Assembly: GCA_902575965.1 (NCBI GenBank)
Contig: CACGTM010000001.1
Span: 1-64,000, forward strand
Direction of reading: 5' to 3'
Length of the DNA stretch: 64,000 nucleotides
Origin: an uncultured Alphaproteobacteria bacterium
GTDB taxonomy: Bacteria; Pseudomonadota; Alphaproteobacteria; Rhodospirillales; Rhodospirillaceae
Shown here: in pieces, positions 1 through 64,000 of the stretch
Numbering within the stretch: position 1 is the stretch's first letter
Layout: each line of letters begins with the position of its first letter
Made by a program: the position numbers and the translations under genes
Notes under the pieces: model-generated
Told to the model about the DNA's origin: nothing
Databases searched by the model: none
What the model saw: the letters and a program-made list of their open reading frames with translations, nothing else

Positions 1-34
1 ATTTAGGTTTTAAACCAAACTAGTGGAGAATAAA

Positions 35-358
35 ATGAAAGACCTTAGTTCCTTATTTAAAAATGCAATGAAAATGCAAGAGACAATGACTGAAATGAAT
101 GCAAAATTTGAAAGTATTGAGGTTATTGGTTCTGCAGGAGGAGGTATGATTAAGGTTTTTCTTTCAGGAAAAGCTATTGTTAAAAAAATAAAAATAGACC
201 CATCAGTTGTAAATTCTAATGAGGTGGAGATTTTAGAAGACCTATTAGTTGCAGCAATGAACAATGCTAAATTAAAGCTGGAGGAAAAAATGAAGGAAGA
301 GATGGGTAGCTTAACAGGTGGTTTGACTTTGCCTCCTGGAATTAAACTTCCTTTCTAA
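35..358 (+). CDS. ybaB: YbaB/EbfC nucleoid-associated protein
   Basis: This is a 107-residue member of the YbaB/EbfC family, dimeric DNA-binding proteins that usually sit between dnaX and recR. The charged N-terminal helix, the central glycine-rich turn (GSAGGGMIKV) and the C-terminal LPPGIKLPF tail are typical. A GTG twelve bases upstream is in frame, but GGAG lies six bases before this ATG and overlaps that GTG, so the ATG is preferred. recR follows after 12 bases, so the two are almost certainly co-transcribed, probably with a dnaX just left of the window. Confidence 0.93.
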   Translation: MKDLSSLFKNAMKMQETMTEMNAKFESIEVIGSAGGGMIKVFLSGKAIVKKIKIDPSVVNSNEVEILEDLLVAAMNNAKLKLEEKMKEEMGSLTGGLTLPPGIKLPF

Positions 359-370
359 AGGTAAATTTAC

Positions 371-964
371 ATGTTGGGAAATGATATAGAAGACCTAATA
401 GGAAAATTCTCTAAATTACCTGGGTTAGGCCCAAGGTCTGCAAGAAGGGCTGTCTTAGAATTAATTAAGAATAAAAATATTCTCATAAGGCCACTTTTAA
501 GTTCTTTGGAAAATGCACTAAACAATATCAAAATATGTAGTAAGTGCGGTAATTTTGATTCAATAGATCCTTGTGGTATATGTGAAGATCCTAAAAGAGA
601 TACTTCTGTTATATGCATAGTTGAGGGCGTATCTGATTTATGGGCTTTAGAAAGAACTTCATCATTTAGGGGTTTATATCATGTTACAGGAGGTTTATTA
701 TCAGCTATTGATGGTATAAGACCTGAAGACCTTAATCTGAGTAGTCTTGTGTTAAGGGCGAAAAAAACAGATGTTAGTGAGGTAATTATGGCTCTAAGTG
801 CTACACTTGAGGGTCAAACGACTGCACATTATTTGGCTAACTTTCTCAAAGATGCAAAAGTTAGCATTTCTGGCTTAGCTAGAGGTATACCTGTGGGAGG
901 TGAATTAGATTATCTTGACGACGGCACTATAACTGCAGCGTTAAAATCGAGGAGACCAATATAA
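371..964 (+). CDS. recR: Recombination mediator RecR
   Basis: RecR acts with RecF and RecO to load RecA on gapped DNA. The 197-residue protein has the normal length and domain order: an N-terminal helix-hairpin-helix (LPGLGPRSARR), a four-cysteine zinc finger (C56, C59, C68, C71), a Toprim domain beginning near residue 80 (ICIVEG), and the C-terminal ARGIPVGGELDYLDDGT segment that is near-invariant in RecR. It is the second gene of the ybaB-recR pair. Identification is secure. Confidence 0.97.
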   Translation: MLGNDIEDLIGKFSKLPGLGPRSARRAVLELIKNKNILIRPLLSSLENALNNIKICSKCGNFDSIDPCGICEDPKRDTSVICIVEGVSDLWALERTSSFRGLYHVTGGLLSAIDGIRPEDLNLSSLVLRAKKTDVSEVIMALSATLEGQTTAHYLANFLKDAKVSISGLARGIPVGGELDYLDDGTITAALKSRRPI

Positions 965-1030
965 TTCTTAAACCAAAGGACAACATAATACGTAACTAAA
1001 TTAAAATTCGGATTTTTAGAGGTAATTGAT

Positions 1031-1711
1031 ATGTCTGTGACTTTAAATTTTAAAAGATTTTTTTCTTTAATAATTTCAATTATATTTTTTACGAACTGTA
1101 CATCTACAAAATATGTTGTCTCAGATGTTACTAAGTATCATGACATGAGTCGAGTAATTGAAGATAAAACATTTACGGTTAAATCAAAGAACCTAGAGAG
1201 TGGGGAAACACTGGCGTTTGAAAACTATTCTGGAATTATTGTAGACTACCTTGAAAATATAGGTTGGAAGAAATCATCTGAGCCTGGTGGTAATGAAGAT
1301 TACATTGTTGTGCTTAATTGGTTTGTGGATGGACCAATAAGTGATGTTAGCTCTAGATCTTCTAACTTTAATTATAGTTTTAGATATGGAAACCCATATG
1401 GATTTGGATACGGGGTTGGTTATCCATATGACAGTCGTACAAAAACACGACAGCTTTATTCAAGAAATGTTGAAATTATAATATATAATGCAGAAAGTTA
1501 TAAATCAGACAATCCAGGTAGGCTCTTTGAAAGTTCTGCTTCTTCTTTAGGAAGTAATGCCCAAATTAATGCAGTTATGCCTTTTATAATAGAATCAATT
1601 TTTCAGGATTTTCCTGGTGTATCTGGTCAAACAAAGACGGTAAGGGTTGATATACCCGCTGGATCACAAGCTGTTCAGACTGGGGGGTATAGTTATAATC
1701 GAGCAAAATAA
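1031..1711 (+). CDS. DUF4136-like outer-membrane lipoprotein
   Basis: The 226-residue product starts with a basic, hydrophobic signal peptide ending in a lipobox-like FFTNC, with Cys23 as the likely lipidated residue. The body, with alternating hydrophobic strands, a Gly/Tyr-rich loop around residues 115-135 and a C-terminal FP-containing strand, resembles the DUF4136 family of small Gram-negative lipoproteins of unknown function. GAGG lies upstream of the ATG. It converges on rmuC with 12 bases between the stops. The family assignment is from overall pattern only; a lipoprotein is well supported. Confidence 0.7.
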   Translation: MSVTLNFKRFFSLIISIIFFTNCTSTKYVVSDVTKYHDMSRVIEDKTFTVKSKNLESGETLAFENYSGIIVDYLENIGWKKSSEPGGNEDYIVVLNWFVDGPISDVSSRSSNFNYSFRYGNPYGFGYGVGYPYDSRTKTRQLYSRNVEIIIYNAESYKSDNPGRLFESSASSLGSNAQINAVMPFIIESIFQDFPGVSGQTKTVRVDIPAGSQAVQTGGYSYNRAK

Positions 1712-1723
1712 AGGTTTTTTTGT

Positions 1724-2656
1724 TCAAGATTTATTTTTTTCAATTGAAATTATTTTTTCGGAGCTATTTGTAATACTGTTTGTTGATTCTTCTATAGCAA
1801 TTATTTCTGAATTAAATAAGTTAAATTTCTTCTTTAGGTTTTGAATTTGACTTGATAATTTATTGGTATATTTATAAAGTTTTTCTACTTCATTCTGTAT
1901 ATGTGAAACGTTTTCATTAATTTCACTATTCCTGATTATTGCACGGACAGAATTCAAAATAGCCCATAGAGTTGATGGGGAAGCTAATATCACTTTATTC
2001 TGGAAACCTGCTTGGATAATTTCTTGAAAATTTACATTAAGTTCAATATATACTGATTCTGAGGGAACATACATTAATGCCCATTCTGATGTTTCCCCCG
2101 GAATAATGTATTTTTCTTGTATTTCTTTAATATGATTAAGAACATATCTAGAGAATTCTCTTTTTACACTTATCTTTGTGTTGTTATCTGATTCCATTAA
2201 TTCAACAAATTTAGAGTGAGGATATTTTGAATCAATGCAAATATTTCCATGTTTGTCTGGTAATTTAATCATGCAATCAACTCTCTTATTATTTGAGAGG
2301 GTTTCTTGAAAGCTGTAATATTTGATTGGAAGTATATCTTTTATAATCATTTCTAAGCTGAGCTCTCCAAATGCTCCTCTAGATTGATTATTTGCCAATA
2401 TATTATTCAAACTTGAGATTTCTTTGCCCAAGCCAGTTGAAAGTATATTGAGGTTTGAGGTTCTTTCACTTAATGAAGCTAGACTCCTACTCAGTTCCCC
2501 TAGTTGAATGGTAGTTTGCCCTGACCGTTCTGATAGGATATTTATTATTTCTGATATTTTATTTTTAATGAGACTTATTTTTGAAAATAATAGGCATAAA
2601 AATATAAACAGAAATAGAGTTGGGATAACCAATAATATAATTTTTGATTCTATCAT
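1724..2656 (-). CDS. rmuC: DNA recombination protein RmuC
   Basis: RmuC is a membrane-anchored protein with a restriction-endonuclease-like fold that limits inversion between short repeats. The 310-residue protein shows one N-terminal membrane segment (about residues 5-27), a Ser/Leu-rich coiled coil to about residue 95, then the RmuC core with GAFGE, RVDCMIKLP and CIDSKYP, which carry the conserved acidic and lysine residues. It is shorter than many homologues (350-450), mainly in the coiled coil. Its position near recR and def is usual in alphaproteobacteria. Confidence 0.92.
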   Translation of the reverse strand: MIESKIILLVIPTLFLFIFLCLLFSKISLIKNKISEIINILSERSGQTTIQLGELSRSLASLSERTSNLNILSTGLGKEISSLNNILANNQSRGAFGELSLEMIIKDILPIKYYSFQETLSNNKRVDCMIKLPDKHGNICIDSKYPHSKFVELMESDNNTKISVKREFSRYVLNHIKEIQEKYIIPGETSEWALMYVPSESVYIELNVNFQEIIQAGFQNKVILASPSTLWAILNSVRAIIRNSEINENVSHIQNEVEKLYKYTNKLSSQIQNLKKKFNLFNSEIIAIEESTNSITNSSEKIISIEKNKS

Positions 2657-2714
2657 AATATTATTTATAATTATCTAAGCGTTTATTATTAAAATTATAG
2701 TACAATATACTAAT

Positions 2715-3089
2715 ATGATTGAAATTTATACTATTGTAATAATTATTATAGGTATAACTCAGGTATACAAAACTAAAGAGTGGCTGTTTTATTATAGCTG
2801 GATAGAAAATAATGGAATTAAAGGTATAAGAGTTCATTCATTTATTAATTTTTCTATAGGTCTTCCAATAATAATTTTTATTAATGATTTGTCTGGACCA
2901 CAAAATATTTTATATTATTTTGCCTGGTTTTTAGTACTGGAAGGCTTATTTTCGTTAATGTCTGTGAAATTAATTACGCGGGAATTTAGTGGTATGGATA
3001 AGATAATTCTTGCAAAATTTATAATTTTTTCAGGGGTTATTCACCTTGTAATTGGTGGTATTTTAGTTATGGATATAATGTATAACTGA
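2715..3089 (+). CDS. Small four-helix membrane protein, unknown function
   Basis: I do not recognise this 124-residue protein. It has four probable membrane helices: the first 17 residues, about 43-58, about 65-85 and about 97-120. Short charged loops link them, with KTKEW after helix 1 and REFSGMDK before helix 4. It is divergent from rmuC, with 58 very AT-rich bases between the starts, and def follows after about 50 bases. No catalytic motif is visible. The reading frame is clean and hydrophobic throughout, so it is probably a real gene. Confidence 0.65.
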   Translation: MIEIYTIVIIIIGITQVYKTKEWLFYYSWIENNGIKGIRVHSFINFSIGLPIIIFINDLSGPQNILYYFAWFLVLEGLFSLMSVKLITREFSGMDKIILAKFIIFSGVIHLVIGGILVMDIMYN

Positions 3090-3141
3090 TATGATCTATA
3101 ATTTAATCATTTAAAAAAATAATTAAGTAGAGAAAAGTTTA

Positions 3142-3669
3142 ATGTCTCAGTTGGATATTATAATTGCGCCTGATCCAAAATTAAAGGAGCATTGCGGACT
3201 AATATTAGACTTCAATGATGAAGTTAAGATTCTTCTGGAGAGGATGTTTCAGACTATGAAAAAGGCACCAGGGATTGGTCTTGCGGGTCCTCAGGTTGGT
3301 TTGAATAAAAGAATGATAGTTGTTGATACGACGCAATCAGAGGAGAAAGGTAAAGCGCTAAAAATGATTAACCCAAATATAGTTTGGCGATCAAAAGAAT
3401 TCAAAAAACACGAGGAAGGGTGCTTATCAATACCTGGTTACTACGAATATATTAATAGGCCAGACAAAATCATTGTTGAGTATCTAAATGAAAATAACGA
3501 GAAAATAGAATTGGAGGCACAGGGTCTTTTATCAGTAGTTATTCAGCATGAGGTTGACCATCTAGATGGCATTTTATTTATTGATCATATTTCTTCACTC
3601 AAAAGAGGAATTATTTCTAGAAAGCTAAAAAAGTATAAGAGGTCAATTAAAAAAGGAAATAGTAAATAA
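3142..3669 (+). CDS. def: Peptide deformylase
   Basis: Removes the N-formyl group from nascent proteins. All three deformylase motifs are present in the 175-residue protein: GIGLAGPQVG (44-53), EGCLSIPG (92-99) and QHEVDH (135-140). Cys94, His136 and His140 are the metal ligands and Glu137 the catalytic acid. The stop codon directly abuts the fmt start, so the formylation and deformylation genes are translationally coupled as in most bacteria. Confidence 0.98.
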   Translation: MSQLDIIIAPDPKLKEHCGLILDFNDEVKILLERMFQTMKKAPGIGLAGPQVGLNKRMIVVDTTQSEEKGKALKMINPNIVWRSKEFKKHEEGCLSIPGYYEYINRPDKIIVEYLNENNEKIELEAQGLLSVVIQHEVDHLDGILFIDHISSLKRGIISRKLKKYKRSIKKGNSK

Positions 3670-4575
3670 ATGCGTGTCTTATTTATGGGGTCGCCAGAAT
3701 TTTCAATTCCTATTCTAGATGCCTTGTATAAAAACTTTCATCTTATAGAAGTTTATACTCAGCCTCCTAAACAAAGTGGTAGAGGCAAGAAAATGAGTCT
3801 TACCCCCGTACATGACAGAGCAATTAGTCTTGGTATCCCCGTTAAGACACCTAGTTCATTAAAAAATTATCGGGGTATAGAAGGATCTGATATTGATATG
3901 ATTGTTGTTGCGGCATATGGATTAATTTTACCTGAATTATTTCTAAATTATCCCAGGGCAGGTTGTATAAATGTGCATGCATCATTATTACCAAGATGGC
4001 GTGGGGCCGCTCCAATTCAAAGGGCTATAATGAATGGAGATAAAGAAACTGGAATTTCAATAATGAAAATGGATGATGGCCTTGATACAGGGAAAATAGC
4101 TTCACAGGAGAAAATTATTATAACAAATGATTCAGACTTTAAGACTATTCATGATGAACTCTCATCTCTTGGTGCTGATATGATAGTTGATGCAATCAAT
4201 AGCGTTAAAGAGGGGAGATTCAATCTTAAAGATCAGCCCGAGGAAGGAGTTACTTATGCAAATAAAATTGCAAAAAGTGAAGAGAGAATTTCATTTAATA
4301 GTACAGCCATAAATGTCAGAAATCATATTAGAGGCCTCTCTCCATACCCATGTGGATTTATTGAATATAGGGGAGAAAGGATAAAAATTATCAAGGCACA
4401 AGCTAATATGTCGAGACATGGTCGTGTCGGACACATTATTGACCAGGATCTCTCTATTGGTTGCAAATTAGGAGTTATTCAACCCACTCAAGTGCAGCGA
4501 ATGGGAAGGAAATCTATGGATATCGAGAGTTTTCTTCGGGGAACAAATTTGAAGATTGGGACTAGAGTTGATTAA
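3670..4575 (+). CDS. fmt: Methionyl-tRNA formyltransferase
   Basis: Transfers a formyl group from 10-formyltetrahydrofolate to initiator Met-tRNA. The catalytic triad is visible as Asn101 and His103 in NVHASLLPRWRGAAPIQ, and Asp139 in MDDGLDTG. The folate-site loop AAYGLILP comes before it and a C-terminal OB-like domain covers about residues 205-301. Length (301) is normal. It begins on the base after the def stop and overlaps the possible TTG start of the following acetyltransferase. Confidence 0.97.
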   Translation: MRVLFMGSPEFSIPILDALYKNFHLIEVYTQPPKQSGRGKKMSLTPVHDRAISLGIPVKTPSSLKNYRGIEGSDIDMIVVAAYGLILPELFLNYPRAGCINVHASLLPRWRGAAPIQRAIMNGDKETGISIMKMDDGLDTGKIASQEKIIITNDSDFKTIHDELSSLGADMIVDAINSVKEGRFNLKDQPEEGVTYANKIAKSEERISFNSTAINVRNHIRGLSPYPCGFIEYRGERIKIIKAQANMSRHGRVGHIIDQDLSIGCKLGVIQPTQVQRMGRKSMDIESFLRGTNLKIGTRVD

Positions 4576-5156
4576 AGGTCTTTTAAAAAGAATCAAAAAA
4601 ACCAAGGGAAAGAGTATTGTGGCATATGGTGATAGGGTACACTTATTTTTACCAACACTTAATGATGCAGAAAATTACTTAAATCTTACAAACAAAAGTA
4701 TTGATTTTCATCAGCCCTGGATTTTCCCTGCGAAAACCATGAAAGAATATAATTTTTATTTATCTAGAATACAAAAAGGTTATACAAAAGGTTTTTTTAT
4801 TTCTAGAAATTCAGACAATCAACTATTAGGTGTCATAAATATCAATGATATAAGATATGGTGCTTATTATTCTTGCACTCTTGGTTATTATCTGGATAGG
4901 AGTTTTTCCAGGAAGGGCTATATGTCAGAGGGGTTATTATTGTTAATTAATTTAGCATTTGATACCCTTTTTATGAACCGGATTGAAGTAAATATTCAGC
5001 CAAACAACTCATCTTCAAAATCACTTGTAAAAAAAATGTGGTTTCGAATTAGAGGGATTTTCTCCAAAATTTTTAAAATTAGAAGGTGAGTGGAGAGACC
5101 ATGAAAGATGGGCTTTACTAAAGGATAGCTGGAAAAGTATGAAACTGTTGCCATGA
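4556..5156 (+). CDS. RimJ/RimL-type GNAT N-acetyltransferase with an apparent one-base frameshift
   Basis: As written, the frame runs to a TGA ending at 5089 and gives 177 residues of a ribosomal-protein-alanine-acetyltransferase-like GNAT domain (LGYYLDRSFSRKGYMSEG is the acetyl-CoA loop). It loses the family's C-terminus at an A8 run (5029-5036). Reading seven As restores SLVKKCGFELEGFSPKF, then EWRDHERWALL, the classic RimJ ending. That frame stops at 5156 with an ATGA overlap onto truA. The intended gene therefore spans the break. It may be a consensus-base error, a true mutation, or slippage. The start is uncertain: TTG 4556 or GTG 4619, the latter preceded by AGGGA. Confidence 0.8.
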
Positions 5157-5902
5157 CTAGGTATAAACTTACAATTGAATATGAAGGTTCAGGTTTTGTT
5201 GGATGGCAAAGGCAAAAAAATGGACTTGCTGTCCAAGAGGTTGTTGAAAAAGCGGTAGAAATATATTCTCAACATTCAGTTTCTGTTCAAGGTGCAGGAA
5301 GAACTGATGCAGGTGTCCATGCTATTGGGCAAGTAGCTCATGTAGATATTCCGAGAAATGACGATGAGCATGTTGTTAGAAATGCTATCAATGCATATTT
5401 AAAAGATTATTCAGTAGTTATTTTAGATGTTGAGAAAGTTAGTAGCACATTCCACGCGAGGTTTGATGCTTATGAGAGAGCTTATAAGTATTTAGTAAAT
5501 ACAAGAGATGTTCCGTTAACAATAGATAGAAAAAGATATTGGTGGTTACCCCGAAATATAAATATCGAGGATATGAGACATGCATCACAGTTCTTGATTG
5601 GTAAACATGATTTCACAAGCTTTAGATCCTCTTCTTGTCAGTCAAATTCTCCAGTAAAAACTTTAAATGAGATAAGGATTTTAAAAACATACAATGCTAT
5701 AGAATTTAATTTAATAGCTCCATCATTTTTACATAATCAAGTAAGGAATATTGTTGGATCATTAATAATGATAGGTATAGGTAAATGGAAAAAAAACTAT
5801 ATTAAAGAAGTATTAGAGGCGAGAAATAGGGCAAAGGCAGGTATTACTGCTCCAGCCTGCGGTTTATATCTTATGTGTGTTAAATATAAAAAAAAGTCAT
5901 AA
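5153..5902 (+). CDS. truA: tRNA pseudouridine(38-40) synthase TruA
   Basis: Forms pseudouridine in the anticodon arm of many tRNAs. GAGRTDAGVHA at residues 47-57 holds the catalytic Asp52, and the N-terminal YEGSGFVGWQRQ and the later LHNQVRNIVGSL are also family signatures. The 249-residue length is normal. Its ATG overlaps the restored stop of the acetyltransferase gene by ATGA. The 3' end overlaps the end of the convergent membrane-protein gene by six bases. Confidence 0.97.
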   Translation: MTRYKLTIEYEGSGFVGWQRQKNGLAVQEVVEKAVEIYSQHSVSVQGAGRTDAGVHAIGQVAHVDIPRNDDEHVVRNAINAYLKDYSVVILDVEKVSSTFHARFDAYERAYKYLVNTRDVPLTIDRKRYWWLPRNINIEDMRHASQFLIGKHDFTSFRSSSCQSNSPVKTLNEIRILKTYNAIEFNLIAPSFLHNQVRNIVGSLIMIGIGKWKKNYIKEVLEARNRAKAGITAPACGLYLMCVKYKKKS

Positions 5903-6460
5903 AATCGAAAGAATAATTTGTGTCACTAGCAATGTTAGTAGTATATCAATTAATACAATACTAAAACTTGGACCTGTTTGTAATTTCAAAACTATTTTAG
6001 CTATAAAAATATTATAGGTTACAAATAATAGAAACACCATTGTTTCCAAAAATGTGCTTGCAGAAATAGGTAAGAAATTGAATACAGATAAAATTATTAA
6101 TGGCATAATTATTATAGAAATACACATCTGAAGCCAATTGTATGTAACGATATATCTAAAATATTGCTCTTCTCTGTTTATTACTTTAGTTATATATGTC
6201 ATTACAAGAGGGAATAAGACCCATAAGATGGTATATTCTAGGACTTCAATGGGTATAGCTCTTGTTAGGTTTGGTTTTTCATCCAAAGAAATATAGAGTC
6301 CCCATTCATAAATTACTTGAAGTGGTGCGACTACAATAGCAGCGTAGAATGATTTCCAGAATGCCTCATGTGAGTTTTCAAAGTGATCTTTAAATTTTTC
6401 ATCAAATTTTATGATTAATAAGAATCCATGCAATATACTTGCTATTTCTTTTGCACTCAT
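5897..6460 (-). CDS. Conserved integral membrane protein at the end of the dap operon
   Basis: A 187-residue protein with about five predicted membrane helices (near residues 35-55, 70-90, 105-130, 135-155 and 165-187), preceded by an amphipathic N-terminal region. I do not recognise a functional motif. It starts nine bases after the dapE stop and is the last gene of the leftward rpmH-to-dapE run. Membrane proteins of this size sit in this position in other alphaproteobacteria, which favours a conserved but undefined function. Confidence 0.75.
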   Translation of the reverse strand: MSAKEIASILHGFLLIIKFDEKFKDHFENSHEAFWKSFYAAIVVAPLQVIYEWGLYISLDEKPNLTRAIPIEVLEYTILWVLFPLVMTYITKVINREEQYFRYIVTYNWLQMCISIIIMPLIILSVFNFLPISASTFLETMVFLLFVTYNIFIAKIVLKLQTGPSFSIVLIDILLTLLVTQIILSIL

Positions 6461-6469
6461 GTCAGTGAC

Positions 6470-7645
6470 CTATTCCAGTGAAAAGAAATTCATCAGAACA
6501 TCATTATAAATATTTGTTAAAATCATTAGATCGTTAACATTTACGAATTCATTAACTTTATGCATAGTTTTACCTATTAATCCAAATTCGCACACTGGAC
6601 AGAACTCATGTATAAATCTTGCATCAGACGTTCCTCCTGTTGTAGATAGATCAGGTTTGAGGCCTGTAACATTTTTAATAGAATTTGATACTATATCTGT
6701 ATAGTCATTTGACCTCGATAAAAATGAGTCACCAGTTACTATTGTCTCAAGTGAATATTCATTTTCTGAAGCGACTGAATTTAATGTATCTTTTATCCAA
6801 TCATTTATTGAATTATTGTCATAAATATTATTGAATCGAATATTAAATCTAGCATGAGCATCAGACGGTATAACATTGGTCGCATTATTTCCAACATCTA
6901 TTGATGTGAGTGATAAATTTGATGGTTGAAAGAATTCATTTCCATTATCAAGCGTTTTTGAAATTAACGCAGAAACTAATCTATGAAGAATATTAATTGG
7001 ATTTTTTGCTAGATGAGGATAAGCAACATGTCCTTGTACGCCATGAGCAGTTAACTTTGCGTTTATGCTTCCTCTTCTCCCAACCTTAATCATTTCTCCT
7101 ATCTTTTCTGGGTTTGTTGGTTCACCAACTAAGCAAAAATCTATTTTTTTATTCCTTTCTTTCAGCCAATTTAGAACTTTCTTTGTCCCATTTATTGCAG
7201 GCCCTTCCTCATCACCAGTAATCAATAGACTAATAGTTCCTCTTGGTAATCCATGATGTTCTATATAACTTCCAACTGCAGAAATAAAACTTGCAATTGC
7301 ACCTTTCATATCTGAAGCTCCTCTCCCAAATAGCTTACCATCTATCACATGTCCTCCAAATGGATCATGGTTCCATCCTTCTCCGATAGGTACAACATCC
7401 GAGTGCCCTGCAAAACAAAAATTCTTTCCTCCATTTCCAATCTCAGCATATAAATTATTCACACGTTTTGTCCCAGACTCTTGGAATTCTATTTGGTGAC
7501 AGGTGAAACCCATAGAAGTTAAAGTATTGTCTAATAAGTCAATTGCACCTTCATCATTAGGTGTAACGCTAGGACACTTGATTAGCTCTGATGTTAGTTC
7601 AACGGGGTCTATGAGTCTTGAAGTATTATTAGTTTCTTTTTTCAT
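6470..7645 (-). CDS. dapE: Succinyl-diaminopimelate desuccinylase
   Basis: M20-family zinc hydrolase that makes LL-diaminopimelate for lysine and peptidoglycan. The metal ligands are visible: His81 and Asp83 in AGHSDVVP, Asp112 in GRGASDMKG, and the Glu146-Glu147 pair in TGDEEGPA. The C-terminal GGTSDARFI and the penultimate His region (GKTMHKVNE) are DapE-like. Length is 391. Its start overlaps the dapD stop by four bases, which implies translational coupling within the succinylase branch. Confidence 0.96.
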
Positions 7646-8484
7646 TCTCTTAACAATTCGTTAATAGATACTTTTGATCGTGTTTTTGCATCTACTTGTT
7701 TTACAATAACAGCACAGTATAAACTTGGTCCTATTATTCCATTATCAAGTTCTTTTCCTGGAATTGTTCCCGGTACGACTACAGAATAAGCTGGAACCCT
7801 TCCAAAATGTATTTCACCCGTGTCCCGGTTAATTATTTTTGTTGATGAGCCAATGTAAACACCCATTGAAATAACAGCTCCTTCTTCAACAATGACTCCT
7901 TCTGCAATTTCAGATCTGGCTCCAATAAAACAATTATCCTCAATAATTACAGGTGCAGCTTGAAGTGGCTCTAGAACTCCACCTATACCCACTCCTCCTG
8001 AAAGATGAACATTCTTTCCAATCTGAGCACAACTTCCGACTGTTGACCATGTATCAACCATTGACCCTTGGCCTACATATGCACCCAGATTTACAAAAGA
8101 GGGCATAAGCACAACATCCTTAGCAATATATGCAGAGTATCTTACAACACAAGAAGGTACAGTTCGAAAGCCAGCGCTTTTGAAGTGTTTCCCTTCCCAA
8201 TTCGTAAACTTTGATGGCACTTTATCCCACCACAGACTTCCATCAGGACCACCTTTTTGAGGATACATAGAATTTAAGCGAAAAGATAGTAAAACTGATT
8301 TCTTACACCATTCATTAACTATCCATTTACCATCAACTTTATTAGCAACTCTTATTTTACCTTGATCTAGAAGAGATAGTGTTTCTTCTACAACCTCTCG
8401 CTTAATTCCATTTGTTTCCTGAGAAATATTATCTCTATCTTCCCATGCTTCTTCAATTTCTTTTTGTAAATCTTTAGTATCCAT
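7642..8484 (-). CDS. dapD: Tetrahydrodipicolinate N-succinyltransferase
   Basis: Catalyses the succinyl-CoA-dependent step that precedes DapC and DapE. The 280-residue protein has the DapD alpha-helical N-terminal domain and then a left-handed beta-helix of hexapeptide repeats (about residues 105-215), including [14 protein letters not shown] and [17 protein letters not shown], both strongly diagnostic. A GGAG-type ribosome-binding site precedes the ATG. It lies between argB and dapE. Confidence 0.97.
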
Positions 8485-8532
8485 TAAATTAATCTCCAGT
8501 ATAAAGAATCAAATATAAGAACTATTTAGTGA

Positions 8533-9432
8533 TCAAGTTCTAATAATTGTGCCCGCACCCTTTGATGTAAAAAGTTCTAAGAGTATAGAATGTGAAACTC
8601 TTCCGTCAATTATTACAGCCCCATCAACACCCTTTCTTACAGACTTCAGACAGGTTTCTACTTTTGGAATCATCCCTCCTTTAATTATATCTTCTTTTAT
8701 TAGTTTTTGTGCTTGTGAAGCTTTCATCTCATTTATTAATTTTCCTTTCTCATCCAATACCCCGTCTACATCTGTAAGCATCAAGAGTCTTGTAGCATTT
8801 AATGCAGATGCTATTGACCCTGCGACAGTATCAGCATTAATATTATATGTTTCTCCATTTCTTCCAATGCCTATGGGAGCAATTACGGGTATAATTTTTG
8901 ATTCATTTAGTAACTGGAGTATTTCTGCGTTAACTGATTGCGGTTCCCCTACAAAACCAAGGTCAAGAGCCTTTTCAATATTTGAGTCAGGGTCCTTTTT
9001 TAATCTTTGTAACTTTTTTGCAAGAATCATATTACCATCTTTACCTGATAAACCTATGGCGGTACCTCCTGCAGTATTTATATCTGATACAATTTGTTTA
9101 TTTATAGACCCACTTAAAACCATCTCAACAATTTCCACAGTTGATGAATTAGTAACCCTAAGGCCATCAACAAATGTGCTTCCAATTTTAAGTCTGTCAA
9201 GCATCCGCCCAATCTGTGGTCCTCCTCCATGTACTATTATCGGATTTATTCCTACTTGTTTTAGTAAAACAACATCTCTTGCAAAGTTTGAAGAAAGCTC
9301 ACTCTCGCCCATAGCATGGCCTCCAAATTTAATAACGACGGTTTTGCCAGAGAATTTTTTCATATAAGGTAAAGCATCTGCTAAAACGCCAGCTTTCTTT
9401 AACCAATCCTGATTTTCTTTTGTACTATACAT
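8533..9432 (-). CDS. argB: Acetylglutamate kinase
   Basis: Second step of arginine synthesis, phosphorylating N-acetylglutamate. Diagnostic segments are [10 protein letters not shown] near residue 33, [13 protein letters not shown] near residue 66, GLSGKDGN, the [15 protein letters not shown] substrate loop and [11 protein letters not shown] near residue 250. It is 299 residues long with an N-terminal helix of the kind seen in arginine-sensitive hexameric ArgB enzymes, so feedback inhibition is plausible but not shown. argB beside dapD and engB is a recurrent alphaproteobacterial arrangement. Confidence 0.97.
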
Positions 9433-9476
9433 GAGTAGATAGTATCCTATTTGTAATTCTAGATTTAGACATTTTA

Positions 9477-10115
9477 TTATATAAGTTCAGAAATAAAAAA
9501 TCTTAAGTTATTAATACCATGATTATTTTTTGCACTAGTGGCTATTATTGTTGGGTGAGCTGATGTGTAGATCGAAATTTTTTCTTTTACAAGTGAGTGA
9601 ATTTTATTTAAGTCGTCAGGCTTTAATTTGTCACATTTAGTAAGGATTACTTGAAAGCTTAATGCAGCCTCCTCAATACTTTTCATAGTCTTATGATCGT
9701 TCGCTTTTAACCCGTGACGACTATCAATTAATATAAAAACTCTGGAAAGCTGCCTTCTATATTTCAAATAAGAGCTTACTAAACTCGTCCAATTTGTAAT
9801 TCTAGATTTAGATGCTTTAGCAAAACCATATCCAGGAAGGTCTACAAGAATTAATTTTCCTCCTAAATTAAAAAAGTTAATTTCCTGTGTCCTTCCTGGC
9901 ATTTTTGATGTAAAAGCCAATGACTTTCTATTAGTTACAGCGTTTAAAAGACTAGATTTGCCTACGTTAGATCTTCCAGCAAAGGCTACTTCAGTGAGTT
10001 TTGTTTCTGGTAATTGTTCTGTCTGGGCTACACTTATTATGAAGCTACTATCATTCGAAAAAAACTTTATTAAATCTCTAGAAATTTTTTTTTCTTCTTG
10101 GAATGTACCAAGCAT
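9477..10115 (-). CDS. engB: Ribosome-biogenesis GTPase EngB (YsxC/YihA)
   Basis: Essential GTPase involved in large-subunit assembly. The G motifs are in order: [10 protein letters not shown] (P-loop, residues 47-56), the switch Thr in [15 protein letters not shown] (G3, near 92), LTKCDKL (G4, near 157) and TSAKNN (G5). The 212-residue length is normal. Its start lies four bases past the yidC stop, so it is read with the membrane-insertase operon. Confidence 0.97.
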
Positions 10116-10119
10116 TTTA

Positions 10120-11832
10120 TTAGGCCTTTACACCTGCTTTTCTCATTATTGCCCATTGTTGTAATATCCCTAGTGCATTACTCCACGCCCAGTATATTAC
10201 CAATCCTGCTGGAAAACTCGCAAGCATAACAGTAAATATAATTGGTAAAAAACTCATTATCTTTGCCTGAAGCGGATCAGTTGGTGCTGGGTTTAATTTC
10301 ATTTGAAGCCACATTGTTATTCCCATTATGATTGGCCAGGCGCCAAGAATAAGGAATGAAGGGACTTCATATGGTAATAGGCCGAAAATATTAAAAATAC
10401 TTGTAGGATCTTTTGCTGACATATCGTTAATCCAACCATAAAATGGAGCATGACGCATTTCAATTGTAACAAATAATACTTTATAGAGAGCAAAAAATAT
10501 TGGTATTTGTACAAGTATCGGTAAACATCCTGCGGCTGGGTTAGCTTTTTCTTTTTTGTAAAGGCTCATCAATTCCTGATTTAGCTTTGTTCTATCATCA
10601 GAGTAACGCTCTTGAAGTGCTTTCATTTCGGGTTGTAATTTTTTCAATTTAGTCATCGCTTTAAATTGTTTATCGGCTAAAGGATATAATAATAACCTAA
10701 GAAAAACTGTTAGCGCTAGAATTGATAATCCAAAGTTACCTAGCTGATCCTTAAGCCATATTAAGCTATAAAAAAGTGGTTTTGTGAGAAAATAAAACCA
10801 GCCAAAGTCTATGGCAAGATCAAACCTTGAAATGCCATAGTTTTCAGAGTAGCCATCTAAAAGCTTAACTTCTTTTGCACCTGCAAAGAAAAAAGTATTT
10901 GCTTTAGATGTATCTCCAGGAGAAATTATATTTGGGTTAATTGTCCTAAAATCAACTTGGTAAAGATCATTTCCGTTGAATACATGTCGTAAAGAGGTTT
11001 CAATTTCTTTGTCTTGATCAGCGACAAGTGCTGTAAGCCAATATTTATCAGTAAAGCCTGACCATCCACCCCTTGAGATAACTTGTTCTAATTGTTTTTC
11101 ACGTAAATCGCTATAATCAAATTCTCTTAATGTGTCATCAAAAACACCTAATGGTCCCTCATGAAGTATAAAGAAACCAAGAATATCTGGGGTACTAATT
11201 CGTGTAATTGAACCGTAAGGGTAAAGTGCTACTGTATTATTAGTGTTATTAATTACTTCATCATCAATCTTGAACATATAGTTTTTATCTAAAGAAATTT
11301 TTCTCTTAAATATTAAGCCCTGTCCGTTATCCCAAAAAAGTTTAATATCATTTTCTTCAGTCAGAATTTGCGAATTATTTTCTTGGCTCCAAATAGTTTT
11401 ACTATTTGGAGTTAAAACTGAGCTATCTGAACTAAGCCATCCTATTTCTGCAAAGTAGGGCTTTTTGGTAGATCGGGGAGAAAGAAGAATAATTTCATCG
11501 CTACTTTCTAATGTCGTTTTACGATATTTAACTAGAGTTAAATCATCTAACCTAAGGCCCCTTAAAGAGAATGAGCCACTAAGACTTTCAGTTTTAATCT
11601 TAATTCTTTCTTCATTTTCAATAATATCTTTTCTGTCAATTATTTTTTGCAGATTCTGAGCTGGAAGGGTTGGTTTTATTACTTCTTCATTAATGATTTC
11701 TTTAGAGGTTATGTCAGCATTCTCTATATTAGTATTTTCAAGGTTGGTTTTTGGAGCAAAGAAAAAGTCCCAAATAAATAATATAGCCATGGAAAGTACA
11801 ATGGCTAAGAGCATATTCTTCTGATCATTCAT
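10120..11832 (-). CDS. yidC: Membrane protein insertase YidC
   Basis: Inserts and folds inner-membrane proteins alone or with SecYEG. The 570-residue Gram-negative form shows an N-terminal signal-anchor (residues 7-26), a large periplasmic beta-sandwich domain up to about residue 340, then the conserved five-helix core. The core has the TKLKKLQPEMKALQERYSDD cytoplasmic hairpin, the AAGCLPILVQIPIFFALY segment and the C-terminal GLVIYWAWSN. It follows yidD by 14 bases in the rpmH-rnpA-yidD-yidC order. Confidence 0.97.
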   Translation of the reverse strand: MNDQKNMLLAIVLSMAILFIWDFFFAPKTNLENTNIENADITSKEIINEEVIKPTLPAQNLQKIIDRKDIIENEERIKIKTESLSGSFSLRGLRLDDLTLVKYRKTTLESSDEIILLSPRSTKKPYFAEIGWLSSDSSVLTPNSKTIWSQENNSQILTEENDIKLFWDNGQGLIFKRKISLDKNYMFKIDDEVINNTNNTVALYPYGSITRISTPDILGFFILHEGPLGVFDDTLREFDYSDLREKQLEQVISRGGWSGFTDKYWLTALVADQDKEIETSLRHVFNGNDLYQVDFRTINPNIISPGDTSKANTFFFAGAKEVKLLDGYSENYGISRFDLAIDFGWFYFLTKPLFYSLIWLKDQLGNFGLSILALTVFLRLLLYPLADKQFKAMTKLKKLQPEMKALQERYSDDRTKLNQELMSLYKKEKANPAAGCLPILVQIPIFFALYKVLFVTIEMRHAPFYGWINDMSAKDPTSIFNIFGLLPYEVPSFLILGAWPIIMGITMWLQMKLNPAPTDPLQAKIMSFLPIIFTVMLASFPAGLVIYWAWSNALGILQQWAIMRKAGVKA

Positions 11833-11846
11833 AGCTTGTTACTCGA

Positions 11847-12116
11847 TTAATTCTTTGAGATGAAATGGTTTTTCATAGATACATTTGGCTCAACCGGGTC
11901 ATAGCCTCCATCAGACCACGGGTGACACCTTAACACTCTTTTTAAAGAGAGATAAATACCTTTCTTAAAACCATGTACGCTGACACTGTTAGAGGCATAT
12001 TCAGAACATGAAGGAAAATATCTACACCTAGACCCAAGTACGGGGGATATGAGTATTTGATAAATTCTTATAAAAATTTTAAATAATTTAATCATAAATT
12101 TCATTATTTTACTCAC
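11847..12116 (-). CDS. yidD: Membrane protein insertion efficiency factor YidD
   Basis: Small peripheral membrane protein that assists YidC-dependent insertion. The 89-residue sequence has the amphipathic N-terminus followed by the family signature: CRYFPSCSEYA near residue 32 and LRCHPWSDGGYDPVE near residue 62, with its three conserved cysteines. It overlaps rnpA by four bases and precedes yidC, the standard position. Confidence 0.95.
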   Translation of the reverse strand: MSKIMKFMIKLFKIFIRIYQILISPVLGSRCRYFPSCSEYASNSVSVHGFKKGIYLSLKRVLRCHPWSDGGYDPVEPNVSMKNHFISKN

Positions 12117-12460
12117 GTTAGTGATAACTGCTGTAAAGCATAAATTAGATCATTTTCCAAAGATTCAAAAGGGATTCTGGTAATTTTATTTCTTGCAACT
12201 ATTACGTAGTTTGTTCCTGGTACCCCTTTTTGTTTTATAATATTTTTAGCAGCAGCTCTAAGTCTCCTTTTTGCTTTATTTCTTAATACTGCATTACCAA
12301 TTTTACCACTTACGGTGTAGCCAATCAGAATGTTAGAACTAACGTGTGAATTTCTAAATTTGGAAAAAATTATAAAACTTTTAGTTACGATTTTGTTTTC
12401 TTGGGAGGTTACATCTAAGAACTCTCTTCTTGTTCTCAACCTTCCGAGGGAATTTCCCAA
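12113..12460 (-). CDS. rnpA: Ribonuclease P protein component
   Basis: Protein subunit of RNase P, which matures the 5' ends of tRNAs. The 115-residue basic protein carries the RNA-binding RNR-type motif RNKAKRRLRAAA at residues 60-71 and the N-terminal LRTRREFLDV. The start is a TTG: an AAAGGA lies eight bases upstream and no in-frame ATG fits, so the weak start looks real. It begins 32 bases after the rpmH stop. Confidence 0.95.
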   Translation of the reverse strand: MGNSLGRLRTRREFLDVTSQENKIVTKSFIIFSKFRNSHVSSNILIGYTVSGKIGNAVLRNKAKRRLRAAAKNIIKQKGVPGTNYVIVARNKITRIPFESLENDLIYALQQLSLT

Positions 12461-12492
12461 TATTTAATCCTTTGTGATCGGAAATATGAATA

Positions 12493-12627
12493 CTATGCAG
12501 ATAATTTCTTTCTGCCTTTTGCTCTTCTGGCAGAAATAATTCTTCTTCCATTTTTAGTTGCCATTCTAGAGCGGAAGCCATGCCTTCGCTTTCTGACTAA
12601 TCTACTAGGCTGAAAGGTTTGTTTCAC
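12493..12627 (-). CDS. rpmH: 50S ribosomal protein L34
   Basis: A 44-residue gene read from a GTG start with GGAG eight bases upstream. The product begins [18 protein letters not shown], continues [18 protein letters not shown] and ends GRKKLSA, a near-perfect L34. It is the first gene of the leftward rpmH-rnpA-yidD-yidC-engB-argB-dapD-dapE run, with a strong sigma-70 promoter about 60 bases upstream. Its shortness and GTG start make it easy to miss. Confidence 0.98.
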
Positions 12628-12683
12628 TTGATTTTTCTCCGTATTAAGTCAAAGTGTCATGGCTTAACTGTTATATATCAGTG

Positions 12684-12700
12684 CAAGGTATATAACCTTG
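12684..12700. promoter_or_regulatory. Palindrome over the rpmH -10 element
   Basis: CAAGGT-ATATA-ACCTTG is a perfect 6-bp inverted repeat with a five-base centre that covers the -10 hexamer of the rpmH promoter. A repressor bound here would block RNA polymerase. No cognate regulator is identifiable in the window, and chance in AT-rich DNA cannot be excluded. Confidence 0.4.
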
Positions 12701-12717
12701 GCAGTATAAACTGTCAA
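12689..12717 (-). promoter_or_regulatory. Sigma-70-type promoter of the rpmH operon
   Basis: Read leftward, a perfect -35 TTGACA (12712-12717) is followed by exactly 17 bases and the -10 TATATA (12689-12694). The start of rpmH is about 60 bases downstream. It is the best promoter match seen in the window and would drive the nine-gene ribosomal/insertase/arginine/lysine run. Confidence 0.75.
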
Positions 12718-12736
12718 TAATTGCTAGGCTAATTAA

Positions 12737-12768
12737 TGAAAAAATCCCAGAAATATAAGATTTTTTCA
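12737..12768. repeat. Ten-base inverted repeat between rpmH and panB
   Basis: TGAAAAAATC and GATTTTTTCA form a perfect 10-bp inverted repeat around a 12-base loop, upstream of both divergent operons. A run of As follows on the plus strand, so it does not read as an intrinsic terminator in either direction. A regulatory or structural role is possible, but low complexity weakens the case. Confidence 0.35.
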
Positions 12769-12847
12769 AAAAAAAAATATAATTCGTTATTATATTCTTT
12801 GACTCAAATTTGCTATAAATGTCTCTGTCTAAATTAAGGTAAGAATT

Positions 12848-13672
12848 ATGTCTCAATCATCCAAAACATCAGTTACTCGAGCTTCTTCTGATAGTATTAG
12901 ATTGAGGAAAGGAAAATTACCTATTGTTTGTATAACAGCATACTCAGCGCCTATGGCAAAATTATTTGATGATTATGCTGACATAATTCTAGTTGGTGAT
13001 TCCTTAGGAATGGTTATTTATGGACTGCCATCAACTTTGCAAGTTTCTGTTGAAATGATGATAAATCATGGTGCGGCAGTGGTAAGAGGCTCAAAAAAAG
13101 CATTTATTGTTGTAGATTTACCATTCGGATCATATCAGTCATCACCAAAAGATGCTTTTATAACGGCTCAAAAAGTAATTTCTGAGACTGGCTGTAATGC
13201 TGTAAAAATTGAAGGTGGGAGGACTATGGCAAAAACAGTAGAATTCTTAGTTAATAGAGGTATCCCAGTTTTAGGTCATATAGGTATGTTGCCTCAATCT
13301 TATAACCAGATAGGAGGTTACAGGGTAAGAGGAAAGACTAAAGAGGCAGAAACTGAAATTATCCAAGATGCTAATATACTTGAAGAATCAGGAGCGTTTG
13401 GTGTTGTTATCGAGAGTGTTATTGAGAATATTGCAGAAAAAATCACAAATGATATATCAATTCCAACAATTGGGATTGGAGCCTCAGTAAAGTGTGATGG
13501 ACAAATTATTGTAGCTGAGGATATTCTTGGTATGTTTTCCGATTTTCAGCCAAAATTTGTTAAAAGATACGCAAACCTCTCCCCTTTGATTTCAAATGCA
13601 GTAAAAAATTATGCTGATGATGTTAGGAATAGGAGATTTCCAGGTAAGGAGCATTGCTATTATAAAAAATAG
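12848..13672 (+). CDS. panB: 3-methyl-2-oxobutanoate hydroxymethyltransferase
   Basis: First committed step of pantothenate synthesis, making ketopantoate from 2-oxoisovalerate and methylene-tetrahydrofolate. The magnesium and substrate residues match the family: Asp51-Ser52 in LVGDSLGMV, Asp90 in VVDLPFGSY, Lys120 and Glu122 in VKIEGG, and the GHIGMLPQ loop. It is 274 residues long and followed by panC after 11 bases. The ATG has an AAGG upstream. Confidence 0.97.
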   Translation: MSQSSKTSVTRASSDSIRLRKGKLPIVCITAYSAPMAKLFDDYADIILVGDSLGMVIYGLPSTLQVSVEMMINHGAAVVRGSKKAFIVVDLPFGSYQSSPKDAFITAQKVISETGCNAVKIEGGRTMAKTVEFLVNRGIPVLGHIGMLPQSYNQIGGYRVRGKTKEAETEIIQDANILEESGAFGVVIESVIENIAEKITNDISIPTIGIGASVKCDGQIIVAEDILGMFSDFQPKFVKRYANLSPLISNAVKNYADDVRNRRFPGKEHCYYKK

Positions 13673-13683
13673 GATTTTTTTAG

Positions 13684-14541
13684 ATGACTTTTATTAGCCA
13701 TTGTTTGGATATCGTTTCAAGTGTAAATGAAATAAGGGATAAAGTTCTTTCAGCAAAGAAGAAAAATAAGAAAATAGCTTTTGTCCCAACAATGGGAGGT
13801 CTTCATAAAGGGCACCTGTCGCTTATAAGAAAATCAAAGTTGGTAGGTGATGTCTCCATCGTTTCAATATTTGTTAATCCAATGCAGTTTGGACCTGCGG
13901 AAGACTATAGTGTTTATCCAAGGGAAGAAGAGAAAGATATTAAATTATTAGAAGATAATGGGGTAAATATTTTATATTTTCCAGATAAAGACTCAATATA
14001 TCCAAAAAACTTTCAAACTGAGGTGTCTGTAAAAAAAATTGAAAATACTTTATGTGGAAAGTTTAGGCCTTCTCATTTTAAGGGTGTTGCTACTATAGTT
14101 ACAAAATTACTTATTCAAGTTATGCCCGACTATGCCATTTTTGGTGAAAAGGATTACCAACAATTAGTTTTAATAAACCAATTAGTTTCGGATTTAAATA
14201 TTCCAGTGAAAGTAATTTCATGTCCAACTATTAGGGAAGATGATGGCCTTGCTTTTTCCTCAAGAAATACTTTCCTCAGTGAGGATGGAAGATATATTGC
14301 TTCAAATTTATACTCTGAACTTCTAAACGTAGCAGACTTAGTAAGACGTGGAGGTAATATTTCTAATATATGCGAAAAAGCTGTTCAGAATCTTCTGGAT
14401 ATAGGTTTTTCCTCAGTTGATTACATCGAGGTTTGTGACGCTATAAGTCTTAAAAAATTGGACAAAATAGAAGACAATACAAGAGTATTTGGCGCAGCAT
14501 ATATAGGCAACACAAGAATAATAGACAACATTATTATTTAG
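13684..14541 (+). CDS. panC: Pantothenate synthetase
   Basis: Joins pantoate and beta-alanine with ATP. The class-I nucleotidyltransferase HIGH-type motif appears as TMGGLHKGHLSL (residues 36-47), followed by SIFVNPMQFGPAEDYSVYPR and the KMSKS-like SSRN segment in DGLAFSSRNTFL, all diagnostic. Length is 285. It lies directly after panB. The 3' end converges on the lipoprotein gene with 19 bases between the stops. Confidence 0.97.
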   Translation: MTFISHCLDIVSSVNEIRDKVLSAKKKNKKIAFVPTMGGLHKGHLSLIRKSKLVGDVSIVSIFVNPMQFGPAEDYSVYPREEEKDIKLLEDNGVNILYFPDKDSIYPKNFQTEVSVKKIENTLCGKFRPSHFKGVATIVTKLLIQVMPDYAIFGEKDYQQLVLINQLVSDLNIPVKVISCPTIREDDGLAFSSRNTFLSEDGRYIASNLYSELLNVADLVRRGGNISNICEKAVQNLLDIGFSSVDYIEVCDAISLKKLDKIEDNTRVFGAAYIGNTRIIDNIII

Positions 14542-14560
14542 TAGCCTACAATACCTTCAA

Positions 14561-15670
14561 TTAGCGAATGTATATATGAACTTCCGAAGATCTTGCAGAA
14601 GCGCTAGACATTGCTGAGAGCATTACTCTTTCAGATGGTAAACCCATCCTTGATAAAGATTGCAAAACCTTCTCAGCATTTCTCTTTGCAGCACTAGTGG
14701 AAAGATTTCTTTTTGACGAACCCGGGCTAACTGCTACTAAGTCAAATACTGCATCTGGTCTTCTATCAAGTGCCCTGCTTATAGCCTGATAAAGTGCTGG
14801 TTCATAAGTAACATCTTGCCTATCAAATCTAATTACGACAAGAGGTCTTCTCTCCGAAAAGTCTGCTGGTGTACCAGTGGGAATCATTGGAGAACCTGCC
14901 ATAGAGGCTTGCGGAGCAACGTAGAGCTGTCCCACGTTGATATCCCTTGCAAGTTCGACTAATTTCTCACGTTCATTAGCCACAAATTCTTGCTGTCTTC
15001 CCATATCCTCATTTAATTCACCTAGCAACCTCTGGATGGTAACAGTGGTTTGATTAACCTCATCCTCGAGTCTTCTCAACTGTCTATGATCCTCATCAAC
15101 AGCTCCTGAAAGTCCAAAAGCTGCTCTTACGCTATCTAATAAATAGGCTGACATTGCGGAATCCGCAGCTACCTGAGCAGTAAGCTGGTTCATATCAGAT
15201 ATGTCATCCTCAATTCTATCTAGTTGATCTTGAGCAGAACGCCATTGGTTCATTATCTGAGGATTCCCAGGAGTTGTTCCAACTTGAAGACGACTTTTGA
15301 TGCTTCCAACCAAACCATGATAGCCTGAAGCATTGCTTGCAGTAGTTGAGCGAATCTGATCAAGCTCCCCATTTCTTAATGTAAGGGTTCCACGCAGTTG
15401 ATCTAATTCACTTGTAAACTGAGAAGCTTTTTGGTTAACAAAAGTACCAGTATTGTTAGCAGCTATTCGAGTTAATCCAATCTGTTGATTGGTCATTGTA
15501 GCTGGCATAACAGCAGTTGGTTCTGAAGTAATTTGATTCGTTGCTGGAGTATTTGAAGTACGATCTTCAAATACTGGCAATAGTGCATCTGTTGCAAAAG
15601 AACACCCACTTAAAATTATAGCTGCGCTAGCAGCAACAAAAAAGCGAGCGGACAGCCCCGTTCTGTTCAT
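14561..15670 (-). CDS. Coiled-coil lipoprotein with degenerate OmpA-like C-terminus
   Basis: The 369-residue product has a lipoprotein signal with lipobox LSGC (Cys23), a long Gln/Glu/Ser-rich region with heptad-like repeats between about residues 80 and 245, and a C-terminal domain (about 275-369). That domain has the spacing of an OmpA-like peptidoglycan-binding fold: VVIRFDRQDV, then SAAKRNAEKVLQSLSRMG, then a final strand. The key Asp/Arg pattern is only partly kept. Base composition looks richer in G+C than its neighbours. A cell-envelope tethering role is inferred; I know no named homologue. Confidence 0.72.
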   Translation of the reverse strand: MNRTGLSARFFVAASAAIILSGCSFATDALLPVFEDRTSNTPATNQITSEPTAVMPATMTNQQIGLTRIAANNTGTFVNQKASQFTSELDQLRGTLTLRNGELDQIRSTTASNASGYHGLVGSIKSRLQVGTTPGNPQIMNQWRSAQDQLDRIEDDISDMNQLTAQVAADSAMSAYLLDSVRAAFGLSGAVDEDHRQLRRLEDEVNQTTVTIQRLLGELNEDMGRQQEFVANEREKLVELARDINVGQLYVAPQASMAGSPMIPTGTPADFSERRPLVVIRFDRQDVTYEPALYQAISRALDRRPDAVFDLVAVSPGSSKRNLSTSAAKRNAEKVLQSLSRMGLPSERVMLSAMSSASARSSEVHIYIR

Positions 15671-15692
15671 ATTTAGTCCGTCCCTTTACTTA

Positions 15693-15707
15693 TCTGGTTT
15701 AACCAGA
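15693..15707. promoter_or_regulatory. Palindrome upstream of the lipoprotein gene
   Basis: TCTGGTT-T-AACCAGA is a perfect 7-bp inverted repeat with a single central base, 22 bases before the lipoprotein ATG. It could be an operator or a hairpin in the leader. It contains G/C pairs, so it is less likely than AT-only repeats to be chance. Confidence 0.4.
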
Positions 15708-15733
15708 ATAAAATTAATTTTTTACACTTTAAA

Positions 15734-15749
15734 TCAGAAGTTCTTCTGA
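15734..15749. promoter_or_regulatory. Second palindrome upstream of the lipoprotein gene
   Basis: TCAGAAG-TT-CTTCTGA is a perfect 7-bp inverted repeat with a two-base centre, 26 bases beyond the first palindrome. The arms share TC-G similarity with the first but are not the same sequence, so one regulator for both is not implied. Confidence 0.4.
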
Positions 15750-15998
15750 AAGTTGATATTATAACAACAAAAGAAATTCTGATATATATATTATGTAACA
15801 CAATACAAGATATATATCTATTTTAATTAAAATTAGATCATCGAACAAGCAGGATTCTTAGCTAAATGTCAACATATCAGGTAAATTTTTTAAAAAATAA
15901 ATAATTTTTTGGACAATTCTATAGGTTTTACAAGGATTATACTAGACAGAAGGTGTTTGCTTGATTAGATAGCTGATCTTTAGAAAAATTGTTTTTTA

Positions 15999-16075
15999 GC
16001 GCCCGTAGCTCAACTGGATAGAGCACCTGACTACGGATCAGGAGGTTAGGAGTTCGAATCTTCTCGGGCGCGCCA
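15999..16075 (+). tRNA. tRNA-Arg (anticodon ACG)
   Basis: A 77-base cloverleaf. The 7-bp acceptor stem is GCGCCCG paired with CGGGCGC, the D arm contains GCTC-AACTGGATA-GAGC, and the anticodon stem CCTGA/TCAGG holds the loop CTACGGA with anticodon ACG. The T arm is AGGAG-TTCGAAT-CTTCT in register, and CCA is encoded after discriminator G. A34 would be converted to inosine to read CGU, CGC and CGA. It stands alone, at the junction between the core block and the catabolic region. Confidence 0.97.
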
Positions 16076-16114
16076 ATAATATACCGTTTTTAGACTATTT
16101 TTACCTAAAAGTAG

Positions 16115-16152
16115 ATGATTCTATACAGATAAATACATGATTCTATACAGAT
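16115..16152. repeat. Short tandem direct repeat after the tRNA
   Basis: ATGATTCTATACAGAT occurs twice, at 16115-16130 and 16137-16152, a 22-base period with a six-base spacer. It lies 39 bases past the tRNA CCA end and just beyond the 3' end of the MmgE/PrpD gene. It does not match the tRNA 3' end, so it is not an obvious att site. Confidence 0.6.
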
Positions 16153-16169
16153 CAAATTGACTCTAAGTT

Positions 16170-17582
16170 TTACTTCATTTCATCCATTAGAGAAGTTATT
16201 GCTTCAAGTTTATTGAATTTTTCTAGTTTATTACGAAGGTTCTTGTAGTTGCTATCTTTTAAGTACTTTTTTGAACATTTCTCAAATTTTTCCCAGTATT
16301 CAGAAGTTGAGAAAGGATGATTCTTACTCCCTAGAGGAAAAAAGGTTTTTTCCTCTATCTTTTTTCCATTATCCAGCGTTAAGGTCAATTTTGTTGGTAT
16401 CTCTAATTCTGACTTGTTAAGGCCTATTAATTCAATTTTATTATAAATGCTTTTTAAATCAGGAGATGAAATTTGAGATTCCTGAAATTCGTCAAGTCCA
16501 CATCTTCCTAAGTATAAGATACATGATAAAGCAAACTGCATAGAAAACTTTGCTTGCATGGAGTTTTCAGGATTATGGTACATCAGATTATTCAAATGCG
16601 ATATCGGAGCTTCAACTATAATTTTTTTTACCTTTTCAGGTGTTAAATTAAATTTATTTTTTAAACTTAACATAATGTCCATAGCTCTATGGGCACTTCC
16701 GCAGTTAGGAAAACGTTTTACTCTAAATCCATAAAAATCGATATGAAGAGGGTCCTCAATACAATGAGTGCTAAAACTCAATGTTTGACCATGTTCAGGT
16801 GTACTAATTGATTCCTTAAGTATTTTATAGTCCTGTCCTATCATTAAATGATTTAAACCATTTACACCGTCAAAGGTGTCGAGGCCCGCAGTTATATTAT
16901 TTTTTGCCAAAGAAGCAGCTAAAGCTCCTGATTTTGCTGCAAGACCTGCATGTATAGGTTTCATTTTTGTACCAAATTGACTCATGAACCCTGACGCAAG
17001 ACTGGTTGAAATTGATAATGCAAAAGTTGATTGCTCTGAGTTTAGTTTTAGAAGTCTGGTGCATGCGGCTGTTGCACCAATTGCGCCAACTGTGGCTGTT
17101 GCGTGCCATCCTCTATTTCTGTGGTAAGGATTTAAACCTTGTCCAACTTTACCCATAATTTGTAGACCACAAATATAAGCATCAATACATTGCATTCCCC
17201 CTAAATCATATTCTTCAGCAACTGCTAGTATTGCAGGAACTAATACAGCTGAAGCATGAGCTTTTGCTGGGTCAAAATTATCATCGAAATCAAGTGCATG
17301 GGCAGCAGTTCCATTAACTAAAGCTGCCCATGGAGGACTTAAAGATTTTTTGTTACAAATTAAAGTTGAGCTCCCAGATCCCCAGGATTCAACAGTTTTA
17401 ATAACATCCTTTGTTACCGGTTCTTGTGAACCAGGGATCAAGACAGCAATAAGATCAACAAACTGTAATAGTGCAGATTGTATAGTTTCCTCTTTCCAAG
17501 AATTAGGATATGTCGCGATCCATTTACCATATTCATGAATGGGATTTTTTTGATTTTCTGACAATAAATCTTTACTGCTCAT
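16170..17582 (-). CDS. MmgE/PrpD family protein
   Basis: A 470-residue member of the MmgE/PrpD fold, which includes 2-methylcitrate dehydratase, itaconate-forming cis-aconitate decarboxylase and many uncharacterised enzymes. Family features include GTAAHALDFDDNFDPAKAHAS near residue 75, HRNRGWHATATVGAIGATAA near 155, and MKPIHAGLAAKSGALAA near 207. No neighbouring prpB/prpC is present, so methylcitrate-cycle function should not be assumed. It follows the unknown 247-residue gene by eight bases and is probably co-transcribed with it. Confidence 0.88.
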   Translation of the reverse strand: MSSKDLLSENQKNPIHEYGKWIATYPNSWKEETIQSALLQFVDLIAVLIPGSQEPVTKDVIKTVESWGSGSSTLICNKKSLSPPWAALVNGTAAHALDFDDNFDPAKAHASAVLVPAILAVAEEYDLGGMQCIDAYICGLQIMGKVGQGLNPYHRNRGWHATATVGAIGATAACTRLLKLNSEQSTFALSISTSLASGFMSQFGTKMKPIHAGLAAKSGALAASLAKNNITAGLDTFDGVNGLNHLMIGQDYKILKESISTPEHGQTLSFSTHCIEDPLHIDFYGFRVKRFPNCGSAHRAMDIMLSLKNKFNLTPEKVKKIIVEAPISHLNNLMYHNPENSMQAKFSMQFALSCILYLGRCGLDEFQESQISSPDLKSIYNKIELIGLNKSELEIPTKLTLTLDNGKKIEEKTFFPLGSKNHPFSTSEYWEKFEKCSKKYLKDSNYKNLRNKLEKFNKLEAITSLMDEMK

Positions 17583-17590
17583 TACTATTT

Positions 17591-18334
17591 CTAAAAGAAG
17601 TTTTTTCTTTTTTCATATTCTACCAATTCGTAAAAGGTTTGCATGTATCCAGTACAATATGCTTTCAAAAGAACATAATCTCCATCATTTGTTACCCAAG
17701 TGTGATATGGTGGATGAATATCTGTCCCCATATATTCATCGTCAGTATTTGTGCCATAACTAAAATGGTATGCATTAAATTTCCCTGCTTCTACCTCTAC
17801 AGTTTCTTCGCCATAGTACCTCATTTGTAATCCCTCTTTATGAAGTAGAATAGGTCCATCTGCACCGCGGTGGTGAAATGAACACATAAGATGCAAGTTA
17901 TTAGTATGCGTTCCAGGTCCTTTGGAAATTGGATAAAGGTGAGTATGCATTGCATCAGCCTGAATAGGGTGTGTGCCAAAGAAAGTGGGCTTTGAGTCTA
18001 AATCTAAAGTTTGAGATATGCGGCCTTCTCTAATTGTATAGCCCTCGCATTCGGCTTTATTCTCCGTGAATCGATACCATGTTGAACCAATAAATTCATC
18101 ATCAGTACTAATCTGCACAAATCCATAGGTAGGGTTCCAGTTTTTGTCGATAGTAGTTATAGAGTCTCGAAGAACACGGGGTGAGTTTTCATCAATTGAA
18201 CAATGTGCTCTTAAGGTTCTCGAGCCATCAACATTAATAGTATAAATAAATGTTTCTCCACCTCTTTCTTTATCCATCATTTCTTTCTTTTTTGATGTGT
18301 ATCTTATTCTTCCCCTTATTGTAAAATGCTCCAT
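17591..18334 (-). CDS. Uncharacterised 247-residue protein, paralogue of the gene at 47072
   Basis: I do not recognise a named family. The sequence is beta-rich with no signal peptide or membrane segment, and AGGAG precedes the ATG. It shares a common pattern with the 47072-47830 product: ITRG/IRGR-x-x-YTSKK near the N-terminus, DGSRT, GR(I/V)SQT, HRGA-GP, V-AG-F---HF, and the ending GYMQT-YELVEYE. The spacing is conserved from end to end, so the two are true paralogues. Its neighbour is an MmgE/PrpD gene, and an acyl-CoA synthetase is divergent. A lipocalin- or DUF3108-like barrel is possible but not shown. Confidence 0.75.
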   Translation of the reverse strand: MEHFTIRGRIRYTSKKKEMMDKERGGETFIYTINVDGSRTLRAHCSIDENSPRVLRDSITTIDKNWNPTYGFVQISTDDEFIGSTWYRFTENKAECEGYTIREGRISQTLDLDSKPTFFGTHPIQADAMHTHLYPISKGPGTHTNNLHLMCSFHHRGADGPILLHKEGLQMRYYGEETVEVEAGKFNAYHFSYGTNTDDEYMGTDIHPPYHTWVTNDGDYVLLKAYCTGYMQTFYELVEYEKRKNFF

Positions 18335-18445
18335 AATATCTCCTATATTTCCAATATGTTTATTCTTAGCAATATTTAGTATAACCTATTTTATATATTT
18401 TATGAATTTAGAACCTTTATTTAATTTTTTTATAATGAGGAATAT

Positions 18446-20083
18446 ATGAAAAATGGAATATACACAAAAGATTTGGATAAAAATAAGGCAAATTTTGAGC
18501 CTTTAAGTCCTGTTTCATTTTTAAAACGAGCTGCAGAGGCATACCCAAGGAGAACAGCAATAGTTTATGGTTCTTTAAGGTATTCCTATAATGAGTTTTA
18601 TGAAAGATGTCGTCTTCTTGCCTCAGCTTTATCTAAAATTAATATAAAAGAGGGTGATACGGTTGCAATTATAGCCCCAAATATTCCTGCACATCTTGAA
18701 GTACATTATGCGGTTCCAATGTTAGGGGCTGTTTTAAACTCAATAAATACAAGGTTAGATGCTGACACTATTTCATTTATTTTAAACCATGGAGAAGCAA
18801 AGGTACTTATTGTCGATCAAGAGTTCTCGGGCCTAATAAGAAACGCATTAAAAAAAGTAGAAAATAAAATTAAAATTATTGAGATTGAAGATTTAGCTGT
18901 TACAAAGGAAGTAGTTTTAAGCGAATTAAAATATGAAAGTTTTTTAAAGACAGGTAGTAAAGATTTTTATCCAGAAATATTAGTTGATGAATGGCAAGCA
19001 ATTGCATTGAGTTATACCTCTGGAACCACAGGAAATCCAAAAGGTGTTGTAACACATCATCGAGGTGCATATCTTAATGCTATAGGAAATATGATGGCTT
19101 GGGGAATGGCTTCTTTTCCAACTTACCTTTGGACTCTCCCTATGTTTCACTGCAATGGCTGGTGTTTTCCATGGACAGTTACTGCTATGACAGGGACACA
19201 TGTATGCTTAAGAAAAGTTGAAACAGAAGTTATCTTTAACTTAATTAGGAATGAAAATATTTCTCATTTCTGTGGTGCTCCTACGGTTTTAAATATGTTA
19301 GTTAATGCTCCAGAGCATGAAAAAATTAACCTGCCAAAATCAGTAAAGGTTATGACCGCCGGTGCAGCACCCCCACCCGCAGTAATTTCAAGTATTGAAA
19401 ACCTTGGAATAGATATTACTCATGCATATGGCTTAACTGAGGTTTACGGTCCATGTGTAGTTTGTTCTTGGCACGATGAGTGGGATGTTTTGCCTGAAGA
19501 TGATAGGGCAGCTTTAAAAGCAAGGCAGGGAGTGAGATACCATGTTGTTGAGGGGTTAGAGGTCATGGATCCAGAAAAAATGTTGTCAGTACCAAATGAT
19601 GGCGAAACCATTGGAGAGGTAATGTTTAGAGGAAATGTTGTTATGAAGGGATACCTCAAAAACAATGAAGCAACTAAAGAAGCTTTGAAAGATGGATGGT
19701 TTCATTCTGGTGATCTTGCTGTAAAACATCCCGATAATTATATAGAAATTCGTGACAGGTCTAAAGATATAATTATTTCCGGAGGTGAAAATATATCAAC
19801 TATTGAAATTGAAGGAATTTTATTTAAGCACCCCTCAGTACTTGAAGCCGCTGTAGTTGCAAAACATGATGACCACTGGGGGGAAACTCCATGCGCTTTT
19901 GTAACTTTGAAAGAAGGTGCAGAAGTTTCCGAAAAGGATTTAATTGAATTTTGTAAGAGTAATATGGCAAAGTTTAAGATACCAAAGACAATTGTATTTG
20001 GTAGTCTGCCTAAAACATCAACAGGAAAAATCCAGAAATTCATATTGAGAGAGCAGGCTCAAGGGTTAGAAGATAGTATTTAA
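18446..20083 (+). CDS. Acyl-CoA synthetase (AMP-forming)
   Basis: Activates a carboxylic acid to its CoA thioester through an acyl-adenylate. The P-loop-like YTSGTTGNPKG is at residues 190-200, AYGLTEVYGP near 330, the GWFHSGDLA hinge region near 410 and the catalytic Lys in LPKTSTGKIQKF near the C-terminus. It is 545 residues long. The N-terminal LSPVSFLKRAAEAYPRRTAI and CNGWCFPW segments resemble the short- and medium-chain acyl-CoA synthetase branch that also includes methylmercaptopropionate-CoA ligases. The substrate cannot be fixed from sequence. Confidence 0.9.
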   Translation: MKNGIYTKDLDKNKANFEPLSPVSFLKRAAEAYPRRTAIVYGSLRYSYNEFYERCRLLASALSKINIKEGDTVAIIAPNIPAHLEVHYAVPMLGAVLNSINTRLDADTISFILNHGEAKVLIVDQEFSGLIRNALKKVENKIKIIEIEDLAVTKEVVLSELKYESFLKTGSKDFYPEILVDEWQAIALSYTSGTTGNPKGVVTHHRGAYLNAIGNMMAWGMASFPTYLWTLPMFHCNGWCFPWTVTAMTGTHVCLRKVETEVIFNLIRNENISHFCGAPTVLNMLVNAPEHEKINLPKSVKVMTAGAAPPPAVISSIENLGIDITHAYGLTEVYGPCVVCSWHDEWDVLPEDDRAALKARQGVRYHVVEGLEVMDPEKMLSVPNDGETIGEVMFRGNVVMKGYLKNNEATKEALKDGWFHSGDLAVKHPDNYIEIRDRSKDIIISGGENISTIEIEGILFKHPSVLEAAVVAKHDDHWGETPCAFVTLKEGAEVSEKDLIEFCKSNMAKFKIPKTIVFGSLPKTSTGKIQKFILREQAQGLEDSI

Positions 20084-20098
20084 AGCCTAAGAGAACTC

Positions 20099-20881
20099 CT
20101 ATAAATCCCAGTTTGGTTTCCTTTTTTCTACGAAAGCTGAAATTCCTTCTATACAATCATTTTCGAGCATATTTTTTGTCATTACTTCACTGGCATATTC
20201 ATAGCTCTGGCTAATTGGCTTTTCTAGTTGTTCATAGAAAGCTTTCTTACCAATTTCAATGATTCGTTTTGGTTTCTTAGCAATAATATTTGCAAGTTTC
20301 TCAACCTCACAGTCTAAACTATTTTTTTCTACCATTGAGTTGATTAGCCCAAATTGCACAGCAGACTCAGCAGTAATATTCTCACCCGTAAGAAGCATTT
20401 CTAATGATTTCTTTCTTGGAACAACTCTGCTTAATGCAACTGAGGGAGTGGAACAGAATAGTCCAATATTGACTCCTGGGGTTGCAAAGATACTTTCCTT
20501 TGAGGCAATTGCCAGATCGCAAGTTGCAACGAGTTGGCATCCTGCTGCTGTTGCAATTCCATCAACCTTAGCGACAACAGGAATTCTCAATTTAATAATT
20601 TCAATCATCATTTCAGAGCACTTCTCAAAGACTTTTTTTGTGAATTCAGAATTATTTAAAGATTTTAGCTCTTTTAAATCATGCCCTGAGCAAAACGCCG
20701 GCCCTCTTCCGCTAAGTATTACTACTTTAATATCATTATTCTCATTAATATCTTTTATTTCTCTTATCATTAATTCTATTAATTCAAGAGATAAAGCGTT
20801 TCTGGCTTTTGGTCTATTTAATATTAAGTTAGATATGCCATTTTTATCTTCTCTTAATATCAATGGTTCTGTATTTTGCAT
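20099..20881 (-). CDS. Enoyl-CoA hydratase/isomerase family protein
   Basis: Crotonase-fold protein of 260 residues. The oxyanion-hole segments are visible as GRGPAFCSGHDLKEL near residue 60 and VDGIATAAGCQLVATCDLAIA near 105. The SGHDLKE form is typical of the ECHDC3-like branch, whose reaction is poorly defined. The two catalytic Glu residues of true enoyl-CoA hydratases are not evident at the usual positions. It is the last gene of the eleven-gene leftward run, three bases after the VOC gene. Confidence 0.88.
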   Translation of the reverse strand: MQNTEPLILREDKNGISNLILNRPKARNALSLELIELMIREIKDINENNDIKVVILSGRGPAFCSGHDLKELKSLNNSEFTKKVFEKCSEMMIEIIKLRIPVVAKVDGIATAAGCQLVATCDLAIASKESIFATPGVNIGLFCSTPSVALSRVVPRKKSLEMLLTGENITAESAVQFGLINSMVEKNSLDCEVEKLANIIAKKPKRIIEIGKKAFYEQLEKPISQSYEYASEVMTKNMLENDCIEGISAFVEKRKPNWDL

Positions 20882-20884
20882 AAA

Positions 20885-21871
20885 CTATCTTTTTTCTTCA
20901 ATTAGCTCTGTTAATTCCCCGCATGGTCCCAGAAAAACACCGGATCTTTTTCCTTCATAAACATTAACAAGCTTATAAATGAAATTAACATCCAAATTAT
21001 CAATGTTATCAACACTAAAGGTTGTCATGGCAATTCCTGGTGGAAGTTGACCCTTAACCCTTTTTCTTGGGCCTGTATTACTTTTGTACTCATCCAGCTC
21101 AATACTATTTCCCTTTTCTCTTAGACGCATGAGTCCAAGGTTAAATAACTCATTTTCAGGTAAGTTTTGTAATTGAGAAATAAGACCACCCTTTGCCTGA
21201 AACCTATACCCAGTTTTTAAATTTACATTGAATAGGTTTGCGTAAAATGACTCCATTTCATTAATGTTAATTCCTGCAAGTATCATAATAAAAATTCTAC
21301 CAATATCTGATTTTGGTATTGGAAGATTTGATTTAGAACGGTCCCCTGTTTCACATGTCAGGTAAATTACTTCCTCAGCAGGGCCTATGTATTGTGAAGC
21401 TCTAATTGATGAATTACCTCCCATTAGGTTTGCAGGTCCTCCAATGTGTCTAAATTCTGAATGAAGCAATTCAGAATGAATTTTATCAACATCATCGCAT
21501 ATTATTTCAATAGCATTCCAACCCCAAGAGTTCATTGCTTTATAGGAAGGTACTGGATCAATCTCTACTGCCCTAATGAAAACATCTTCTTTACTTTGAG
21601 GTCTAAGCAACACATAGGGTTTCCCAGAGCTTAATGGAGACCCCCATGACAATGCCATTTCATCTGGAACTATAGACTCTTCGACTAATTCGTATTTAAG
21701 CCATTTAGAATAGTAGTTTTTAAAAGTATTTACATTAGGTGCACCAACTGTAGCCATTTTTATCCGGCTTGCTGAAGGAGCTTTATCATTTGTTTTTGCA
21801 TTTAAAGCAACTGGAGCCATGGCTACAAAACCTCCAAAGCTATTAATAAATTTCTTTCTTGTAATCATCAT
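20885..21871 (-). CDS. Exported double-VOC-domain protein (paralogue 3)
   Basis: The 328-residue product begins with a Tat-like leader: TRKKFINSFGG, then a hydrophobic stretch ending near ALNA, although it has RK rather than the usual RR. Two vicinal-oxygen-chelate (glyoxalase/dioxygenase-fold) modules follow, about residues 35-170 and 185-325. Shared features with the genes at 22374 and 23299 are Y--WL-YE near the start, P(Y)VLL-P-S-EDV(F)IR, WGWNA(I)E-I, P-P---IGR-FI-IL, PPG---TTF-VDN and the GELTELIEE ending. The reaction is unknown. Confidence 0.8.
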   Translation of the reverse strand: MMITRKKFINSFGGFVAMAPVALNAKTNDKAPSASRIKMATVGAPNVNTFKNYYSKWLKYELVEESIVPDEMALSWGSPLSSGKPYVLLRPQSKEDVFIRAVEIDPVPSYKAMNSWGWNAIEIICDDVDKIHSELLHSEFRHIGGPANLMGGNSSIRASQYIGPAEEVIYLTCETGDRSKSNLPIPKSDIGRIFIMILAGININEMESFYANLFNVNLKTGYRFQAKGGLISQLQNLPENELFNLGLMRLREKGNSIELDEYKSNTGPRKRVKGQLPPGIAMTTFSVDNIDNLDVNFIYKLVNVYEGKRSGVFLGPCGELTELIEEKR

Positions 21872-21893
21872 TAAGTCCTAGAATATAATACAC

Positions 21894-22355
21894 TTAATTA
21901 TTAACTATAGCCCTTACATTAATTTCCATCTTTAATTCTGGGATTGCAAGCGCACTTACTCCGATGACCATTGAGACAGGTTTATGCCCTGTTGGAAAAA
22001 AATCACGAACATCTTGATAAACTTGCTCAGGGTTAACCTTATCAAGGTCTACAATATAGATTTGTATTTCTATGACATCTTTTCTTGTTGCTCCAGCTGC
22101 ATTTAAAGCCAGTTCAATATTTTCCCATGTTAGCTTTGACTGTGCCTCAAGAGTTTCAGGTATAAACCCATCTGGTCTTAGGCCGGCCTTTCCTCCTAAT
22201 AAAATTAACTTTCCTTGACCCTCAATAGTAACTACCTGTGAATAACCTACAGGCTGGTCCAATCCTTCAGGATTCCATCTTTTTATATTTACTTCAGCAC
22301 TTTTTATTGATGTAGTTGTCATTATTATACCTATGATAATTAGATTCTTAAGCAT
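21894..22355 (-). CDS. Exported RidA/YjgF-family protein
   Basis: A 153-residue Rid protein preceded by a Sec-type leader (residues 1-19, basic then hydrophobic, ending near IKSAE). Rid proteins are usually cytoplasmic imine deaminases. This copy has the family core (VTIEGQGKLILLGGK, ALNAAGATRKDVIEIQIYIVD, FPTGHKPVSMVIGVSALA). At the position of the catalytic Arg of classical RidA it reads PVSMV, so imine hydrolysis by the standard mechanism is unlikely. It sits between the VOC paralogues, which points to a shared, probably periplasmic, substrate. Confidence 0.85.
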   Translation of the reverse strand: MLKNLIIIGIIMTTTSIKSAEVNIKRWNPEGLDQPVGYSQVVTIEGQGKLILLGGKAGLRPDGFIPETLEAQSKLTWENIELALNAAGATRKDVIEIQIYIVDLDKVNPEQVYQDVRDFFPTGHKPVSMVIGVSALAIPELKMEINVRAIVNN

Positions 22356-22373
22356 TTTTACCTCTAAATAAAT

Positions 22374-23285
22374 TTATTCCTCAATAAGCTCTATTAGTTC
22401 CCCCGTATAACCTTTTGCTGTTCTTGATCTTCTTCCATTATAGACAATTGAATTACTTTCTATGATATCTCCCACAAAATCTAAATTTAAATCATTAAGG
22501 CTGTCTACTGTGAAGGTTGCAGTTGAACAACCTGGAGGAAGTTGCCCTTTGTTACAAGGTCTTTTTCCAAATACTCTATCGTAACCATCATATTCTATAA
22601 AATTTCCAAGTGAAGAGAGTGCCATAAAGCCCATATCGTATATATGTCCTTTTGGAAGACTTTGAGCATTTGCTATAACTTCAATAGTAGTTTGCATGTC
22701 CTCTTCTCTTTCAAGTCCAAATTTTGAACAATAAAACTCCTGTACTTCATGTATTCCATTTGCTGCTAAAATCACTATGAATGGTCTTCCAACAAAAGCC
22801 CCAGGTTTTGGTAGTAAACTGTCTGGAGCTTTAACTTTGTCGCATGTGAGATATAAGATTTCTTTTGCTGGCCCTTCAACCTGCATTGCATGTATAAAAT
22901 CTAATTCGCCTCCAAGGCTCGCTGGGGGTCCAATTATTTTAAATGGACTTTCTTTTAATTTCTCATAAAGCTCATAAACATCTTCAATAATTAATTCAAA
23001 TGCATTCCATCCTAAAGATGTCATTGGTTTGTAATTTTTTACTTCGTCAATTTTACAAACACGAATAAATACATCTTCCTCACTAGAAGGCTGAAGTAAT
23101 AGATAGGGTTTATTTTTCATTAGGGGAGTGTTCCATGAGTTAGCAAGTGACTGCTCTACAAAACCCCTCTCGCAAACTTTGTAATCTAACCATTTAGTAT
23201 ACCACTCCTCTACTAGTTCAATATTGTTTGCTGCTATGGTATTGACTTTAATTCTTTTTAATAGCGGAGGGTTGATTTTATTCAT
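22374..23285 (-). CDS. Cytoplasmic double-VOC-domain protein (paralogue 2)
   Basis: A 303-residue protein with two VOC modules and the same landmarks as its two paralogues: WY-KWLDY, PYLLLQPSSEEDVFIR, LGWNAFELI, RPFIVILA, QLPPGCSTATFTVDSL and the ending GELIELIEE. Longer in-frame starts exist upstream, but they run into the preceding gene. The ATG used here has AGGA eight bases before it. Unlike the other two copies it has no leader peptide. It starts 13 bases after the upstream VOC stop. Confidence 0.8.
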   Translation of the reverse strand: MNKINPPLLKRIKVNTIAANNIELVEEWYTKWLDYKVCERGFVEQSLANSWNTPLMKNKPYLLLQPSSEEDVFIRVCKIDEVKNYKPMTSLGWNAFELIIEDVYELYEKLKESPFKIIGPPASLGGELDFIHAMQVEGPAKEILYLTCDKVKAPDSLLPKPGAFVGRPFIVILAANGIHEVQEFYCSKFGLEREEDMQTTIEVIANAQSLPKGHIYDMGFMALSSLGNFIEYDGYDRVFGKRPCNKGQLPPGCSTATFTVDSLNDLNLDFVGDIIESNSIVYNGRRSRTAKGYTGELIELIEE

Positions 23286-23298
23286 TAAAGTTATCCTG

Positions 23299-24282
23299 TT
23301 ATTTATTTTCCTCAATGAGTTCAAGAAGTTCACCTGCTGGTCCGACAACCGTAGCAGATCGTGACCCATATGAATTAATTGGTCTTGTAATATATTTTAG
23401 ATCTAAGTCATCGAGATTTTTTACGGTAATCGAGGTAATGGAAATACCAGGAGGAAGTTCATCAATATTCTGCATTCTTGGCCCCGTGTTATTACCATAA
23501 CCATCCAGCTCTAGGAGATTGCCATGTTCAGATAATGATAGAGTTGTAAGGGGCCTTTCACTATCAAGAGGTATTCCTTGTGCTTTATTGATGAGAGCTA
23601 TTGGTGAATTATTAATTTTTTTCTTTTGCATATTAAATTTCTCAGAATACCAATCTTGAAGTTTAAAAATATCGGGTCCCGCAACAACCATAATAAAAAC
23701 TCTTCCAATCTTTGATTTTGGCCTTGGTAGAGGGGATTTTCTATAGCTTCCAGTTTCTGTTGTGAAATATATAACATCTTCTTCTTTGCCTTGAACTTGC
23801 ATAGCTCTAATGCTTGGATAGTTTTTTAGGGCATCAGGTTCTCCAAGTATCTTAAAGGGAGAATTTTTAAAGTCTTCGTTAAGTCCATCTGGGTCTTCAC
23901 AAATTATTTCAATAGCATTCCATCCCCATGTAGTATTTGCAATATATTTTGGAGGTTGGTTTATTTTGATGAGGCGAATGTAAACGTCCTCTCCACTTGC
24001 TGGTTGCATAACTACATATGGCTGGCCCCCAGTTTTTTCTGCTCCCCAAGATAAAGCTAATTCAACTGGTACGGTTCCTCTTTCAATAGTTTCGTAGTAC
24101 AACCACTCATTATAGAGTTCTTCAGATTCTTCTAAATTCACAACACTAACAGTTGCCATTTTAAATCGAAGTAGTTTAGACAAGTTTTTTTCCTTAGAAT
24201 TAACAATGTTAGTCAAAAATAAACTTACTATAAAGAATAATAAACCAATACTTTTTTTCGAAGGGCAATAGATTTTATACAT
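23299..24282 (-). CDS. Exported double-VOC-domain protein (paralogue 1)
   Basis: The 327-residue product begins with a clear Sec signal (residues about 8-29, with a hydrophobic GLLFFIVSLFLTNIV core). Two VOC modules follow with the family landmarks seen in its paralogues: YNEWLYYE, QPYVVMQPASGEDVYIR, WGWNAIEII, KIGRVFIMVVAG, ELPPGISITSITV, ending GELLELIEE. Whether the His/Glu metal ligands of VOC dioxygenases are kept in both modules is not clear by eye. It lies between the second PuuE-like hydrolase and the cytoplasmic VOC gene. Confidence 0.8.
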   Translation of the reverse strand: MYKIYCPSKKSIGLLFFIVSLFLTNIVNSKEKNLSKLLRFKMATVSVVNLEESEELYNEWLYYETIERGTVPVELALSWGAEKTGGQPYVVMQPASGEDVYIRLIKINQPPKYIANTTWGWNAIEIICEDPDGLNEDFKNSPFKILGEPDALKNYPSIRAMQVQGKEEDVIYFTTETGSYRKSPLPRPKSKIGRVFIMVVAGPDIFKLQDWYSEKFNMQKKKINNSPIALINKAQGIPLDSERPLTTLSLSEHGNLLELDGYGNNTGPRMQNIDELPPGISITSITVKNLDDLDLKYITRPINSYGSRSATVVGPAGELLELIEENK

Positions 24283-24295
24283 TTCAGTCTCTTGG

Positions 24296-25216
24296 TTATT
24301 GTTTTTTTATTTCATTTAGTATTTCTATACCTGTAGCGTTCCAAGCAAATTCTCTATTATTTATCCATTCAAAAAGCTTATCTAGGTATTTTATTCGGTA
24401 ATGAAGCCCCATTATATATGGTGTTAGAATTATAGATAATACTCTTCCTCCGTATTGTTCGGACTCCTCATAAAGGGTAGTAAAAGCATCTTGAACTTGT
24501 TCCACAAATTCTTCTTCAGTTTGCTTTTTATCCATTATTATAGTTCTATCCCAAATTTCGCTTCCATGGGGCATAGCCCATATATTTCCAGCCTCACTAT
24601 TCATCTTATAGGGCATATCGTCATTGCACCAATCACACGTGTATTCAATACCATTTGACGCAAGATGCTTGCATGTATTCCAGCTTTCAGATTTAGCTGG
24701 GGACCACCAACCCAATACTTTCTGGTTTGAAATTTTTCTGAGTGTGTCCAAGCTTTCTTTAATTAAATCAGATTCTTTTTTATCATCCATTCCTCCATAA
24801 TGGATTTTGCCCATATCGACACCATGTCCAATAATTTCGTCATTTCTATCATTTATTTTTTTTATGATATAAGGATACCTCTTGGCAACAGAAGAATTTA
24901 CGGCTGCTGAGGCCTTAAGATTATGTTTTGATAAACATTTCCAAATTCTGCTTATGCCAACTCTATTTCCATAGTCACGGGTTGTGAAATGTCTAAGGTC
25001 TGGATATGGAGTTACCATTCCTCCTGGAGCTTTAAAAGGTTCTGATGGTTGATTTAGTGGAAAAAACTCTAAAGAGTAACTTATCCAAACAGCAACTCTA
25101 GCATTATTTGGCCAAATTATTTTTTTTCTTTTTTGTAAGATCGACCAGTCAAAAAAGTTATGGTCCATTCCATACATACGCTTTGGGTATTCTAAATATT
25201 CTTTTTCTAATGTCAT
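24296..25216 (-). CDS. Polysaccharide-deacetylase-fold hydrolase, PuuE-like (copy A)
   Basis: A 306-residue NodB/PuuE-fold protein without a signal peptide, so not a surface polysaccharide enzyme. The usual metal-binding Asp pair after strand 1 reads SYSLEFFPLN here. Other landmarks match allantoinase PuuE and cyclic-imide hydrolase relatives: RDYGNRVGISRIWKCL, AAVNSSVAKRYP, EIIGHGVDMGKIHYGG and LGWWSPAKSESWNT. A metal-independent amidohydrolase acting on a cyclic amide is plausible. It is a diverged tandem paralogue of the next gene upstream (25226-26137). Confidence 0.82.
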   Translation of the reverse strand: MTLEKEYLEYPKRMYGMDHNFFDWSILQKRKKIIWPNNARVAVWISYSLEFFPLNQPSEPFKAPGGMVTPYPDLRHFTTRDYGNRVGISRIWKCLSKHNLKASAAVNSSVAKRYPYIIKKINDRNDEIIGHGVDMGKIHYGGMDDKKESDLIKESLDTLRKISNQKVLGWWSPAKSESWNTCKHLASNGIEYTCDWCNDDMPYKMNSEAGNIWAMPHGSEIWDRTIIMDKKQTEEEFVEQVQDAFTTLYEESEQYGGRVLSIILTPYIMGLHYRIKYLDKLFEWINNREFAWNATGIEILNEIKKQ

Positions 25217-25225
25217 ATTTAACTC

Positions 25226-26137
25226 TTAATTTTGTTTTTTAATACTTTTTAAACAATCGTCGTAATAATTTTTATAATAATATTCTGCAATTTCACGACC
25301 CGTAGTAATCCAAACATCTTCCTTGCTATGAGATGTTATATAATCCAATGCTTCTTCAAAGCCTCTAATCCTATGAGGGTGACCTACTGCGTATGCATGA
25401 AGAGGGATGCACATTACAGTTCCGCATTCATCTCCTTCTTTGAGTAATTGATCAAATTGATCTTTTATCATTTGAGCATATCGTCGAGGAGTTCCAAGAT
25501 AAGAGTTGTAAACAATTATATCATTAATTTCCAATGAGTAAGGCATTGAGATAAGTTTCCCTTTTGATACATTTAAAGGCTGAGGTGTATCATCTTGAAA
25601 CAAATCACACGTGTAAAGAAATTCATACTCTGCCAGCAAATCAATAGTTTTTTCGGTGTGGGTTAATGCAGGTGCAAGATATCCAGCAAGTTTTTGCCCC
25701 GTAGCATTAAGAACTGATTCAATGCTATCTTCTAAAATAGCCCTTTCCTGTTGTTCGTTCATTTCATATGAATAACGAGTGTTGTATATGCCATGTGAAA
25801 AGAATTCCCATTTTCTATCTTTTGCTTCCTTTATTAGCTCTGGGTGATGATCTATCAGGGCTATGTTAAGTGATACTGACCCTCTTACGTTGTATTTATC
25901 CATAACCTCCATCATGCGCCAGTGTCCAGCTCTATTTCCATAGTCTCTACTTGAGTTTAATAAAACATCAGGGTGTATTCTTGGCCAAGCTTTTCTGAGT
26001 GGATTTACCGGTGGGTTAATTTCATAAAACTCAATATTAGGAGCTACCCAGAAGGCTACCTTTGCCCCGTTAGGCCATCTAATTTTGGGCCTACCTTCAT
26101 AAGCCCAGTAGTCGTAAAGTTTAAGGTCCTCTTTCAC
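25226..26137 (-). CDS. Polysaccharide-deacetylase-fold hydrolase, PuuE-like (copy B)
   Basis: A 303-residue paralogue of copy A. Shared points are WPNGAKVAFWVAPNIEFYEIN (NIEF replaces the NodB Asp pair), SSRDYGNRAGHWRMMEVMD, SLNIALIDHHPE, EFFSHGIYNTRYSYEM and KLAGYLAPALTHTEKT. There is no leader peptide. The HG motif and the YGNR/HWR segment are typical of the PuuE branch rather than chitin or peptidoglycan deacetylases. It starts 11 bases after the isochorismatase-type gene, so ring opening and side-chain amide hydrolysis may be consecutive steps. Confidence 0.82.
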   Translation of the reverse strand: MKEDLKLYDYWAYEGRPKIRWPNGAKVAFWVAPNIEFYEINPPVNPLRKAWPRIHPDVLLNSSRDYGNRAGHWRMMEVMDKYNVRGSVSLNIALIDHHPELIKEAKDRKWEFFSHGIYNTRYSYEMNEQQERAILEDSIESVLNATGQKLAGYLAPALTHTEKTIDLLAEYEFLYTCDLFQDDTPQPLNVSKGKLISMPYSLEINDIIVYNSYLGTPRRYAQMIKDQFDQLLKEGDECGTVMCIPLHAYAVGHPHRIRGFEEALDYITSHSKEDVWITTGREIAEYYYKNYYDDCLKSIKKQN

Positions 26138-26148
26138 TTTTTACTCCA

Positions 26149-26811
26149 TTAATTTTTACTTCTTAATAATTCCTTAATATAACTCACAGATTCTATGTCG
26201 GCGTATTTTAATGCAAGATCAGTTAGGTTTGCAAAATGATAGCTTTCATGTTTATCTGCAACACATTCTTCAATAACAATTGTTCTAAAGCTTCTTGACA
26301 AACTGTCTACAGCAGTGGCCCTTACACAGCCGGATGTGGAGCCACCCGTTAATAGTAATGTATCGACTTCATAATGTTTTAGGAGCATTTCAATATGGGT
26401 ACCAAAGAAAACGGATGGCATTCTCTTGTCTACAATATGATCTTGTTTTCTTATGTCTAACCTTTCATCAAGCTCAGATCTGGTAGATCCAAATTTGATG
26501 TTCTGTAAACTATCCTCTGTATCTGTTCTAGTCCCCCAGACACCAGCATCATCTCCAGAATCATGATAGGCAACATATGTCCAAATTACAGGCCAGTTTT
26601 TATTTCTAACTAAACCTGCTATTTCATTAACATAATCTATTTGTTTTGGATCGGTTTCGTATGCTGTTTTGAACAAGTCTTGTCTTGTGTAGGCTTTTTG
26701 AAGGTCGATGTTTATTAGAGCTGCCTTGTTACCAAAACCAAATTTTTTTCTTGCTGGGTTAGATTTCACTTCTTTGTAGATTTGTCGAGCCGTTTTGTTA
26801 GATAGTTCCAT
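26149..26811 (-). CDS. Isochorismatase-family cysteine amidohydrolase
   Basis: A 220-residue cysteine hydrolase with the Asp-Lys-Cys triad visible: Asp36 in NIDLQKAY, Lys129 in VDKRMPS and Cys162 in GSTSGCVRAT, where the cis-peptide precedes the nucleophile. The N-terminal extension before strand 1 and the TSGCVRA form resemble N-carbamoylsarcosine amidohydrolase and maleamate amidohydrolase rather than true isochorismatase. Its place between PuuE-like hydrolases and a hydratase/lyase set suits hydrolysis of a half-amide or carbamoyl compound. The substrate is inferred only. Confidence 0.88.
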   Translation of the reverse strand: MELSNKTARQIYKEVKSNPARKKFGFGNKAALINIDLQKAYTRQDLFKTAYETDPKQIDYVNEIAGLVRNKNWPVIWTYVAYHDSGDDAGVWGTRTDTEDSLQNIKFGSTRSELDERLDIRKQDHIVDKRMPSVFFGTHIEMLLKHYEVDTLLLTGGSTSGCVRATAVDSLSRSFRTIVIEECVADKHESYHFANLTDLALKYADIESVSYIKELLRSKN

Positions 26812-26884
26812 TTTTCATTTACCTCTTCAGTATAATAGTTACCTTAGGAAATATTTAGAGCATATTTTCATTTCAAATTTATGT

Positions 26885-27754
26885 TTATTCTTCGTATTGT
26901 TTTACTTTGTCTAAGAGTTCATTGGTTCCCAATAAATCATTTAGCTGTCCAAAGTCTAACATCCTATCTTGAACTTTATCAGTAGATCCATGTTTTTTTA
27001 AATTATTTAGATAATACTGAGCTGCAAATGCAAAGGTCCTAATCATAGACCCTGGAAAGATAATAAAATTAAAGCCTAATTTTTCTAATTGTTGAGAATT
27101 TAATTTAGGGGTTTTACCTCCTTCAACCATGTTGGCTAATAAAGATACTTTCTTGCAAAACTTTTTTCCAATATCTTCCATCTGCTTAATTGACCTGGGT
27201 GCTTCAATAAATAGCATATCTGCTCCTGCTTCCAAATATGCTTCAGCTCTTGATATGGCAGCTTCAAATCCTTCAACTGCAATTGCATCAGTCCTTGCAA
27301 CTATTATTGTATTATCATTTTCAATAGTATCTTTTGCTGCTTTAATTTTTCCAACCATTTGGCCTTGGGTAATTATATCCTTCCCATCAAGATGGCCACA
27401 TCTTTTTGGAATTGTTTGATCTTCTATTTGAATTCCAGATGCTCCAGCGTTTTCAAGAAGCCTTACAGTTCTTTGAACGTTTAGTGCATTACCAAAACCA
27501 GTATCTGCGTCTACAACTAATGGAATTAATAGTCTTTCACGTATTCGTGAAATTGTATTTGCAACTTCTGTTAGTGTTGTAAGTCCAACATCTGACTTGC
27601 CAAGCTGAGAGTATGAAATGCTTGCTCCACTCACGTACGCACATTCAAAGCCTGCATTTTGCACCATTAAACCAGTAAATCCGTCGTATATACCTGGAGC
27701 GATATTAATACTATTATTCTTTAACAAATCTCTTAGTTTTTTAGCATGATTCAC
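26885..27754 (-). CDS. Isocitrate lyase/PEP mutase superfamily lyase
   Basis: A 289-residue member close to 2-methylisocitrate and 2,3-dimethylmalate lyases. The Mg-binding VDADTGFGNA (residues 81-90) and the catalytic KRCGH (117-121, with Cys119) are intact. This argues for a C-C lyase rather than PEP mutase or oxaloacetate decarboxylase, which lack this cysteine. It lies two bases past the LeuD-type gene. That context favours cleavage of a substituted malate to pyruvate plus a short acid over the methylcitrate cycle, since no prpC is nearby. Confidence 0.9.
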   Translation of the reverse strand: MNHAKKLRDLLKNNSINIAPGIYDGFTGLMVQNAGFECAYVSGASISYSQLGKSDVGLTTLTEVANTISRIRERLLIPLVVDADTGFGNALNVQRTVRLLENAGASGIQIEDQTIPKRCGHLDGKDIITQGQMVGKIKAAKDTIENDNTIIVARTDAIAVEGFEAAISRAEAYLEAGADMLFIEAPRSIKQMEDIGKKFCKKVSLLANMVEGGKTPKLNSQQLEKLGFNFIIFPGSMIRTFAFAAQYYLNNLKKHGSTDKVQDRMLDFGQLNDLLGTNELLDKVKQYEE

Positions 27755-27755
27755 T

Positions 27756-28277
27756 TTATTCTTTCCTAACTTTTATTTCACCGTCATCAATTTTCTTTCT
27801 AAGAAATGGCATCAACCCCCCTGAAGAAATCATATCCATAAGGTGTTCTGGTATGGGGCTGACATTAATATGTATTTTAGTGGTAAGATTTTTTAATTCT
27901 CCTTTAACGGGATCAATTAAAAGCTCGTCTTTTGGTTTTATTTCACTAGTTGAGTTGTACACAAGAGCAGGTAAGCCAAAATTAAGAGCATTCCGATAAA
28001 AAATACGAGCATAAGATTTGGCAATGATTGCTCCAACTTTCAATTCCTTAAATGCAAGTGCTGCTTGTTCTCTGGCAGATCCAACCCCAAAATTTCTTCC
28101 AGCAACAACTATGTCTCCTGGTTTAACTTCTTTTGCAAATAATGGATCTATTGCTTCCAAACAATGAGAGGCCATAACATCCATGGACTCCTTAAAGTAA
28201 ATTCCTGGAGCCATTACATCTGAATTTATTTCATCCCCAAATACCCATGCCTTACCCCTTATTATTTTTTCTTTCAT
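27756..28277 (-). CDS. Aconitase-family hydratase, small (LeuD-like) subunit
   Basis: A 173-residue swivelling domain of the LeuCD type, with GDIVVAGRNFGVGSAREQAALA near residue 53 and YRNALNFGLPAL near 92. Length and form match the compact small subunits of type-2 isopropylmalate, homoaconitate, maleate and dimethylmaleate hydratases rather than the roughly 200-residue leucine-pathway LeuD. Its start overlaps the large-subunit stop by four bases, and the lyase starts one base after it. Confidence 0.92.
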   Translation of the reverse strand: MKEKIIRGKAWVFGDEINSDVMAPGIYFKESMDVMASHCLEAIDPLFAKEVKPGDIVVAGRNFGVGSAREQAALAFKELKVGAIIAKSYARIFYRNALNFGLPALVYNSTSEIKPKDELLIDPVKGELKNLTTKIHINVSPIPEHLMDMISSGGLMPFLRKKIDDGEIKVRKE

Positions 28278-29542
28278 ATTAGTTCTCTTGGATCAATAAT
28301 CTTACCAGCTACTGCGCTTGCTGCTACTGTATATGGTGATGCGAGGTATACAAATGAGTCTTTTGAGCCCATCCTGCCTTGAAAGTTTCGATTTGTAGAA
28401 GATATACATACTTCTTTTTCTGCAATAACACCGGCGCCAAGACCTGCACAAGCGCCACATCCGGAAGGTAGTATTATACCTCCTGCATTTGTTATTATCT
28501 CTAATGTTCCATCTGATGCTGCTTGAGCCATAATTTTCTTTGAGGAGGGTGCTACCAATAAACGCGTTTTTGGAGATACGCTTTTACCTTTCAATACTCT
28601 CGCTACCATATGTAAATCATTGAGCTTGCCTCCAACACAAGCTCCAATATATGCCTGATCAATCTTAATATTTTCTTGCTCAAATTGCTCAGCAGATGCA
28701 GAGTTTGATGGCTTATGAGGTGCAGCAACTTGCGGCAATAAATTCTCAGCATTAAAGTTATGTGTTTCACAAAAAGATGCATCATCATCACTTTTCCAAC
28801 TTAAAGCATTCGTTTGTGGTTCAACTCCAGCTAATCTTATTGCCTCGAGTGTTGTTTTATCAGGTGCAATAAGCCCTGTCTCTGCTCCCAATTCCGCTGC
28901 CATATTTGTTAATACCATTCTTTCTTGCATTGACATGTTTTTGACCGTACTTCCGCCAAATTCAACTGCTTTAAAGGCATTTTCCATTCCAAGTTTTTTC
29001 GCTAGAAACAACATAATATCTTTTGCTGTTACTCCTCTAGAAAACGAACCTTCCCAGTTGACCTTTATTGTATCCATTACAACTGACCAAATTTTTCCAG
29101 TTACCACCACACCAGTCATTTCAATTGCACCAAAGCCAGCCATGTAACAGCCGAATGCACCTCCCATTGTAGAATGACTATCACCGCCACAGCAGAATAG
29201 CCCAGGCTGGAGATGTCCATTTTCTGCCATTATCACATGGCATATACCTTCCATGTCATAAAAGTGCTTAATATTATAATTCTTTACAAAATCTCTTGTT
29301 AATTTAAGAATAGCAGCACTTTGAGGATCTGCAGCTGGTACAAAGTGGTCTGCAACTACAATCACTTTTTCAGGGTCAAAAACTCCTACTCCTAAATTTT
29401 TTAATCTTGGCCAAATTTTTCTCGGTCCGCCCGAGTCAAGTATCATCGCTATGTCTACATCACATGTAACGATTTCTCCAACTTTAACCTCAGATTTACC
29501 TGATGCTCTTGATAGTATTTTTTGGATAAGAGTTTGGCTCAT
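28274..29542 (-). CDS. Aconitase-family hydratase, large (LeuC-like) subunit
   Basis: A 422-residue iron-sulfur hydro-lyase subunit. Three cysteines that would bind the [4Fe-4S] cluster are visible: one in YIGACVGGKLNDL near residue 310 and two in LPSGCGACAGLG near 362. HFVPAADP and GGDSHSTMGGAFG are catalytic-site segments. At about 420 residues it is the short type-2 LeuC/HacA form, whose members also act on maleate, citraconate and 2,3-dimethylmaleate. The lyase next door makes one of these more likely than leucine synthesis. First gene of the leftward run. Confidence 0.92.
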   Translation of the reverse strand: MSQTLIQKILSRASGKSEVKVGEIVTCDVDIAMILDSGGPRKIWPRLKNLGVGVFDPEKVIVVADHFVPAADPQSAAILKLTRDFVKNYNIKHFYDMEGICHVIMAENGHLQPGLFCCGGDSHSTMGGAFGCYMAGFGAIEMTGVVVTGKIWSVVMDTIKVNWEGSFSRGVTAKDIMLFLAKKLGMENAFKAVEFGGSTVKNMSMQERMVLTNMAAELGAETGLIAPDKTTLEAIRLAGVEPQTNALSWKSDDDASFCETHNFNAENLLPQVAAPHKPSNSASAEQFEQENIKIDQAYIGACVGGKLNDLHMVARVLKGKSVSPKTRLLVAPSSKKIMAQAASDGTLEIITNAGGIILPSGCGACAGLGAGVIAEKEVCISSTNRNFQGRMGSKDSFVYLASPYTVAASAVAGKIIDPRELI

Positions 29543-29613
29543 TTTTTTTAATTTTTCTTTTTATATACCCAAAGGGCTATTGAAAGGTTGATTTAATATC
29601 GATAAAATTAACA

Positions 29614-29643
29614 TTGACCACAAATATTTTGTGAAAATACAAT
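29614..29643 (+). promoter_or_regulatory. Sigma-70-type promoter for the methyltransferase-gcdH-YciI operon
   Basis: TTGACC (29614-29619), an 18-base spacer and TACAAT (29638-29643) make a good -35/-10 pair, with the ATG 29 bases further on. The spacer is filled by a palindrome, which argues that the promoter is repressed or otherwise controlled. Confidence 0.6.
29619..29633. promoter_or_regulatory. Palindromic operator candidate inside the promoter spacer
   Basis: CACAAA-TAT-TTTGTG is a perfect 6-bp inverted repeat with a three-base centre between the -35 and -10 elements. It also lies 76 bases before the start of the divergent hydratase-to-VOC run, so one regulator could control both directions. 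No regulator gene is adjacent. Confidence 0.5.
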
Positions 29644-29672
29644 AAATCAAGAAATGACTTTAAGAAATAGTT

Positions 29673-30911
29673 ATGACAAATAAAATTCCTCTTCCACCAC
29701 CATATAACCGGATATATCGTCATAAGGTCCTTCCAGAGGTGAACCATGACGAAAATTCTAGAATGAACTTTATAGCTAACTTAAATATTCATGTTGGAAA
29801 TGTGCTTTTTCCTGGGGTTTCTCGTGCATACAAGAATGAGGTTGAGCCAGACTTTGTAAAAAAATTTGGAAGAAAACCAAAAACATCTATAGAAGTAAGA
29901 AATATCATAAAAGATAATAAAATCTATCAGGCATGGTCAGCAATTAGAAGAAACACTATGGAAATGAGGCACCAGATAGGCCGTTCAATAGTTTATAGGC
30001 AAATTGACAAGCTTATTGATCAGTCAAAAAAGTTAAGCAAAACTAATCCAGAAAATTTACAACTTGATAAAAATGTTAAGATACCAAACTATTTAAGTGC
30101 AATTGATAACCATTGCATGCCTGGTAGTTATTATACCGAGGTTACAGAAAAAGATATTTCAGCTCCTGCAAATTATGAGGCTGGACATTTTACAACCGTT
30201 GCCGGAGGCACTGGACCAAAAAGCGACATTATTGGTAGGGCGATGGCAAATTGGATAAAGGAAAACAATAGTAAGCTTAATCCAAAGGTTATTTACGATA
30301 TTGGCGCGGGAGCCGGCATTAATACTCTCCCTATTGCACAGGCGTTTCCAAATGCAAAGGTGTTTGCGATTGATGTTGCAGCGCCCATGCTTAGATATGG
30401 ACATGCTAGAGCGGTTGATATGGGAGTTGATAATGTGATTTTTAAACAGTGTGATTTTGAGTTTTCTGATTTCAAAGAAAATACTGCAGATCTAATAATT
30501 TCAGCAATGTTTTTTCATGAGATTTCTGCTAAATCGATGAGAAATATTTTTCGCAATTCATTAAGGCTACTTAAACCTGGTAAGTTAATGATACACATGG
30601 AACAACCAAATTTTGATGAAGATACGGAAGCTTTTGAAAAATTTGTTAGAGACTGGGATGCTTGGTACAACGGAGAGCCTTATTGGGCTAAGCTTCATAG
30701 CTTAAACATAGTGGAAGAGATGCTGCAAGTTGGCTTTGATAAAGATAAGGTCTTTGAAACTTCTCAGCAAATCGATCGACATGATGAAAGTTACCCAAGC
30801 TGGTCTGGTCATTTTAGTCGCCATGCTCATGAGGCAAAGATGAGGGCAGATAAAATTAAATCTAACCCAAAAAATAATGGTGGAATATATATGTTTGGTG
30901 CATATAAATAA
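29673..30911 (+). CDS. SAM-dependent methyltransferase with a conserved N-terminal extension (copy 1)
   Basis: A 412-residue protein whose C-terminal half is a class-I methyltransferase: VIYDIGAGAGINTLPIA near residue 207, VFAIDVAAPMLRYGHARA as motif II, and an LRLLKPGKLMIH post-motif. The first 200 residues have no fold I recognise, but the paralogue at 36409-37593 shares them: GRxPKS/T-x-EVR or EIR, YQxAxA, EM-W/RH, and H(C/H)MPG(S/G)Y. It starts the gcdH operon and diverges from the hydratase run. The acceptor substrate is unknown. Confidence 0.82.
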   Translation: MTNKIPLPPPYNRIYRHKVLPEVNHDENSRMNFIANLNIHVGNVLFPGVSRAYKNEVEPDFVKKFGRKPKTSIEVRNIIKDNKIYQAWSAIRRNTMEMRHQIGRSIVYRQIDKLIDQSKKLSKTNPENLQLDKNVKIPNYLSAIDNHCMPGSYYTEVTEKDISAPANYEAGHFTTVAGGTGPKSDIIGRAMANWIKENNSKLNPKVIYDIGAGAGINTLPIAQAFPNAKVFAIDVAAPMLRYGHARAVDMGVDNVIFKQCDFEFSDFKENTADLIISAMFFHEISAKSMRNIFRNSLRLLKPGKLMIHMEQPNFDEDTEAFEKFVRDWDAWYNGEPYWAKLHSLNIVEEMLQVGFDKDKVFETSQQIDRHDESYPSWSGHFSRHAHEAKMRADKIKSNPKNNGGIYMFGAYK

Positions 30912-30946
30912 GCATCACCTTAATTAAAGAATCATGAAGAAATAAA

Positions 30947-32161
30947 ATGAAATCAAAAAAAGAAAAAGAAGACGATTATTCAACTTCATGGGGTACATTT
31001 TCTTGGAAAGATCCTTTTAACATTTATGATGATCTCACTAGTGAAGAGCGGCTTGTTCAGGAAACCGCTAAAAATTTTTCATCTGAGTTTCTTTTGCCAA
31101 AAGTAATTAAATCATTTAGAGAAGAAAAATTCGATACAAGTATTTACCCACATATGGGCTCTTTGGGTCTATTAGGTGTTAATGCACCCGTTAAGTATGG
31201 TGGTTCAGATTTAGGTCATGTTGCTTATGGTCTTGTAGCAAGAGAGATAGAAAAAATAGATTCTGGCTATCGATCGATGCTAAGTGTCCAGTCTTCTCTG
31301 GTTATTTATCCAATTGCGGCTTATGGGTCTGAATATCAGAGAAAAAAATACCTTCCTGGTCTTATAAATGGTGATTTAGTAGGTTGTTTTGGTTTGACTG
31401 AACCAGACTCAGGTTCAGATCCCGGAAGCATGTTAACAAAGGCCAGGAAAACAAATAGTGGATACGTTTTAAATGGGGTTAAGACTTGGATTTCAAATTC
31501 CCCTATCGCAGATATATTTGTAGTTTGGGCTAAAATGGAAGATGGAAAGATTCGAGGGTTTCTCATTGAAAAAGGTTCGAAAGGACTATCTGCTCCTAAA
31601 ATTGAAGGAAAGTTATCATTAAGAACATCACAGACAGGGCAAATAGTTTTAGATGAAGTTGAAGTTGACCAAAATTCTATTTTACCAAATGTTGAAGGTT
31701 TAAAAGGACCTTTTGGATGTCTAAATAAAGCAAGATATGGCATTTCCTGGGGTGCATTGGGCGCTGCTGAAGATTGTTGGCATATATCAAGAAATTATGC
31801 ATTAGAGAGAAAACAGTTTGGAAAACCTTTAGCCCAGACACAGCTGATTCAAAAAAAACTTGTTGATATGCAGACACAAATATTTATGGGTTATTTGGCT
31901 TCCTATAAAGTTGGTAGAGCAATTGATCAGGGAAAATGTGCTCCAGAGCAGATTTCAATAGTTAAAAGAAATAATGCTGGAGTAGCGCTTGAGATTGCAA
32001 GGCATGCGAGGGACATTCTTGGAGGAAATGGAATCCAGGAAGACTATCATGTAATGAGACATATGATTAACTTGGAAACTGTAAATACTTACGAGGGAAC
32101 ACATGATATTCATGCCCTAATTCTTGGAAGAGCACAAACAGGATTACAAGCTTTTTTTTAG
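30947..32161 (+). CDS. gcdH: Glutaryl-CoA dehydrogenase
   Basis: Oxidises and decarboxylates glutaryl-CoA to crotonyl-CoA in lysine, tryptophan and aromatic catabolism. The 404-residue protein follows GcdH throughout: [73 protein letters not shown] and the catalytic Glu383 in NTYEGTHD. The SGYRS/SVQSS and GPFGCLN segments separate it from ordinary acyl-CoA dehydrogenases. Glutaconyl-CoA-producing relatives are a minor alternative. Confidence 0.94.
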
Positions 32162-32169
32162 GAAGATAA

Positions 32170-32511
32170 ATGAAATTTGCTTTTATATGCCTTGATGATG
32201 GAAATCAGGAAGAGAAAAGAAGTAAACTTTTGATAGAGCACCTTGAATATATTGAAAGTGTGTTAGATAAAGTGGTTATTGCTGGAGCTTGTCCTGTTAG
32301 TGAGAAAGATTTTGCTAAAGGTTCCCAGGGGTCTATTTTAGTTTACGAGGCAGAGACAAGGGAAAAAGCAATGTCCCTATTTGAGGGCGATCCATACGTG
32401 AAAAATAATATTTGGAAGGATGTAAAAATACTTCCTTGGAATCCAGTTGCAGGAAAATTAATAGGTGGTAAGACTTGGGAAATTAAAGATGGAAAACTTA
32501 AGAGGTCATAA
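32170..32511 (+). CDS. YciI-like protein
   Basis: A 113-residue ferredoxin-like protein of the YciI/YCII family, with the His-free start FAFICLDDG, the GSILVYEAETREKAMSLFEGDPYVKNNIWKDVKILPWNPV core and the typical DPY/W pattern. YciI proteins are small putative hydrolases or dehalogenase-like enzymes of uncertain role. It follows gcdH by eight bases and converges on the double hydrolase gene with a four-base gap. Confidence 0.82.
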   Translation: MKFAFICLDDGNQEEKRSKLLIEHLEYIESVLDKVVIAGACPVSEKDFAKGSQGSILVYEAETREKAMSLFEGDPYVKNNIWKDVKILPWNPVAGKLIGGKTWEIKDGKLKRS

Positions 32512-32515
32512 TTTT

Positions 32516-34213
32516 CTAACTATCTAAATATGATAATATGTTTTTTGCCAAAATAGTTTTATCAGCATGATATTCAGATTTACTAGAATTCTGTATTAGT
32601 GAGCCAGCCTTTTCAACCCAGGAATATTTTGGGTCACTTTCTCTGCTTATTAAGAGCACTGGAATCTCTAGTTTGGGCAAAATTTCTTCAAGATTAATCT
32701 CAAAAGATGCTTTAATTGGGTCATGTGCGTTATGCCATTGTTTTAAAGTATCAACTAATCGGATATGAATATTCGTCTCATCTAATGTGGGGTCTATTTT
32801 TCTAATTGCGTTTTTTGTTCCGTCATACCAAGGCCATTGAATGCTTTGATCTCTAATCATGTGCCAGCAGGCATGTAAATGAGACCCATCAATTTTTGGC
32901 TCAATATTAGCTAAATAGTTTGCACTTAAGTTATCTCTATACGCAGAATTACCTAAAATAATACTATCTAAAACAATTCTATCGACTTTACTCTTATGAA
33001 AAATTGAAAATTCTATAGCTAGTGATGTTGAGAGACCGTTTGCTACTATGTTAATTTTTTTTAAATTTAATTCTGTAATTATTTGATATATCGAGTCTAA
33101 ATATTTTTTTGAAGTAGGGTCATTTATTTTATCTGAGTCATTGCATCCGGGTAGATCGATAGCGTAGATAATCCTATCTTTTGAGAGTAATTTAATAAAC
33201 TCTTCATCTGCTCTTGAACTTCCTGGTAGATCATGAAGAAATACTATGGGTGTTTTATTTCCATGGCCACACCTTCGAATAAGAACTTGACCTTCTTTTG
33301 TTTGCACATATCCTTTAGTAACCAAGTCACCTTCAAGTGGATTACTGAGTGGATTTGGGGGGATAAAGTTTTTGGTTTCTTTTGATCTAGAGTTTTCTCT
33401 AAATAATTCTAGAAGTCTTAGCTTCCACTTATCAATATCAGCCGTTAGTCGTTCAATCTTACAGTTTTCTTGAAGATTTTTTGGAAGACTGTCTAAAAAT
33501 GGATATAGCACATCATCTTTTCTAGCCATAAAGATAGACTTTGCCTTTACTTTTGGCACTACTTTTACGGCCTTATAACGCATGGCTGCAGCATAAGCAT
33601 CTGAGAAGTGGGGGCCAGCCATAAAAAGGTCCATACAATATGCATGCATAAAATCCATTTTTCTCTGATTTGAGGAAAGTCTTGTCTTTTTTGATTTAAG
33701 AAACCATGGAAACCATCTTTGAAAATCTCTTACCCTCGTCCATTCTTCTGCAAGGTAACTCCCTGTATCAGTAATTTTAAAGGGGCGCATATAACTTGAA
33801 ATAAACTTATGGTCAGTATCGCCCTCCGGTAAAGAGAGGCCATCCATAATTGCTAATGAAACTCTATTTGGATGTCGCGCAGCAAACTCTAAAAGAATCT
33901 TGGAGCTTGTATGGAAGCCGTAAACTGGACATTTTTCTAATTTGAATCCAAGTATTGTTTCAGAAAGGGCATTTGCAAAGTCAATTATCTCTAACTGACC
34001 ATCTTTTTTAAGAGGAGTTGAGTTTCCGTAACCAGGCGTATCTATTGCGATTGTAGAGAATTCTTTAGAGAAATATTTAAGTAAAGGTAAGTGTAATACT
34101 GAGGATCGTGGCGAGTCATGGAGAAGGATTATGGGCGGGCCTTCACCGCAAATTCTGTAGTGAACTTGACCCTTTCCAACATTAACAAAACCTTTGAAAA
34201 TACGTGGTCCCAT
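32516..34213 (-). CDS. Tandem double alpha/beta-hydrolase protein
   Basis: The 565-residue product is two fused alpha/beta-hydrolase domains, about 1-280 and 295-565. The start of each repeats the same pattern: KG(F/Y)V---GQV--R-CG-G, then I-LHD-P-SS. In the first domain the nucleophile elbow reads GFHTS, with His101 where Ser is expected. In the second it reads GLSTS, with Ser395 in place. The first domain therefore looks catalytically altered or regulatory and the second active. Last gene of the monooxygenase-methyltransferase-cupin-MFS run. The substrate is unknown. Confidence 0.85.
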   Translation of the reverse strand: MGPRIFKGFVNVGKGQVHYRICGEGPPIILLHDSPRSSVLHLPLLKYFSKEFSTIAIDTPGYGNSTPLKKDGQLEIIDFANALSETILGFKLEKCPVYGFHTSSKILLEFAARHPNRVSLAIMDGLSLPEGDTDHKFISSYMRPFKITDTGSYLAEEWTRVRDFQRWFPWFLKSKKTRLSSNQRKMDFMHAYCMDLFMAGPHFSDAYAAAMRYKAVKVVPKVKAKSIFMARKDDVLYPFLDSLPKNLQENCKIERLTADIDKWKLRLLELFRENSRSKETKNFIPPNPLSNPLEGDLVTKGYVQTKEGQVLIRRCGHGNKTPIVFLHDLPGSSRADEEFIKLLSKDRIIYAIDLPGCNDSDKINDPTSKKYLDSIYQIITELNLKKINIVANGLSTSLAIEFSIFHKSKVDRIVLDSIILGNSAYRDNLSANYLANIEPKIDGSHLHACWHMIRDQSIQWPWYDGTKNAIRKIDPTLDETNIHIRLVDTLKQWHNAHDPIKASFEINLEEILPKLEIPVLLISRESDPKYSWVEKAGSLIQNSSKSEYHADKTILAKNILSYLDS

Positions 34214-34239
34214 AAAAGCTTCCTATGAAAATTAAAAAA

Positions 34240-35469
34240 TTAATTATTTATTTCTTTATTTAATCTAAGGCACCTAAGGAATAAAATAAATGCAATAAAT
34301 ATTATAACTCCAGAAGTATAAAATGGAGCTCCAGGAATATAATATTTAAAACTTATATCTGTAAAGATATTGAAGATTTGTGTCATCATAAGTGGAGCAA
34401 ACATAGCCACAAAGCTTTGTATGCTTGTTATTGCACCTTGCAGTTCTCCTTGTCTATTTGGGGGAACCTGCTTTGACATTATTGAACGAATAGATGGCAA
34501 AGCAAGTCCCGCAAATCCTCCAGGAATTAGCCATGCATATATCATCCAACCTTCTGTAGCACTGGCAAATCCAATAAAACAAACCGATGCGGTGATAAGT
34601 CCTATTATTGCTGTTTTTTCTTCCCCAATTCTCTTGACTATATATCCTATTGCAAACCCCTGCACAAATAGTGTCATACAGCCATAGACACTTAATGAAA
34701 AACCAACTTGTTGAACAGACCAGTCGAACTTAAGCATTGTATAAAAGGCCCAGGTGCTAGGATGAGACATTTGTGCAGATAGATGAAAAATTAGAACACC
34801 AAAGAGAGCAAATACGACGGGAAAATTTTTCATTTGTTTGAAAGTTCCTATAGTATTGGCTCTTGCCCAAGAAAAAGCTCTTCTGTCTTCTTTTTTTAGT
34901 GTCTCTGGGAGAATAAAGAATCCGTAGATTAGGTTTATGAATGCAAGAAAAGCTGCGAAAAAGAGTGGCACTCTTGTTCCATATTCACCTAAAACCCCAC
35001 CTATTGTTGGCCCTAGAATGAATCCAAGACCCATTGCAGCGCTAATGAGTGCAAAGTTTTTTGCTCTATTCTGCTCATCACTTATATCCGCTATGTATGC
35101 ATTTGCTGTTGTTACTGTGCCTCCAGCAATTCCTGCAAATAATTTCCCAATAAACAGCCATGTTACAGAAGTTGCTAATCCCATAACGATATAGTTTATA
35201 CCAAACATGCTCATAGATATTAGAAGAATGGGCCTTCGGCCAAAACGATCACTAAGATTTCCAAATATTGGAGCAAATATAAATTGCATGAATGCATGGA
35301 TAAACATCAGAATTCCATTGTACGTAGCAGCCTTCCCCAGGTTTTCACCAGTCAATTCAGTAATAAGCGCAGGTAAAACTGGAACGAGTATTCCAAAAGT
35401 GATGGCATCAAGAAGGATGGTGATTAAAATAAATAGTACAGCAAAACGACCTGGAGAACGTGAAAGCAC
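34240..35469 (-). CDS. MFS transporter, TetA-like drug/proton antiporter
   Basis: A 409-residue twelve-helix major-facilitator protein. Motif A appears as GNLSDRFGRRPILL near residue 70, and GFILGPTIGGVLGEYGTRVPLF is the antiporter motif C in the class-B/C tetracycline-exporter style. Sequence alone does not show resistance. In this operon with a monooxygenase and methyltransferase, export of a small organic compound is the likely job. It follows the bicupin gene by 91 bases. Confidence 0.9.
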   Translation of the reverse strand: MLSRSPGRFAVLFILITILLDAITFGILVPVLPALITELTGENLGKAATYNGILMFIHAFMQFIFAPIFGNLSDRFGRRPILLISMSMFGINYIVMGLATSVTWLFIGKLFAGIAGGTVTTANAYIADISDEQNRAKNFALISAAMGLGFILGPTIGGVLGEYGTRVPLFFAAFLAFINLIYGFFILPETLKKEDRRAFSWARANTIGTFKQMKNFPVVFALFGVLIFHLSAQMSHPSTWAFYTMLKFDWSVQQVGFSLSVYGCMTLFVQGFAIGYIVKRIGEEKTAIIGLITASVCFIGFASATEGWMIYAWLIPGGFAGLALPSIRSIMSKQVPPNRQGELQGAITSIQSFVAMFAPLMMTQIFNIFTDISFKYYIPGAPFYTSGVIIFIAFILFLRCLRLNKEINN

Positions 35470-35560
35470 AATAATTGTCCAAAAGTTTAATTTTTTTATA
35501 GTTCTTAAAGCATTTCAACATTTATTGCGAATTTATTTAGTATAAAAATAAAGAATTTGA

Positions 35561-36397
35561 TTAATAAGGATGTTTCTTGTCATAATTAATATTAAGCTTA
35601 CTAATTAAGCTTTTGGGCAATACAGGGGTATAGTCTGCATTCCACTTAACGGGGTAAGTTTTTTTTGACCATTCAGTTGTCAGAGGGCCACCTTTTGATC
35701 TAAAGATACCAACTGCACCTTTTTTGGTTCCTACAGGTCCATGTGATATGTTAGGAGGTCTCCAGAAATATGCGCCCTTTTTTAATACTCCCATAGGAAG
35801 ATGCATCTCGCCAGATAAAACAAAGACTTCCTCGACAACAGGGTGAAGCTCCTTCTTATCATATTCTGAGTCCATCATGTTTGGAGAAATATTTAAGAGC
35901 CAAGTTGTTTCCCCGCTAATTGGATCCGATCTTAGTCCTAATCTTTTTACACCAAGCGCTGCAATTTTAGGATCTGTTGCCTTTCCCCAATCTTCCTTTT
36001 GTGTCTCCAGTTTAATAATAAGTTGTGAAGTTTCTATCTTAGGTATTTTTTTTGAAAATACGGGTTTATTATTTCCTTCATAATATGTCAGAATATCTGT
36101 TTGTTGCTCGCATTTAATTTTCTCACGAGGGTGCCCAACCGGAAAAAAAGCATAATCTCCCTTGACGTAAGTATGATCGTTTATTGAAATTTTACCTGAA
36201 AGGATAAAAAATTCTTCATCGCACTCTAAGAAATGAGTGTTGTTAAATTCAAAGTTTTTGGGATACCTAATGATATTAGTTGATGCCCCACTTATTTTAT
36301 CAGAACTCAAATTTTTAATAAGTGCAAGAGAATTAGTTTTAGATTTTTCCCAAGTAAGCATTTGTGTTTGGATAAATTCAATGTGTGGCCTTGGCAT
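35561..36397 (-). CDS. Bicupin domain protein
   Basis: A 278-residue protein with two cupin modules. The first (about 45-120) has LECDEEFFILSG and YAFFPVGHPRE. The second (about 165-245) has HPVVEEVFVLSGEM, then GAYFWRPPNISHGPVG, with the EE---LSG and P--SHGP segments of metal-binding cupins. The second module has more of the metal-ligand pattern, while the first appears degenerate. The function could be a dioxygenase, isomerase or binding protein. It starts 11 bases after the methyltransferase in the leftward run. Confidence 0.8.
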   Translation of the reverse strand: MPRPHIEFIQTQMLTWEKSKTNSLALIKNLSSDKISGASTNIIRYPKNFEFNNTHFLECDEEFFILSGKISINDHTYVKGDYAFFPVGHPREKIKCEQQTDILTYYEGNNKPVFSKKIPKIETSQLIIKLETQKEDWGKATDPKIAALGVKRLGLRSDPISGETTWLLNISPNMMDSEYDKKELHPVVEEVFVLSGEMHLPMGVLKKGAYFWRPPNISHGPVGTKKGAVGIFRSKGGPLTTEWSKKTYPVKWNADYTPVLPKSLISKLNINYDKKHPY

Positions 36398-36408
36398 AAT
36401 TCTTTTTC

Positions 36409-37593
36409 TTATTTTATCATTTCAGCATACCAGGCGTTCCCACCACCTCTTGTGGATCCCATAAATTTATCATTCTTAACTTCCACGGCTTTACTCATGG
36501 CATTGGCCTCTGCAACGCCTGGGCCGAAGCCTTCGTTGTAGTGACTTGGATTAAATCCGGCAGATTTGGCTACATAGCATAAATCCATTTCATGCATTTT
36601 ACCCCAAAAAGGCTCATTGTTATTAAGCGTATCCCAGTCCTTGACAAACTGAGTCCATGGATCAAGACCTTCGTATGGAGGGATTTCTGAGACAAGAAAT
36701 AGTCCATTTGTTTTAAGAACTCTAAATGCCTCGTTGAAAACATTTTGAACCGCTGTTAGTGACATCTCATGAAGAGATGCAAGGCAAGTAACAAGGTCAA
36801 AACTTTTGTCTTCAAAGGAGAGATTCTCTGCATTCATTTGATGAAAGTGAATTTTTGTATTAATACTTTCTGCTCTGGCGTGGGCATATCTGAGTAAAGC
36901 AGGCCCAACATCAATACCGTGAACTTCTGCTTCTGGGAAGCCATTGGCTAATGCACATGTTGAAGCTCCAGCAGTACATCCAATGTGAAGAATCCTTTTA
37001 GGTTTTAGTGATGGATAAGAGCTTTTAATTTTAATGGTAGCCGCTTTTCCAATCCCATCCATAAGTGGTCCAAACAAACCCTGCGTATAAATATATGCAC
37101 CTTTATCGTATAGAGCACCTGCAGTTATATCACCTTCCAGTAAATTGGTACTATATCCACCCGGCATATGATGGTGGTCATTTTCAGCAATATAAGCAGG
37201 CATGATAAAATCTTTATCAAGATTAAGTGAACCAATAGTTTTTCCTGCAGATATATCTCTTGCTTTATGAATTAAATTTTCTCTTTGTCTATGTATTGAT
37301 TCATCAACTGAGTTCCACATCATCTCTTGGGTCTTTTGTTGACAGGCACTTGCCATTTGATAAAAAGGTTCATCATTCATATACTTTCTAATTTCATGTC
37401 TACTTTTTGGCTCCCTTCCTTTTTCTAATTTAATTTTAGGTAAAACTTTTTGGTCGTAAATTAATTTATTACCAGGAGATATATTATTGTGGATATGCTT
37501 ACCCAGCTGACCAGTAAAATCCTGCCTAGCTTTTTCATCAGTAGATGAATTAGGAAGAAGCGCATGTTTTTTTTGTGTATTCATAATACTCAT
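36409..37593 (-). CDS. SAM-dependent methyltransferase with a conserved N-terminal extension (copy 2)
   Basis: A 394-residue paralogue of the 29673 gene. The methyltransferase part has ILHIGCTAGASTCALA near residue 195, VHGIDVGPALLRYAHARA and FDLVTCLASLHEMS. The N-terminal 180 residues share PGNKLIYDQKVLP, GREPKSRHEIRKY, QEMMWNSV and HHHMPGGYSTN with copy 1, so the extension is an inherited part of the family. It follows the monooxygenase by 54 bases. Methylation of a hydroxylated product would be a natural next step, but this is inference. Confidence 0.82.
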   Translation of the reverse strand: MSIMNTQKKHALLPNSSTDEKARQDFTGQLGKHIHNNISPGNKLIYDQKVLPKIKLEKGREPKSRHEIRKYMNDEPFYQMASACQQKTQEMMWNSVDESIHRQRENLIHKARDISAGKTIGSLNLDKDFIMPAYIAENDHHHMPGGYSTNLLEGDITAGALYDKGAYIYTQGLFGPLMDGIGKAATIKIKSSYPSLKPKRILHIGCTAGASTCALANGFPEAEVHGIDVGPALLRYAHARAESINTKIHFHQMNAENLSFEDKSFDLVTCLASLHEMSLTAVQNVFNEAFRVLKTNGLFLVSEIPPYEGLDPWTQFVKDWDTLNNNEPFWGKMHEMDLCYVAKSAGFNPSHYNEGFGPGVAEANAMSKAVEVKNDKFMGSTRGGGNAWYAEMIK

Positions 37594-37647
37594 ATCTAAT
37601 ATTAAATTTGGTTAATAATAATAAATTTTTAAGCAATGTAAAACAGA

Positions 37648-38859
37648 TTATTTTATTCTCGAAGCATCTTTAAGAGACGAGATTAATGAGGTTTTTCTGA
37701 GATACTTTAGGTATTCCTCTTTATTCTCTTTAATTTTTTTTAGCTCATTAAGGGCTTCAAGCCTTTTTTTATGATTTTTCTCTCTGTGTTTTTTATAATT
37801 CTGATCAGATGTTTCTTGGATGTCAGAAACTGCTGCATACTTTCTTTGTCGAGAGTATAAATCTAAAAGGCTATCACTTGATCCATTGAATATCCTTATT
37901 AGTTTGTCGCATAGATTAAATGCATCGTGAATTCCACCGTTCATTCCAAACCCACCTGAGGGGCTATTTAAATGAGCGGAGTCACCAGCTAGAATGACTC
38001 TGCCTTTTCTAAAAGATTTAACAATTCGCTTATGTATTCTATATATGACAGCGGACTGAATACCAAAACGATTTTCTATTTGGACAATTTTTGAGAGTCG
38101 ATCTTGAATATTTTTATCATTTAGCGCTTCTTTATCAGATAGATTTTTTTGTGGAGAATATCCTACTCTCCAAAAAGATTTAGTTCTGAACATGCTGAAT
38201 GACCAGTCTTCAGACCAAAAATAATTAACACCATATAAATTGTTTATATAATCATGGAATGGGAAAGTTGTGTTGATGGATACAGAAGACGATGGATATG
38301 TTTTTCCTTCAAATTTTACATTAAGGTGTTTTCTTGCCATGCTATTTGCACCATCTGCACCAACCAGCCATTTGCCAGAAAAAGTAATATTTTCTTCACC
38401 TTTCATTGCTTTAACAGAAACACTTTGAGTATTTTCGGAAATAGTGATTGCTCTGGTGTTATATGAAATACTCTCTGAATTTTTTTTGAGCAAAATGGTT
38501 GATGCTATTTTTATTAAATTAATTTGTTCGCATTGTAAACGGTAAGGGTGGTTGGTATCATTTGAGAGAATTCCAAGATCAAATACAACTTTATTTTCTG
38601 AATTAAAAAAACTAAATTGCCATTTTTTTGATTTTCTTCCGTTTTCTATAAGTTTTGAGGAAATGCCCAATTGATCTAATAGATCTAAAGTTGGTGGGTG
38701 AAATGTTGATGCTCTTGGCTCAGCGTAGGGTTTATCGGATATTTCGATCACAATTACAGAAATTCCAGATAACGTTAACTTGAGTGCAGTTACCAATCCG
38801 ACTGGCCCACCACCAATTATTATAACATCTGCTTTTTTTTCTAAAAATGTGTTATTCAT
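37648..38859 (-). CDS. FAD-dependent aromatic-type monooxygenase (PHBH fold)
   Basis: A 403-residue group-A flavoprotein hydroxylase. The FAD-binding GGGPVGLVTALKL is near residue 17, the DG motif GADGANSMARK near 167, and the GD motif LAGDSAHLNSPSGGFGMNGG near 290. PRASTFHPPTLDLLDQLG is typical of the phenol or 3-(3-hydroxyphenyl)propionate branch. It lacks the long thioredoxin-like C-terminus of some phenol hydroxylases and ends in a Lys-rich helix. First gene of the leftward five-gene run. Confidence 0.88.
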   Translation of the reverse strand: MNNTFLEKKADVIIIGGGPVGLVTALKLTLSGISVIVIEISDKPYAEPRASTFHPPTLDLLDQLGISSKLIENGRKSKKWQFSFFNSENKVVFDLGILSNDTNHPYRLQCEQINLIKIASTILLKKNSESISYNTRAITISENTQSVSVKAMKGEENITFSGKWLVGADGANSMARKHLNVKFEGKTYPSSSVSINTTFPFHDYINNLYGVNYFWSEDWSFSMFRTKSFWRVGYSPQKNLSDKEALNDKNIQDRLSKIVQIENRFGIQSAVIYRIHKRIVKSFRKGRVILAGDSAHLNSPSGGFGMNGGIHDAFNLCDKLIRIFNGSSDSLLDLYSRQRKYAAVSDIQETSDQNYKKHREKNHKKRLEALNELKKIKENKEEYLKYLRKTSLISSLKDASRIK

Positions 38860-38958
38860 TATGTCTTATAGTAAAAAACTGAGAAGATAATTTAACAGAA
38901 TGATATATACTTTGAAATCTTTTTGAAGAGATAAGTGTGTATTAAAGGGAAAATATTA

Positions 38959-40146
38959 ATGCTTTTTGCAAGATTTTTGTCACCTCTGATGAAGAACGGT
39001 ACCTTAATTATAATTAACTATGATGGGAGAGTTTATAATGTAGGCACTGGAGGAAGTCCAAAATTAACAGTAAAATTCCACGACCCTAGTTTAGGAAAAA
39101 GTTTATTTTATAATCCTGCACTTTATGCCGGAGAAGCATATATGAATGGAACTCTAACGGTTGAAGATGGAAGCTTATTTGATTTACTAGACTTAATAAT
39201 GAGCAATATTGGTAAAGTGCATGGGCATTGGACATCACGAAGTCTGAGGTTTATAGAAAGAATGTCAGGTTTGATCAGAACATATAATCCAATATCTCGG
39301 TCAAAAACAAATGTAGCTCATCATTACGATCTTTCATCCTCTCTTTATGAAAACTTTTTAGATCCGGATATGCAGTATTCAATGGCATATTATAAAAACT
39401 CGGATATGTCTTTAACAGAGGCACAAGAGAATAAGATCAATCATATTGCTACTAAGTTATGTTTAAGTGAGGGTATGAATGTTTTAGATGTTGGTTGCGG
39501 TTGGGGAGGGCTTGCACTTGCCCTAAACAAAAAATTTAAAGTAAATGTAACTGGTATAAGTCTATCAAAGGAGCAATTGAAGATTGCTAACAAAAGAGCT
39601 CAGACTTCTGGCGTTCAAAGTCAAGTGCAGTTTCTTTATGAGGATTATAGAAATATTAAAAATAAGTTTGACCGTATAGTTTCTGTAGGTATGTTTGAGC
39701 ATGTAGGATTGCCTAAATATAATTCTTTTTTTAGATGTATGCGTAATGCGCTAACAGACAATGGAATTTTTTTACTTCATACAATTGGAAGAGCAGATGG
39801 TCCTGGTGCCACAGATTCTTGGACTCTAAAGTATATTTTTCCTGGTGGTTACGCACCTGGCCTATCTGAGATTGTTCCTCATGCAGAAAAAAATAATTTA
39901 TACATAAATGATGTAGAGGTTTTGAGATTGCATTATGCATTTACATTAAGAGACTGGCGTAAAAATTTTATGAGTAACTATGATATTATTAAGGAAACTT
40001 ACGATGAGAAATTCTGTAGAATGTGGGAGTTTTTTCTTGCAAGTGCTGAATCAAGCTTTAGAAATGCATGGCATGTTAATTTTCATATACAAATGAGCCC
40101 AAGTCTAACCAGTGTTCCTTTAACTAGAGATTATATGTATAAATGA
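38959..40146 (+). CDS. Cyclopropane-fatty-acyl-phospholipid synthase-like methyltransferase
   Basis: A 395-residue member of the CFA synthase family, which methylates unsaturated acyl chains of membrane lipids using SAM. The SAM-binding NVLDVGCGWGGLALAL, HHYDLSSSLYENFLDPDMQYSMAYY and GMFEHVGLPKYN are diagnostic. A GTG 24 bases upstream is in frame, but AAAGGGA sits ahead of this ATG. The family also makes tuberculostearate-type and furan precursors, so cyclopropanation is not certain. Confidence 0.9.
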   Translation: MLFARFLSPLMKNGTLIIINYDGRVYNVGTGGSPKLTVKFHDPSLGKSLFYNPALYAGEAYMNGTLTVEDGSLFDLLDLIMSNIGKVHGHWTSRSLRFIERMSGLIRTYNPISRSKTNVAHHYDLSSSLYENFLDPDMQYSMAYYKNSDMSLTEAQENKINHIATKLCLSEGMNVLDVGCGWGGLALALNKKFKVNVTGISLSKEQLKIANKRAQTSGVQSQVQFLYEDYRNIKNKFDRIVSVGMFEHVGLPKYNSFFRCMRNALTDNGIFLLHTIGRADGPGATDSWTLKYIFPGGYAPGLSEIVPHAEKNNLYINDVEVLRLHYAFTLRDWRKNFMSNYDIIKETYDEKFCRMWEFFLASAESSFRNAWHVNFHIQMSPSLTSVPLTRDYMYK

Positions 40147-40182
40147 TAATTTATTTTACAAATAATAAAAAAAGTAGTGCAT

Positions 40183-40959
40183 ATGAAGAGTGAAGCTATT
40201 TATATTGATCGTTCGAAGAGAGTTCCTGTGCTTAAATTAAACAGGCCAAGCAAAAGAAATGCCCTGAATATAGAAATGTGGAAGTCGTTTATTGCTTTAC
40301 TAGATGATGCATATAATGATCCTTCAATTAATGTTTTAGTTATAAAAGGGGAAGGTGATCATTTCTGTGCCGGTGCAGACATTGAAGAAATGAAAAATAT
40401 TTTTTCAGAAAGAAAAATTTCTTCAGAGTTAGCCAGTGTTACGTATGAAGCGCAGAAAAAACTTCATGAGTTTAAAAAGCCAACTATTGCAATGATAAGT
40501 GGCTCGTGTGTTGGTGGGGGTTGTGGAATTGCACTTTGCTGTGATTTTCGTTTTGCTGATGAGACAATAAAGATAGGCATAACGCCAGGAAAGATAGGGC
40601 TGGTATATAGTTTGTCCGATACCAAGAGATTAGTTGATGCTGTTGGTTTTGCAAAATCTAAAGATATACTTTTTACTGGAAGGCTCATAGGGCATGAAGA
40701 GAGTAAGGAAATTGGATTGGTAGATAATATTTTTAAAAAGGATAAACTTGAGGATTATGTTTTTAATTATGTAGATATGATTTCACAAACCTCTAAGCAT
40801 TCACTGATATCAAACAAAGAAATATTGGGCATGATTAAAAAAGGGATAAATGATGATAACGAAAAGACTCGTAAAATGTTTATTAACGCATTTTATGGTG
40901 ATGATTTTAGGAAAGGAGTAGAAGCCTTTTTAGAGGGTAAGAAGCCTAATTTTTCCTAG
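40183..40959 (+). CDS. Enoyl-CoA hydratase/isomerase family protein
   Basis: Crotonase-fold protein of about 258 residues with KGEGDHFCAGADIEEM (first oxyanion loop) and GSCVGGGCGIALCCDFRFAD (second). GITPGKIGLVYSLSDTKRL resembles hydratase-like enzymes without the standard paired Glu. No strong Shine-Dalgarno sequence precedes either the GTG at 40177 or this ATG. It overlaps the end of the convergent TRAP binding-protein gene by four bases. The substrate is unknown. Confidence 0.87.
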   Translation: MKSEAIYIDRSKRVPVLKLNRPSKRNALNIEMWKSFIALLDDAYNDPSINVLVIKGEGDHFCAGADIEEMKNIFSERKISSELASVTYEAQKKLHEFKKPTIAMISGSCVGGGCGIALCCDFRFADETIKIGITPGKIGLVYSLSDTKRLVDAVGFAKSKDILFTGRLIGHEESKEIGLVDNIFKKDKLEDYVFNYVDMISQTSKHSLISNKEILGMIKKGINDDNEKTRKMFINAFYGDDFRKGVEAFLEGKKPNFS

Positions 40960-41960
40960 TTCATTTTTTTTTTAAATTCTTTTTTTCCTTCTTGGACTAA
41001 GTCCCAAATTAATGAAGATTCTCCTCCAATTTTTTCTATTAATTTTTTTGTAACTTGTGATGTTGATTTTTTCCATTCACTCCGTTGATTCTTACTTAAT
41101 TTATTAATTGTAAAACCCCACTTTTGATTATCTTTCAAAAAAGAGCTTATTTCTTCTCGTGTCCATTTTCTTGAAATATCTTTGTCTAAATATGCTTCTT
41201 TAATTACTTTTTGATGTTTAATACTTAATTTATCAAGCCATTTTTTTCTTGCTACAATTATAGAAGTCGCAAAAGAATGATCAGTTAATAATAGGTTGTT
41301 AGCCTCAGCAGCAATACCTGTTGGTGCATACATAATTATTGCATTTTCTCCTGATTCAATCAATCCGGTTTGTAAGCCAGTAACAATATCTGTGAAACCT
41401 GTTGGTATAGCATCTGCACCAAGTGCCCTAGCAAATAACCGTGATGATTCGCTTGACGCTATCCTAAATCGAATACCTTGCATGTCAGATGGATAGAGAA
41501 TGGGCTCTTTACTATAGACTTGATTAAATCCAATTTCATCCCAAGATATAAAAAATACATTCTTTTTTGATAAAAGTTTAGAATAAGCCTTAAACAAGAA
41601 GTTATCCATTATAAAGTCGGCTTCTTCATAGTTATCAAACAAAAATGGAGCGTATAACATTGATAATTCTGGCACAACAGTTGATCCAGCTAATCCTGAC
41701 CAGTTAGCGACGTGTATTCTTCCCCTGCGGATTCCACTTACAAGATTTTCTTCTGGGCCTAATTCCCCGTAAATTAGCATTTTGACTTTTATTTCATTGT
41801 TTGAAAGCCTTTTTATATTTCTCTCAAAGGTTAACCATTTTTCTTCACCTGCTGTATTTTTTACACCTGTGCCCCCAACTGTGAAGCTCACACCATATGA
41901 ATATGATGTATTCATAAATATAATTAGAATTATTGATGTAAAGTACTTTATTAGTTTCAC
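40956..41960 (-). CDS. TRAP transporter substrate-binding protein, DctP family
   Basis: A periplasmic solute receptor of about 334 residues. The signal peptide is KYFTSIILIIFMNTSYSYG. Family segments are RIHVANWSG, LYAPFLFDNYEEADF and the carboxylate-binding Arg in MQGIRFRIASSESSRLFARALG. A TTG lies four codons upstream, but GGAG ends six bases before this GTG, which favours the GTG. It lies 18 bases after the RND permease stop and has no DctQM partner here; the only DctQM genes are near 61-62.7 kb. Confidence 0.88.
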   Translation of the reverse strand: MKLIKYFTSIILIIFMNTSYSYGVSFTVGGTGVKNTAGEEKWLTFERNIKRLSNNEIKVKMLIYGELGPEENLVSGIRRGRIHVANWSGLAGSTVVPELSMLYAPFLFDNYEEADFIMDNFLFKAYSKLLSKKNVFFISWDEIGFNQVYSKEPILYPSDMQGIRFRIASSESSRLFARALGADAIPTGFTDIVTGLQTGLIESGENAIIMYAPTGIAAEANNLLLTDHSFATSIIVARKKWLDKLSIKHQKVIKEAYLDKDISRKWTREEISSFLKDNQKWGFTINKLSKNQRSEWKKSTSQVTKKLIEKIGGESSLIWDLVQEGKKEFKKKMN

Positions 41961-41978
41961 AGTATTCTCCAAACTATA

Positions 41979-44900
41979 CTAATTATTTTCTATTCTTGTA
42001 TTTTGAATGCTCATTAGAGCAGGAACAAGTAAAATCTGAAGTGCAGTTCCAAATAAAACTCCAAAACCTATGCTGCAGGCTACTGGAACAAGAAACTGGC
42101 CTTGAATACTTTTTTCTATTATTAGAGGAAATACTCCTAGAAATGTTGTGATGGCAGTAAGAAATATGGGCCTGAATCTTGACTTTGCACCATCAATTAT
42201 TGCTTGAGATTTATCCTTACCATTTCGAATTTGTTCGTTAATAAAATCAATCATCACCAGAGAACCATTAACAATTATACCGGATAGTCCAACAATACCA
42301 AACATACCAGGAAGAGTAAGATTAATTCCCATAATTAAATGTCCAATAATCGCTCCGATAGTGGCAAAAGGAATGGCTGACATAATAATTAAAGGTTGTA
42401 TATAAGATCTAAAGGCGATCGCAAGAAGTGCATACATGACAAAGAGTGATGCAAGAAAGTTTCTACCCAATGCGGGGACTGCTTTATTCTGCTCTCCTTG
42501 TTCTCCGCCAAATTCAAACTTTGCAGTCGGAATCTCTTTAATAAGTCTTGGCATTATATCATCATTTAAAAGTATAGATATTTCATCGCCAGTAACATTG
42601 ATTGAGTCAACATCTGCGGTAATAGAAACTATACGTCTATTGTTTTTTCTATTAATTGTTGAAGGGCTTAATCCCTCTTTAAGCTCTGCAACAGCTCCAA
42701 GAGGAACAAAGCCTTTATCTGGTATTCTGATTCTATAATTAAGGAGATCATAAATAGAATCTCTCTCATTTTCTGGAAGACGAGTATACACTCTAACTTC
42801 TTCTCTTCCTCTTTGAACACGCATTGCCTCTGATCCAAAGAAAGCCGCGCGTAATTGAAAGGCAAGATTTTCTAGAGTGATACCATAGACACGTGCTTGA
42901 GGTTTTAAAGACAACTGAATTTCTCTTTTCCCTGCATCTAGATCATTTCTGACATCAAATACTCCTACTATTTCATTAAGTTCATCTTCAACAAATGTAA
43001 TCGCTTTAATGAGATCATCATCTGAATTAGCAGACAGTTCTAATTGAACAGGCTCTCCTAAATTAAATAGTTGAGATGAGAAATAAAGTCTATTTATTCC
43101 TGGTGGAATTTCAGCTATATCCCTCCATCTATTCTGAAAATCTGTAGCAGAAAAACTTCTGTACTGAGGTTTTATCAGTTCTAGGACAACAGAGGCCTTA
43201 TTTCCATCTGGCAGAATCGTAAATCCTCCAAAAGGTGGTGATGCAAAATCTTGACTCCCAACAAGTACATAGTTGGCTTTAATAAAGTCTTTATCTGACA
43301 TAAATTTTTTTTTAAATTCATCTTCTACTAATAGCCCATAACTTAGAATTTTCTCTGCTATAAGAGCAGTTTGTTCAAGTGGTGTTCCAGGCTCCATCTC
43401 AATTGTTGCAGTTATGTATTTTCCTTCTACAACGGGGAAAAACTGTATTTTTAAATATCCAAATGCAACTATCGAGTAGGCCACAAGAATCATAGCAAAA
43501 GAGGATGAAATAATTACCCATGGTTTCTTAGTCACATAAATTAATGTTTGATTCAATTTCCCGTTAATAAAATTATTTAGTTGTTTTGAAACCCATTGCT
43601 GTTTTTCTTCAATAAATTTTATAAATGGATTTTTCTTACCCTTGTGATTAAATCTATGTTGAGAAAGATGATGAGGGAGTATTAAAGTCACTTCAATTAG
43701 TGAAAGTATGAGAATTATAATAACAACAGTAGGCATTTGTCCGAGAAATTTACCAGACTCTCCAGGAACAAAAATGAGAGGAGAAAAAGCAACAATAGTT
43801 GTTGATATAGCAAAAAATACTGGCACTGCGACTCTCTGAGTGCCCTGAATAGATGCTTCCATGGGAGAGAGACCTTTGATGTTTGAGGTATATATGTTTT
43901 CTCCTATTACAATTGCATCATCTACAACTATGCCGATGGCAAGAATAAATCCAAAAAGTGATATCTGATTGATAGAGTATCCAGTAATATACATTACAGT
44001 AATAGCTGCAATAAATACTACAAAGATGCCTAGAGAGGTCCAAAATGCAAGTCTTATGTCTAGGAACAAGGTTAAAGTCATTATAACCATGATTAAACCA
44101 ATGGAGCCATTAAAGAATAGAAGACTTAATCTGCTTTCTAATTCTTCTGCATCATCTCTCCATACTATTGCTTGAGTTCCTTGAGGTAGCTTAGGTCGTA
44201 GTTCACTATCCAAGTAATTTTGTACTGTATCTACTATGGATAAAACTTGCTCATTGCCAATTCTATAGACTTTAACAAACGCCGCAGGTTTGCCATTAAA
44301 TAAACTAATAAGGTCTTGGTCTCTAAAACTATCTCTAACAGTCGCAATATCTTTTAGTTTTACTTGAGCACCATTCCTTCCTGTTAATATAACTATATCA
44401 TCAAAGTCAGTTTTATTATAGTTCCTACCAAGAGTTCTAAGGACAATATCCTCATCTTCGCTCCCAATTTCACCTGCAGGAAGATCAAGGCTCTCTTGTT
44501 TGATGATACTTGCAAGTTTTGATAGGGTGATATTGTTTTCTTTTAATGAATTATTATTAATCTCAACAGAAATTTCATAATCCCTAACTGAACCAACCTC
44601 AACTAATGAAATATTCTCTTTTGTACTGAGGTCGTTTTTTACTTCATATGCAAGCTCCTTTAAATCTCTTTCGGAAATATTTCCAGCAATTGCAATTTCT
44701 ATAACTCTTTTTCTAGTGGAGAGAATTTTAACTTCTGGTTCTTCTGCTCCTTCAGGAAAAGTTGTGATTCTATCAATTTCAGCTTTTATTTCGTCAAGTT
44801 TAACAGATACATTTTGCCCAAGCGCTAGTTCAATTGTTACAATTCCAAGGTTTTCTATTGCTGTAGATCTGATAGTTGATATACCGTCGATACCCTCAAT

Positions 44901-45113
44901 TTGTTCTTCAATTCTCAAAAGGATGGATTCTTCAATTTCATCAGGCGATGCGCCTAAATATTCGACTCTTACACTTAAAGTTTCTAGAGTTATTTCTGGA
45001 AAAACTTCAACAGGTATTGAATAAAAACTTAGGATGCCAGTAAGAAACATAAAGCCCATTAACAAATTGGGTGCAACTCCATGTCTAGTCATCCATTCGA
45101 TCACAGAGTTCAT
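41979..45113 (-). CDS. RND efflux pump inner-membrane permease
   Basis: A 1044-residue AcrB/HAE1-type permease, a proton-driven drug exporter. It has twelve membrane helices with two large periplasmic loops, an N-terminal first helix, and GIVVDDAIVIGENIYT (helix 4, with the essential Asp pair) near residue 400. The SGIIVNGSLVMIDF segment of the second half is also present. Its start overlaps the adaptor stop by four bases. No outer-membrane channel gene is in the window, so it probably uses a TolC encoded elsewhere. Confidence 0.94.
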   Translation of the reverse strand: MNSVIEWMTRHGVAPNLLMGFMFLTGILSFYSIPVEVFPEITLETLSVRVEYLGASPDEIEESILLRIEEQIEGIDGISTIRSTAIENLGIVTIELALGQNVSVKLDEIKAEIDRITTFPEGAEEPEVKILSTRKRVIEIAIAGNISERDLKELAYEVKNDLSTKENISLVEVGSVRDYEISVEINNNSLKENNITLSKLASIIKQESLDLPAGEIGSEDEDIVLRTLGRNYNKTDFDDIVILTGRNGAQVKLKDIATVRDSFRDQDLISLFNGKPAAFVKVYRIGNEQVLSIVDTVQNYLDSELRPKLPQGTQAIVWRDDAEELESRLSLLFFNGSIGLIMVIMTLTLFLDIRLAFWTSLGIFVVFIAAITVMYITGYSINQISLFGFILAIGIVVDDAIVIGENIYTSNIKGLSPMEASIQGTQRVAVPVFFAISTTIVAFSPLIFVPGESGKFLGQMPTVVIIILILSLIEVTLILPHHLSQHRFNHKGKKNPFIKFIEEKQQWVSKQLNNFINGKLNQTLIYVTKKPWVIISSSFAMILVAYSIVAFGYLKIQFFPVVEGKYITATIEMEPGTPLEQTALIAEKILSYGLLVEDEFKKKFMSDKDFIKANYVLVGSQDFASPPFGGFTILPDGNKASVVLELIKPQYRSFSATDFQNRWRDIAEIPPGINRLYFSSQLFNLGEPVQLELSANSDDDLIKAITFVEDELNEIVGVFDVRNDLDAGKREIQLSLKPQARVYGITLENLAFQLRAAFFGSEAMRVQRGREEVRVYTRLPENERDSIYDLLNYRIRIPDKGFVPLGAVAELKEGLSPSTINRKNNRRIVSITADVDSINVTGDEISILLNDDIMPRLIKEIPTAKFEFGGEQGEQNKAVPALGRNFLASLFVMYALLAIAFRSYIQPLIIMSAIPFATIGAIIGHLIMGINLTLPGMFGIVGLSGIIVNGSLVMIDFINEQIRNGKDKSQAIIDGAKSRFRPIFLTAITTFLGVFPLIIEKSIQGQFLVPVACSIGFGVLFGTALQILLVPALMSIQNTRIENN

Positions 45114-46327
45114 TTTGAGAGATCTTTTTCAGATATAATGTTTACATCCATACCATTGGATACAGATTTTAACTTATTTAGAACTAGAGTTATTTTTCCA
45201 TTTTGAGTTGATGAAGATACAGCTACAAATTTGTCAATCTCTTGAATTATATCGACATCAATAATTTTAATTCTTTTGTTTGAATCTATAACCCACAGCT
45301 TACTATTATCTCTTAGTGCCTTCAGTGGAACAAATGCATGGGGAATTTCAATTCCTTCTATCTCAACTCTAGTATAAACACCTGGAAGAAGGCTTGGTGG
45401 TTCTATAAATGTATTTTTATTAGAATTAGTAATTAATCTTCCCGGTAATGTCGGATTGGGAATGTTAATTATTACATCAATAGTTTTTGTTTCTGGATCA
45501 ACACCGGCCTCAACTCTGTCAAGATACCCAGACCATTGATATAAACTGCCCCTGTATGGAATGTTTACTTTAGTGTTGATTTTTTTACCAATCTTCTTAT
45601 TCCATAAGTCTGGTATAAGAGATGCATTATAGTCTGACAGAGCTACAACAATTTCAAAGGAATCCTCAGCATATATTTCTGCAATATTTGCTCCCTTTTG
45701 GACAACTGCTCCTTCATCAACTTGTTCCCTAAGAACTCTACCGTCAAATGGCGCTATAATTTCAGTATATTCTAGGTCCAACTTTCGTGAAGAGCTTAGA
45801 GCTTTCGCACTTTCAATCTGAGCTTTTATTTTATCTCTTCGGCTTTCAGTTTCTTGTCGTTTCATTTCTGAAGCTGTCCCAGTTTTTGAAAGTTTATTAT
45901 CTCTAATCAGCTGTTTCTCGACAAATTTTAATTCAGCTTTTAAGGCATTCTCCTGGGAGAGGGCTTGATTTAGTGCTGCTTTATAAGGTCGAGGATCAAT
46001 TTTGATTAATACAGAGCCCTTTGAGAAAGCACCTCCGGTTACCATATTTTTGTTCATTTCTACTATTTTTCCGGAAACTTGCGTGATGATATTTATTTTA
46101 GTCTTGGGGTAGACAGGGCCAGTGCCAATTACAGGTATGGCTTTTTTAGTAAAATATATATCTTTAACTATCGCATCAGGTACTTTTGGTTGGGTAGGTA
46201 TTTTTTTGGGTTCAGGAGAAAAAACATAGAGAAAGAAAGAAAATAAAATACCAAATAAAAGGATAGCGATAGGCTTATTTTTAAATTTTTTATAGTTTAT
46301 ATCTTTAATTTTTTGCTTTAAGTTCAT
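45110..46327 (-). CDS. RND efflux periplasmic adaptor (membrane fusion protein)
   Basis: A 405-residue HlyD/AcrA-type adaptor linking the permease to an outer-membrane channel. One N-terminal anchor helix (about residues 20-40) is followed by a lipoyl-like half (NIITQVSGKIVEM), a coiled-coil hairpin around residues 110-190, and the second lipoyl half (IIAPFDGRVLREQVDEGAVV). Barrel domains follow. It is transcribed leftward and diverges from the tetR gene, whose operator lies in the shared intergenic region. Confidence 0.93.
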   Translation of the reverse strand: MNLKQKIKDINYKKFKNKPIAILLFGILFSFFLYVFSPEPKKIPTQPKVPDAIVKDIYFTKKAIPVIGTGPVYPKTKINIITQVSGKIVEMNKNMVTGGAFSKGSVLIKIDPRPYKAALNQALSQENALKAELKFVEKQLIRDNKLSKTGTASEMKRQETESRRDKIKAQIESAKALSSSRKLDLEYTEIIAPFDGRVLREQVDEGAVVQKGANIAEIYAEDSFEIVVALSDYNASLIPDLWNKKIGKKINTKVNIPYRGSLYQWSGYLDRVEAGVDPETKTIDVIINIPNPTLPGRLITNSNKNTFIEPPSLLPGVYTRVEIEGIEIPHAFVPLKALRDNSKLWVIDSNKRIKIIDVDIIQEIDKFVAVSSSTQNGKITLVLNKLKSVSNGMDVNIISEKDLSK

Positions 46328-46362
46328 GAAGTGATTTCCAGAGAATAACTTTCAGACAATGC

Positions 46363-46391
46363 TTGCTGACTGACTAGTTAGTCAGTATAAT
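46363..46391 (+). promoter_or_regulatory. tetR promoter
   Basis: TTGCTG (46363-46368), exactly 17 bases, then a consensus TATAAT (46386-46391). The spacer is occupied by the palindrome listed next, the geometry expected for an autorepressed TetR-family promoter. Confidence 0.7.
46369..46386. promoter_or_regulatory. TetR-family operator
   Basis: ACTGACTA-GT-TAGTCAGT is a perfect 8-bp inverted repeat with a two-base centre, filling the -35/-10 spacer of the tetR promoter. It lies 42 bases upstream of the adaptor start, so the regulator could repress its own gene and the efflux pump. The GACTGACTAGT core resembles operators of AcrR-like regulators of efflux pumps. Confidence 0.8.
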
Positions 46392-46431
46392 AACATTCTT
46401 GCAACTCTCATGCAACGAGGAATTACTTCTA

Positions 46432-47067
46432 ATGATTGAACGCGAGAACAAAAAAAATTCCAGAACTGTTCAAAAAGAGGCCAGGCCAAAAGAAATTTTA
46501 TCTGCGGCGCTTAATGTATTTGAAAGTAATGGTTTTGCTGGAACACGATTAGAAGAAGTGGCAAAATTTGCGGGTATAAGTAAAGGAACAATTTACTTAT
46601 ATTTCGATAATAAAGATGAACTGTTTAAGGCATGTGTTAGAGAGACTGTTGGTAAACCAATTGCAAAAACTTTGGAGTCTGCCATAAATTTTGAGGGCTC
46701 TACCGAGAAACTTCTTCATGAATTAGCTGAAAAAATTGGTGATACATTTTCTGATCCTGAGTATCGATCAATTTTTTTTCTTATTGTTTCAGAAGGAAAG
46801 AGATTTCCCAAATTAGTAAAGTTTTACTTCGATGAGGTTATAACCCCAAGCGTAAGTAGATTGTCCAATATAATTCAAAGAGGGGTAGATAGGGGGGATA
46901 TTAAAAGTAGTATATCTGAAGAAGATGCCCTTTTATTATTGAGTCCAGTTATATTTATTAACGTCTGGAATAGATTATTTGGAAATGAAAAGAAAATTAA
47001 TTTGAAAGATACTCTTCATTCTCACATTGATATTTGGCTTGACGGGATGCGTCCAGAAAATAAATAG
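46432..47067 (+). CDS. TetR/AcrR-family transcriptional regulator
   Basis: A 211-residue repressor with an N-terminal TetR helix-turn-helix, LSAALNVFESNGFAGTRLEEVAKF then GISKGTIYLYFDNKDELF, and a ligand-binding C-terminal domain. An ATG eleven codons upstream is in frame, but this start has GAGG eleven bases before it and matches the usual short N-terminus. It is divergent from the RND adaptor and separated by an intergenic region with a perfect operator. Ligand-relieved repression of the pump is the likely function. Confidence 0.92.
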   Translation: MIERENKKNSRTVQKEARPKEILSAALNVFESNGFAGTRLEEVAKFAGISKGTIYLYFDNKDELFKACVRETVGKPIAKTLESAINFEGSTEKLLHELAEKIGDTFSDPEYRSIFFLIVSEGKRFPKLVKFYFDEVITPSVSRLSNIIQRGVDRGDIKSSISEEDALLLLSPVIFINVWNRLFGNEKKINLKDTLHSHIDIWLDGMRPENK

Positions 47068-47071
47068 GTAG

Positions 47072-47830
47072 CTATTTTATTGTTTGCTCATATTCAACTA
47101 ACTCATAATGGGTTTGCATATAACCTGCAACACCACCCTTAAGGAAAGTATAATTTCCATCAGTTGTAGTATAAACTTGATAAGGCGGGTGTTCCTCAGG
47201 TAGTTCTTTATTGGTTGGCACTTGAAAATGATGTGAGTCAAAAGTTCCTGCACCAACTGTGATTTTTTCATCACCAATGTAAACAAGGTCTAAACCTAGA
47301 GGATAAAGCATTGGACCAGTGGCACCTCTGTGATCTGGCGAACATAAGAGTATCTCTTTAATTCTTTGTTCACCTGGCCCCATTGATAAATCATAATGGG
47401 AAAAGTGCCAACTATCACATGCAATGGCATGATTTTGAAATGTTTTTAGTTGACCATGCTTAAGCTTGTAAGTTTGCGAAACTCTTCCCTCGAGAGCAGT
47501 AAATGTCTCGCATTCAGCATATGACTCGTGAAATTTAAACCATCCTGATCCCATAAATTTATCACCTACTGTGAGTCGGACAAAGCAGTCTTGGGGCATC
47601 CAATTATTATCAACTGTATATGTTGCATCCCTCATAACCGATGGACGGTCATCAATTTCAGTATGAACAGATATCGTTCTGGATCCATCGCCATATTTGA
47701 TTATATTATAGAACTCTCGGCCGCGTTCATGATTTAATCTTTCTGGCTTTTTTGAAGTGTAAGCAATTACTCCTCTCGTGATTGAATGGTCAATCTGAGT
47801 AATAGAATTATTTTTACTATCTTTTTTCAT
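47072..47830 (-). CDS. Uncharacterised protein, paralogue of the gene at 17591
   Basis: A 252-residue protein without leader or membrane segment, related along its length to the 247-residue product at 17591-18334. Both share ITRG-I-YTSKK, DGSRT, GRVSQT, HRGATGP, V-AGTFD-HHF, P-Y---TT-DG-Y and the end GYMQT-YELVEYE. The HHF and HRGA segments contain the most conserved histidines and could be functional. It lies between tetR (convergent, four bases apart) and an amidase gene. I cannot name its function. Confidence 0.75.
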   Translation of the reverse strand: MKKDSKNNSITQIDHSITRGVIAYTSKKPERLNHERGREFYNIIKYGDGSRTISVHTEIDDRPSVMRDATYTVDNNWMPQDCFVRLTVGDKFMGSGWFKFHESYAECETFTALEGRVSQTYKLKHGQLKTFQNHAIACDSWHFSHYDLSMGPGEQRIKEILLCSPDHRGATGPMLYPLGLDLVYIGDEKITVGAGTFDSHHFQVPTNKELPEEHPPYQVYTTTDGNYTFLKGGVAGYMQTHYELVEYEQTIK

Positions 47831-47928
47831 TTAAAATATCCTTGGTTGAAAGAAACTCAATTTACAAATTATCGTTGAAAATAGTGAAATTAGTTTTTTA
47901 GAAATATTTGATGGCCTTATCCTCTTTT

Positions 47929-49350
47929 TCAGAACCTGCAAAAGTTATTATTTGCGTTACTGGGCTTCCATTTTACTGCCTTTTCAAGAACCCAACCAAT
48001 TTGTAATGCAAGAAGATCGTTTTCTGGTGCAGTAATAATTTGCATTCCAATTGGTAGTCCTTTTGGTGAGTTTAATCCAGATGTATTATCTGTTGGTATA
48101 GATATTGCTGGACAGCCGCCAAAGTTTGCAAGACATGTAAAGGATGCAAGATTCTTAGGAGGTTTTTTTTGAAACGAAAATGCTACTGTTGGTGTAGATG
48201 GTACAACAATAGCATCGAAATTTTTAAAAAGTTTTCTTATGGAAATTCTTGTATTTTTTATATCTGTGATAGCTTTTAGTAATTTTGGTGCATTTTGATT
48301 TTTTGCAAAATTAACATTTTTTATGAAAGTATTTGAAAAATCATTTTTATTTTCGATAATTTTTTCCCTATGAAAATTATATAATTCTGATTCCATTATC
48401 AACATAGATTGAGAGATTAATTTTTCAGTATTAAAATAATTATCAAAATCAATCTCATTAATTTTAGCGCCCTTTGAACCTAATAATAGTATAGCCTGAT
48501 TATATGCTAATTGTATGTCTATATCTAACCCAGAAATGTTATTATTATCAATAAATCCAATATTTTTACCTGATAAGGATTCAATATAAAGATCATTGTT
48601 ATGAGTATATGGTTCTATAATCTTACATTCAGGATCCTCAGAATCAAATTTACTTATAACCTCAAAAAGTAAGCTTGCATCTTCAACAGATCTTGTAATT
48701 GGTCCAGTATGGTCTAACATTTTACATAATGGCATTATTCCTCTGTTGCTGACTCTTCCAAAAGTTGGTTTAAACCCAACAGTGCCACAAAACGAAGCAG
48801 GGATTCTTATCGATCCAAGTGTATCGGTTCCGATGGCTCCTACGCAGAGACCTGCGGCTACAGCACTTCCTGCCCCTCCTGAAGATCCCCCTGGGGTGAA
48901 GCCAATGTAGTGTGGGTTATTACAGTTACCATAAAATTCATTCTGAGTGGTTGCACCAAGTGCAGCTTCGTGCATATTTAGTTTTCCGAGTATAATAGCA
49001 CCAGCATCTTTAAGGAGCTTTACAATAAAAGAATCACTTTTAGCAATTTCATTTCTATAAGCCTTTATTCCGCCGGTTGTAATAACATCATTGATGTTGA
49101 TGTTATCCTTTAGTGCAATTGGAATCCCGTCTAATAGACTTAGTTCCTTGCCGTCTCTCCTTCTTTTATCTGATTTTTGTGAGTCCCATATAGCGCTTTC
49201 CTCAAGAATATTTATAAATGCATTCAATGTTCTATTTTTTATTTTTATAGATTCTAGATACTTTTTTGTTATATCTAGAGACGTAAATCTTTTGTTCTTT
49301 AGACCATTAGATAAATTCTTTATGCCAAGTGAAAAAATATTCTTATTCAT
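47929..49350 (-). CDS. Amidase-signature family amidase
   Basis: A 473-residue amidase of the GatA/AtzF type that hydrolyses carboxamides. The Ser-cisSer-Lys triad is visible: Lys in GIPIALKDNI near residue 80, the cis-Ser in TPGGSSGGAGSAVAAG near 155, and the nucleophile in GTDTLGSIRIPAS near 180. No gatB or gatC is nearby, so a catabolic amidase is more likely than tRNA amidotransferase. It follows the glycan block by six bases, which may be chance. Confidence 0.9.
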   Translation of the reverse strand: MNKNIFSLGIKNLSNGLKNKRFTSLDITKKYLESIKIKNRTLNAFINILEESAIWDSQKSDKRRRDGKELSLLDGIPIALKDNININDVITTGGIKAYRNEIAKSDSFIVKLLKDAGAIILGKLNMHEAALGATTQNEFYGNCNNPHYIGFTPGGSSGGAGSAVAAGLCVGAIGTDTLGSIRIPASFCGTVGFKPTFGRVSNRGIMPLCKMLDHTGPITRSVEDASLLFEVISKFDSEDPECKIIEPYTHNNDLYIESLSGKNIGFIDNNNISGLDIDIQLAYNQAILLLGSKGAKINEIDFDNYFNTEKLISQSMLIMESELYNFHREKIIENKNDFSNTFIKNVNFAKNQNAPKLLKAITDIKNTRISIRKLFKNFDAIVVPSTPTVAFSFQKKPPKNLASFTCLANFGGCPAISIPTDNTSGLNSPKGLPIGMQIITAPENDLLALQIGWVLEKAVKWKPSNANNNFCRF

Positions 49351-49356
49351 AATTTT

Positions 49357-50724
49357 TTAATCCTTCGGGGGTAAGTATTTATTATTACCTTTAGAAGTCC
49401 ATATTAGACTCTCACTTCTATAAACATCCCAATCAAGAAAATATTTAGGTATATTTATTATATTGAATTCTGTGTTATTTGAATAAAGATTATGTATGGC
49501 TGTCAGCGCCATCTGATCAATAAACCATTTATCTATTTTCTTTTCTTCAAAATAAAGAATGTAAGAAGCTATTGCTTTTGATATAAGGATAGAGTTTTGA
49601 GAATTTGAGAAAATACAAATACCCGCAGCTAACTTTTGATTAATATATATTTCATTTTCCCGTAAATACATTGCGACATCAAAGTCTGGAAGGTTTTTAA
49701 TAGCTTCTTCGATATCTTTTTTAACTAAACTATCAATATCTAAAACTATTATGGGACGATTCAATTTATTGAGGAAAATTGGCAATAATGTATATCTCCT
49801 AGACGCAAATTTAACATTTGATAGGCAGTCATCAATTTCCCAAGTCAATGAATTATTGTATAAGTTTAATAAAGATAAATTAGGCTCTTCTCTAGAGATT
49901 AAATGAACATGAATATCGGTTGTTCTAGAGTTTTTATTTAGAGAAGATAGAAGATTTTTAAAATATTGTTGATAGTAATCTAGATTACAAGATACTAAAA
50001 TCAAGGGATTTTTCTTTTCTTTCTGAGGGAACGAGCCATGTATAGTAGGTTGATTAAAATATTTATACTTAGAAATAGTATTTTTCAATTCGTCCCCATA
50101 TATGCAATTCAAATTATTTTCAACAATCTTTAAACTTTCATCAATAAGTCCTAGGTCCATCAATGTTCCACTTTTAATTAGAGTTTCTTCTGGGTTTAGA
50201 TCTTCTAGCTTAATTATTTCTTTCTTTAATTTAATTGCTAAGTTTTCATTACCATTTATTTTATAAGCAAGAGATTTCAGGGATAGAATTTTCATATTTC
50301 TCGGATATTTTAATTCAATTTGATTTAGCACTTGAATTGCTTCATTGTTCTTAGAAAGTTTTATCAGTACATCTGCATATGATATGGCTGCTTTGTAGTC
50401 ATGTGAAATAAAGTAATATTTTGAATAGAATTGTTCAGCTTGTAAAATTTTACCAGAGTCACGTAATGCATGCCCCATTTGAAAAAGGGCAGATGCTCTG
50501 CAGTTTTTACTTTTTAACGCTTGCTTGAGCAGATGAATTGCATTTTTAAAGTTTTTAGCTCTAATTTCTTTTACCGCAAAAAATTCTAGGGCTATTGGTT
50601 CTTTTTCATTTTCCTTCAAAATTTTTCTAAAAACCTTGGCGGCGCCTTTATCATCCCCATTTTTTACTAAGCTAAGGGCAAGCTCCAAATCAGCACTAGT
50701 TTTGTCCATTTTTTGACTTTTCAA
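49357..50724 (-). CDS. TPR-containing glycosyltransferase
   Basis: A 455-residue protein. The first 200 residues are tetratricopeptide-like helices (LELALSLVKNGDDKGAAKVF, then AIHLLKQALKSKNCRASALF and others). The second half is a nucleotide-sugar transferase-like domain with a DxD-type motif in IVLDIDSLVKKD near residue 330, followed by LAAGICIFS. The combination resembles protein or surface-glycan transferases. The start may lie five codons further in, at a second ATG at 50709. It overlaps the previous gene in transcription by about 29 bases. Confidence 0.75.
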   Translation of the reverse strand: MKSQKMDKTSADLELALSLVKNGDDKGAAKVFRKILKENEKEPIALEFFAVKEIRAKNFKNAIHLLKQALKSKNCRASALFQMGHALRDSGKILQAEQFYSKYYFISHDYKAAISYADVLIKLSKNNEAIQVLNQIELKYPRNMKILSLKSLAYKINGNENLAIKLKKEIIKLEDLNPEETLIKSGTLMDLGLIDESLKIVENNLNCIYGDELKNTISKYKYFNQPTIHGSFPQKEKKNPLILVSCNLDYYQQYFKNLLSSLNKNSRTTDIHVHLISREEPNLSLLNLYNNSLTWEIDDCLSNVKFASRRYTLLPIFLNKLNRPIIVLDIDSLVKKDIEEAIKNLPDFDVAMYLRENEIYINQKLAAGICIFSNSQNSILISKAIASYILYFEEKKIDKWFIDQMALTAIHNLYSNNTEFNIINIPKYFLDWDVYRSESLIWTSKGNNKYLPPKD

Positions 50725-52486
50725 TCTTTTTTACAATTCTTAAAATTGATGCATGGGCTAAGTCATTGTCAAGTATATCAATCGCAATATCTCTAATAAA
50801 CCAATCATAATATTTTTTATAAAGAATCTCCATTTCATTTTTATTCCATGATTTTAATTTCGCATATGCTTCATCTAAAAGGTTTATATTTGCTTTAATA
50901 GACAGCTCATCATATTCAGAGGACCCAAACATGACTATCGGTTTACTATGAAGAATAGCTTCATGTCCTACCCCACTGTTAATAGTAAATAGGGCAAAAC
51001 AATTTTCTAAAAGGTCATGGACGCTTGCATCAGACCATTTTGTATAGTCGTTATTAGTAAGCTCTTTAAATCTTTTACTTGATTGAGGGTCAGCTGGATG
51101 CTCTTTAAAAACTATATGAATTTTCTTTTTATTTGCCCACTCTGATAGTTTAGTTATTACTTCACTTTCTTCTACAGGTGAAAAATATTTTATTACTTCA
51201 TCATCAGGAATTTGACACGGAAAAAAAACAAAAGGTTTATCTGGTATTTTATTCTCCTGAATTAGGAGATGTCTTGGCTGTCTCTCTTTCTGATTAAATT
51301 TGCTATCATTGTTTTTTAAAGTGAGTTCTTGATATCTTTCAAATATACCACTATCTGCGTTATTATTTCTAAACTTATTATATGGGTAATTCTTCGCGCC
51401 AGCTCCCCATCCATTCTGATCAATAGTAAATAACCATCTATGAGCAACTTGCATTAAGAAAAAACAAGGTATGGTGGTTTCATGAAATTGAAATTTTTGT
51501 TTGTGTGGAACAATTACAATATCCGCTTTCGTAAGATTAGCTAACTTGGGTGTTATCTCACTTCCTGGTCTTGTAATAGTAATTGGTTTGTGGCCAAGAG
51601 AATGAAAAGTATCCTCAATGAGTTGATAGCATCTATCCCATGCATCTCTCAAAGATCCATATTTTCCCCTGGCAAATGGAGAATTATCTTTATGGTCTGA
51701 TATGTGAGTAACGAGAGGAGGGCTTTTGAATGGTAGTGTTAATTCTGGTCGAAAAAGTAATATTTTAAGTTCACTTTTAATCGGCCAGAAACAACTAAGG
51801 TATTTATCTTTTTTTTTCCTATCACTAATCTCAATTTCTTTATTTTTTACAGTGTCAATAAACTGCACTAAATCAGGTTTTTTCTCTATAGCCTTATTTA
51901 TTACTAATGAAATAATATTTTCAGCCTGATAATTTTTATCTTTTTTATAATATGTGATGTCTTTTAGAAAAATTTTAGCTATTGAGCCTATAATACTTAT
52001 TGATTTTTTCTTTCCATCTATAATTAAGCGTTGTGAATATTGTTTATCAATTAGAACGGGTGATTCATTAATTTTAGCTCTGAGAAAATTCAGATCTAAC
52101 AGTAAGTTTAAGGATGTTGTAAATACTATTGGCACATTAAGTAAATTAATGAAGTGATTAAGCCTTATAATGCTAATTTTATTGAAAATATCTTCAGTAA
52201 ATGAAAAGTTTTTATATTCAAATAACTCTTCTGTGACTGTAATGTTATATTTTGAATTAGAGAATATTATTAGTTTTTCTTTTAAACTGAGTTTGTTTCC
52301 TATTATATGGATATGAATATGTATTTTTTTAAAATTTTTAAAAAAATAATCAAGATGAATTAAAAGAGTATTCTCATCTATATCCTCTTTAATGCAGAGT
52401 AGAATAATTATATCATCTGAATTCATAGGCGGGAGTACACCATGAAGGTCTGATAGTTTCATTGATTTATTTTTATTGTTCTTCAT
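50696..52486 (-). CDS. Capsule/Kdo-transferase-like polysaccharide protein
   Basis: The 596-residue product has an N-terminal part of unclear fold and a C-terminal half (about 400-560) like KpsC/KpsS capsule proteins and related Kdo transferases. It has FFPCQIPDDEVI, then VFKEHPADPQS, NDYTKWSDASVHDLL and FTINSGVGHEAILHSKPIVMFG. The HPADP and NSGVGHEA segments are the most diagnostic. Its codons are more AT-rich than those of neighbouring genes, which may reflect transfer. It is the first gene of a two-gene leftward pair. Confidence 0.75.
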   Translation of the reverse strand: MKNNKNKSMKLSDLHGVLPPMNSDDIIILLCIKEDIDENTLLIHLDYFFKNFKKIHIHIHIIGNKLSLKEKLIIFSNSKYNITVTEELFEYKNFSFTEDIFNKISIIRLNHFINLLNVPIVFTTSLNLLLDLNFLRAKINESPVLIDKQYSQRLIIDGKKKSISIIGSIAKIFLKDITYYKKDKNYQAENIISLVINKAIEKKPDLVQFIDTVKNKEIEISDRKKKDKYLSCFWPIKSELKILLFRPELTLPFKSPPLVTHISDHKDNSPFARGKYGSLRDAWDRCYQLIEDTFHSLGHKPITITRPGSEITPKLANLTKADIVIVPHKQKFQFHETTIPCFFLMQVAHRWLFTIDQNGWGAGAKNYPYNKFRNNNADSGIFERYQELTLKNNDSKFNQKERQPRHLLIQENKIPDKPFVFFPCQIPDDEVIKYFSPVEESEVITKLSEWANKKKIHIVFKEHPADPQSSKRFKELTNNDYTKWSDASVHDLLENCFALFTINSGVGHEAILHSKPIVMFGSSEYDELSIKANINLLDEAYAKLKSWNKNEMEILYKKYYDWFIRDIAIDILDNDLAHASILRIVKKIEKSKNGQN

Positions 52487-52565
52487 AATAAAATATATAT
52501 TATCATTATTACTAAGAGTTATGTTCCTTATAATTTGTAAATAACCACAAAAGTATGAATTTACT

Positions 52566-53186
52566 ATGATGAATCGCCAAGATGCAATGTATCATGCATT
52601 ACGTTTTTTGAAGAAATCCGAGACATTGGGGTCATATTTTGAGTTTGGATTATTCCAAGGTCAGTCAATTGTTACAGCATATAAAATTCACTCACAAATT
52701 GATGATTTCCCAAGACACTTTTATGGCTTTGACTCTTTTTCAGGTTTGCCAAAGCTAAGCCAGGAAGATAATCTTAAGGATTATGGCGTTTTTTATGAGG
52801 GTCAATTCTCAGTTTCTAAAAGTCAGGTATCTGCCAATCTAATTAAAAATGGAATGCCAGATAATTCATTTACCCTAATTGAGGGTTTTTATAATGAATC
52901 ACTTTATGATGACAATACTCTAAGAATTTTAGGTGATACTAAAGCTGCCCTTGTTCATATAGACTGTGATTTATATTCTTCTGCAATTCCTTGTTTGGAT
53001 TTCATTACTTCAAGATTAGTTGATGGAGCCATATTAATGTTTGATGACTGGTTTTGTTACAGAGGAAGAGAAGATAAAGGAGTGAGGCGCGCATTTAATG
53101 AGTGGTCTGAAAGAGTTAAATATAGTTTTACTGAGTATTCAAAATATTCATGGTCTGGAATAATGTTTATATGTACAGAGAATTAA
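52566..53186 (+). CDS. TylF/MycF-type O-methyltransferase
   Basis: A 206-residue class-I methyltransferase of the macrocin-O-methyltransferase (TylF) type, which modifies sugar hydroxyls. The sequence begins SYFEFGLFQGQSIVTAYKI and FYGFDSFSGLP. The metal-binding and catalytic part is ALVHIDCDLYSSAIPCLDF plus MFDDWFCYRGREDKGVRRAFNEW. It is divergent from the Kdo-transferase-like gene, so a surface sugar is the likely substrate. Confidence 0.85.
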   Translation: MMNRQDAMYHALRFLKKSETLGSYFEFGLFQGQSIVTAYKIHSQIDDFPRHFYGFDSFSGLPKLSQEDNLKDYGVFYEGQFSVSKSQVSANLIKNGMPDNSFTLIEGFYNESLYDDNTLRILGDTKAALVHIDCDLYSSAIPCLDFITSRLVDGAILMFDDWFCYRGREDKGVRRAFNEWSERVKYSFTEYSKYSWSGIMFICTEN

Positions 53187-53202
53187 CTAGAAAGCAGGTG
53201 AG

Positions 53203-53787
53203 ATGGAAAGAATAATGGCTAAGGCCTTTAGTGATGTGAGACCAGACCATCTGGCTAGATATGAAGCTGCAAAACATTGGCTTGAGAGTAACAACTCAAC
53301 AGGTCTTGTATTAGATGCTGGTTGTGGTGTGGGATATGGGTCAGCAATCTTATCAACATCAGTTAAGAAAATTATTTCTGTTGATGCATCAAGGGAGGCC
53401 GCAGAATATCATAAAAATTACTTTTCTAGGCAGAACATTGATTTCATAAATAAAGATATATTTAATGCTAACTTAAATCAAAAATTTGATGCAATCGTAT
53501 GTTATGAGTTTCTTGAGCATATTCGCGAGGCGAGAGAAGCTGTAGAGCTTTTTGGAAGTTTATCAAGTGTTCTAATCTGTTCAACGCCAAATGAGATCAT
53601 TCGTCCCTATAAAATGGAGCCAGTCAATCCATTTCACGTAAGGCATTATACTCCTGATGAGTTTGAAGAACTACTTGCAGTTGGTGGTTTTAGAGTGAAG
53701 GCAAAGTTTAACCAGATTGGTGGTCATGATCCTCAGTTAAGGCCAGGCTGGGACGGTAAGTTTATGATTGCAGTAGCAACTAGATAG
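53203..53787 (+). CDS. Class-I SAM-dependent methyltransferase
   Basis: A 194-residue methyltransferase. The SAM loop is LVLDAGCGVGYGSAIL near residue 36, and the second motif is IISVDASREAAEYH. The post-SAM FDAIVCYEFLEHIREA and the C-terminal FHVRHYTPDEFEELL are typical of methyltransferase-11 proteins acting on small molecules or sugars. It starts 16 bases after the TylF-type gene. A second ATG four codons in is also plausible. It completes the glycan-modification block. Confidence 0.85.
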   Translation: MERIMAKAFSDVRPDHLARYEAAKHWLESNNSTGLVLDAGCGVGYGSAILSTSVKKIISVDASREAAEYHKNYFSRQNIDFINKDIFNANLNQKFDAIVCYEFLEHIREAREAVELFGSLSSVLICSTPNEIIRPYKMEPVNPFHVRHYTPDEFEELLAVGGFRVKAKFNQIGGHDPQLRPGWDGKFMIAVATR

Positions 53788-53796
53788 TTATATTTT

Positions 53797-55191
53797 TTAT
53801 TCGTATCTTGTATCTTTAAGTCTTATAGGTTTTTGTCTTTTTTCAACCTCCGTTAGATCAGAAAGTTGACCTGGTTTATAAAGTTCAACTATGACTTCAA
53901 TCCCAATTTTTGATTTAATAAGAGATTTTAATGACTCTTCTATATTATTTGATTTGGGGGAGTTAACTTCTATCATTACAATTAACTGGTCTCTTCCTGA
54001 CGAATCCCGAATAGCTTTACAAAAAAATTCTCCATTAGTTTCATCTCTCTCACTTATAACTTTTCCTATTCCGTTAGGAAAAATATTTATTCCTTTAAGT
54101 TTTATCATATTATCTGAGCGACCAAAGATTTTTTTTAGTCTTCTAAATGGTAGCTTGATATTATTTTGTTCTTCACAGAATGCTGAAATATCATGAGTAT
54201 TGAACCGAATCATTGGATACAAGTCATCCTTAAATAAAACTGTATTAACTACATTTCCTTGCTCTCCTTTATTCACAGGCTTATTACTTTCAATGTCAAG
54301 TAATTCTAAGTAGTGTGCATCTTCCCATATGTACATTCCATCATGGTCTGGACCTTCGCTGCAAATAATTCCTGTATCACCTACACCATACCAATCAAAG
54401 CATTCAGCACCTCCCCATAAGTTAGAAATTTCATTTCTATCTTCCAATCCAAAATGGCCTGAAATTATTCTTATCGGTATATCCTTTCCTGGTTCAACAC
54501 CCATCTCATGAGCTACTTGCGCAAGTCTCTTAATATAATCCACAAAACCTATTAAAACAGTTGTTTTAAATCTTTGCATAATTCCAATTTGTTGAGTTGA
54601 TCTAGTTTCAAGTCCAGTTCCCGCGGAACATAAAATTGCATTTGTAAAATGAATAATTGCTTCACGCATGTAATGACCTGCATTAACCATACCATGACCA
54701 TAGACAGAGTGAACAATATCTGATCCCTTCAGGCCTTGCCAAAGATATGCCCTTGCTACTAGAAGATTCTGAATTTCACGGGTTTTAGGGCTGAACAAAA
54801 TTACTTGAGGCGCTCCAGTTGTTCCAGAGGTAGTATGCATAACTGCATGATTGTGGTTATCTTCATTCATGTGTGTGCCAGAAAAATCTCCAAACGGTGG
54901 ATTATTTGCTATGGAATTCATTAAATCTTTTTTATCAAAGGTTGGTATCTTTACGATATCTTCTAATTTATTTATATCTCCCGGAACAAGGCCATCTCTT
55001 TTCCAGTGTTTTTCATAAAATGGAATATTCCATGCTCGATTCACGCATTTTAGAAATTTTTTTTCTTGGATTGATCGCAGTTCATCTTTACTCATCGCAA
55101 TAAACTTGTCTGTAAATTCTTTATCAATTGGATGATCTGTCAATATTTCTTTAACATCAAATCCAGAAAAATATGGTGGGATTTTAGTCAT
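53797..55191 (-). CDS. Phenylacetate-CoA-ligase-like AMP-dependent ligase
   Basis: A 464-residue adenylate-forming enzyme of the PaaK branch. MHTTSGTTGAPQVILFSP near residue 117 is the ATP loop, and IRFNTHDISAF, RSDNMIKLKGINIFP and the C-terminal RLKKIFGR segment match PaaK. It activates an aromatic or short acid to CoA. It is the last gene of the leftward dehydrogenase-hydratase-reductase operon, 11 bases after the dehydrogenase. No paaABCDE is present, so phenylacetate itself need not be the substrate. Confidence 0.88.
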   Translation of the reverse strand: MTKIPPYFSGFDVKEILTDHPIDKEFTDKFIAMSKDELRSIQEKKFLKCVNRAWNIPFYEKHWKRDGLVPGDINKLEDIVKIPTFDKKDLMNSIANNPPFGDFSGTHMNEDNHNHAVMHTTSGTTGAPQVILFSPKTREIQNLLVARAYLWQGLKGSDIVHSVYGHGMVNAGHYMREAIIHFTNAILCSAGTGLETRSTQQIGIMQRFKTTVLIGFVDYIKRLAQVAHEMGVEPGKDIPIRIISGHFGLEDRNEISNLWGGAECFDWYGVGDTGIICSEGPDHDGMYIWEDAHYLELLDIESNKPVNKGEQGNVVNTVLFKDDLYPMIRFNTHDISAFCEEQNNIKLPFRRLKKIFGRSDNMIKLKGINIFPNGIGKVISERDETNGEFFCKAIRDSSGRDQLIVMIEVNSPKSNNIEESLKSLIKSKIGIEVIVELYKPGQLSDLTEVEKRQKPIRLKDTRYE

Positions 55192-55202
55192 TCACTTTAT
55201 CC

Positions 55203-56384
55203 TTAATAGGACTTGGGAAGCCCAAGTACATTTTGGGATATGTATGCAAGAATAAGGTTTGTTGATATGGGTGCAACTTGATACAGTCTTGTCTCTCTAA
55301 ATTTTCTCTCGATATCATATTCTTCAGCAAAAGCAAAACCTCCATAGGTCTGAACGCATGCTTCTGCAGCTTGCCAAGCTGATTCTGCCGCCAGCATCTT
55401 ACCAATATTTGCTTCTTCGGCACATTTATCATTATTGTCAAATTTAATTGCAGCTTGTTTTACTATCAAGTCAGCAGCTTTGTAAGATGCATATGCTTTA
55501 GCAATCGGAAATTGTACACCTTGATTCTTCCCAATAGCTGAGCCAAATACTTCTCTTTCTTTTGCATAGTTTGTTGCTTTATTAATGAACCATTGTGCAT
55601 CTCCAATGCACTCTGAGGCTATAAGTGTTCTTTCGGCATTCATTCCATCAAGAATATATTTAAACCCATTTCCTTCCTCGCCAATTAAATTCTCTTCAGG
55701 AACCTTCACATTATCCATAAAAACTTCTGTGCTAGAGTGGTTCATCATTGTTTTTATCGGCCTTATCGTCATGCCCTTCTTGAGGGCTTCACGCATATCA
55801 ACCATAAAAACTGATAATCCCTTTCCTTTTTGTTGAACTTTATCGATAGGAGTGGTTCTTGCTAGCAAGACCATATAATCCGAATGTTCCGCTCGACTGG
55901 TCCAAATCTTTTGGCCGCTTATTAGGTACTCTTTATTTTTTCTAGTAGCCATTGTTTTAAGTGAAAGTGTATCCGTCCCCGAAGTTGGCTCAGTTACTCC
56001 AAATGCTTGAAGGCGTATTTCTCCAGATGCTATCTTTGGGAGCCACCTTTTTTTTTGTTCATCACTTCCATGCTTCAATATTGTGCCCATTGTGTACATT
56101 TGTGCATGACATGCACCTGCATTACATCCATTCTTATGTATTTCTTCAAGGATAACACAAGCTGCTTCTAGTCCTAACCCTGCCCCACCATATTTCTCGG
56201 GTATTAAAACCGCTAAAAATCCTGACTCAGTCATCGCATTAACAAAACTAGTAGGGTATTCTCTCTTGTCGTCAAGCTTTCTCCAATATTCACCAGGAAA
56301 TTCTTTGCATAGGGACTGGACAGAATCTCTTATAGCACTTAACTCTTCTTGAGATACTTTTTTATTTATAGCCTCATTTCTCAT
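55203..56384 (-). CDS. Acyl-CoA dehydrogenase with a shifted catalytic base
   Basis: A 393-residue flavoprotein dehydrogenase with FGVTEPTSGTDTL, KIWTSRAEHSDYMVLLAR, VFMDNVKVPEENLIGEEGNG and the final GGFAFAEEYDIERKFRE. The usual C-terminal catalytic Glu (YEGT) reads YQVAPIST. Glu251 in DGMNAERTLIA stands where isovaleryl-CoA and long-chain enzymes place their base, so it is probably active on a branched or long acyl-CoA. It ends with the LGLPKSY tail common to that subgroup. Confidence 0.92.
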   Translation of the reverse strand: MRNEAINKKVSQEELSAIRDSVQSLCKEFPGEYWRKLDDKREYPTSFVNAMTESGFLAVLIPEKYGGAGLGLEAACVILEEIHKNGCNAGACHAQMYTMGTILKHGSDEQKKRWLPKIASGEIRLQAFGVTEPTSGTDTLSLKTMATRKNKEYLISGQKIWTSRAEHSDYMVLLARTTPIDKVQQKGKGLSVFMVDMREALKKGMTIRPIKTMMNHSSTEVFMDNVKVPEENLIGEEGNGFKYILDGMNAERTLIASECIGDAQWFINKATNYAKEREVFGSAIGKNQGVQFPIAKAYASYKAADLIVKQAAIKFDNNDKCAEEANIGKMLAAESAWQAAEACVQTYGGFAFAEEYDIERKFRETRLYQVAPISTNLILAYISQNVLGLPKSY

Positions 56385-56440
56385 TAAAAAAACCTTTTAG
56401 AATTTATTTTTAAAACTTTTCAATCATATAAATTTAAGAA

Positions 56441-56959
56441 TTAATAACCAGCTTCTTCTTCCAGATTATTATCACGGCCCATTACGAGTATTGTTCTTTT
56501 ATACGAGCAAATAATATCATGATTTTGATTCTTCCCAATTGTTTCAACAGTCACAATTCCTTGTCCAGGACGAGATTTGCTTGGTCTCTTATCAAGAACT
56601 TTTGACTCAGCATAAATTGTATCTCCAGCAAAAACAGGATGGGACATTTTTATATCAGTCCACCCTAGGTTTGCTATAGCTTTTTGGCTAATGTCAGAAA
56701 CACTCATTCCAGTAATAATAGATAATGTTAATGTTGAAACTATAAGTGGTTTTTTGAACTCGGTATGTTTTGCATATTCTACATCAAAATGAAGAGGGTG
56801 AGTATTCATTGTTAAAGTTGTAAACCAAATATTATCAGTTAGCGTTAATGTTCTTCCAGGCCGGTGTTCATAAATATCTCCAACCTTAAAATCTTCGAAA
56901 TATCTTCCTCCTCTCTCGCGGTATCTATTTTCTCCTACATTAGCCGCTTCTACAACCAT
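56441..56959 (-). CDS. MaoC-family enoyl-CoA hydratase-like protein
   Basis: A 172-residue hot-dog-fold protein with the R-hydratase motif TDNIWFTTLTMNTHPLHFD, where Asp and His form the catalytic pair, and HPVFAGDTIYAESKVL downstream. Alphaproteobacterial relatives include mesaconyl-CoA and itaconyl-CoA hydratases. Between an acyl-CoA dehydrogenase and an SDR it would hydrate the 2-enoyl-CoA. Confidence 0.88.
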   Translation of the reverse strand: MVVEAANVGENRYRERGGRYFEDFKVGDIYEHRPGRTLTLTDNIWFTTLTMNTHPLHFDVEYAKHTEFKKPLIVSTLTLSIITGMSVSDISQKAIANLGWTDIKMSHPVFAGDTIYAESKVLDKRPSKSRPGQGIVTVETIGKNQNHDIICSYKRTILVMGRDNNLEEEAGY

Positions 56960-56970
56960 ATTGATCTCCT

Positions 56971-57843
56971 TTATTTATTTATACTTATTGGTCTTGGAAT
57001 TTGTTTTTCAAAAGCCTCAGCAATCTCATGCCTTGTTCCAAACCATACACCATCATAACGTTTAACGTGTTCAAGGAATTTCTTGAGAGCATTAATTCTT
57101 CCAGGTCGTCCAATGATACGTAAATGAACCCCAATAGACATAATTCTCGGGCTAACGGTATTCGACTCTTTGTAAAGCCATTCAAATGTATCAATTAAGT
57201 ATTTACACCAATTGTCAGGGGTGTAAGAAGCATCAATCCACATCTTCATATCATTTGTATCAAGGGCATATGGAGAAATTACTATTGCTTTACCGTCAAC
57301 TATATCCCATCGAGGAAAATCATCGGAGTAGTCATCCATGTGGTAGAGGTAACCTTCCTCCGTTAGGATCTTTCTTGTATTTTCTGTAAGTACGTAACGC
57401 GATAACCAACCAGATGGATATTTTCCTGTTGTTTTCTTAATTGACTCTTTCGCTTTAACTATGAAGTCTCTTTCTTTTGTTTCATCCATCCAGTGTTGAT
57501 GTGCCCACCTATACCCATGTGCACATACCTCATGCTGATTTCTAATTATTTCTTTTGTTAATTCAGGTGCTCTTTCGAGGGCTAGAGCGGCTGCAGTAAA
57601 AGTGGCATTTATATTATAATCAGAAAGTAATTTTAAAATTCTTGGAGCGCCTGCTCTAATACCATATTGGTAATTTGTTTCATTGCCAAAATTTCTCCCT
57701 TTTTTCATTACAACTTGTAATTCATCGACAGGATCAGGTCGAGGGTCCCCATCATTGACATTTTCTTCTGCCCCCTCCTCTACATTTACAACCAGAGAAA
57801 CTGCTAGTTTGCTATTATTAGGCCAAGTAAAATTTAAGGGCAT
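56971..57843 (-). CDS. PuuE-like polysaccharide-deacetylase-fold hydrolase (third copy)
   Basis: A 290-residue PuuE/allantoinase-type protein. After the first strand it has VVNVEEGAEENVNDGD, matching the NYEEG-type signature of PuuE, then YGIRAGAPRIL, EVCAHGYRWAHQHWMDE and GWLSRY. Longer in-frame starts would run into the SDR gene. The ATG used here is three bases from the SDR stop and has GGAG upstream. It is closer to known PuuE than the two copies near 24-26 kb. A cyclic amide or ureide substrate is likely, but allantoin is not proven. Confidence 0.85.
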   Translation of the reverse strand: MPLNFTWPNNSKLAVSLVVNVEEGAEENVNDGDPRPDPVDELQVVMKKGRNFGNETNYQYGIRAGAPRILKLLSDYNINATFTAAALALERAPELTKEIIRNQHEVCAHGYRWAHQHWMDETKERDFIVKAKESIKKTTGKYPSGWLSRYVLTENTRKILTEEGYLYHMDDYSDDFPRWDIVDGKAIVISPYALDTNDMKMWIDASYTPDNWCKYLIDTFEWLYKESNTVSPRIMSIGVHLRIIGRPGRINALKKFLEHVKRYDGVWFGTRHEIAEAFEKQIPRPISINK

Positions 57844-57845
57844 TG

Positions 57846-58679
57846 TTAGTGATACTCCTCTCCACCAGAAACATTTATCGCTTCTGCAGTAATATAATTT
57901 GATTCTTCTGCACAAATAAATGCACACGTATTGGCAATATCTTCAACTCTTCCGACTCTTCCAAGTGGAATACGTGAGCGCATATCATTTAAGTATTCTC
58001 TTTCAGATTTTCCTTGGGCATTCGACATAAAACTATTTTGCCAAGCTCCTAAACCTGTTGTTATATGATTTGGGCAAATTGCATTAACTGTGATTTCATG
58101 CTCAGCTAATTCGAGCGCTGCTACGCGTGTTAATCCTATTAAGCCATGCTTAGAAGAAGTATATGCTGCAGTATGGGAAAATCCTGATTTGGCTGCTTGG
58201 CTGGCAATATTAATTATTCTTCCGCCTTCCCCCTGTTTAATCATTTCTTTTGCTGCGTATTTTATTCCAAAGAAGCAACCTCTTAGATTTACTCCTAGAA
58301 CTGCATCCCAGTTTTCTTGTGAAGTTTCAATTAGAGGCCCAAATAAATATCCAATTCCAGCATTATTAACGAGAATATCAATTTTACCATATGTTCTAAC
58401 TGTAAAGTCAATTAAACCTTTAACTTCTTCCTCAATTAGCATATCGGCCGTAAACCCAGATGCATCTCCACCCATGTTATTAATTTTATTTACAGTTTGC
58501 GATACTTCTTCTTGTATACCAACCCCATGCCTGGGTGCGATTTCTCCTTTTGTTTTTCCAATGTCATGAACGACGATTTTACATTTTTCTTTTGCTAATC
58601 TAAATGCTATAGCTTGACCAATGCCTTTATCGCGGCCACTCCCAGTAATTACTGCAACTTTATTTTCCAAATTATTCAT
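57846..58679 (-). CDS. Short-chain dehydrogenase/reductase
   Basis: A 277-residue Rossmann enzyme with TGSGRDKGIGQAIA for cofactor binding, NNAG at about residue 107, catalytic Ser in INIASQAAKSG and the Tyr-x3-Lys pair in AAYTSSKHG near 175. The C-terminus ends in NVSGGEEY. It is probably NAD-dependent, oxidising a hydroxyacyl intermediate in this operon. It starts 15 bases after the membrane-protein gene. Confidence 0.9.
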   Translation of the reverse strand: MNNLENKVAVITGSGRDKGIGQAIAFRLAKEKCKIVVHDIGKTKGEIAPRHGVGIQEEVSQTVNKINNMGGDASGFTADMLIEEEVKGLIDFTVRTYGKIDILVNNAGIGYLFGPLIETSQENWDAVLGVNLRGCFFGIKYAAKEMIKQGEGGRIINIASQAAKSGFSHTAAYTSSKHGLIGLTRVAALELAEHEITVNAICPNHITTGLGAWQNSFMSNAQGKSEREYLNDMRSRIPLGRVGRVEDIANTCAFICAEESNYITAEAINVSGGEEYH

Positions 58680-58694
58680 TCTAACCTCAATAGT

Positions 58695-59366
58695 CTAAAA
58701 AGGTTTCCACACTCCAATAGCCCCGGCACATCCAACAAGAAACCAAATTCCAAATATCGGAATTCGAGTTATGTAAAGCGACTTTTTCATTATTTTTAAG
58801 TCCTGAGGGTTTTCTCCACTTGACATGATATTTGCAAAAGCTTTGCCAAAGGGACGCATGGTATAACGGGAAGCTATTCCGCAAAATACGGTTGCGGACC
58901 ATATTAGTAGTTTTGCAGCAAGCCAATTATCATTAGTTATTCCTATTCCATTAAGTGACCTTAGAGCAATAATTGAAATTGAAATGGCAATTATCCATCT
59001 CATAGATAGATCAACTTTTCTTATTAATTCAATCTTTCTATCACTTGATTTTTTTAGAAAAAGAGTAATTACGAAATAAATCCAAAAGAATGTAATTGCC
59101 CAAATAAAAAAGAGCCAATTAATATCAAGGTCAAACCATTGAATGCTGCCCATTGTAAATCCTAGGGCAATAACTAGAGGCATGCAAACTCTTGGGAATT
59201 GATCAAGCCAGTGCATTATTTTTAAAACAAAAGTTCTAGATTCCTTTGATAAGCCAGGTTTAATTAAAATACCAGAAGAATAAAAGACACCTAGGTCACC
59301 TCCTAGCCAATAAACAAAACAAAGCAGATGAAGAAATAGAAGTATTTGATATAAATCTAAAGACAT
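58695..59366 (-). CDS. Integral membrane protein, CopD/DUF2269-like
   Basis: A 223-residue protein with six or so hydrophobic segments. The first, ILLFLHLLCFVYWLGGDLG, has the His-x7-Trp-x-Gly pattern of CopD and DUF2269 membrane proteins, and more His and Trp residues lie in later helices. It may be a haem- or metal-associated membrane protein, but no function is shown. It is the first gene of the leftward operon. The 170 bases upstream contain nothing recognisable beyond AT-rich DNA. Confidence 0.7.
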   Translation of the reverse strand: MSLDLYQILLFLHLLCFVYWLGGDLGVFYSSGILIKPGLSKESRTFVLKIMHWLDQFPRVCMPLVIALGFTMGSIQWFDLDINWLFFIWAITFFWIYFVITLFLKKSSDRKIELIRKVDLSMRWIIAISISIIALRSLNGIGITNDNWLAAKLLIWSATVFCGIASRYTMRPFGKAFANIMSSGENPQDLKIMKKSLYITRIPIFGIWFLVGCAGAIGVWKPF

Positions 59367-59536
59367 TTTTTATGATCCTAAAGTATACAAGAGCAGAGAT
59401 TAATATTTTTTATTAACAAACCTTAACAGTCAAGAAGTCATTATGCTAATGTATTTTTTTAAATTAATAATATATTTTTTTTATGACAGATAATTTTATT
59501 AATTAAACTGGTTCTTCAATCAATAAGTGGGGATTT

Positions 59537-60541
59537 ATGACTAAAATTAACAAACAAGTTCAACTAGAACAGCAGCCGGAGGGTAAGCCAACTGAAAAAG
59601 ATTTTCGTATTGTTGAAACTGAAGTCTCTTCTCCTAAAGACGGAGAGTTTTTGGCTAAGAACCTTTTTCTCTCTCTTGATCCATATATGCGTGGTGCAAT
59701 TGCAGGTAAGCATATGGGGCATACACGCTTAAATCAGGGCGATTTGATTGGCGGAAGGTGTGTGTCTGAAGTCATAGAGTCAAATAATTCAACATATAAA
59801 GTTGGCGACAGAATAGTAATTGAGTCAGGTTGGCAAGAATATGTTTTATCATCTGGCCAAAAAGAACATGGAATTAGAATTATTAACTCAAGTAAGGCCA
59901 GTCTGTCAGCTTCTTTAGGTGTTTTAGGTATGCCAGGTTTAACTTCTTGGGCAGGGGTTGAATGCTTATCTAAACCAACTTTAGGGGAAACTTTTGTGGT
60001 TACAGCAGCAGCGGGGCCTGTTGGAGGAACTGCTGGGCAGCTTGCAAAATTAAAGGGCGCTCATGTTGTGGGAGTTGCGGGTTCGAAGGAGAAATGTTCT
60101 ATTGCAGTGAATCATTACGGCTTTGACGCATGCGTTAATTATAATGATCCAAATTGGTTAGAAAATTTATCAAAAGAATGCCCAAGGGGTATAGATCTTT
60201 ATTTTGATAATGTTGGGGGTCTTGTCCTTGATCAAATTAGTGACCAACTTAATCTATATGGAAGGATTATATTGTGTGGATTTGTATCACAATATAATAA
60301 TAAAGAATGGCATGGGCATAATCTAGGTAAATATGTTGGAAAAAGAGCTAACCTATTAAGTGTTGTAGTTTATGATTACTACGATAGGTTTGAAGAATTT
60401 TTAAACGTAGCAATTCCATTAGTTGAGTCAGAAAAATTGAAGTATAAAGAAGATAAAGTTGTAGGGATTGATTTGGCGCCAAAGCATTTTTCAAAATTAA
60501 TGTCAGGTGAAAATGTTGGAAAGGCTCTTGTTGAATTTTGA
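59537..60541 (+). CDS. NADP-dependent medium-chain reductase (CurA/PTGR-like)
   Basis: A 334-residue zinc-independent MDR enzyme of the CurA, leukotriene-B4 dehydrogenase and enoyl reductase branch. LFLSLDPYMRGAI and VTAAAGPVGGTAGQLAKLKG are diagnostic, and no structural or catalytic zinc Cys set is present. It reduces alpha,beta-unsaturated carbonyls. GGGG lies about six bases before the ATG. A small DUF1330 gene follows after 46 bases. Confidence 0.92.
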   Translation: MTKINKQVQLEQQPEGKPTEKDFRIVETEVSSPKDGEFLAKNLFLSLDPYMRGAIAGKHMGHTRLNQGDLIGGRCVSEVIESNNSTYKVGDRIVIESGWQEYVLSSGQKEHGIRIINSSKASLSASLGVLGMPGLTSWAGVECLSKPTLGETFVVTAAAGPVGGTAGQLAKLKGAHVVGVAGSKEKCSIAVNHYGFDACVNYNDPNWLENLSKECPRGIDLYFDNVGGLVLDQISDQLNLYGRIILCGFVSQYNNKEWHGHNLGKYVGKRANLLSVVVYDYYDRFEEFLNVAIPLVESEKLKYKEDKVVGIDLAPKHFSKLMSGENVGKALVEF

Positions 60542-60587
60542 TTAACATTAAAATACTTTTGTAAATTATGGAAAAAGGGAGAAAATT

Positions 60588-60887
60588 ATGACAGTTTATG
60601 TAATTGGTCAGGCAAGAGTTGATGATCCGGAGGGGTTTAAAAATTATTCTGCGAAGGTTGCAGGTCTCGCTGAAAAATTTGGAGGTAAATTAATAGCAGC
60701 AGGTGGCCCTGGTGAAAAAACTATTATAGAGGGAGACCAGTTTGAAGATGGAAAGGTTGTGATATTCAAGTATCCTTCACTTGAAGCATATCAGGATTAT
60801 GTTAATTCTCAGGAATATCAAGAGGGAAAGTCATTGCGTATTAATTCGGGAACACTTGATGTTTGTGTAGTTCCATCTATAGAATAA
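60588..60887 (+). CDS. DUF1330 family protein
   Basis: A 99-residue ferredoxin-like protein of the DUF1330 family, with VYVIGQARVDDPEGFKNY, GGKLIAAGG and VVIFKYPSLEAYQDYVNSQEYQ. Members are small dimeric proteins of unknown role often found beside oxidoreductases, as here. AGGGAG lies eight bases before the start. It converges on the TRAP permease gene with a three-base gap. Confidence 0.9.
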   Translation: MTVYVIGQARVDDPEGFKNYSAKVAGLAEKFGGKLIAAGGPGEKTIIEGDQFEDGKVVIFKYPSLEAYQDYVNSQEYQEGKSLRINSGTLDVCVVPSIE

Positions 60888-60890
60888 ATT

Positions 60891-62204
60891 TTATTTGATT
60901 AGAAATAATGATAGCTCTGGTACAAACATAACTACAATTAGACAGGCTATCATTATTAAGATGAATGGAAGGACACCCTTAACTATAGTTAAGAAATCCT
61001 CCCTAAATGCACCCATTGCGATAATAATATTCAATCCCATGGGTGGAGTTAGATAGCCTATTTCAAGGTTTACAATCATCATTATGCCAAAGTGGATCAT
61101 GTTCATTCCATAGTCACTTGCCATTGGTGGTAGGAGTGGGCTTAATATTAGAATTGCTGAGCCAATATCAAGGAATAGTCCAACGGCCAAGAGTAAAATA
61201 TTAGTCATGAATAAGAACAAGAGTTTGGAGTCAATAAAATTAGTCATAGCCTCAACAATGATTGCGGGTACTTGTTCATAAGTCATGAATACATTAAGAG
61301 ATAAAGCGATAGTAAGTATTGGAAATAAGCTTCCCATTAAGGAAGATGTTTCTCCAACAACATTCCAAACTAACACGCTAGATTCTCTAAGTGTTTTCTT
61401 TAGTTGAGCTATTTTTCCTGTCAACAAAAGAATCAATCCCCTTTTATGTGCAAATATTTCAACCGCTAGTGCAGTTAGCACTGCTACTGCTGCAGATTCT
61501 GTTGGAGTAAAATATCCAGAGTATATTCCTCCAAGGATTACAAAGGGAGTGAGGAGAGCAAATATGGCTTGCTTAAAGCTTAAAGTAATATCACTAAGCT
61601 TCCAAAGCTTACCTCTTCTTGACCTATTTATTATCATTGCGTAAAAACTCAGTGCAACAAGTAAAAGTATTGCTGGTCCAGTTCCTGCCAAAAATAAATC
61701 TGCAATAGACTCCTGTGTCATTACACCATAAAGGATTAGGGGTATTGAAGGAGGGATAATTATCCCTAACGTTCCTCCAGCACAAAGCATTCCTATTGAA
61801 AAAGGTCTCGAGTAACCTTCTTCTATTAATGCTGGATACATTATTGAACCAACTGCCAAGAGGGTTACAGCCGAGGACCCAGAGATGGCAGCAAAAACAC
61901 CACAAGAAAGTAGTCCAGCGATGGCTAACCCTCCAGGAATTGGTGCGGTAATCGCTCTCATGAGTTTAATTAATCTTGCTGCAATGGAGCCTTTAGACAT
62001 TATAGTTCCAGCTAATATATACAAAGGAATAGAGAGTAGAACTTCGCGATTCGATGCATCCCACATGTCATAGACGACATTCATCAGCTCCCCTCCGCCA
62101 TAAAAATAATATGACCAAAAGGTTGCTACCCCTAATAAAACAATAATATTCATCCGAAGAATGAGAAGAGTAATTAGAATAATAGCTAGAATGATACCGC
62201 TCAT
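60891..62204 (-). CDS. dctM: TRAP transporter large permease, DctM
   Basis: A 437-residue membrane protein of the DctM family, the sodium-coupled transport subunit. It has about twelve hydrophobic segments and the family motifs LSIPLYILAGTIMSKGSIA, FAAISGSSAVTLLAVGSIMYP, GTLGIIIPPSIPLI and LTPPMGLNIIIAMG. It follows dctQ by five bases. No dctP is adjacent, so the receptor must be encoded elsewhere. Confidence 0.95.
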   Translation of the reverse strand: MSGIILAIILITLLILRMNIIVLLGVATFWSYYFYGGGELMNVVYDMWDASNREVLLSIPLYILAGTIMSKGSIAARLIKLMRAITAPIPGGLAIAGLLSCGVFAAISGSSAVTLLAVGSIMYPALIEEGYSRPFSIGMLCAGGTLGIIIPPSIPLILYGVMTQESIADLFLAGTGPAILLLVALSFYAMIINRSRRGKLWKLSDITLSFKQAIFALLTPFVILGGIYSGYFTPTESAAVAVLTALAVEIFAHKRGLILLLTGKIAQLKKTLRESSVLVWNVVGETSSLMGSLFPILTIALSLNVFMTYEQVPAIIVEAMTNFIDSKLLFLFMTNILLLAVGLFLDIGSAILILSPLLPPMASDYGMNMIHFGIMMIVNLEIGYLTPPMGLNIIIAMGAFREDFLTIVKGVLPFILIMIACLIVVMFVPELSLFLIK

Positions 62205-62209
62205 AATTT

Positions 62210-62713
62210 TTAGTTATTTCTTGGTGTTTCAGGAGGAATAGGTCTTAATTCTAAAAAAATTCCGTAAATTGTATGCCTAATAGCAACAAGGGTAAACCCG
62301 AGAACTATTACACTTTGTATTGGCCAAATAGGCCAACGGAGCACTGCGGTTACATCTTGTAGTTCGAAGCTTTCTTTCGTAACACTGAAAGCTATGAATG
62401 CAACAAAAAAGCAAAAGAGTGCAAACCCAAATTCACTAATTCTGTTTGCTGCGTTATCCCATTTTATTAAAATGTTATCTGCAAATCGGGGGCGAAAATG
62501 TGATCCGTTGGCAGAGGCTAAAGCAATACCAATATATGCGACAACTATCATCCCCACTACTCCGACTTGAGGTGCACCAAACCATCCTGATCCAGTTATT
62601 TCTCGACTAAGAACATCGCCCATAAGCGCGCCAGCCATTACAACAAAGGCAATAAAGCACATAAGTTGCTCAAAAATTTTGAGAAAGTGTAAAAATTTTT
62701 TTGCTATTTGCAA
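62210..62713 (-). CDS. dctQ: TRAP transporter small permease, DctQ
   Basis: A 167-residue protein with four membrane helices at about residues 15-35, 48-68, 90-110 and 128-150. The helix-2 to helix-3 link carries the small-permease pattern, and KWDNAANRISEF lies in a cytoplasmic loop. It pairs with DctM directly downstream. The expected solute receptor gene is missing upstream; the only DctP here is 20 kb away beside an RND pump. Confidence 0.9.
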   Translation of the reverse strand: MQIAKKFLHFLKIFEQLMCFIAFVVMAGALMGDVLSREITGSGWFGAPQVGVVGMIVVAYIGIALASANGSHFRPRFADNILIKWDNAANRISEFGFALFCFFVAFIAFSVTKESFELQDVTAVLRWPIWPIQSVIVLGFTLVAIRHTIYGIFLELRPIPPETPRNN

Positions 62714-62786
62714 AGATAATCTCCAAAATGAAATTTGTAGTTTGAGGTTTACTTTATATTCTTTGGGTGGTTTTGCAAACCGCTCC

Positions 62787-62809
62787 TATTAAAGATATTA
62801 ACTTTAATA
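62787..62809. promoter_or_regulatory. Inverted repeat between dctQ and the GST gene
   Basis: TATTAAAG and CTTTAATA form a perfect 8-bp inverted repeat around a 7-base centre, between the divergent dctQM and GST genes. TATAAT overlaps its right end at 62808-62813, but no matching -35 lies 16-18 bases before it. An operator is possible; AT-rich chance is the main alternative. Confidence 0.4.
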
Positions 62810-62876
62810 TAATAATTGATGTTTATTGAAGTTAATTAAATAAGTATTGAGATTTTTACAAAGTTTAGAGGGTTAT

Positions 62877-63569
62877 ATGATAAAATTATATTACTGGCCA
62901 ACACCAAATGGGCATAAAATACCCATAATGCTAGAGGAATGTAGTCTTGAGTACGAGGTGTTTCCAGTAAATATGTTAAAAGGTGAGCAATTTGAGGATG
63001 ATTTTCTCAAAATTAATCCAAATAATAAAATTCCTGCGATTGTTGATACGGATGGTCCAAATGGAGAGAATATTTCTATATTTGAATCAGGTGCTATTCT
63101 TCTTTACCTAGCTGAAAAAACTAAAAAGTTTATTCCCAAATCTCCCTCAAAGAGGCTTGATGTAATTCAGTGGTTATTCTTTCAAGTTGCAAATGTTGGT
63201 CCTATGTTCGGACAATGTGGACATTTTCTTCAATATGCGCCCAAAAAGGTTGAGTACGGAATAAATCGTTATCAAACAGAAACGAAAAGGTTATACAGGG
63301 TAATGGATAAGAAGCTGGGCGATACTCAATTCTTGGCAGGGGATTATTCTATTGCAGACATGGCAACCTATCCTTGGGTGAAAATAAATTATTTTCACGA
63401 AATTGATATTGATGATTATCCTAATGTGAAAAGGTGGAGAGAAGATGTGGGGTTAAGGCCAGCTGTTATAAAAGGATGCGGGCTATTGGAGGATATAATG
63501 AAATTAGGTGACCCAGATGATGAAGCTTTTAAAAATTTGTTTGATCGTCAAAAAGAAGATAGGAGATAA
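62877..63569 (+). CDS. yfcG: YfcG-like nu-class glutathione S-transferase
   Basis: A 230-residue GST whose first part, LYYWPTPNGHKIPIMLEE, then NPNNKIPAIVDTD and FESGAILLYLAEKT, follows E. coli YfcG closely. YfcG is a glutathione-dependent disulfide reductase. The C-terminal helix set with QWLFFQVANVGPMFGQ also matches. An in-frame TTG ten codons upstream would add residues absent from the family, so this ATG, with AGAGGG before it, is preferred. The stop is five bases before the next gene's TTG. Confidence 0.9.
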   Translation: MIKLYYWPTPNGHKIPIMLEECSLEYEVFPVNMLKGEQFEDDFLKINPNNKIPAIVDTDGPNGENISIFESGAILLYLAEKTKKFIPKSPSKRLDVIQWLFFQVANVGPMFGQCGHFLQYAPKKVEYGINRYQTETKRLYRVMDKKLGDTQFLAGDYSIADMATYPWVKINYFHEIDIDDYPNVKRWREDVGLRPAVIKGCGLLEDIMKLGDPDDEAFKNLFDRQKEDRR

Positions 63570-63574
63570 ATCTT

Positions 63575-64000
63575 TTGGTTCTGGAAAAAGAAAATTCTCA
63601 ATTGCTGGTTGTTGATATTCAAGAAAAATTAGTATCGGTAATGTCTGAAAGAAAAAAACTAATAAGAAATAGCCTAGTTTTAATTGAAAGTGCAAATGAA
63701 TTTCATATACCAATAACATTTTCAACCCAATACACAAAAGGATTAGGAGGTTTGCATCCAGATATTACAAAATTTAGTAATGGTTGTGATGTTTTTGAAA
63801 AGATATCTTTTTCATGTTCAAAAGATAATAAAATTAATGACTCTATAAGCCATAAGGTTAATCTTGGTCATTCACAGTTAATAATTTTTGGAATTGAATT
63901 GCATATTTGTGTTTTACAGTCTGCTCTTGGATTCAAACAAAAAGGATTTGAAGTTTATGTAGTAGTTGATGCAACATCGTCACGAGAGAAGGAGTCAATG
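63575..64000 (+). CDS. Isochorismatase-family hydrolase, cut by the window end
   Basis: The 142 visible codons start at a TTG with AGGAGA eight bases before it. The triad is present: Asp14 in LVVDIQEK, Lys76 in FEKISFSC and Cys112 in IELHICVLQSAL. The GIEL-H-CVLQSA form is typical of nicotinamidase/YcaC-like hydrolases of this superfamily. It is the second member of this superfamily in the window, of a different branch from the one at 26 kb. The 3' end is missing, so the C-terminus is unknown. Confidence 0.85.
   Translation, partial: MVLEKENSQLLVVDIQEKLVSVMSERKKLIRNSLVLIESANEFHIPITFSTQYTKGLGGLHPDITKFSNGCDVFEKISFSCSKDNKINDSISHKVNLGHSQLIIFGIELHICVLQSALGFKQKGFEVYVVVDATSSREKESM

Follow-up and report, generated by a model that had tools for sequence, protein, structure and literature searches.

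Results

Organization of the locus

What could be degraded by a run of eleven genes that joins a hydratase, a C-C lyase and amide hydrolases to three double-VOC proteins? The locus lies in a window of 64,000 nucleotides, the whole stretch of DNA that was analysed. Our reading is that the operon serves the breakdown of a cyclic imide of the substituted maleimide type, with hematinic acid as the most likely substrate; it is put forward tentatively, as one that could well be right.

As the preliminary description had it, eleven ORFs run on the minus strand from 20099 to 29542. The intergenic distances in gene order are -4, 1, 73, 11, 9, 13, -71, 18, 22 and 3 bases, so that no gap exceeds the 73 bases given there. 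Profile searches upheld its family calls for both hydratase subunits, the PEP-mutase-superfamily lyase, the isochorismatase, the two NodB/PuuE-like proteins, the Rid protein and the crotonase. The operon genes and their neighbours are as follows.

28274..29542, minus strand: hydratase large subunit, LeuC/HacA-like short form, 422 aa
27756..28277, minus strand: hydratase small subunit, LeuD/DmdB-like
26885..27754, minus strand: C-C lyase, PEP-mutase superfamily (KRCGH), PF13714
26149..26811, minus strand: isochorismatase-fold amidohydrolase, predicted half-amidase
25226..26137, minus strand: PuuE1, PuuE/imidase-like NodB hydrolase, predicted cyclic imide hydrolase
24296..25216, minus strand: PuuE2, second PuuE/imidase-like hydrolase, 30% identity to PuuE1
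23299..24282, minus strand: VOC-A, double-VOC, hydrophobic N-terminus
22374..23285, minus strand: VOC-B, double-VOC (internal ATG; listed ORF start 23369)
21894..22355, minus strand: Rid/YjgF-like protein, PF01042, signal-like N-terminus
20885..21871, minus strand: VOC-C, double-VOC, signal-like N-terminus
20099..20881, minus strand: crotonase (enoyl-CoA hydratase), PRK08139 369.6 versus cut-off 313
29673..30911, plus strand: MeTr1, SAM methyltransferase-like, divergent conserved neighbour
30947..32161, plus strand: GcdH, glutaryl-CoA dehydrogenase, divergent conserved neighbour
32170..32511, plus strand: YciI-like protein, PF03795, conserved neighbour
16170..17582, minus strand: MmgE/PrpD-family protein
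17591..18334, minus strand: DUFa, beta-barrel protein, a neighbour in Hyphomonas-type loci too
18446..20083, plus strand: acyl-CoA ligase, PRK08162 subfamily, a neighbour in 5 of 9 regions

The -71 overlap disappears when VOC-B is started at the internal ATG (23285) rather than at 23369, and VOC-B then has no signal-like N-terminus. Signal-like N-termini were called by a simple pattern, not by a signal-peptide predictor. Antisense artefacts are common among the ORFs of high-GC loci, and recurrence and tblastn were used in their place. Residue counts for the hydratase, lyase, amidase, GcdH and Rid proteins exclude duplicate rows and those that fell short of the identity or length limits.

The hydratase and the lyase

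The large subunit scores above the hacA_fam TIGR01343 cut-off (444.1 versus 385.7) and the small subunit above that of TIGR02087 (169.4 versus 108.95). Three cysteines of the large subunit, which we take to be Fe-S ligands, are kept in 19/19, 19/19 and 18/19 rows. By these profiles the enzyme can be assigned to the LeuCD/HacAB/DmdAB short-form hydro-lyase family. The large subunit misses the LeuC equivalog cut-offs (TIGR02083, 384.3 versus 610.65; TIGR00170, 215.7 versus 560.25), and two further LeuC/LeuD pairs lie elsewhere in the same genome, at C4 and C34. A leucine-synthesis isopropylmalate isomerase was rejected on both grounds, and the separation from leucine synthesis holds on profile scores. 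Homoaconitase as defined by the HacA_Meth model was also rejected (402.1 versus 550). In the alignment with homoaconitase 2pkp, Lys29 of the small subunit falls on the YLRT Arg. At this recognition-loop site the short small subunits carry Lys in 17 of 19 rows, Val in L070 and Arg in L103. Because most ordinary long LeuDs also carry Lys and L070 has Val, the site does not single out a tricarboxylate, and Lys was judged weak as proof of such a substrate.

The lyase misses the PrpB cut-off TIGR02317 (298.4 versus 354.4). Its tree held 27 rows from 12 genomes (43 matches, 30 given loci, 27 left by the filter), to which four stretches from PDB entries and two lyases linked to the core were added. 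The dimethylmalate lyase and oxaloacetate hydrolase references 3fa3 and 3lye, both among the structures matched by the lyase, are outside this sampling. In the tree the cluster lyases form a clade separate from the PrpB/MICL references, with support of 99/98, and the L070 lyase falls outside that clade, with no firm position. Consistently with the preliminary description, the lyase thus stands apart from the methylcitrate-cycle enzymes in both tree and score. An Arg at the PrpB-type position, which presumably binds an extra carboxylate, is present in 24/24 lyase rows, whereas the petal death protein is without it. The same Arg is also found in 4iqd, which is named CPEP mutase.

The amidase and the PuuE-like hydrolases

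The amidase passes PF00857 (99.4 bits versus 27), and Asp36, Lys129 and Cys162, presumably the catalytic triad of isochorismatase-fold amidases, are conserved in 57/57 rows. By profile and triad, it can be identified as an isochorismatase-fold amidase of the NicF-like kind. It matches 3uao and 3ot4 at 1.2e-20, which is not its best match; 3uao we take to be the maleamate amidohydrolase NicF.

PuuE1 and PuuE2 both pass the PF01522 gathering score (34.7 and 32.7 versus 23.1) and can be placed in the NodB/PuuE-like hydrolase superfamily. Assignment to the allantoinase PuuE (TIGR03212) was rejected for both (128.7 and 96.3 bits versus 424.6). Besides PDB PuuE, PuuE1 matches 3qbu at 4.4e-11. In the available part of PMC9304392, 3qbu is described as a relative of imidases and HxnM as a PuuE-related imidase with genetic support. 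PuuE1 is predicted to be a cyclic imide hydrolase, with only a remote relation to the HxnM/YZ-26 type.

The VOC and Rid proteins

None of the three VOC proteins has a Pfam match at E<=0.001. The AlphaFold2 model of VOC-B (pLDDT 96.1) superposes on 4huz with a Z of 22.4 over 250 residues (rmsd 2.8). This model and PDB matches to VOC proteins indicate a double-VOC fold for VOC-B, and through identities of 40% and 42% to VOC-B also for VOC-A and VOC-C, respectively. The VOC paralogues mostly have signal-like N-termini. Glu97 and Glu299 are invariant among the 48 rows of the VOC alignment, and no column reaches 50% His. The metal site of type I extradiol dioxygenases consists of two His and one Glu; ring cleavage of this type is not supported, since the fold fits but the metal-site His are not conserved. 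The Rid-like protein has L136 where the RidA arginine aligns, in 16/16 rows. This active-site arginine is, we take it, Arg105 of E. coli RidA, and an imine deaminase was rejected because it is absent.

Distribution of the cluster and its core

The VOC family was found in 11 of 61 genomes, the own one included. Ten of these are exactly the genomes with an amidase orthologue (at least 67%), and the eleventh, G034, offers an 8.4 kb contig with the PuuE pair and VOCs. This co-occurrence of VOC family and amidase orthologue is more than chance. The carriers are not independent events, because all belong to six genera of one family. The nine gene kinds that make up the operon all occur together in L050-L056, L059 and L060, and gene order is kept in carriers of the six genera, some with losses; in G003 and G025 the cluster has neither LeuCD nor Rid. 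Each cluster has one to six VOC copies. The eleven genes thus travel together in relatives. The cluster is found in marine alphaproteobacteria and also in MAGs whose labels name Lake Baikal.

The core of amidase, PuuE1 and PuuE2 is wider than the operon. Among 59 loci with close PuuE1 relatives, the amidase lies within 400 bp in 55 and PuuE2 is present in 52. Cultured genera, among them Hyphomonas, Parvularcula and Eilatimonas, also have the core. L070, which bears an Acidimicrobiales label, has the order LeuC-LeuD-lyase-amidase-PuuE1-PuuE2; L104, with a Hydrogenophaga label, has lyase-amidase-PuuE1-PuuE2. Hyphomonas-type loci have the same core with a different LeuCD and HMGL-like, in part CaiB genes. 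One core would then carry two endings with unrelated lyases, as if the final steps had been solved twice. In eight gammaproteobacterial loci (L075-L077, L080, L081, L087, L088 and L092) the amidase-PuuE core is present but the DNA examined contains no hydratase and no lyase of either kind, and the core may therefore act alone, for example for nitrogen. L093 and L094 have distant VOC relatives (27-33%) close to the core. Two substrate hints were discarded: the TonB receptors of Hyphomonas-type loci have a siderophore model as best NCBIfam, below cut-off (L073, 166.8 versus 223.5), and the CaiB of L099 has succinate-glutarate CoA-transferase as best model (256.8 versus 750).

GcdH matches human GCDH 1sir with an E value of 2.4e-157. 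Arg109, Ser110 and Glu383 are kept in 16/16 rows; we take the first two to bind the gamma-carboxylate and Glu383 to be catalytic. NCBIfam NF045552 was not reached (214.9 versus 470). By its full-length GCDH match and these residues, the divergent neighbour can be called a glutaryl-CoA dehydrogenase. It lies at the cluster in 7/7 carriers, as the sole match per carrier at E<=1e-120, and in 14 of 20 lyase-bearing loci, some of which end at contig edges. Hyphomonas-type loci, the 12.7 kb of L070 and L104 showed no GcdH close to the core.

Discussion

The proposed route and its substrate

We infer the reactions, the substrate and the roles of the two PuuE copies; gene content, co-conservation, catalytic residues and GcdH identity were observed directly. 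A generic route from imide through half-amide and unsaturated diacid to C-C cleavage is probable. A PuuE-like hydrolase would open the cyclic imide, and the isochorismatase-fold enzyme would free ammonia from the half-amide to leave a 2,3-disubstituted maleate. Addition of water by the LeuCD-like hydratase would then give a malate, which the lyase would split into pyruvate and a carboxylic acid. This order of steps, close to that proposed in the preliminary description, is chemically coherent, and the genes co-occur. The two PuuE copies may serve two imides.

The preliminary description had suggested alkylmaleimides. Its imide route is supported, but the co-conserved GcdH would have no explanation if the substrate were a dialkylmaleimide yielding pyruvate with acetate or propionate. 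Because GcdH, as sole copy, is kept at the cluster in 7/7 carriers, the substrate was refined to hematinic acid, a maleimide with methyl and propionate groups. That hematinic acid is the substrate itself is possible, though this is held with more reserve than the reading as a whole. The corresponding diacid, a methyl homologue of homoaconitate, would yield pyruvate and glutarate once hydrated and cleaved. Some ligase or transferase, tied to no gene, would form the CoA ester; GcdH would convert glutaryl-CoA to crotonyl-CoA, and the operon crotonase would pass it to central metabolism.

Chlorophyll a yields hematinic acid in vitro, and the available part of the same paper cites finds of hematinic acid and maleimides in senescent leaves and in lake sediments (PMC7318184). 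E. coli ChuS is described as making hematinic acid from haem (PMC8131568). A route of the carriers' own from haem or chlorophyll breakdown to the imide gained no support: heme oxygenase PF01126 and HemS PF05171 were found in 0/11 carriers (7/61 and 8/61 genomes overall) and PaO PF08417 in 0/61 genomes, hence in no carrier, some genomes being incomplete (G000 58%, G034 66%, G001 81%). This absence counts against hematinic acid, as do the lack of GcdH beside the core elsewhere and the weak residue test of the hydratase. The VOC copies, Rid, the methyltransferase, YciI and the FAD-linked oxidases are not accounted for by the proposed route, which also counts against it. It is quite improbable that the exported VOC paralogues and Rid-like protein bind or split mono- or dipyrrolic chlorophyll or haem debris outside the cytoplasm, with the operon then taking hematinic acid to pyruvate, ammonia and glutaryl-CoA in a complete salvage island for oxidised tetrapyrroles.

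Other explanations

The same core genes could serve a dialkyl- or monoalkylmaleimide (methylethyl-, methylvinyl- or dimethylmaleimide, or citraconimide) broken down to pyruvate and butyrate, propionate or acetate. GcdH, which also works in lysine and tryptophan breakdown, would then adjoin for that purpose. The acyl-CoA ligase at 18446 and the crotonase could handle butyrate, and no GcdH was seen beside the core in the Hyphomonas-type loci and L070, the latter with Val at the small-subunit specificity site. However, the sole GcdH at the cluster in 7/7 carriers is left unaccounted for, and the lyase retains the PrpB-type Arg that the petal death protein does not have; we regard this explanation as somewhat unlikely. 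Less likely still is another N-heterocycle, of the pyridine, pyrimidine or hydantoin type, that is broken down by way of a cyclic imide or maleamate, its ring being opened by VOC proteins or nearby Rieske or FAD oxygenases. Around the cluster, ferredoxin reductase recurs in 6/9, FAD-linked oxidase in 7/9 and FAD monooxygenase in 5/9 regions, Rieske-type genes occur in L036 and L037, an Amdase-family gene lies in L099 with a relative in L095, and aerobic nicotinate breakdown passes through maleamate. Yet these oxygenases are outside the core that spreads, the VOC proteins have neither the usual dioxygenase metal site nor even a half-His column, and a PrpB-type lyase would be needless for plain maleate.

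A variant methylcitrate-type cycle would combine the MmgE/PrpD protein encoded at 16170, the aconitase-like hydratase and the PrpB-like lyase on a methylated tricarboxylate from a synthase elsewhere, with amidase and PuuE as accessories. One operon does hold an aconitase-family hydratase and a PrpB-superfamily lyase, but none of its 11 genes is of citrate-synthase type, and the lyase falls below the PrpB cut-off and outside the MICL references. Moreover, the part that spreads is amidase and PuuE rather than hydratase and lyase, and MmgE, retained in no more than 4 of the 9 regions that were compared, scores 44.6 versus 950 against the only PrpD model among those listed. Such a cycle is very improbable. 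Riboflavin catabolism was rejected as the pathway, since the enzymes named in the available part of PMC12746152 differ.

Relation to known systems

About 10^12 kg of chlorophyll turns over each year, and its small oxidation products include hematinic acid, although maleimides were not detected in the study itself according to its available part (PMC7318184). No bacterial pathway using hematinic acid or alkylmaleimides was found in the open-licence PMC literature; if our reading is true, the operon would be one. Even if the substrate is wrong, the three-gene module is widespread and has two alternative endings, and the VOC family is an unstudied one.

NicF is a maleamate amidohydrolase and HbzIJ a maleate hydratase. 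They have in common with the predicted route an isochorismatase-fold amidase and a LeuCD-like hydratase acting on a maleate, but there the maleate is unsubstituted, malate or fumarate is the product and no lyase follows. In the tail of anaerobic nicotinate breakdown in Eubacterium barkeri, DmdAB and 2,3-dimethylmalate lyase lead to pyruvate. Both systems pair a LeuCD-like hydratase with a PEP-mutase-superfamily lyase giving pyruvate, as predicted here, whereas the E. barkeri diacid comes from 2-methyleneglutarate and not from an imide, and PuuE or isochorismatase-fold steps are absent. Cyclic imides are metabolised by an imidase and a half-amidase in Blastobacter and Pseudomonas putida YZ-26, from imide to half-amide to dicarboxylate. 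The same sequence is predicted here, but a single locus brings together two imidase-like genes, a half-amidase of the isochorismatase fold and a hydratase-lyase-GcdH tail. The YZ-26 imidase is described as a homologue of HxnM (PMC9304392). In the nicotinate pathway of Aspergillus nidulans, as far as the available part of that paper describes it, HxnM and HxnN likewise act in turn, the first as a cyclic imidase related to PuuE and the second as an amide hydrolase, but in a eukaryote, on a six-membered hydroxyglutarimide and with hydroxyglutarate as the product (PMC9304392).

Organisation and conservation of the operon

The eleven-gene operon is real, conserved and chemically coherent, and the reading of its substrate is putative. 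The ORF listing of the window places eleven ORFs on the minus strand between 29542 and 20099, with spacing of at most 73 bases. The preliminary description of a closely spaced single-strand run was confirmed by the ORF coordinates, and its gene kinds by the family assignments.

20099–29542, minus strand: short LeuC-like protein, LeuD-like protein, PEP-mutase-superfamily lyase, isochorismatase-fold hydrolase (amidase), two PuuE-like hydrolases (PuuE1, PuuE2), double-VOC paralogues VOC-A and VOC-B, Rid-like protein, VOC-C, crotonase
22374–23369, minus strand: VOC-B as listed; start at 23285 more likely
29543–29672: intergenic gap between the operon and divergent genes

With the VOC-B start probably at 23285, the 71-base overlap with VOC-A disappears. 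The divergent genes encode methyltransferase-like, glutaryl-CoA dehydrogenase (GcdH) and YciI-like proteins; they lie beyond the eleven-gene bounds and belong to the same picture. The source genome is 1.37 Mb and 58% complete. In a genus mate (G001) the cluster is divided between two contigs, and the closest named locus (L049, MAG MED667, labelled Rhodospirillaceae) has a PuuE1 of 95% identity.

The amidase orthologue (67–100% identity) was found in 10 of 61 genomes, a set that includes the source genome, with paralogues reaching only 38%. The VOC family was found in these 10 and in G034, whose contig has both PuuE genes, VOCs, a Rid gene and the crotonase. All carriers fall within one family, in six genera. 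Their 20 kb maps show an unchanged gene order, and the VOC copy number ranges from one to six; G003 and G025 have the cluster without LeuCD and Rid, and in G003 a separate short LeuC adjoins a lyase on contig C11. The expectation that the eleven genes travel together in related genomes was thus borne out.

A PuuE1 search collected 80 named loci, several of which end at contig ends and some of which, judged by equal length, are apparently identical to contigs of the 61-genome set. PuuE1 was at least 58% identical in 59 of them. The amidase (at least 55%) lies within 400 bp of PuuE1 in 55 of these 59 loci and PuuE2 in 52, and the same set contains the lyase (at least 40%) in 20, LeuC (at least 40%) in 16, GcdH (at least 50%) in 14 and VOC in 19. 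No amidase, lyase or VOC at these identity levels was found in the other 21 loci. All nine operon gene kinds are present in L050–L056, L059 and L060. In L070 (label Acidimicrobiales) the genes LeuC-LeuD-lyase-amidase-PuuE1-PuuE2 follow the order of the operon, and L104 has lyase-amidase-PuuE1-PuuE2. Cultured bacteria with the core include Hyphomonas sp. L-53-1-40, H. beringensis, Parvularcula lutaonensis and Eilatimonas milleporae. MAG labels such as Marinimicrobia or Cytophagales among the named loci may reflect binning errors.

Relation to known enzyme families

The preliminary description named grouping of the hydratase with leucine synthesis, or of the lyase with the methylcitrate cycle, as refuting; the family scores, and for the lyase a tree, point away from both. 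The hydratase scores below the LeuC equivalog cut-offs, and the genome has two further LeuC/LeuD pairs on contigs C4 and C34. The lyase scores below the PrpB cut-off. In the lyase tree, seven cluster lyases form one clade (support 99/98), nested in a larger clade (99/100) with same-genome paralogues and the L104 lyase, separate from PrpB, MICL and petal death protein. The lyase of L070 falls outside, where its placement has no resolution. Both PuuE1 and PuuE2 miss the allantoinase cut-off by a wide margin. PuuE1 has PuuE among its relatives and is linked by 3qbu to the group of imidases that includes HxnM (PMC9304392).

Elsewhere in their genomes, carriers also have lyases that the tree puts in a related clade:

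L182: contig C19 of G000
L190: contig C8 of G002
L189: contig C32 of G007
L181: contig C40 of G018
L183: contig C1 of G024

Alternative endings around the amidase-PuuE core

Recurring neighbours of the core were compared in 39 loci. In Hyphomonas-type loci, the core is accompanied by a different LeuC (31–34% identical) and LeuD, with an HMGL-like lyase in 13 loci and a CaiB-type CoA-transferase in 7. The same core therefore comes with different enzymes for hydration and cleavage. We read the two endings as one chemistry arrived at twice, running from the imide through half-amide, unsaturated diacid and hydroxy acid to cleavage. In eight gammaproteobacterial loci (L075–L077, L080, L081, L087, L088, L092) the locus DNA examined shows the core but no ending of either kind, which argues against a strict link between core and ending.

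GntR regulators recur in 18 of the 39 loci. A partly different set of loci has TonB receptors (10), nitrilase (13), FAD-linked oxidase (9), the beta-barrel protein DUFa (6) and a VOC protein that begins like a lipoprotein (7). L099 has a gene of the Amdase family, presumably that of maleate isomerases, and L095 a relative.

At L079:5398-6492 and in L073, L083–L085, L090 and L126, the neighbourhood of the core and a TonB receptor includes a glyoxalase-family protein that is more distant and whose start resembles that of a lipoprotein. A DUF1330 protein was seen near the receptor and core in the same seven loci. Proteins of this VOC type may thus have been recruited to the core in a second lineage.

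Hematinic acid as putative substrate

Hematinic acid is a maleimide that bears a methyl and a propionate group. Hydrolysed twice, it would give a methyl homologue of homoaconitate; hydration would lead to a homologue of 2-methylisocitrate, and cleavage would release pyruvate and glutarate. The divergent dehydrogenase matches human GCDH (1sir) over its full length (E 2.4e-157); its best match is 4w9u, listed as acyl-CoA dehydrogenase. The GcdH Arg-Ser pair and Glu, which we take to be distal-carboxylate-binding and catalytic, respectively, are conserved in 16/16 cluster copies. A search of 37 genomes (E ≤ 1e-120) gave exactly one GcdH match in 27, and in all seven carriers among these the sole match is at the cluster. 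No GcdH was seen near the core outside loci of the carriers' own family. An acyl-CoA ligase lies near the cluster in 5/9 regions, and a malonyl-CoA-synthase-like ligase likewise in 5/9.

By TIGR01343 score the hydratase falls in the homoaconitase-type subfamily. An Arg of the lyase, presumably a carboxylate ligand, is present in PrpB, absent from petal death protein and conserved in 24/24 rows; it is also found in 4iqd, named CPEP mutase. A small-subunit Lys in 17/19 rows fits hematinic acid but is non-specific. The small-subunit loop determines substrate preference (PMC7308503).

Published work reports that chlorophyll a yields hematinic acid in vitro (PMC7318184), that senescent leaves and lake sediments contain hematinic acid and maleimides (cited in PMC7318184), and that ChuS releases hematinic acid from haem (PMC8131568, PMC11442138). 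Heme oxygenase, HemS and PaO were each found in 0/11 carriers, so there is no sign that the carriers themselves open tetrapyrroles. Unless the substrate is a different one, they would need to obtain the imide by scavenging.

VOC, Rid and other genes of the window

The AF2 model of VOC-B (pLDDT 96.1) has a double-VOC fold. Its nearest folds are 1zsw, 3oaj, 4huz (which we take to be of PcpA type) and maize glyoxalase I, all at about Z 22 with 245–251 residues aligned at 8–13% identity. Glu97 and Glu299 are invariant in the 48-row alignment, and no column reaches half His, which does not fit an extradiol metal site. A simple pattern picks out a hydrophobic run close to the N-terminus in 33 of the 48 rows, often behind an RR or RK pair; the other 15 lack it. 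The Rid-like protein has a signal-like N-terminus and lacks the RidA arginine in 16/16 rows. Our guess is that VOC and Rid proteins serve extracytoplasmic substrate binding or pre-processing.

Other genes of the window also have relatives at core loci.

17591–18334 and 47072–47830: two copies of DUFa
53797–59366: run, by eye, with PaaK-like ligase (53797), acyl-CoA dehydrogenase (55203), MaoC (56441) and SDR (57846)
56971–57927: third PuuE-like gene, within this run
60891–62713: TRAP transporter large and small subunits, by eye

DUFa is also a recurrent neighbour of the core in Hyphomonas-type loci; its AF2 model (pLDDT 88.1) is closest in the PDB to the DUF1849 beta-barrel 6ntr (E 9.8e-07). 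Relatives of the third PuuE, MaoC-like and SDR-like genes (54–58% identical) occur in L103, which has the core. The TRAP-like subunits have relatives (57% and 44%) in L096, also a core locus, and are a possible uptake system.

Comparison with known pathways

The combination of imide and half-amide hydrolysis, LeuCD-lyase tail, GcdH and VOC family did not turn up in searches of open-licence PMC papers. Metabolism of an imide to its half-amide is already known, and anaerobic nicotinate breakdown offers a precedent for the LeuCD-lyase tail.

Follow-up and report, generated by a model that had tools for sequence, protein, structure and literature searches.

The window, a stretch of 64,000 nucleotides from an uncultured Alphaproteobacteria bacterium (GCA_902575965.1, CACGTM010000001.1:1-64000), carries three tandem genes for related VOC proteins (paralogues A, B and C) at 20885-24282, as the sequence-only reading had claimed. 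They belong to a minus-strand run in the order LeuC, LeuD, PrpB-type lyase, isochorismatase, PuuE1, PuuE2, A, B, RidA-like protein, C and enoyl-CoA hydratase. The genes of this run and their neighbours are the following.

16170-18334, minus strand: an MmgE/PrpD protein and a DUF3108-like protein, homologues of genes in the cluster on plasmid pJE1
18446-20083, plus strand: acyl-CoA synthetase, 55% to one beside the same gene set on pJE1
20099-20881, minus strand: enoyl-CoA hydratase family protein, the conserved last gene of the run
20885-21871, minus strand: VOC paralogue C, with a Tat-like leader (TRKKF, an RK variant)
21894-22355, minus strand: RidA-like protein, between B and C, with its own Sec-type leader and without the RidA catalytic arginine
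22374-23285, minus strand: VOC paralogue B, leaderless and predicted to be cytosolic, with 6 Cys
23299-24282, minus strand: VOC paralogue A, with a Sec-like leader in the window genus and SRRxA Tat leaders in relatives
24296-25216, minus strand: PuuE2, a PuuE-like polysaccharide deacetylase/cyclic-imidase-type hydrolase
25226-26137, minus strand: PuuE1, of the same type, strongly conserved (79-95% in relatives)
26149-26811, minus strand: isochorismatase-type amidase, with N-carbamoylsarcosine amidohydrolase among its closest solved relatives
26885-27754, minus strand: PrpB/PEP-mutase-type C-C lyase, methylisocitrate/dimethylmalate lyase-like
27756-28277, minus strand: LeuD/DmdB-type hydratase small subunit
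28274-29542, minus strand: LeuC-type hydratase large subunit, distinct from the genome's two other, canonical LeuC
29673-32161, plus strand: a methyltransferase-domain protein and an acyl-CoA dehydrogenase, a divergently placed pair that is also kept in relatives

The longest open reading frame of B opens at 23369, within A. An alternative ATG at 23285, giving MNKINPPLLKRI, agrees with where the B orthologues start, and therefore the start of B was set there and not at 23369. Over 293-299 residues, nearly the whole mature length, the identity is 40% between A and B, 45% between A and C and 42% between B and C. Comparison of the three genes with those of the sister species gave dN values of 0.08-0.11 and dS values of 0.74-1.0; the resulting dN/dS (∼0.08-0.13) indicates purifying selection on A, B and C. 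A fourth, distant VOC paralogue is present on another contig of the window genome. The 40-45% identity, the invariant positions that they have in common and a predicted fold that is the same in A and B support the earlier proposal that the trio arose by duplication.

A, B and C score only 13-15.5 bits against the Pfam Glyoxalase profile (PF00903; gathering value 20.6, which is a detection threshold and not a structural requirement), and searches of PDB sequences with a single protein or a profile gave no significant match. As the sequence profiles stayed below significance, the fold comparison was decisive for the placement of the family among VOC proteins. Structure models were made for A and B (C is 45% identical to A). 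The AlphaFold2 models (pLDDT 91.1 for A and 94.2 for B) have the same element order, and both match two-module VOC proteins over the whole length (Z 22-23 to 1zsw, 3oaj, 4huz (PcpA) and 5d7z (maize Glx-I)). The two-module fold expected from the sequence-only reading was thus found in both models, which are predicted to have the paired beta-alpha-beta-beta-beta modules and two cupped sheets of the superfamily.

The two-His-one-Glu metal site, for which a check of both modules had been proposed, is absent. We set the metal-ligand columns by the register with PcpA and by the VOC strand pattern, aligning the motif positions ourselves; with the ligand residue numbers of PcpA, the expected columns are M42, about I282, and E321. 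None of the 47 sequences has His at M42 or I282, and E321 alone is kept. The whole of A has a single His, so that a two-His site is impossible in this protein whatever the exact register. The 2-His-1-carboxylate site of type-I extradiol dioxygenases, in which only the E321 carboxylate would be retained, is therefore refuted by sequence for the VOC set. The ligands of glyoxalase I (His/Gln, Glu, His/Glu) are also missing, one carboxylate being kept in the ligand columns. Twelve columns are invariant in the 47 sequences (T44, A76, W79, R103, G120, E125, P149, G165, L185, R269, E321 and E324), and those that may line a common pocket were read from their strand position.

We assigned leaders to A, B and C from motifs, hydropathy, orthologue comparison and cysteine content. 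The leader of A, KKSIGLLFFIVSLFLTNIVNS, is Sec-like: a 12-residue stretch of mean hydropathy 2.97 follows KK, and RR is absent. That of C, TRKKFINSFGGFVAMAPVALNA, is Tat-like, combining TRKKF with a moderate h-region (1.89); relative to the S/T-R-R-x-F-L-K Tat motif its second arginine is a lysine, and SRKxF is kept across the C clade. B has just 12 residues ahead of the domain and is leaderless in every orthologue examined. The assortment of one Sec, one Tat-like and one leaderless copy described earlier is therefore upheld by motif and hydropathy, with C carrying the RK variant. Among family relatives, A has SRRxA leaders, C has SRKxF and a further paralogue, D, has SRRxV or TRRxV, and this pattern of predicted leaders is conserved across the orthologues. 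The twin-arginine motif is absent from the A leader in the window (PSKKSIG) and in the sister species (RQKLKIG), whereas other A orthologues have SRRxA; the Sec-type leader of A is thus a change from an RR leader that is local to the window genus. Members of this genus are small MAGs of 1.4-1.7 Mb.

The mature parts of leader-bearing copies have a median of 1 Cys and those of leaderless copies ∼3.5 (Mann-Whitney p = 1e-4, only indicative as the rows share ancestry). Leader state changed at least 4 times when traced on a tree made from the mature parts alone. The TatA, TatB and TatC genes are all present in the window genome. Judging from their leaders, A and C are apparently sent outside the inner membrane and B is kept inside. 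The suggestion that the copies diverged in targeting is supported by the leaders, their conservation over orthologues and the Cys content; the part that does not hold beyond the window genus is the Tat-to-Sec change of A. The original observation is thus real, and stronger than a reading of the sequence alone could show; its interpretation as a whole is partly supported.

The RidA-like gene between B and C had not been listed in that reading. Its product matches the family of RidA imine deaminases, but it bears a leader and lacks the catalytic arginine. An N-terminal leader is present in each of the 13 distinct operon copies, and in all of them PVS replaces the PxR that holds the catalytic arginine, which makes canonical imine deamination unlikely.

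Clades A, B and D of the VOC family have SH-aLRT values of 100 and clade C of 97, and each has members from several genera. Paralogue clades that span several genera with such values (97-100) indicate duplications older than the bacterial family. The number of tandem copies in relatives ranges from three to six. Among 150 genomes from the order surveyed with a profile, only the window genome had the VOC family at E 1e-40; in a nearer sample it was present in 8 of 41 genomes.

Every operon protein scored missed the equivalog cutoffs for named functions. The structure nearest to PuuE1 and PuuE2 is 3cl6 (PuuE), with a NodB-type domain, and both proteins fall in the PuuE/cyclic imide hydrolase family. 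LeuD/DmdB passed the subfamily cutoff of NCBIfam TIGR02087 (169 versus 109 bits). The lyase missed the PrpB equivalog NCBIfam TIGR02317 (298 versus 354 bits), and from these scores it is likely to have a different substrate from methylisocitrate lyase within the same superfamily; 3fa3 is named among its structure matches. Leucine synthesis is an unlikely role for the operon LeuCD, since the genome has two canonical LeuC in other places, which leave this copy free from it. The window also contains an amidase, a mesaconyl-CoA-hydratase-like protein, a third PuuE-type protein and the TRAP components DctP and DctM. Window genes between 16 and 59 kb match pJE1 not only in the acyl-CoA synthetase (55%) but also in an SDR (50%), two DUF3108-like proteins, methyltransferases, a cupin and a double alpha/beta hydrolase. 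With these matches and the further amidase, PuuE-type and TRAP genes, the region looks like one catabolic neighbourhood.

Close relatives have the same operon order, with D and additional C-type copies. In a genome collection covering several orders, PuuE1, PuuE2 and the isochorismatase are near VOC genes at 17 of 30 loci, which take in sphingomonads, a flavobacterium and a contig that carries the label Marinimicrobia (some MAG contig labels may be wrong). The other 13 have no PuuE/isochorismatase set in the flank examined, several of these flanks being short. PuuE1 is within ∼10 kb of VOC on seven of the eight VOC plasmids, including pJE1 and pTomTYG65b. On those plasmids, in other sphingomonads and in the flavobacterium, a CoA-transferase III and an HMG-CoA-lyase-like protein stand beside or instead of PrpB, behind a LeuCD-type hydratase. 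In Salipiger and on pJE1, HyuA/HyuB genes lie close to the set, and a TonB receptor gene is present in several VOC loci. The sphingomonad neighbours include genes for TonB receptors, for an old-yellow-enzyme relative (itself a distant relation of bilirubin reductase and BaiCD) and for HapK, which belongs to a prodiginine-cluster family, as well as 5-oxoprolinase-type genes. HapK was rejected as a general part of the pathway, as only two of the eight family genomes have it and none of the operon contigs does.

Cores of PuuE1, PuuE2 and isochorismatase, several with LeuCD and PrpB, also occur with no gene of this VOC family, both in further families of the order and on plasmids from beta- and alphaproteobacteria. 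The core pathway is therefore separable from the VOC front end, and these operons reject the idea that the VOC proteins are essential to it. The VOC-free cores often have beside them genes for a FAD_binding_2 protein and GntR, together with an importer of the TRAP or branched-chain ABC type; such importers suggest a small soluble substrate for the core.

The cluster probably degrades a nitrogen-containing ring compound by an undescribed route. Our main reading, to which we give a probability of about 0.5, is that metal-free VOC paralogues act at the front of an operon that degrades a small nitrogen heterocycle by way of an imide, a maleate and pyruvate. LeuCD-type hydratases hydrate cis-unsaturated diacids, and PrpB-type lyases cut substituted malates to pyruvate or glyoxylate and an acid. 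HxnM and P. putida AAY98498 give a precedent for PuuE-type enzymes that hydrolyse cyclic imides, with an amidase acting next (PMC9304392). What is known of the family likewise points to PuuE-type proteins as hydrolases of cyclic imides or amides. In the proposed order, ring opening of a cyclic imide or lactam would fall to the PuuE-type pair and removal of the amide nitrogen to the isochorismatase-type amidase, after which the LeuCD-type hydratase would add water to the resulting substituted maleate. The PrpB-type lyase would then split the hydrated product into pyruvate and a short acid, to be processed by CoA enzymes. Finding the same kind of hydratase ahead of two unrelated lyase modules strengthens the case for a substituted-malate intermediate. 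The PuuE, isochorismatase and LeuCD families each act on many substrates.

At the front of this sequence, the two VOC copies outside the inner membrane and the one inside would act on a precursor, or bind it and pass it on. We infer this role from their place in the operon, from charged residues that do not vary and from the conserved division of the copies between the two sides of the membrane. A single compound for the whole VOC set, as suggested earlier, is plausible through the shared, conserved catabolic operon; the exported and cytosolic copies could also serve different compounds.

Whether the VOC proteins catalyse a reaction bears directly on this reading. They could instead be non-catalytic binders, like the bleomycin- and tiancimycin-binding members of the superfamily, that hold a toxic or hydrophobic intermediate in periplasm and cytosol. 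The missing metal site, the TonB receptor genes at several VOC loci and structural matches to antibiotic-binding VOC proteins such as TnmS (Z ∼10, one module only) are consistent with binding, and we regard it as a serious rival, though a less probable one. R103, E125, R269, E321 and E324, however, are invariant down to ∼30% identity, which is more than binding seems to need, and several orthologous paralogues are maintained side by side. On the residue pattern we favour metal-independent catalysis, possibly through R103, E125, Y172, R269 and E321, over pure binding. The two-module fold that the set has in common with PcpA and related dioxygenases could also recall ordinary metal-dependent type-I extradiol dioxygenases acting on a catechol; this is highly improbable given the ligand columns that are never His in 47 sequences, the single His of A and a core operon in which no aromatic ring-cleavage partners were seen.

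A different alternative concerns the core, which might degrade ureides or hydantoins, with PuuE as an allantoinase-like enzyme and the isochorismatase as an N-carbamoyl amidohydrolase. The best named matches are indeed PuuE allantoinase and N-carbamoylsarcosine amidohydrolase, and HyuA/HyuB accompany the set on pJE1 and in Salipiger. The two PuuE proteins, however, score 96 and 129 bits against the PuuE allantoinase equivalog TIGR03212, far under its 425-bit cutoff, and neither LeuCD with PrpB nor the CoA-transferase with HMG-lyase has an evident place in ureide breakdown. We consider ureide degradation unlikely, and keep the imide-to-pyruvate route as the preferred reading.

Known systems resemble parts of the locus. 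VOC proteins are usually seen as cytosolic metalloenzymes or antibiotic binders. PcpA (4huz) and the Bacillus subtilis (3oaj), B. cereus (1zsw) and maize (5d7z) proteins have a fold like that of the VOC set over the whole length (∼250 residues), but the identity is 8-16%, and the metalloenzymes among them bind metal whereas the VOC set lacks the ligands. To our knowledge these four are cytosolic; here two of three copies have leaders. The toxoflavin lyase TflA (3pkv; Z 12.7 and 11.9 to the two models) is reportedly a Mn-dependent VOC-fold enzyme of about 220 residues that destroys an N-heterocycle, and we know of no leader reported for it. For the core, nicotinate fermentation offers a parallel: dimethylmaleate hydratase DmdAB is followed by dimethylmalate lyase, a LeuCD-type and then a PrpB-type enzyme as in the operon, and we know of no imide hydrolase or VOC protein in that pathway. 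PuuE-family ring opening followed by an amidase, as in the core, is found in HxnM/HxnN of Aspergillus nidulans and in the P. putida AAY98498 system, for which the sections of the source drawn on here name no VOC protein, LeuCD hydratase or PrpB lyase (PMC9304392). HxnN belongs to a different amidase family from the operon isochorismatase-type amidase.

Searches for exported VOC proteins, tetrapyrrole-maleimide catabolism and pJE1 found no literature describing the system, which is weak evidence as few subscription journals were covered. The VOC set is a new, widespread, metal-free and, judging from its leaders, partly exported branch of a known fold, with a partner operon that we did not find described. 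The known uses of the fold would be broadened by a widespread family that lost the metal site, has up to six tandem copies and keeps members both inside and outside the inner membrane. In marine Alphaproteobacteria, in a flavobacterium and on plasmids of sphingomonads, its genes recur next to the unnamed route from imide to pyruvate. Naming the substrate would point to a carbon and nitrogen source in ocean and soil, and would give functions to ∼10 gene families labelled 'polysaccharide deacetylase', 'isochorismatase' or 'hypothetical protein'.

Tetrapyrrole oxidation yields substituted maleimides (PMC7318184), and of the natural sources considered for such compounds tetrapyrroles are the likeliest, albeit at low probability. 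We offer as a speculative, rather improbable extension that the operon is an undescribed bacterial route for assimilating alkylmaleimides or lactams derived from chlorophyll, bilin or heme, in which the VOC set and the RidA-like protein would do the first ring chemistry. Hints of it are the succession of an imidase, an amidase, a maleate hydratase and a lyase, the two alternative lyase modules, and the TonB, old-yellow-enzyme, HapK and 5-oxoprolinase-type neighbours in sphingomonads.

Many homologues of the gene cluster of the sphingomonad plasmid pJE1 were found dispersed over the window (16170-18334, 29673-37593, 47072-47830 and 56441-59366), and because of this spread most of it looks like a single catabolic region. 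On pJE1 itself (L092), a gene adjoining the imide-type pathway encodes a HapK protein (2276-2596), which is REDY-like and belongs to a prodiginine cluster family. Two other genes of the window are as follows.

47929-49350, amidase-signature protein
56971-57927, third PuuE-type polysaccharide deacetylase

The former adjoins the second DUF3108-like gene (47072-47830); the latter is neighboured by genes for an SDR, a MaoC/mesaconyl-CoA-hydratase-like protein and an acyl-CoA dehydrogenase.

The RidA-like protein (21894-22355) is predicted to be exported and is devoid of the catalytic arginine, and this arginine-less form is kept in all the family operons examined. A VOC gene followed by a RidA-like gene was also observed in two gammaproteobacterial MAGs (L064 and L068).

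Core operons devoid of VOC genes were observed at loci L083-L086 and L088-L090. TRAP, ABC, MFS or other transport genes are located close by, together with a GntR, IclR or LysR regulator, and several of these operons are plasmid-borne.

Among the VOC variants, one C-clade member is leaderless (L034 8751-9644, the same as L057 15345-16238), the others being putatively exported; this would be an independent change of cell address. A flavobacterial protein (L073 9194-10906; 570 aa), a predicted lipoprotein, is a fusion in which an additional N-terminal domain of ∼270 residues precedes the two VOC modules.
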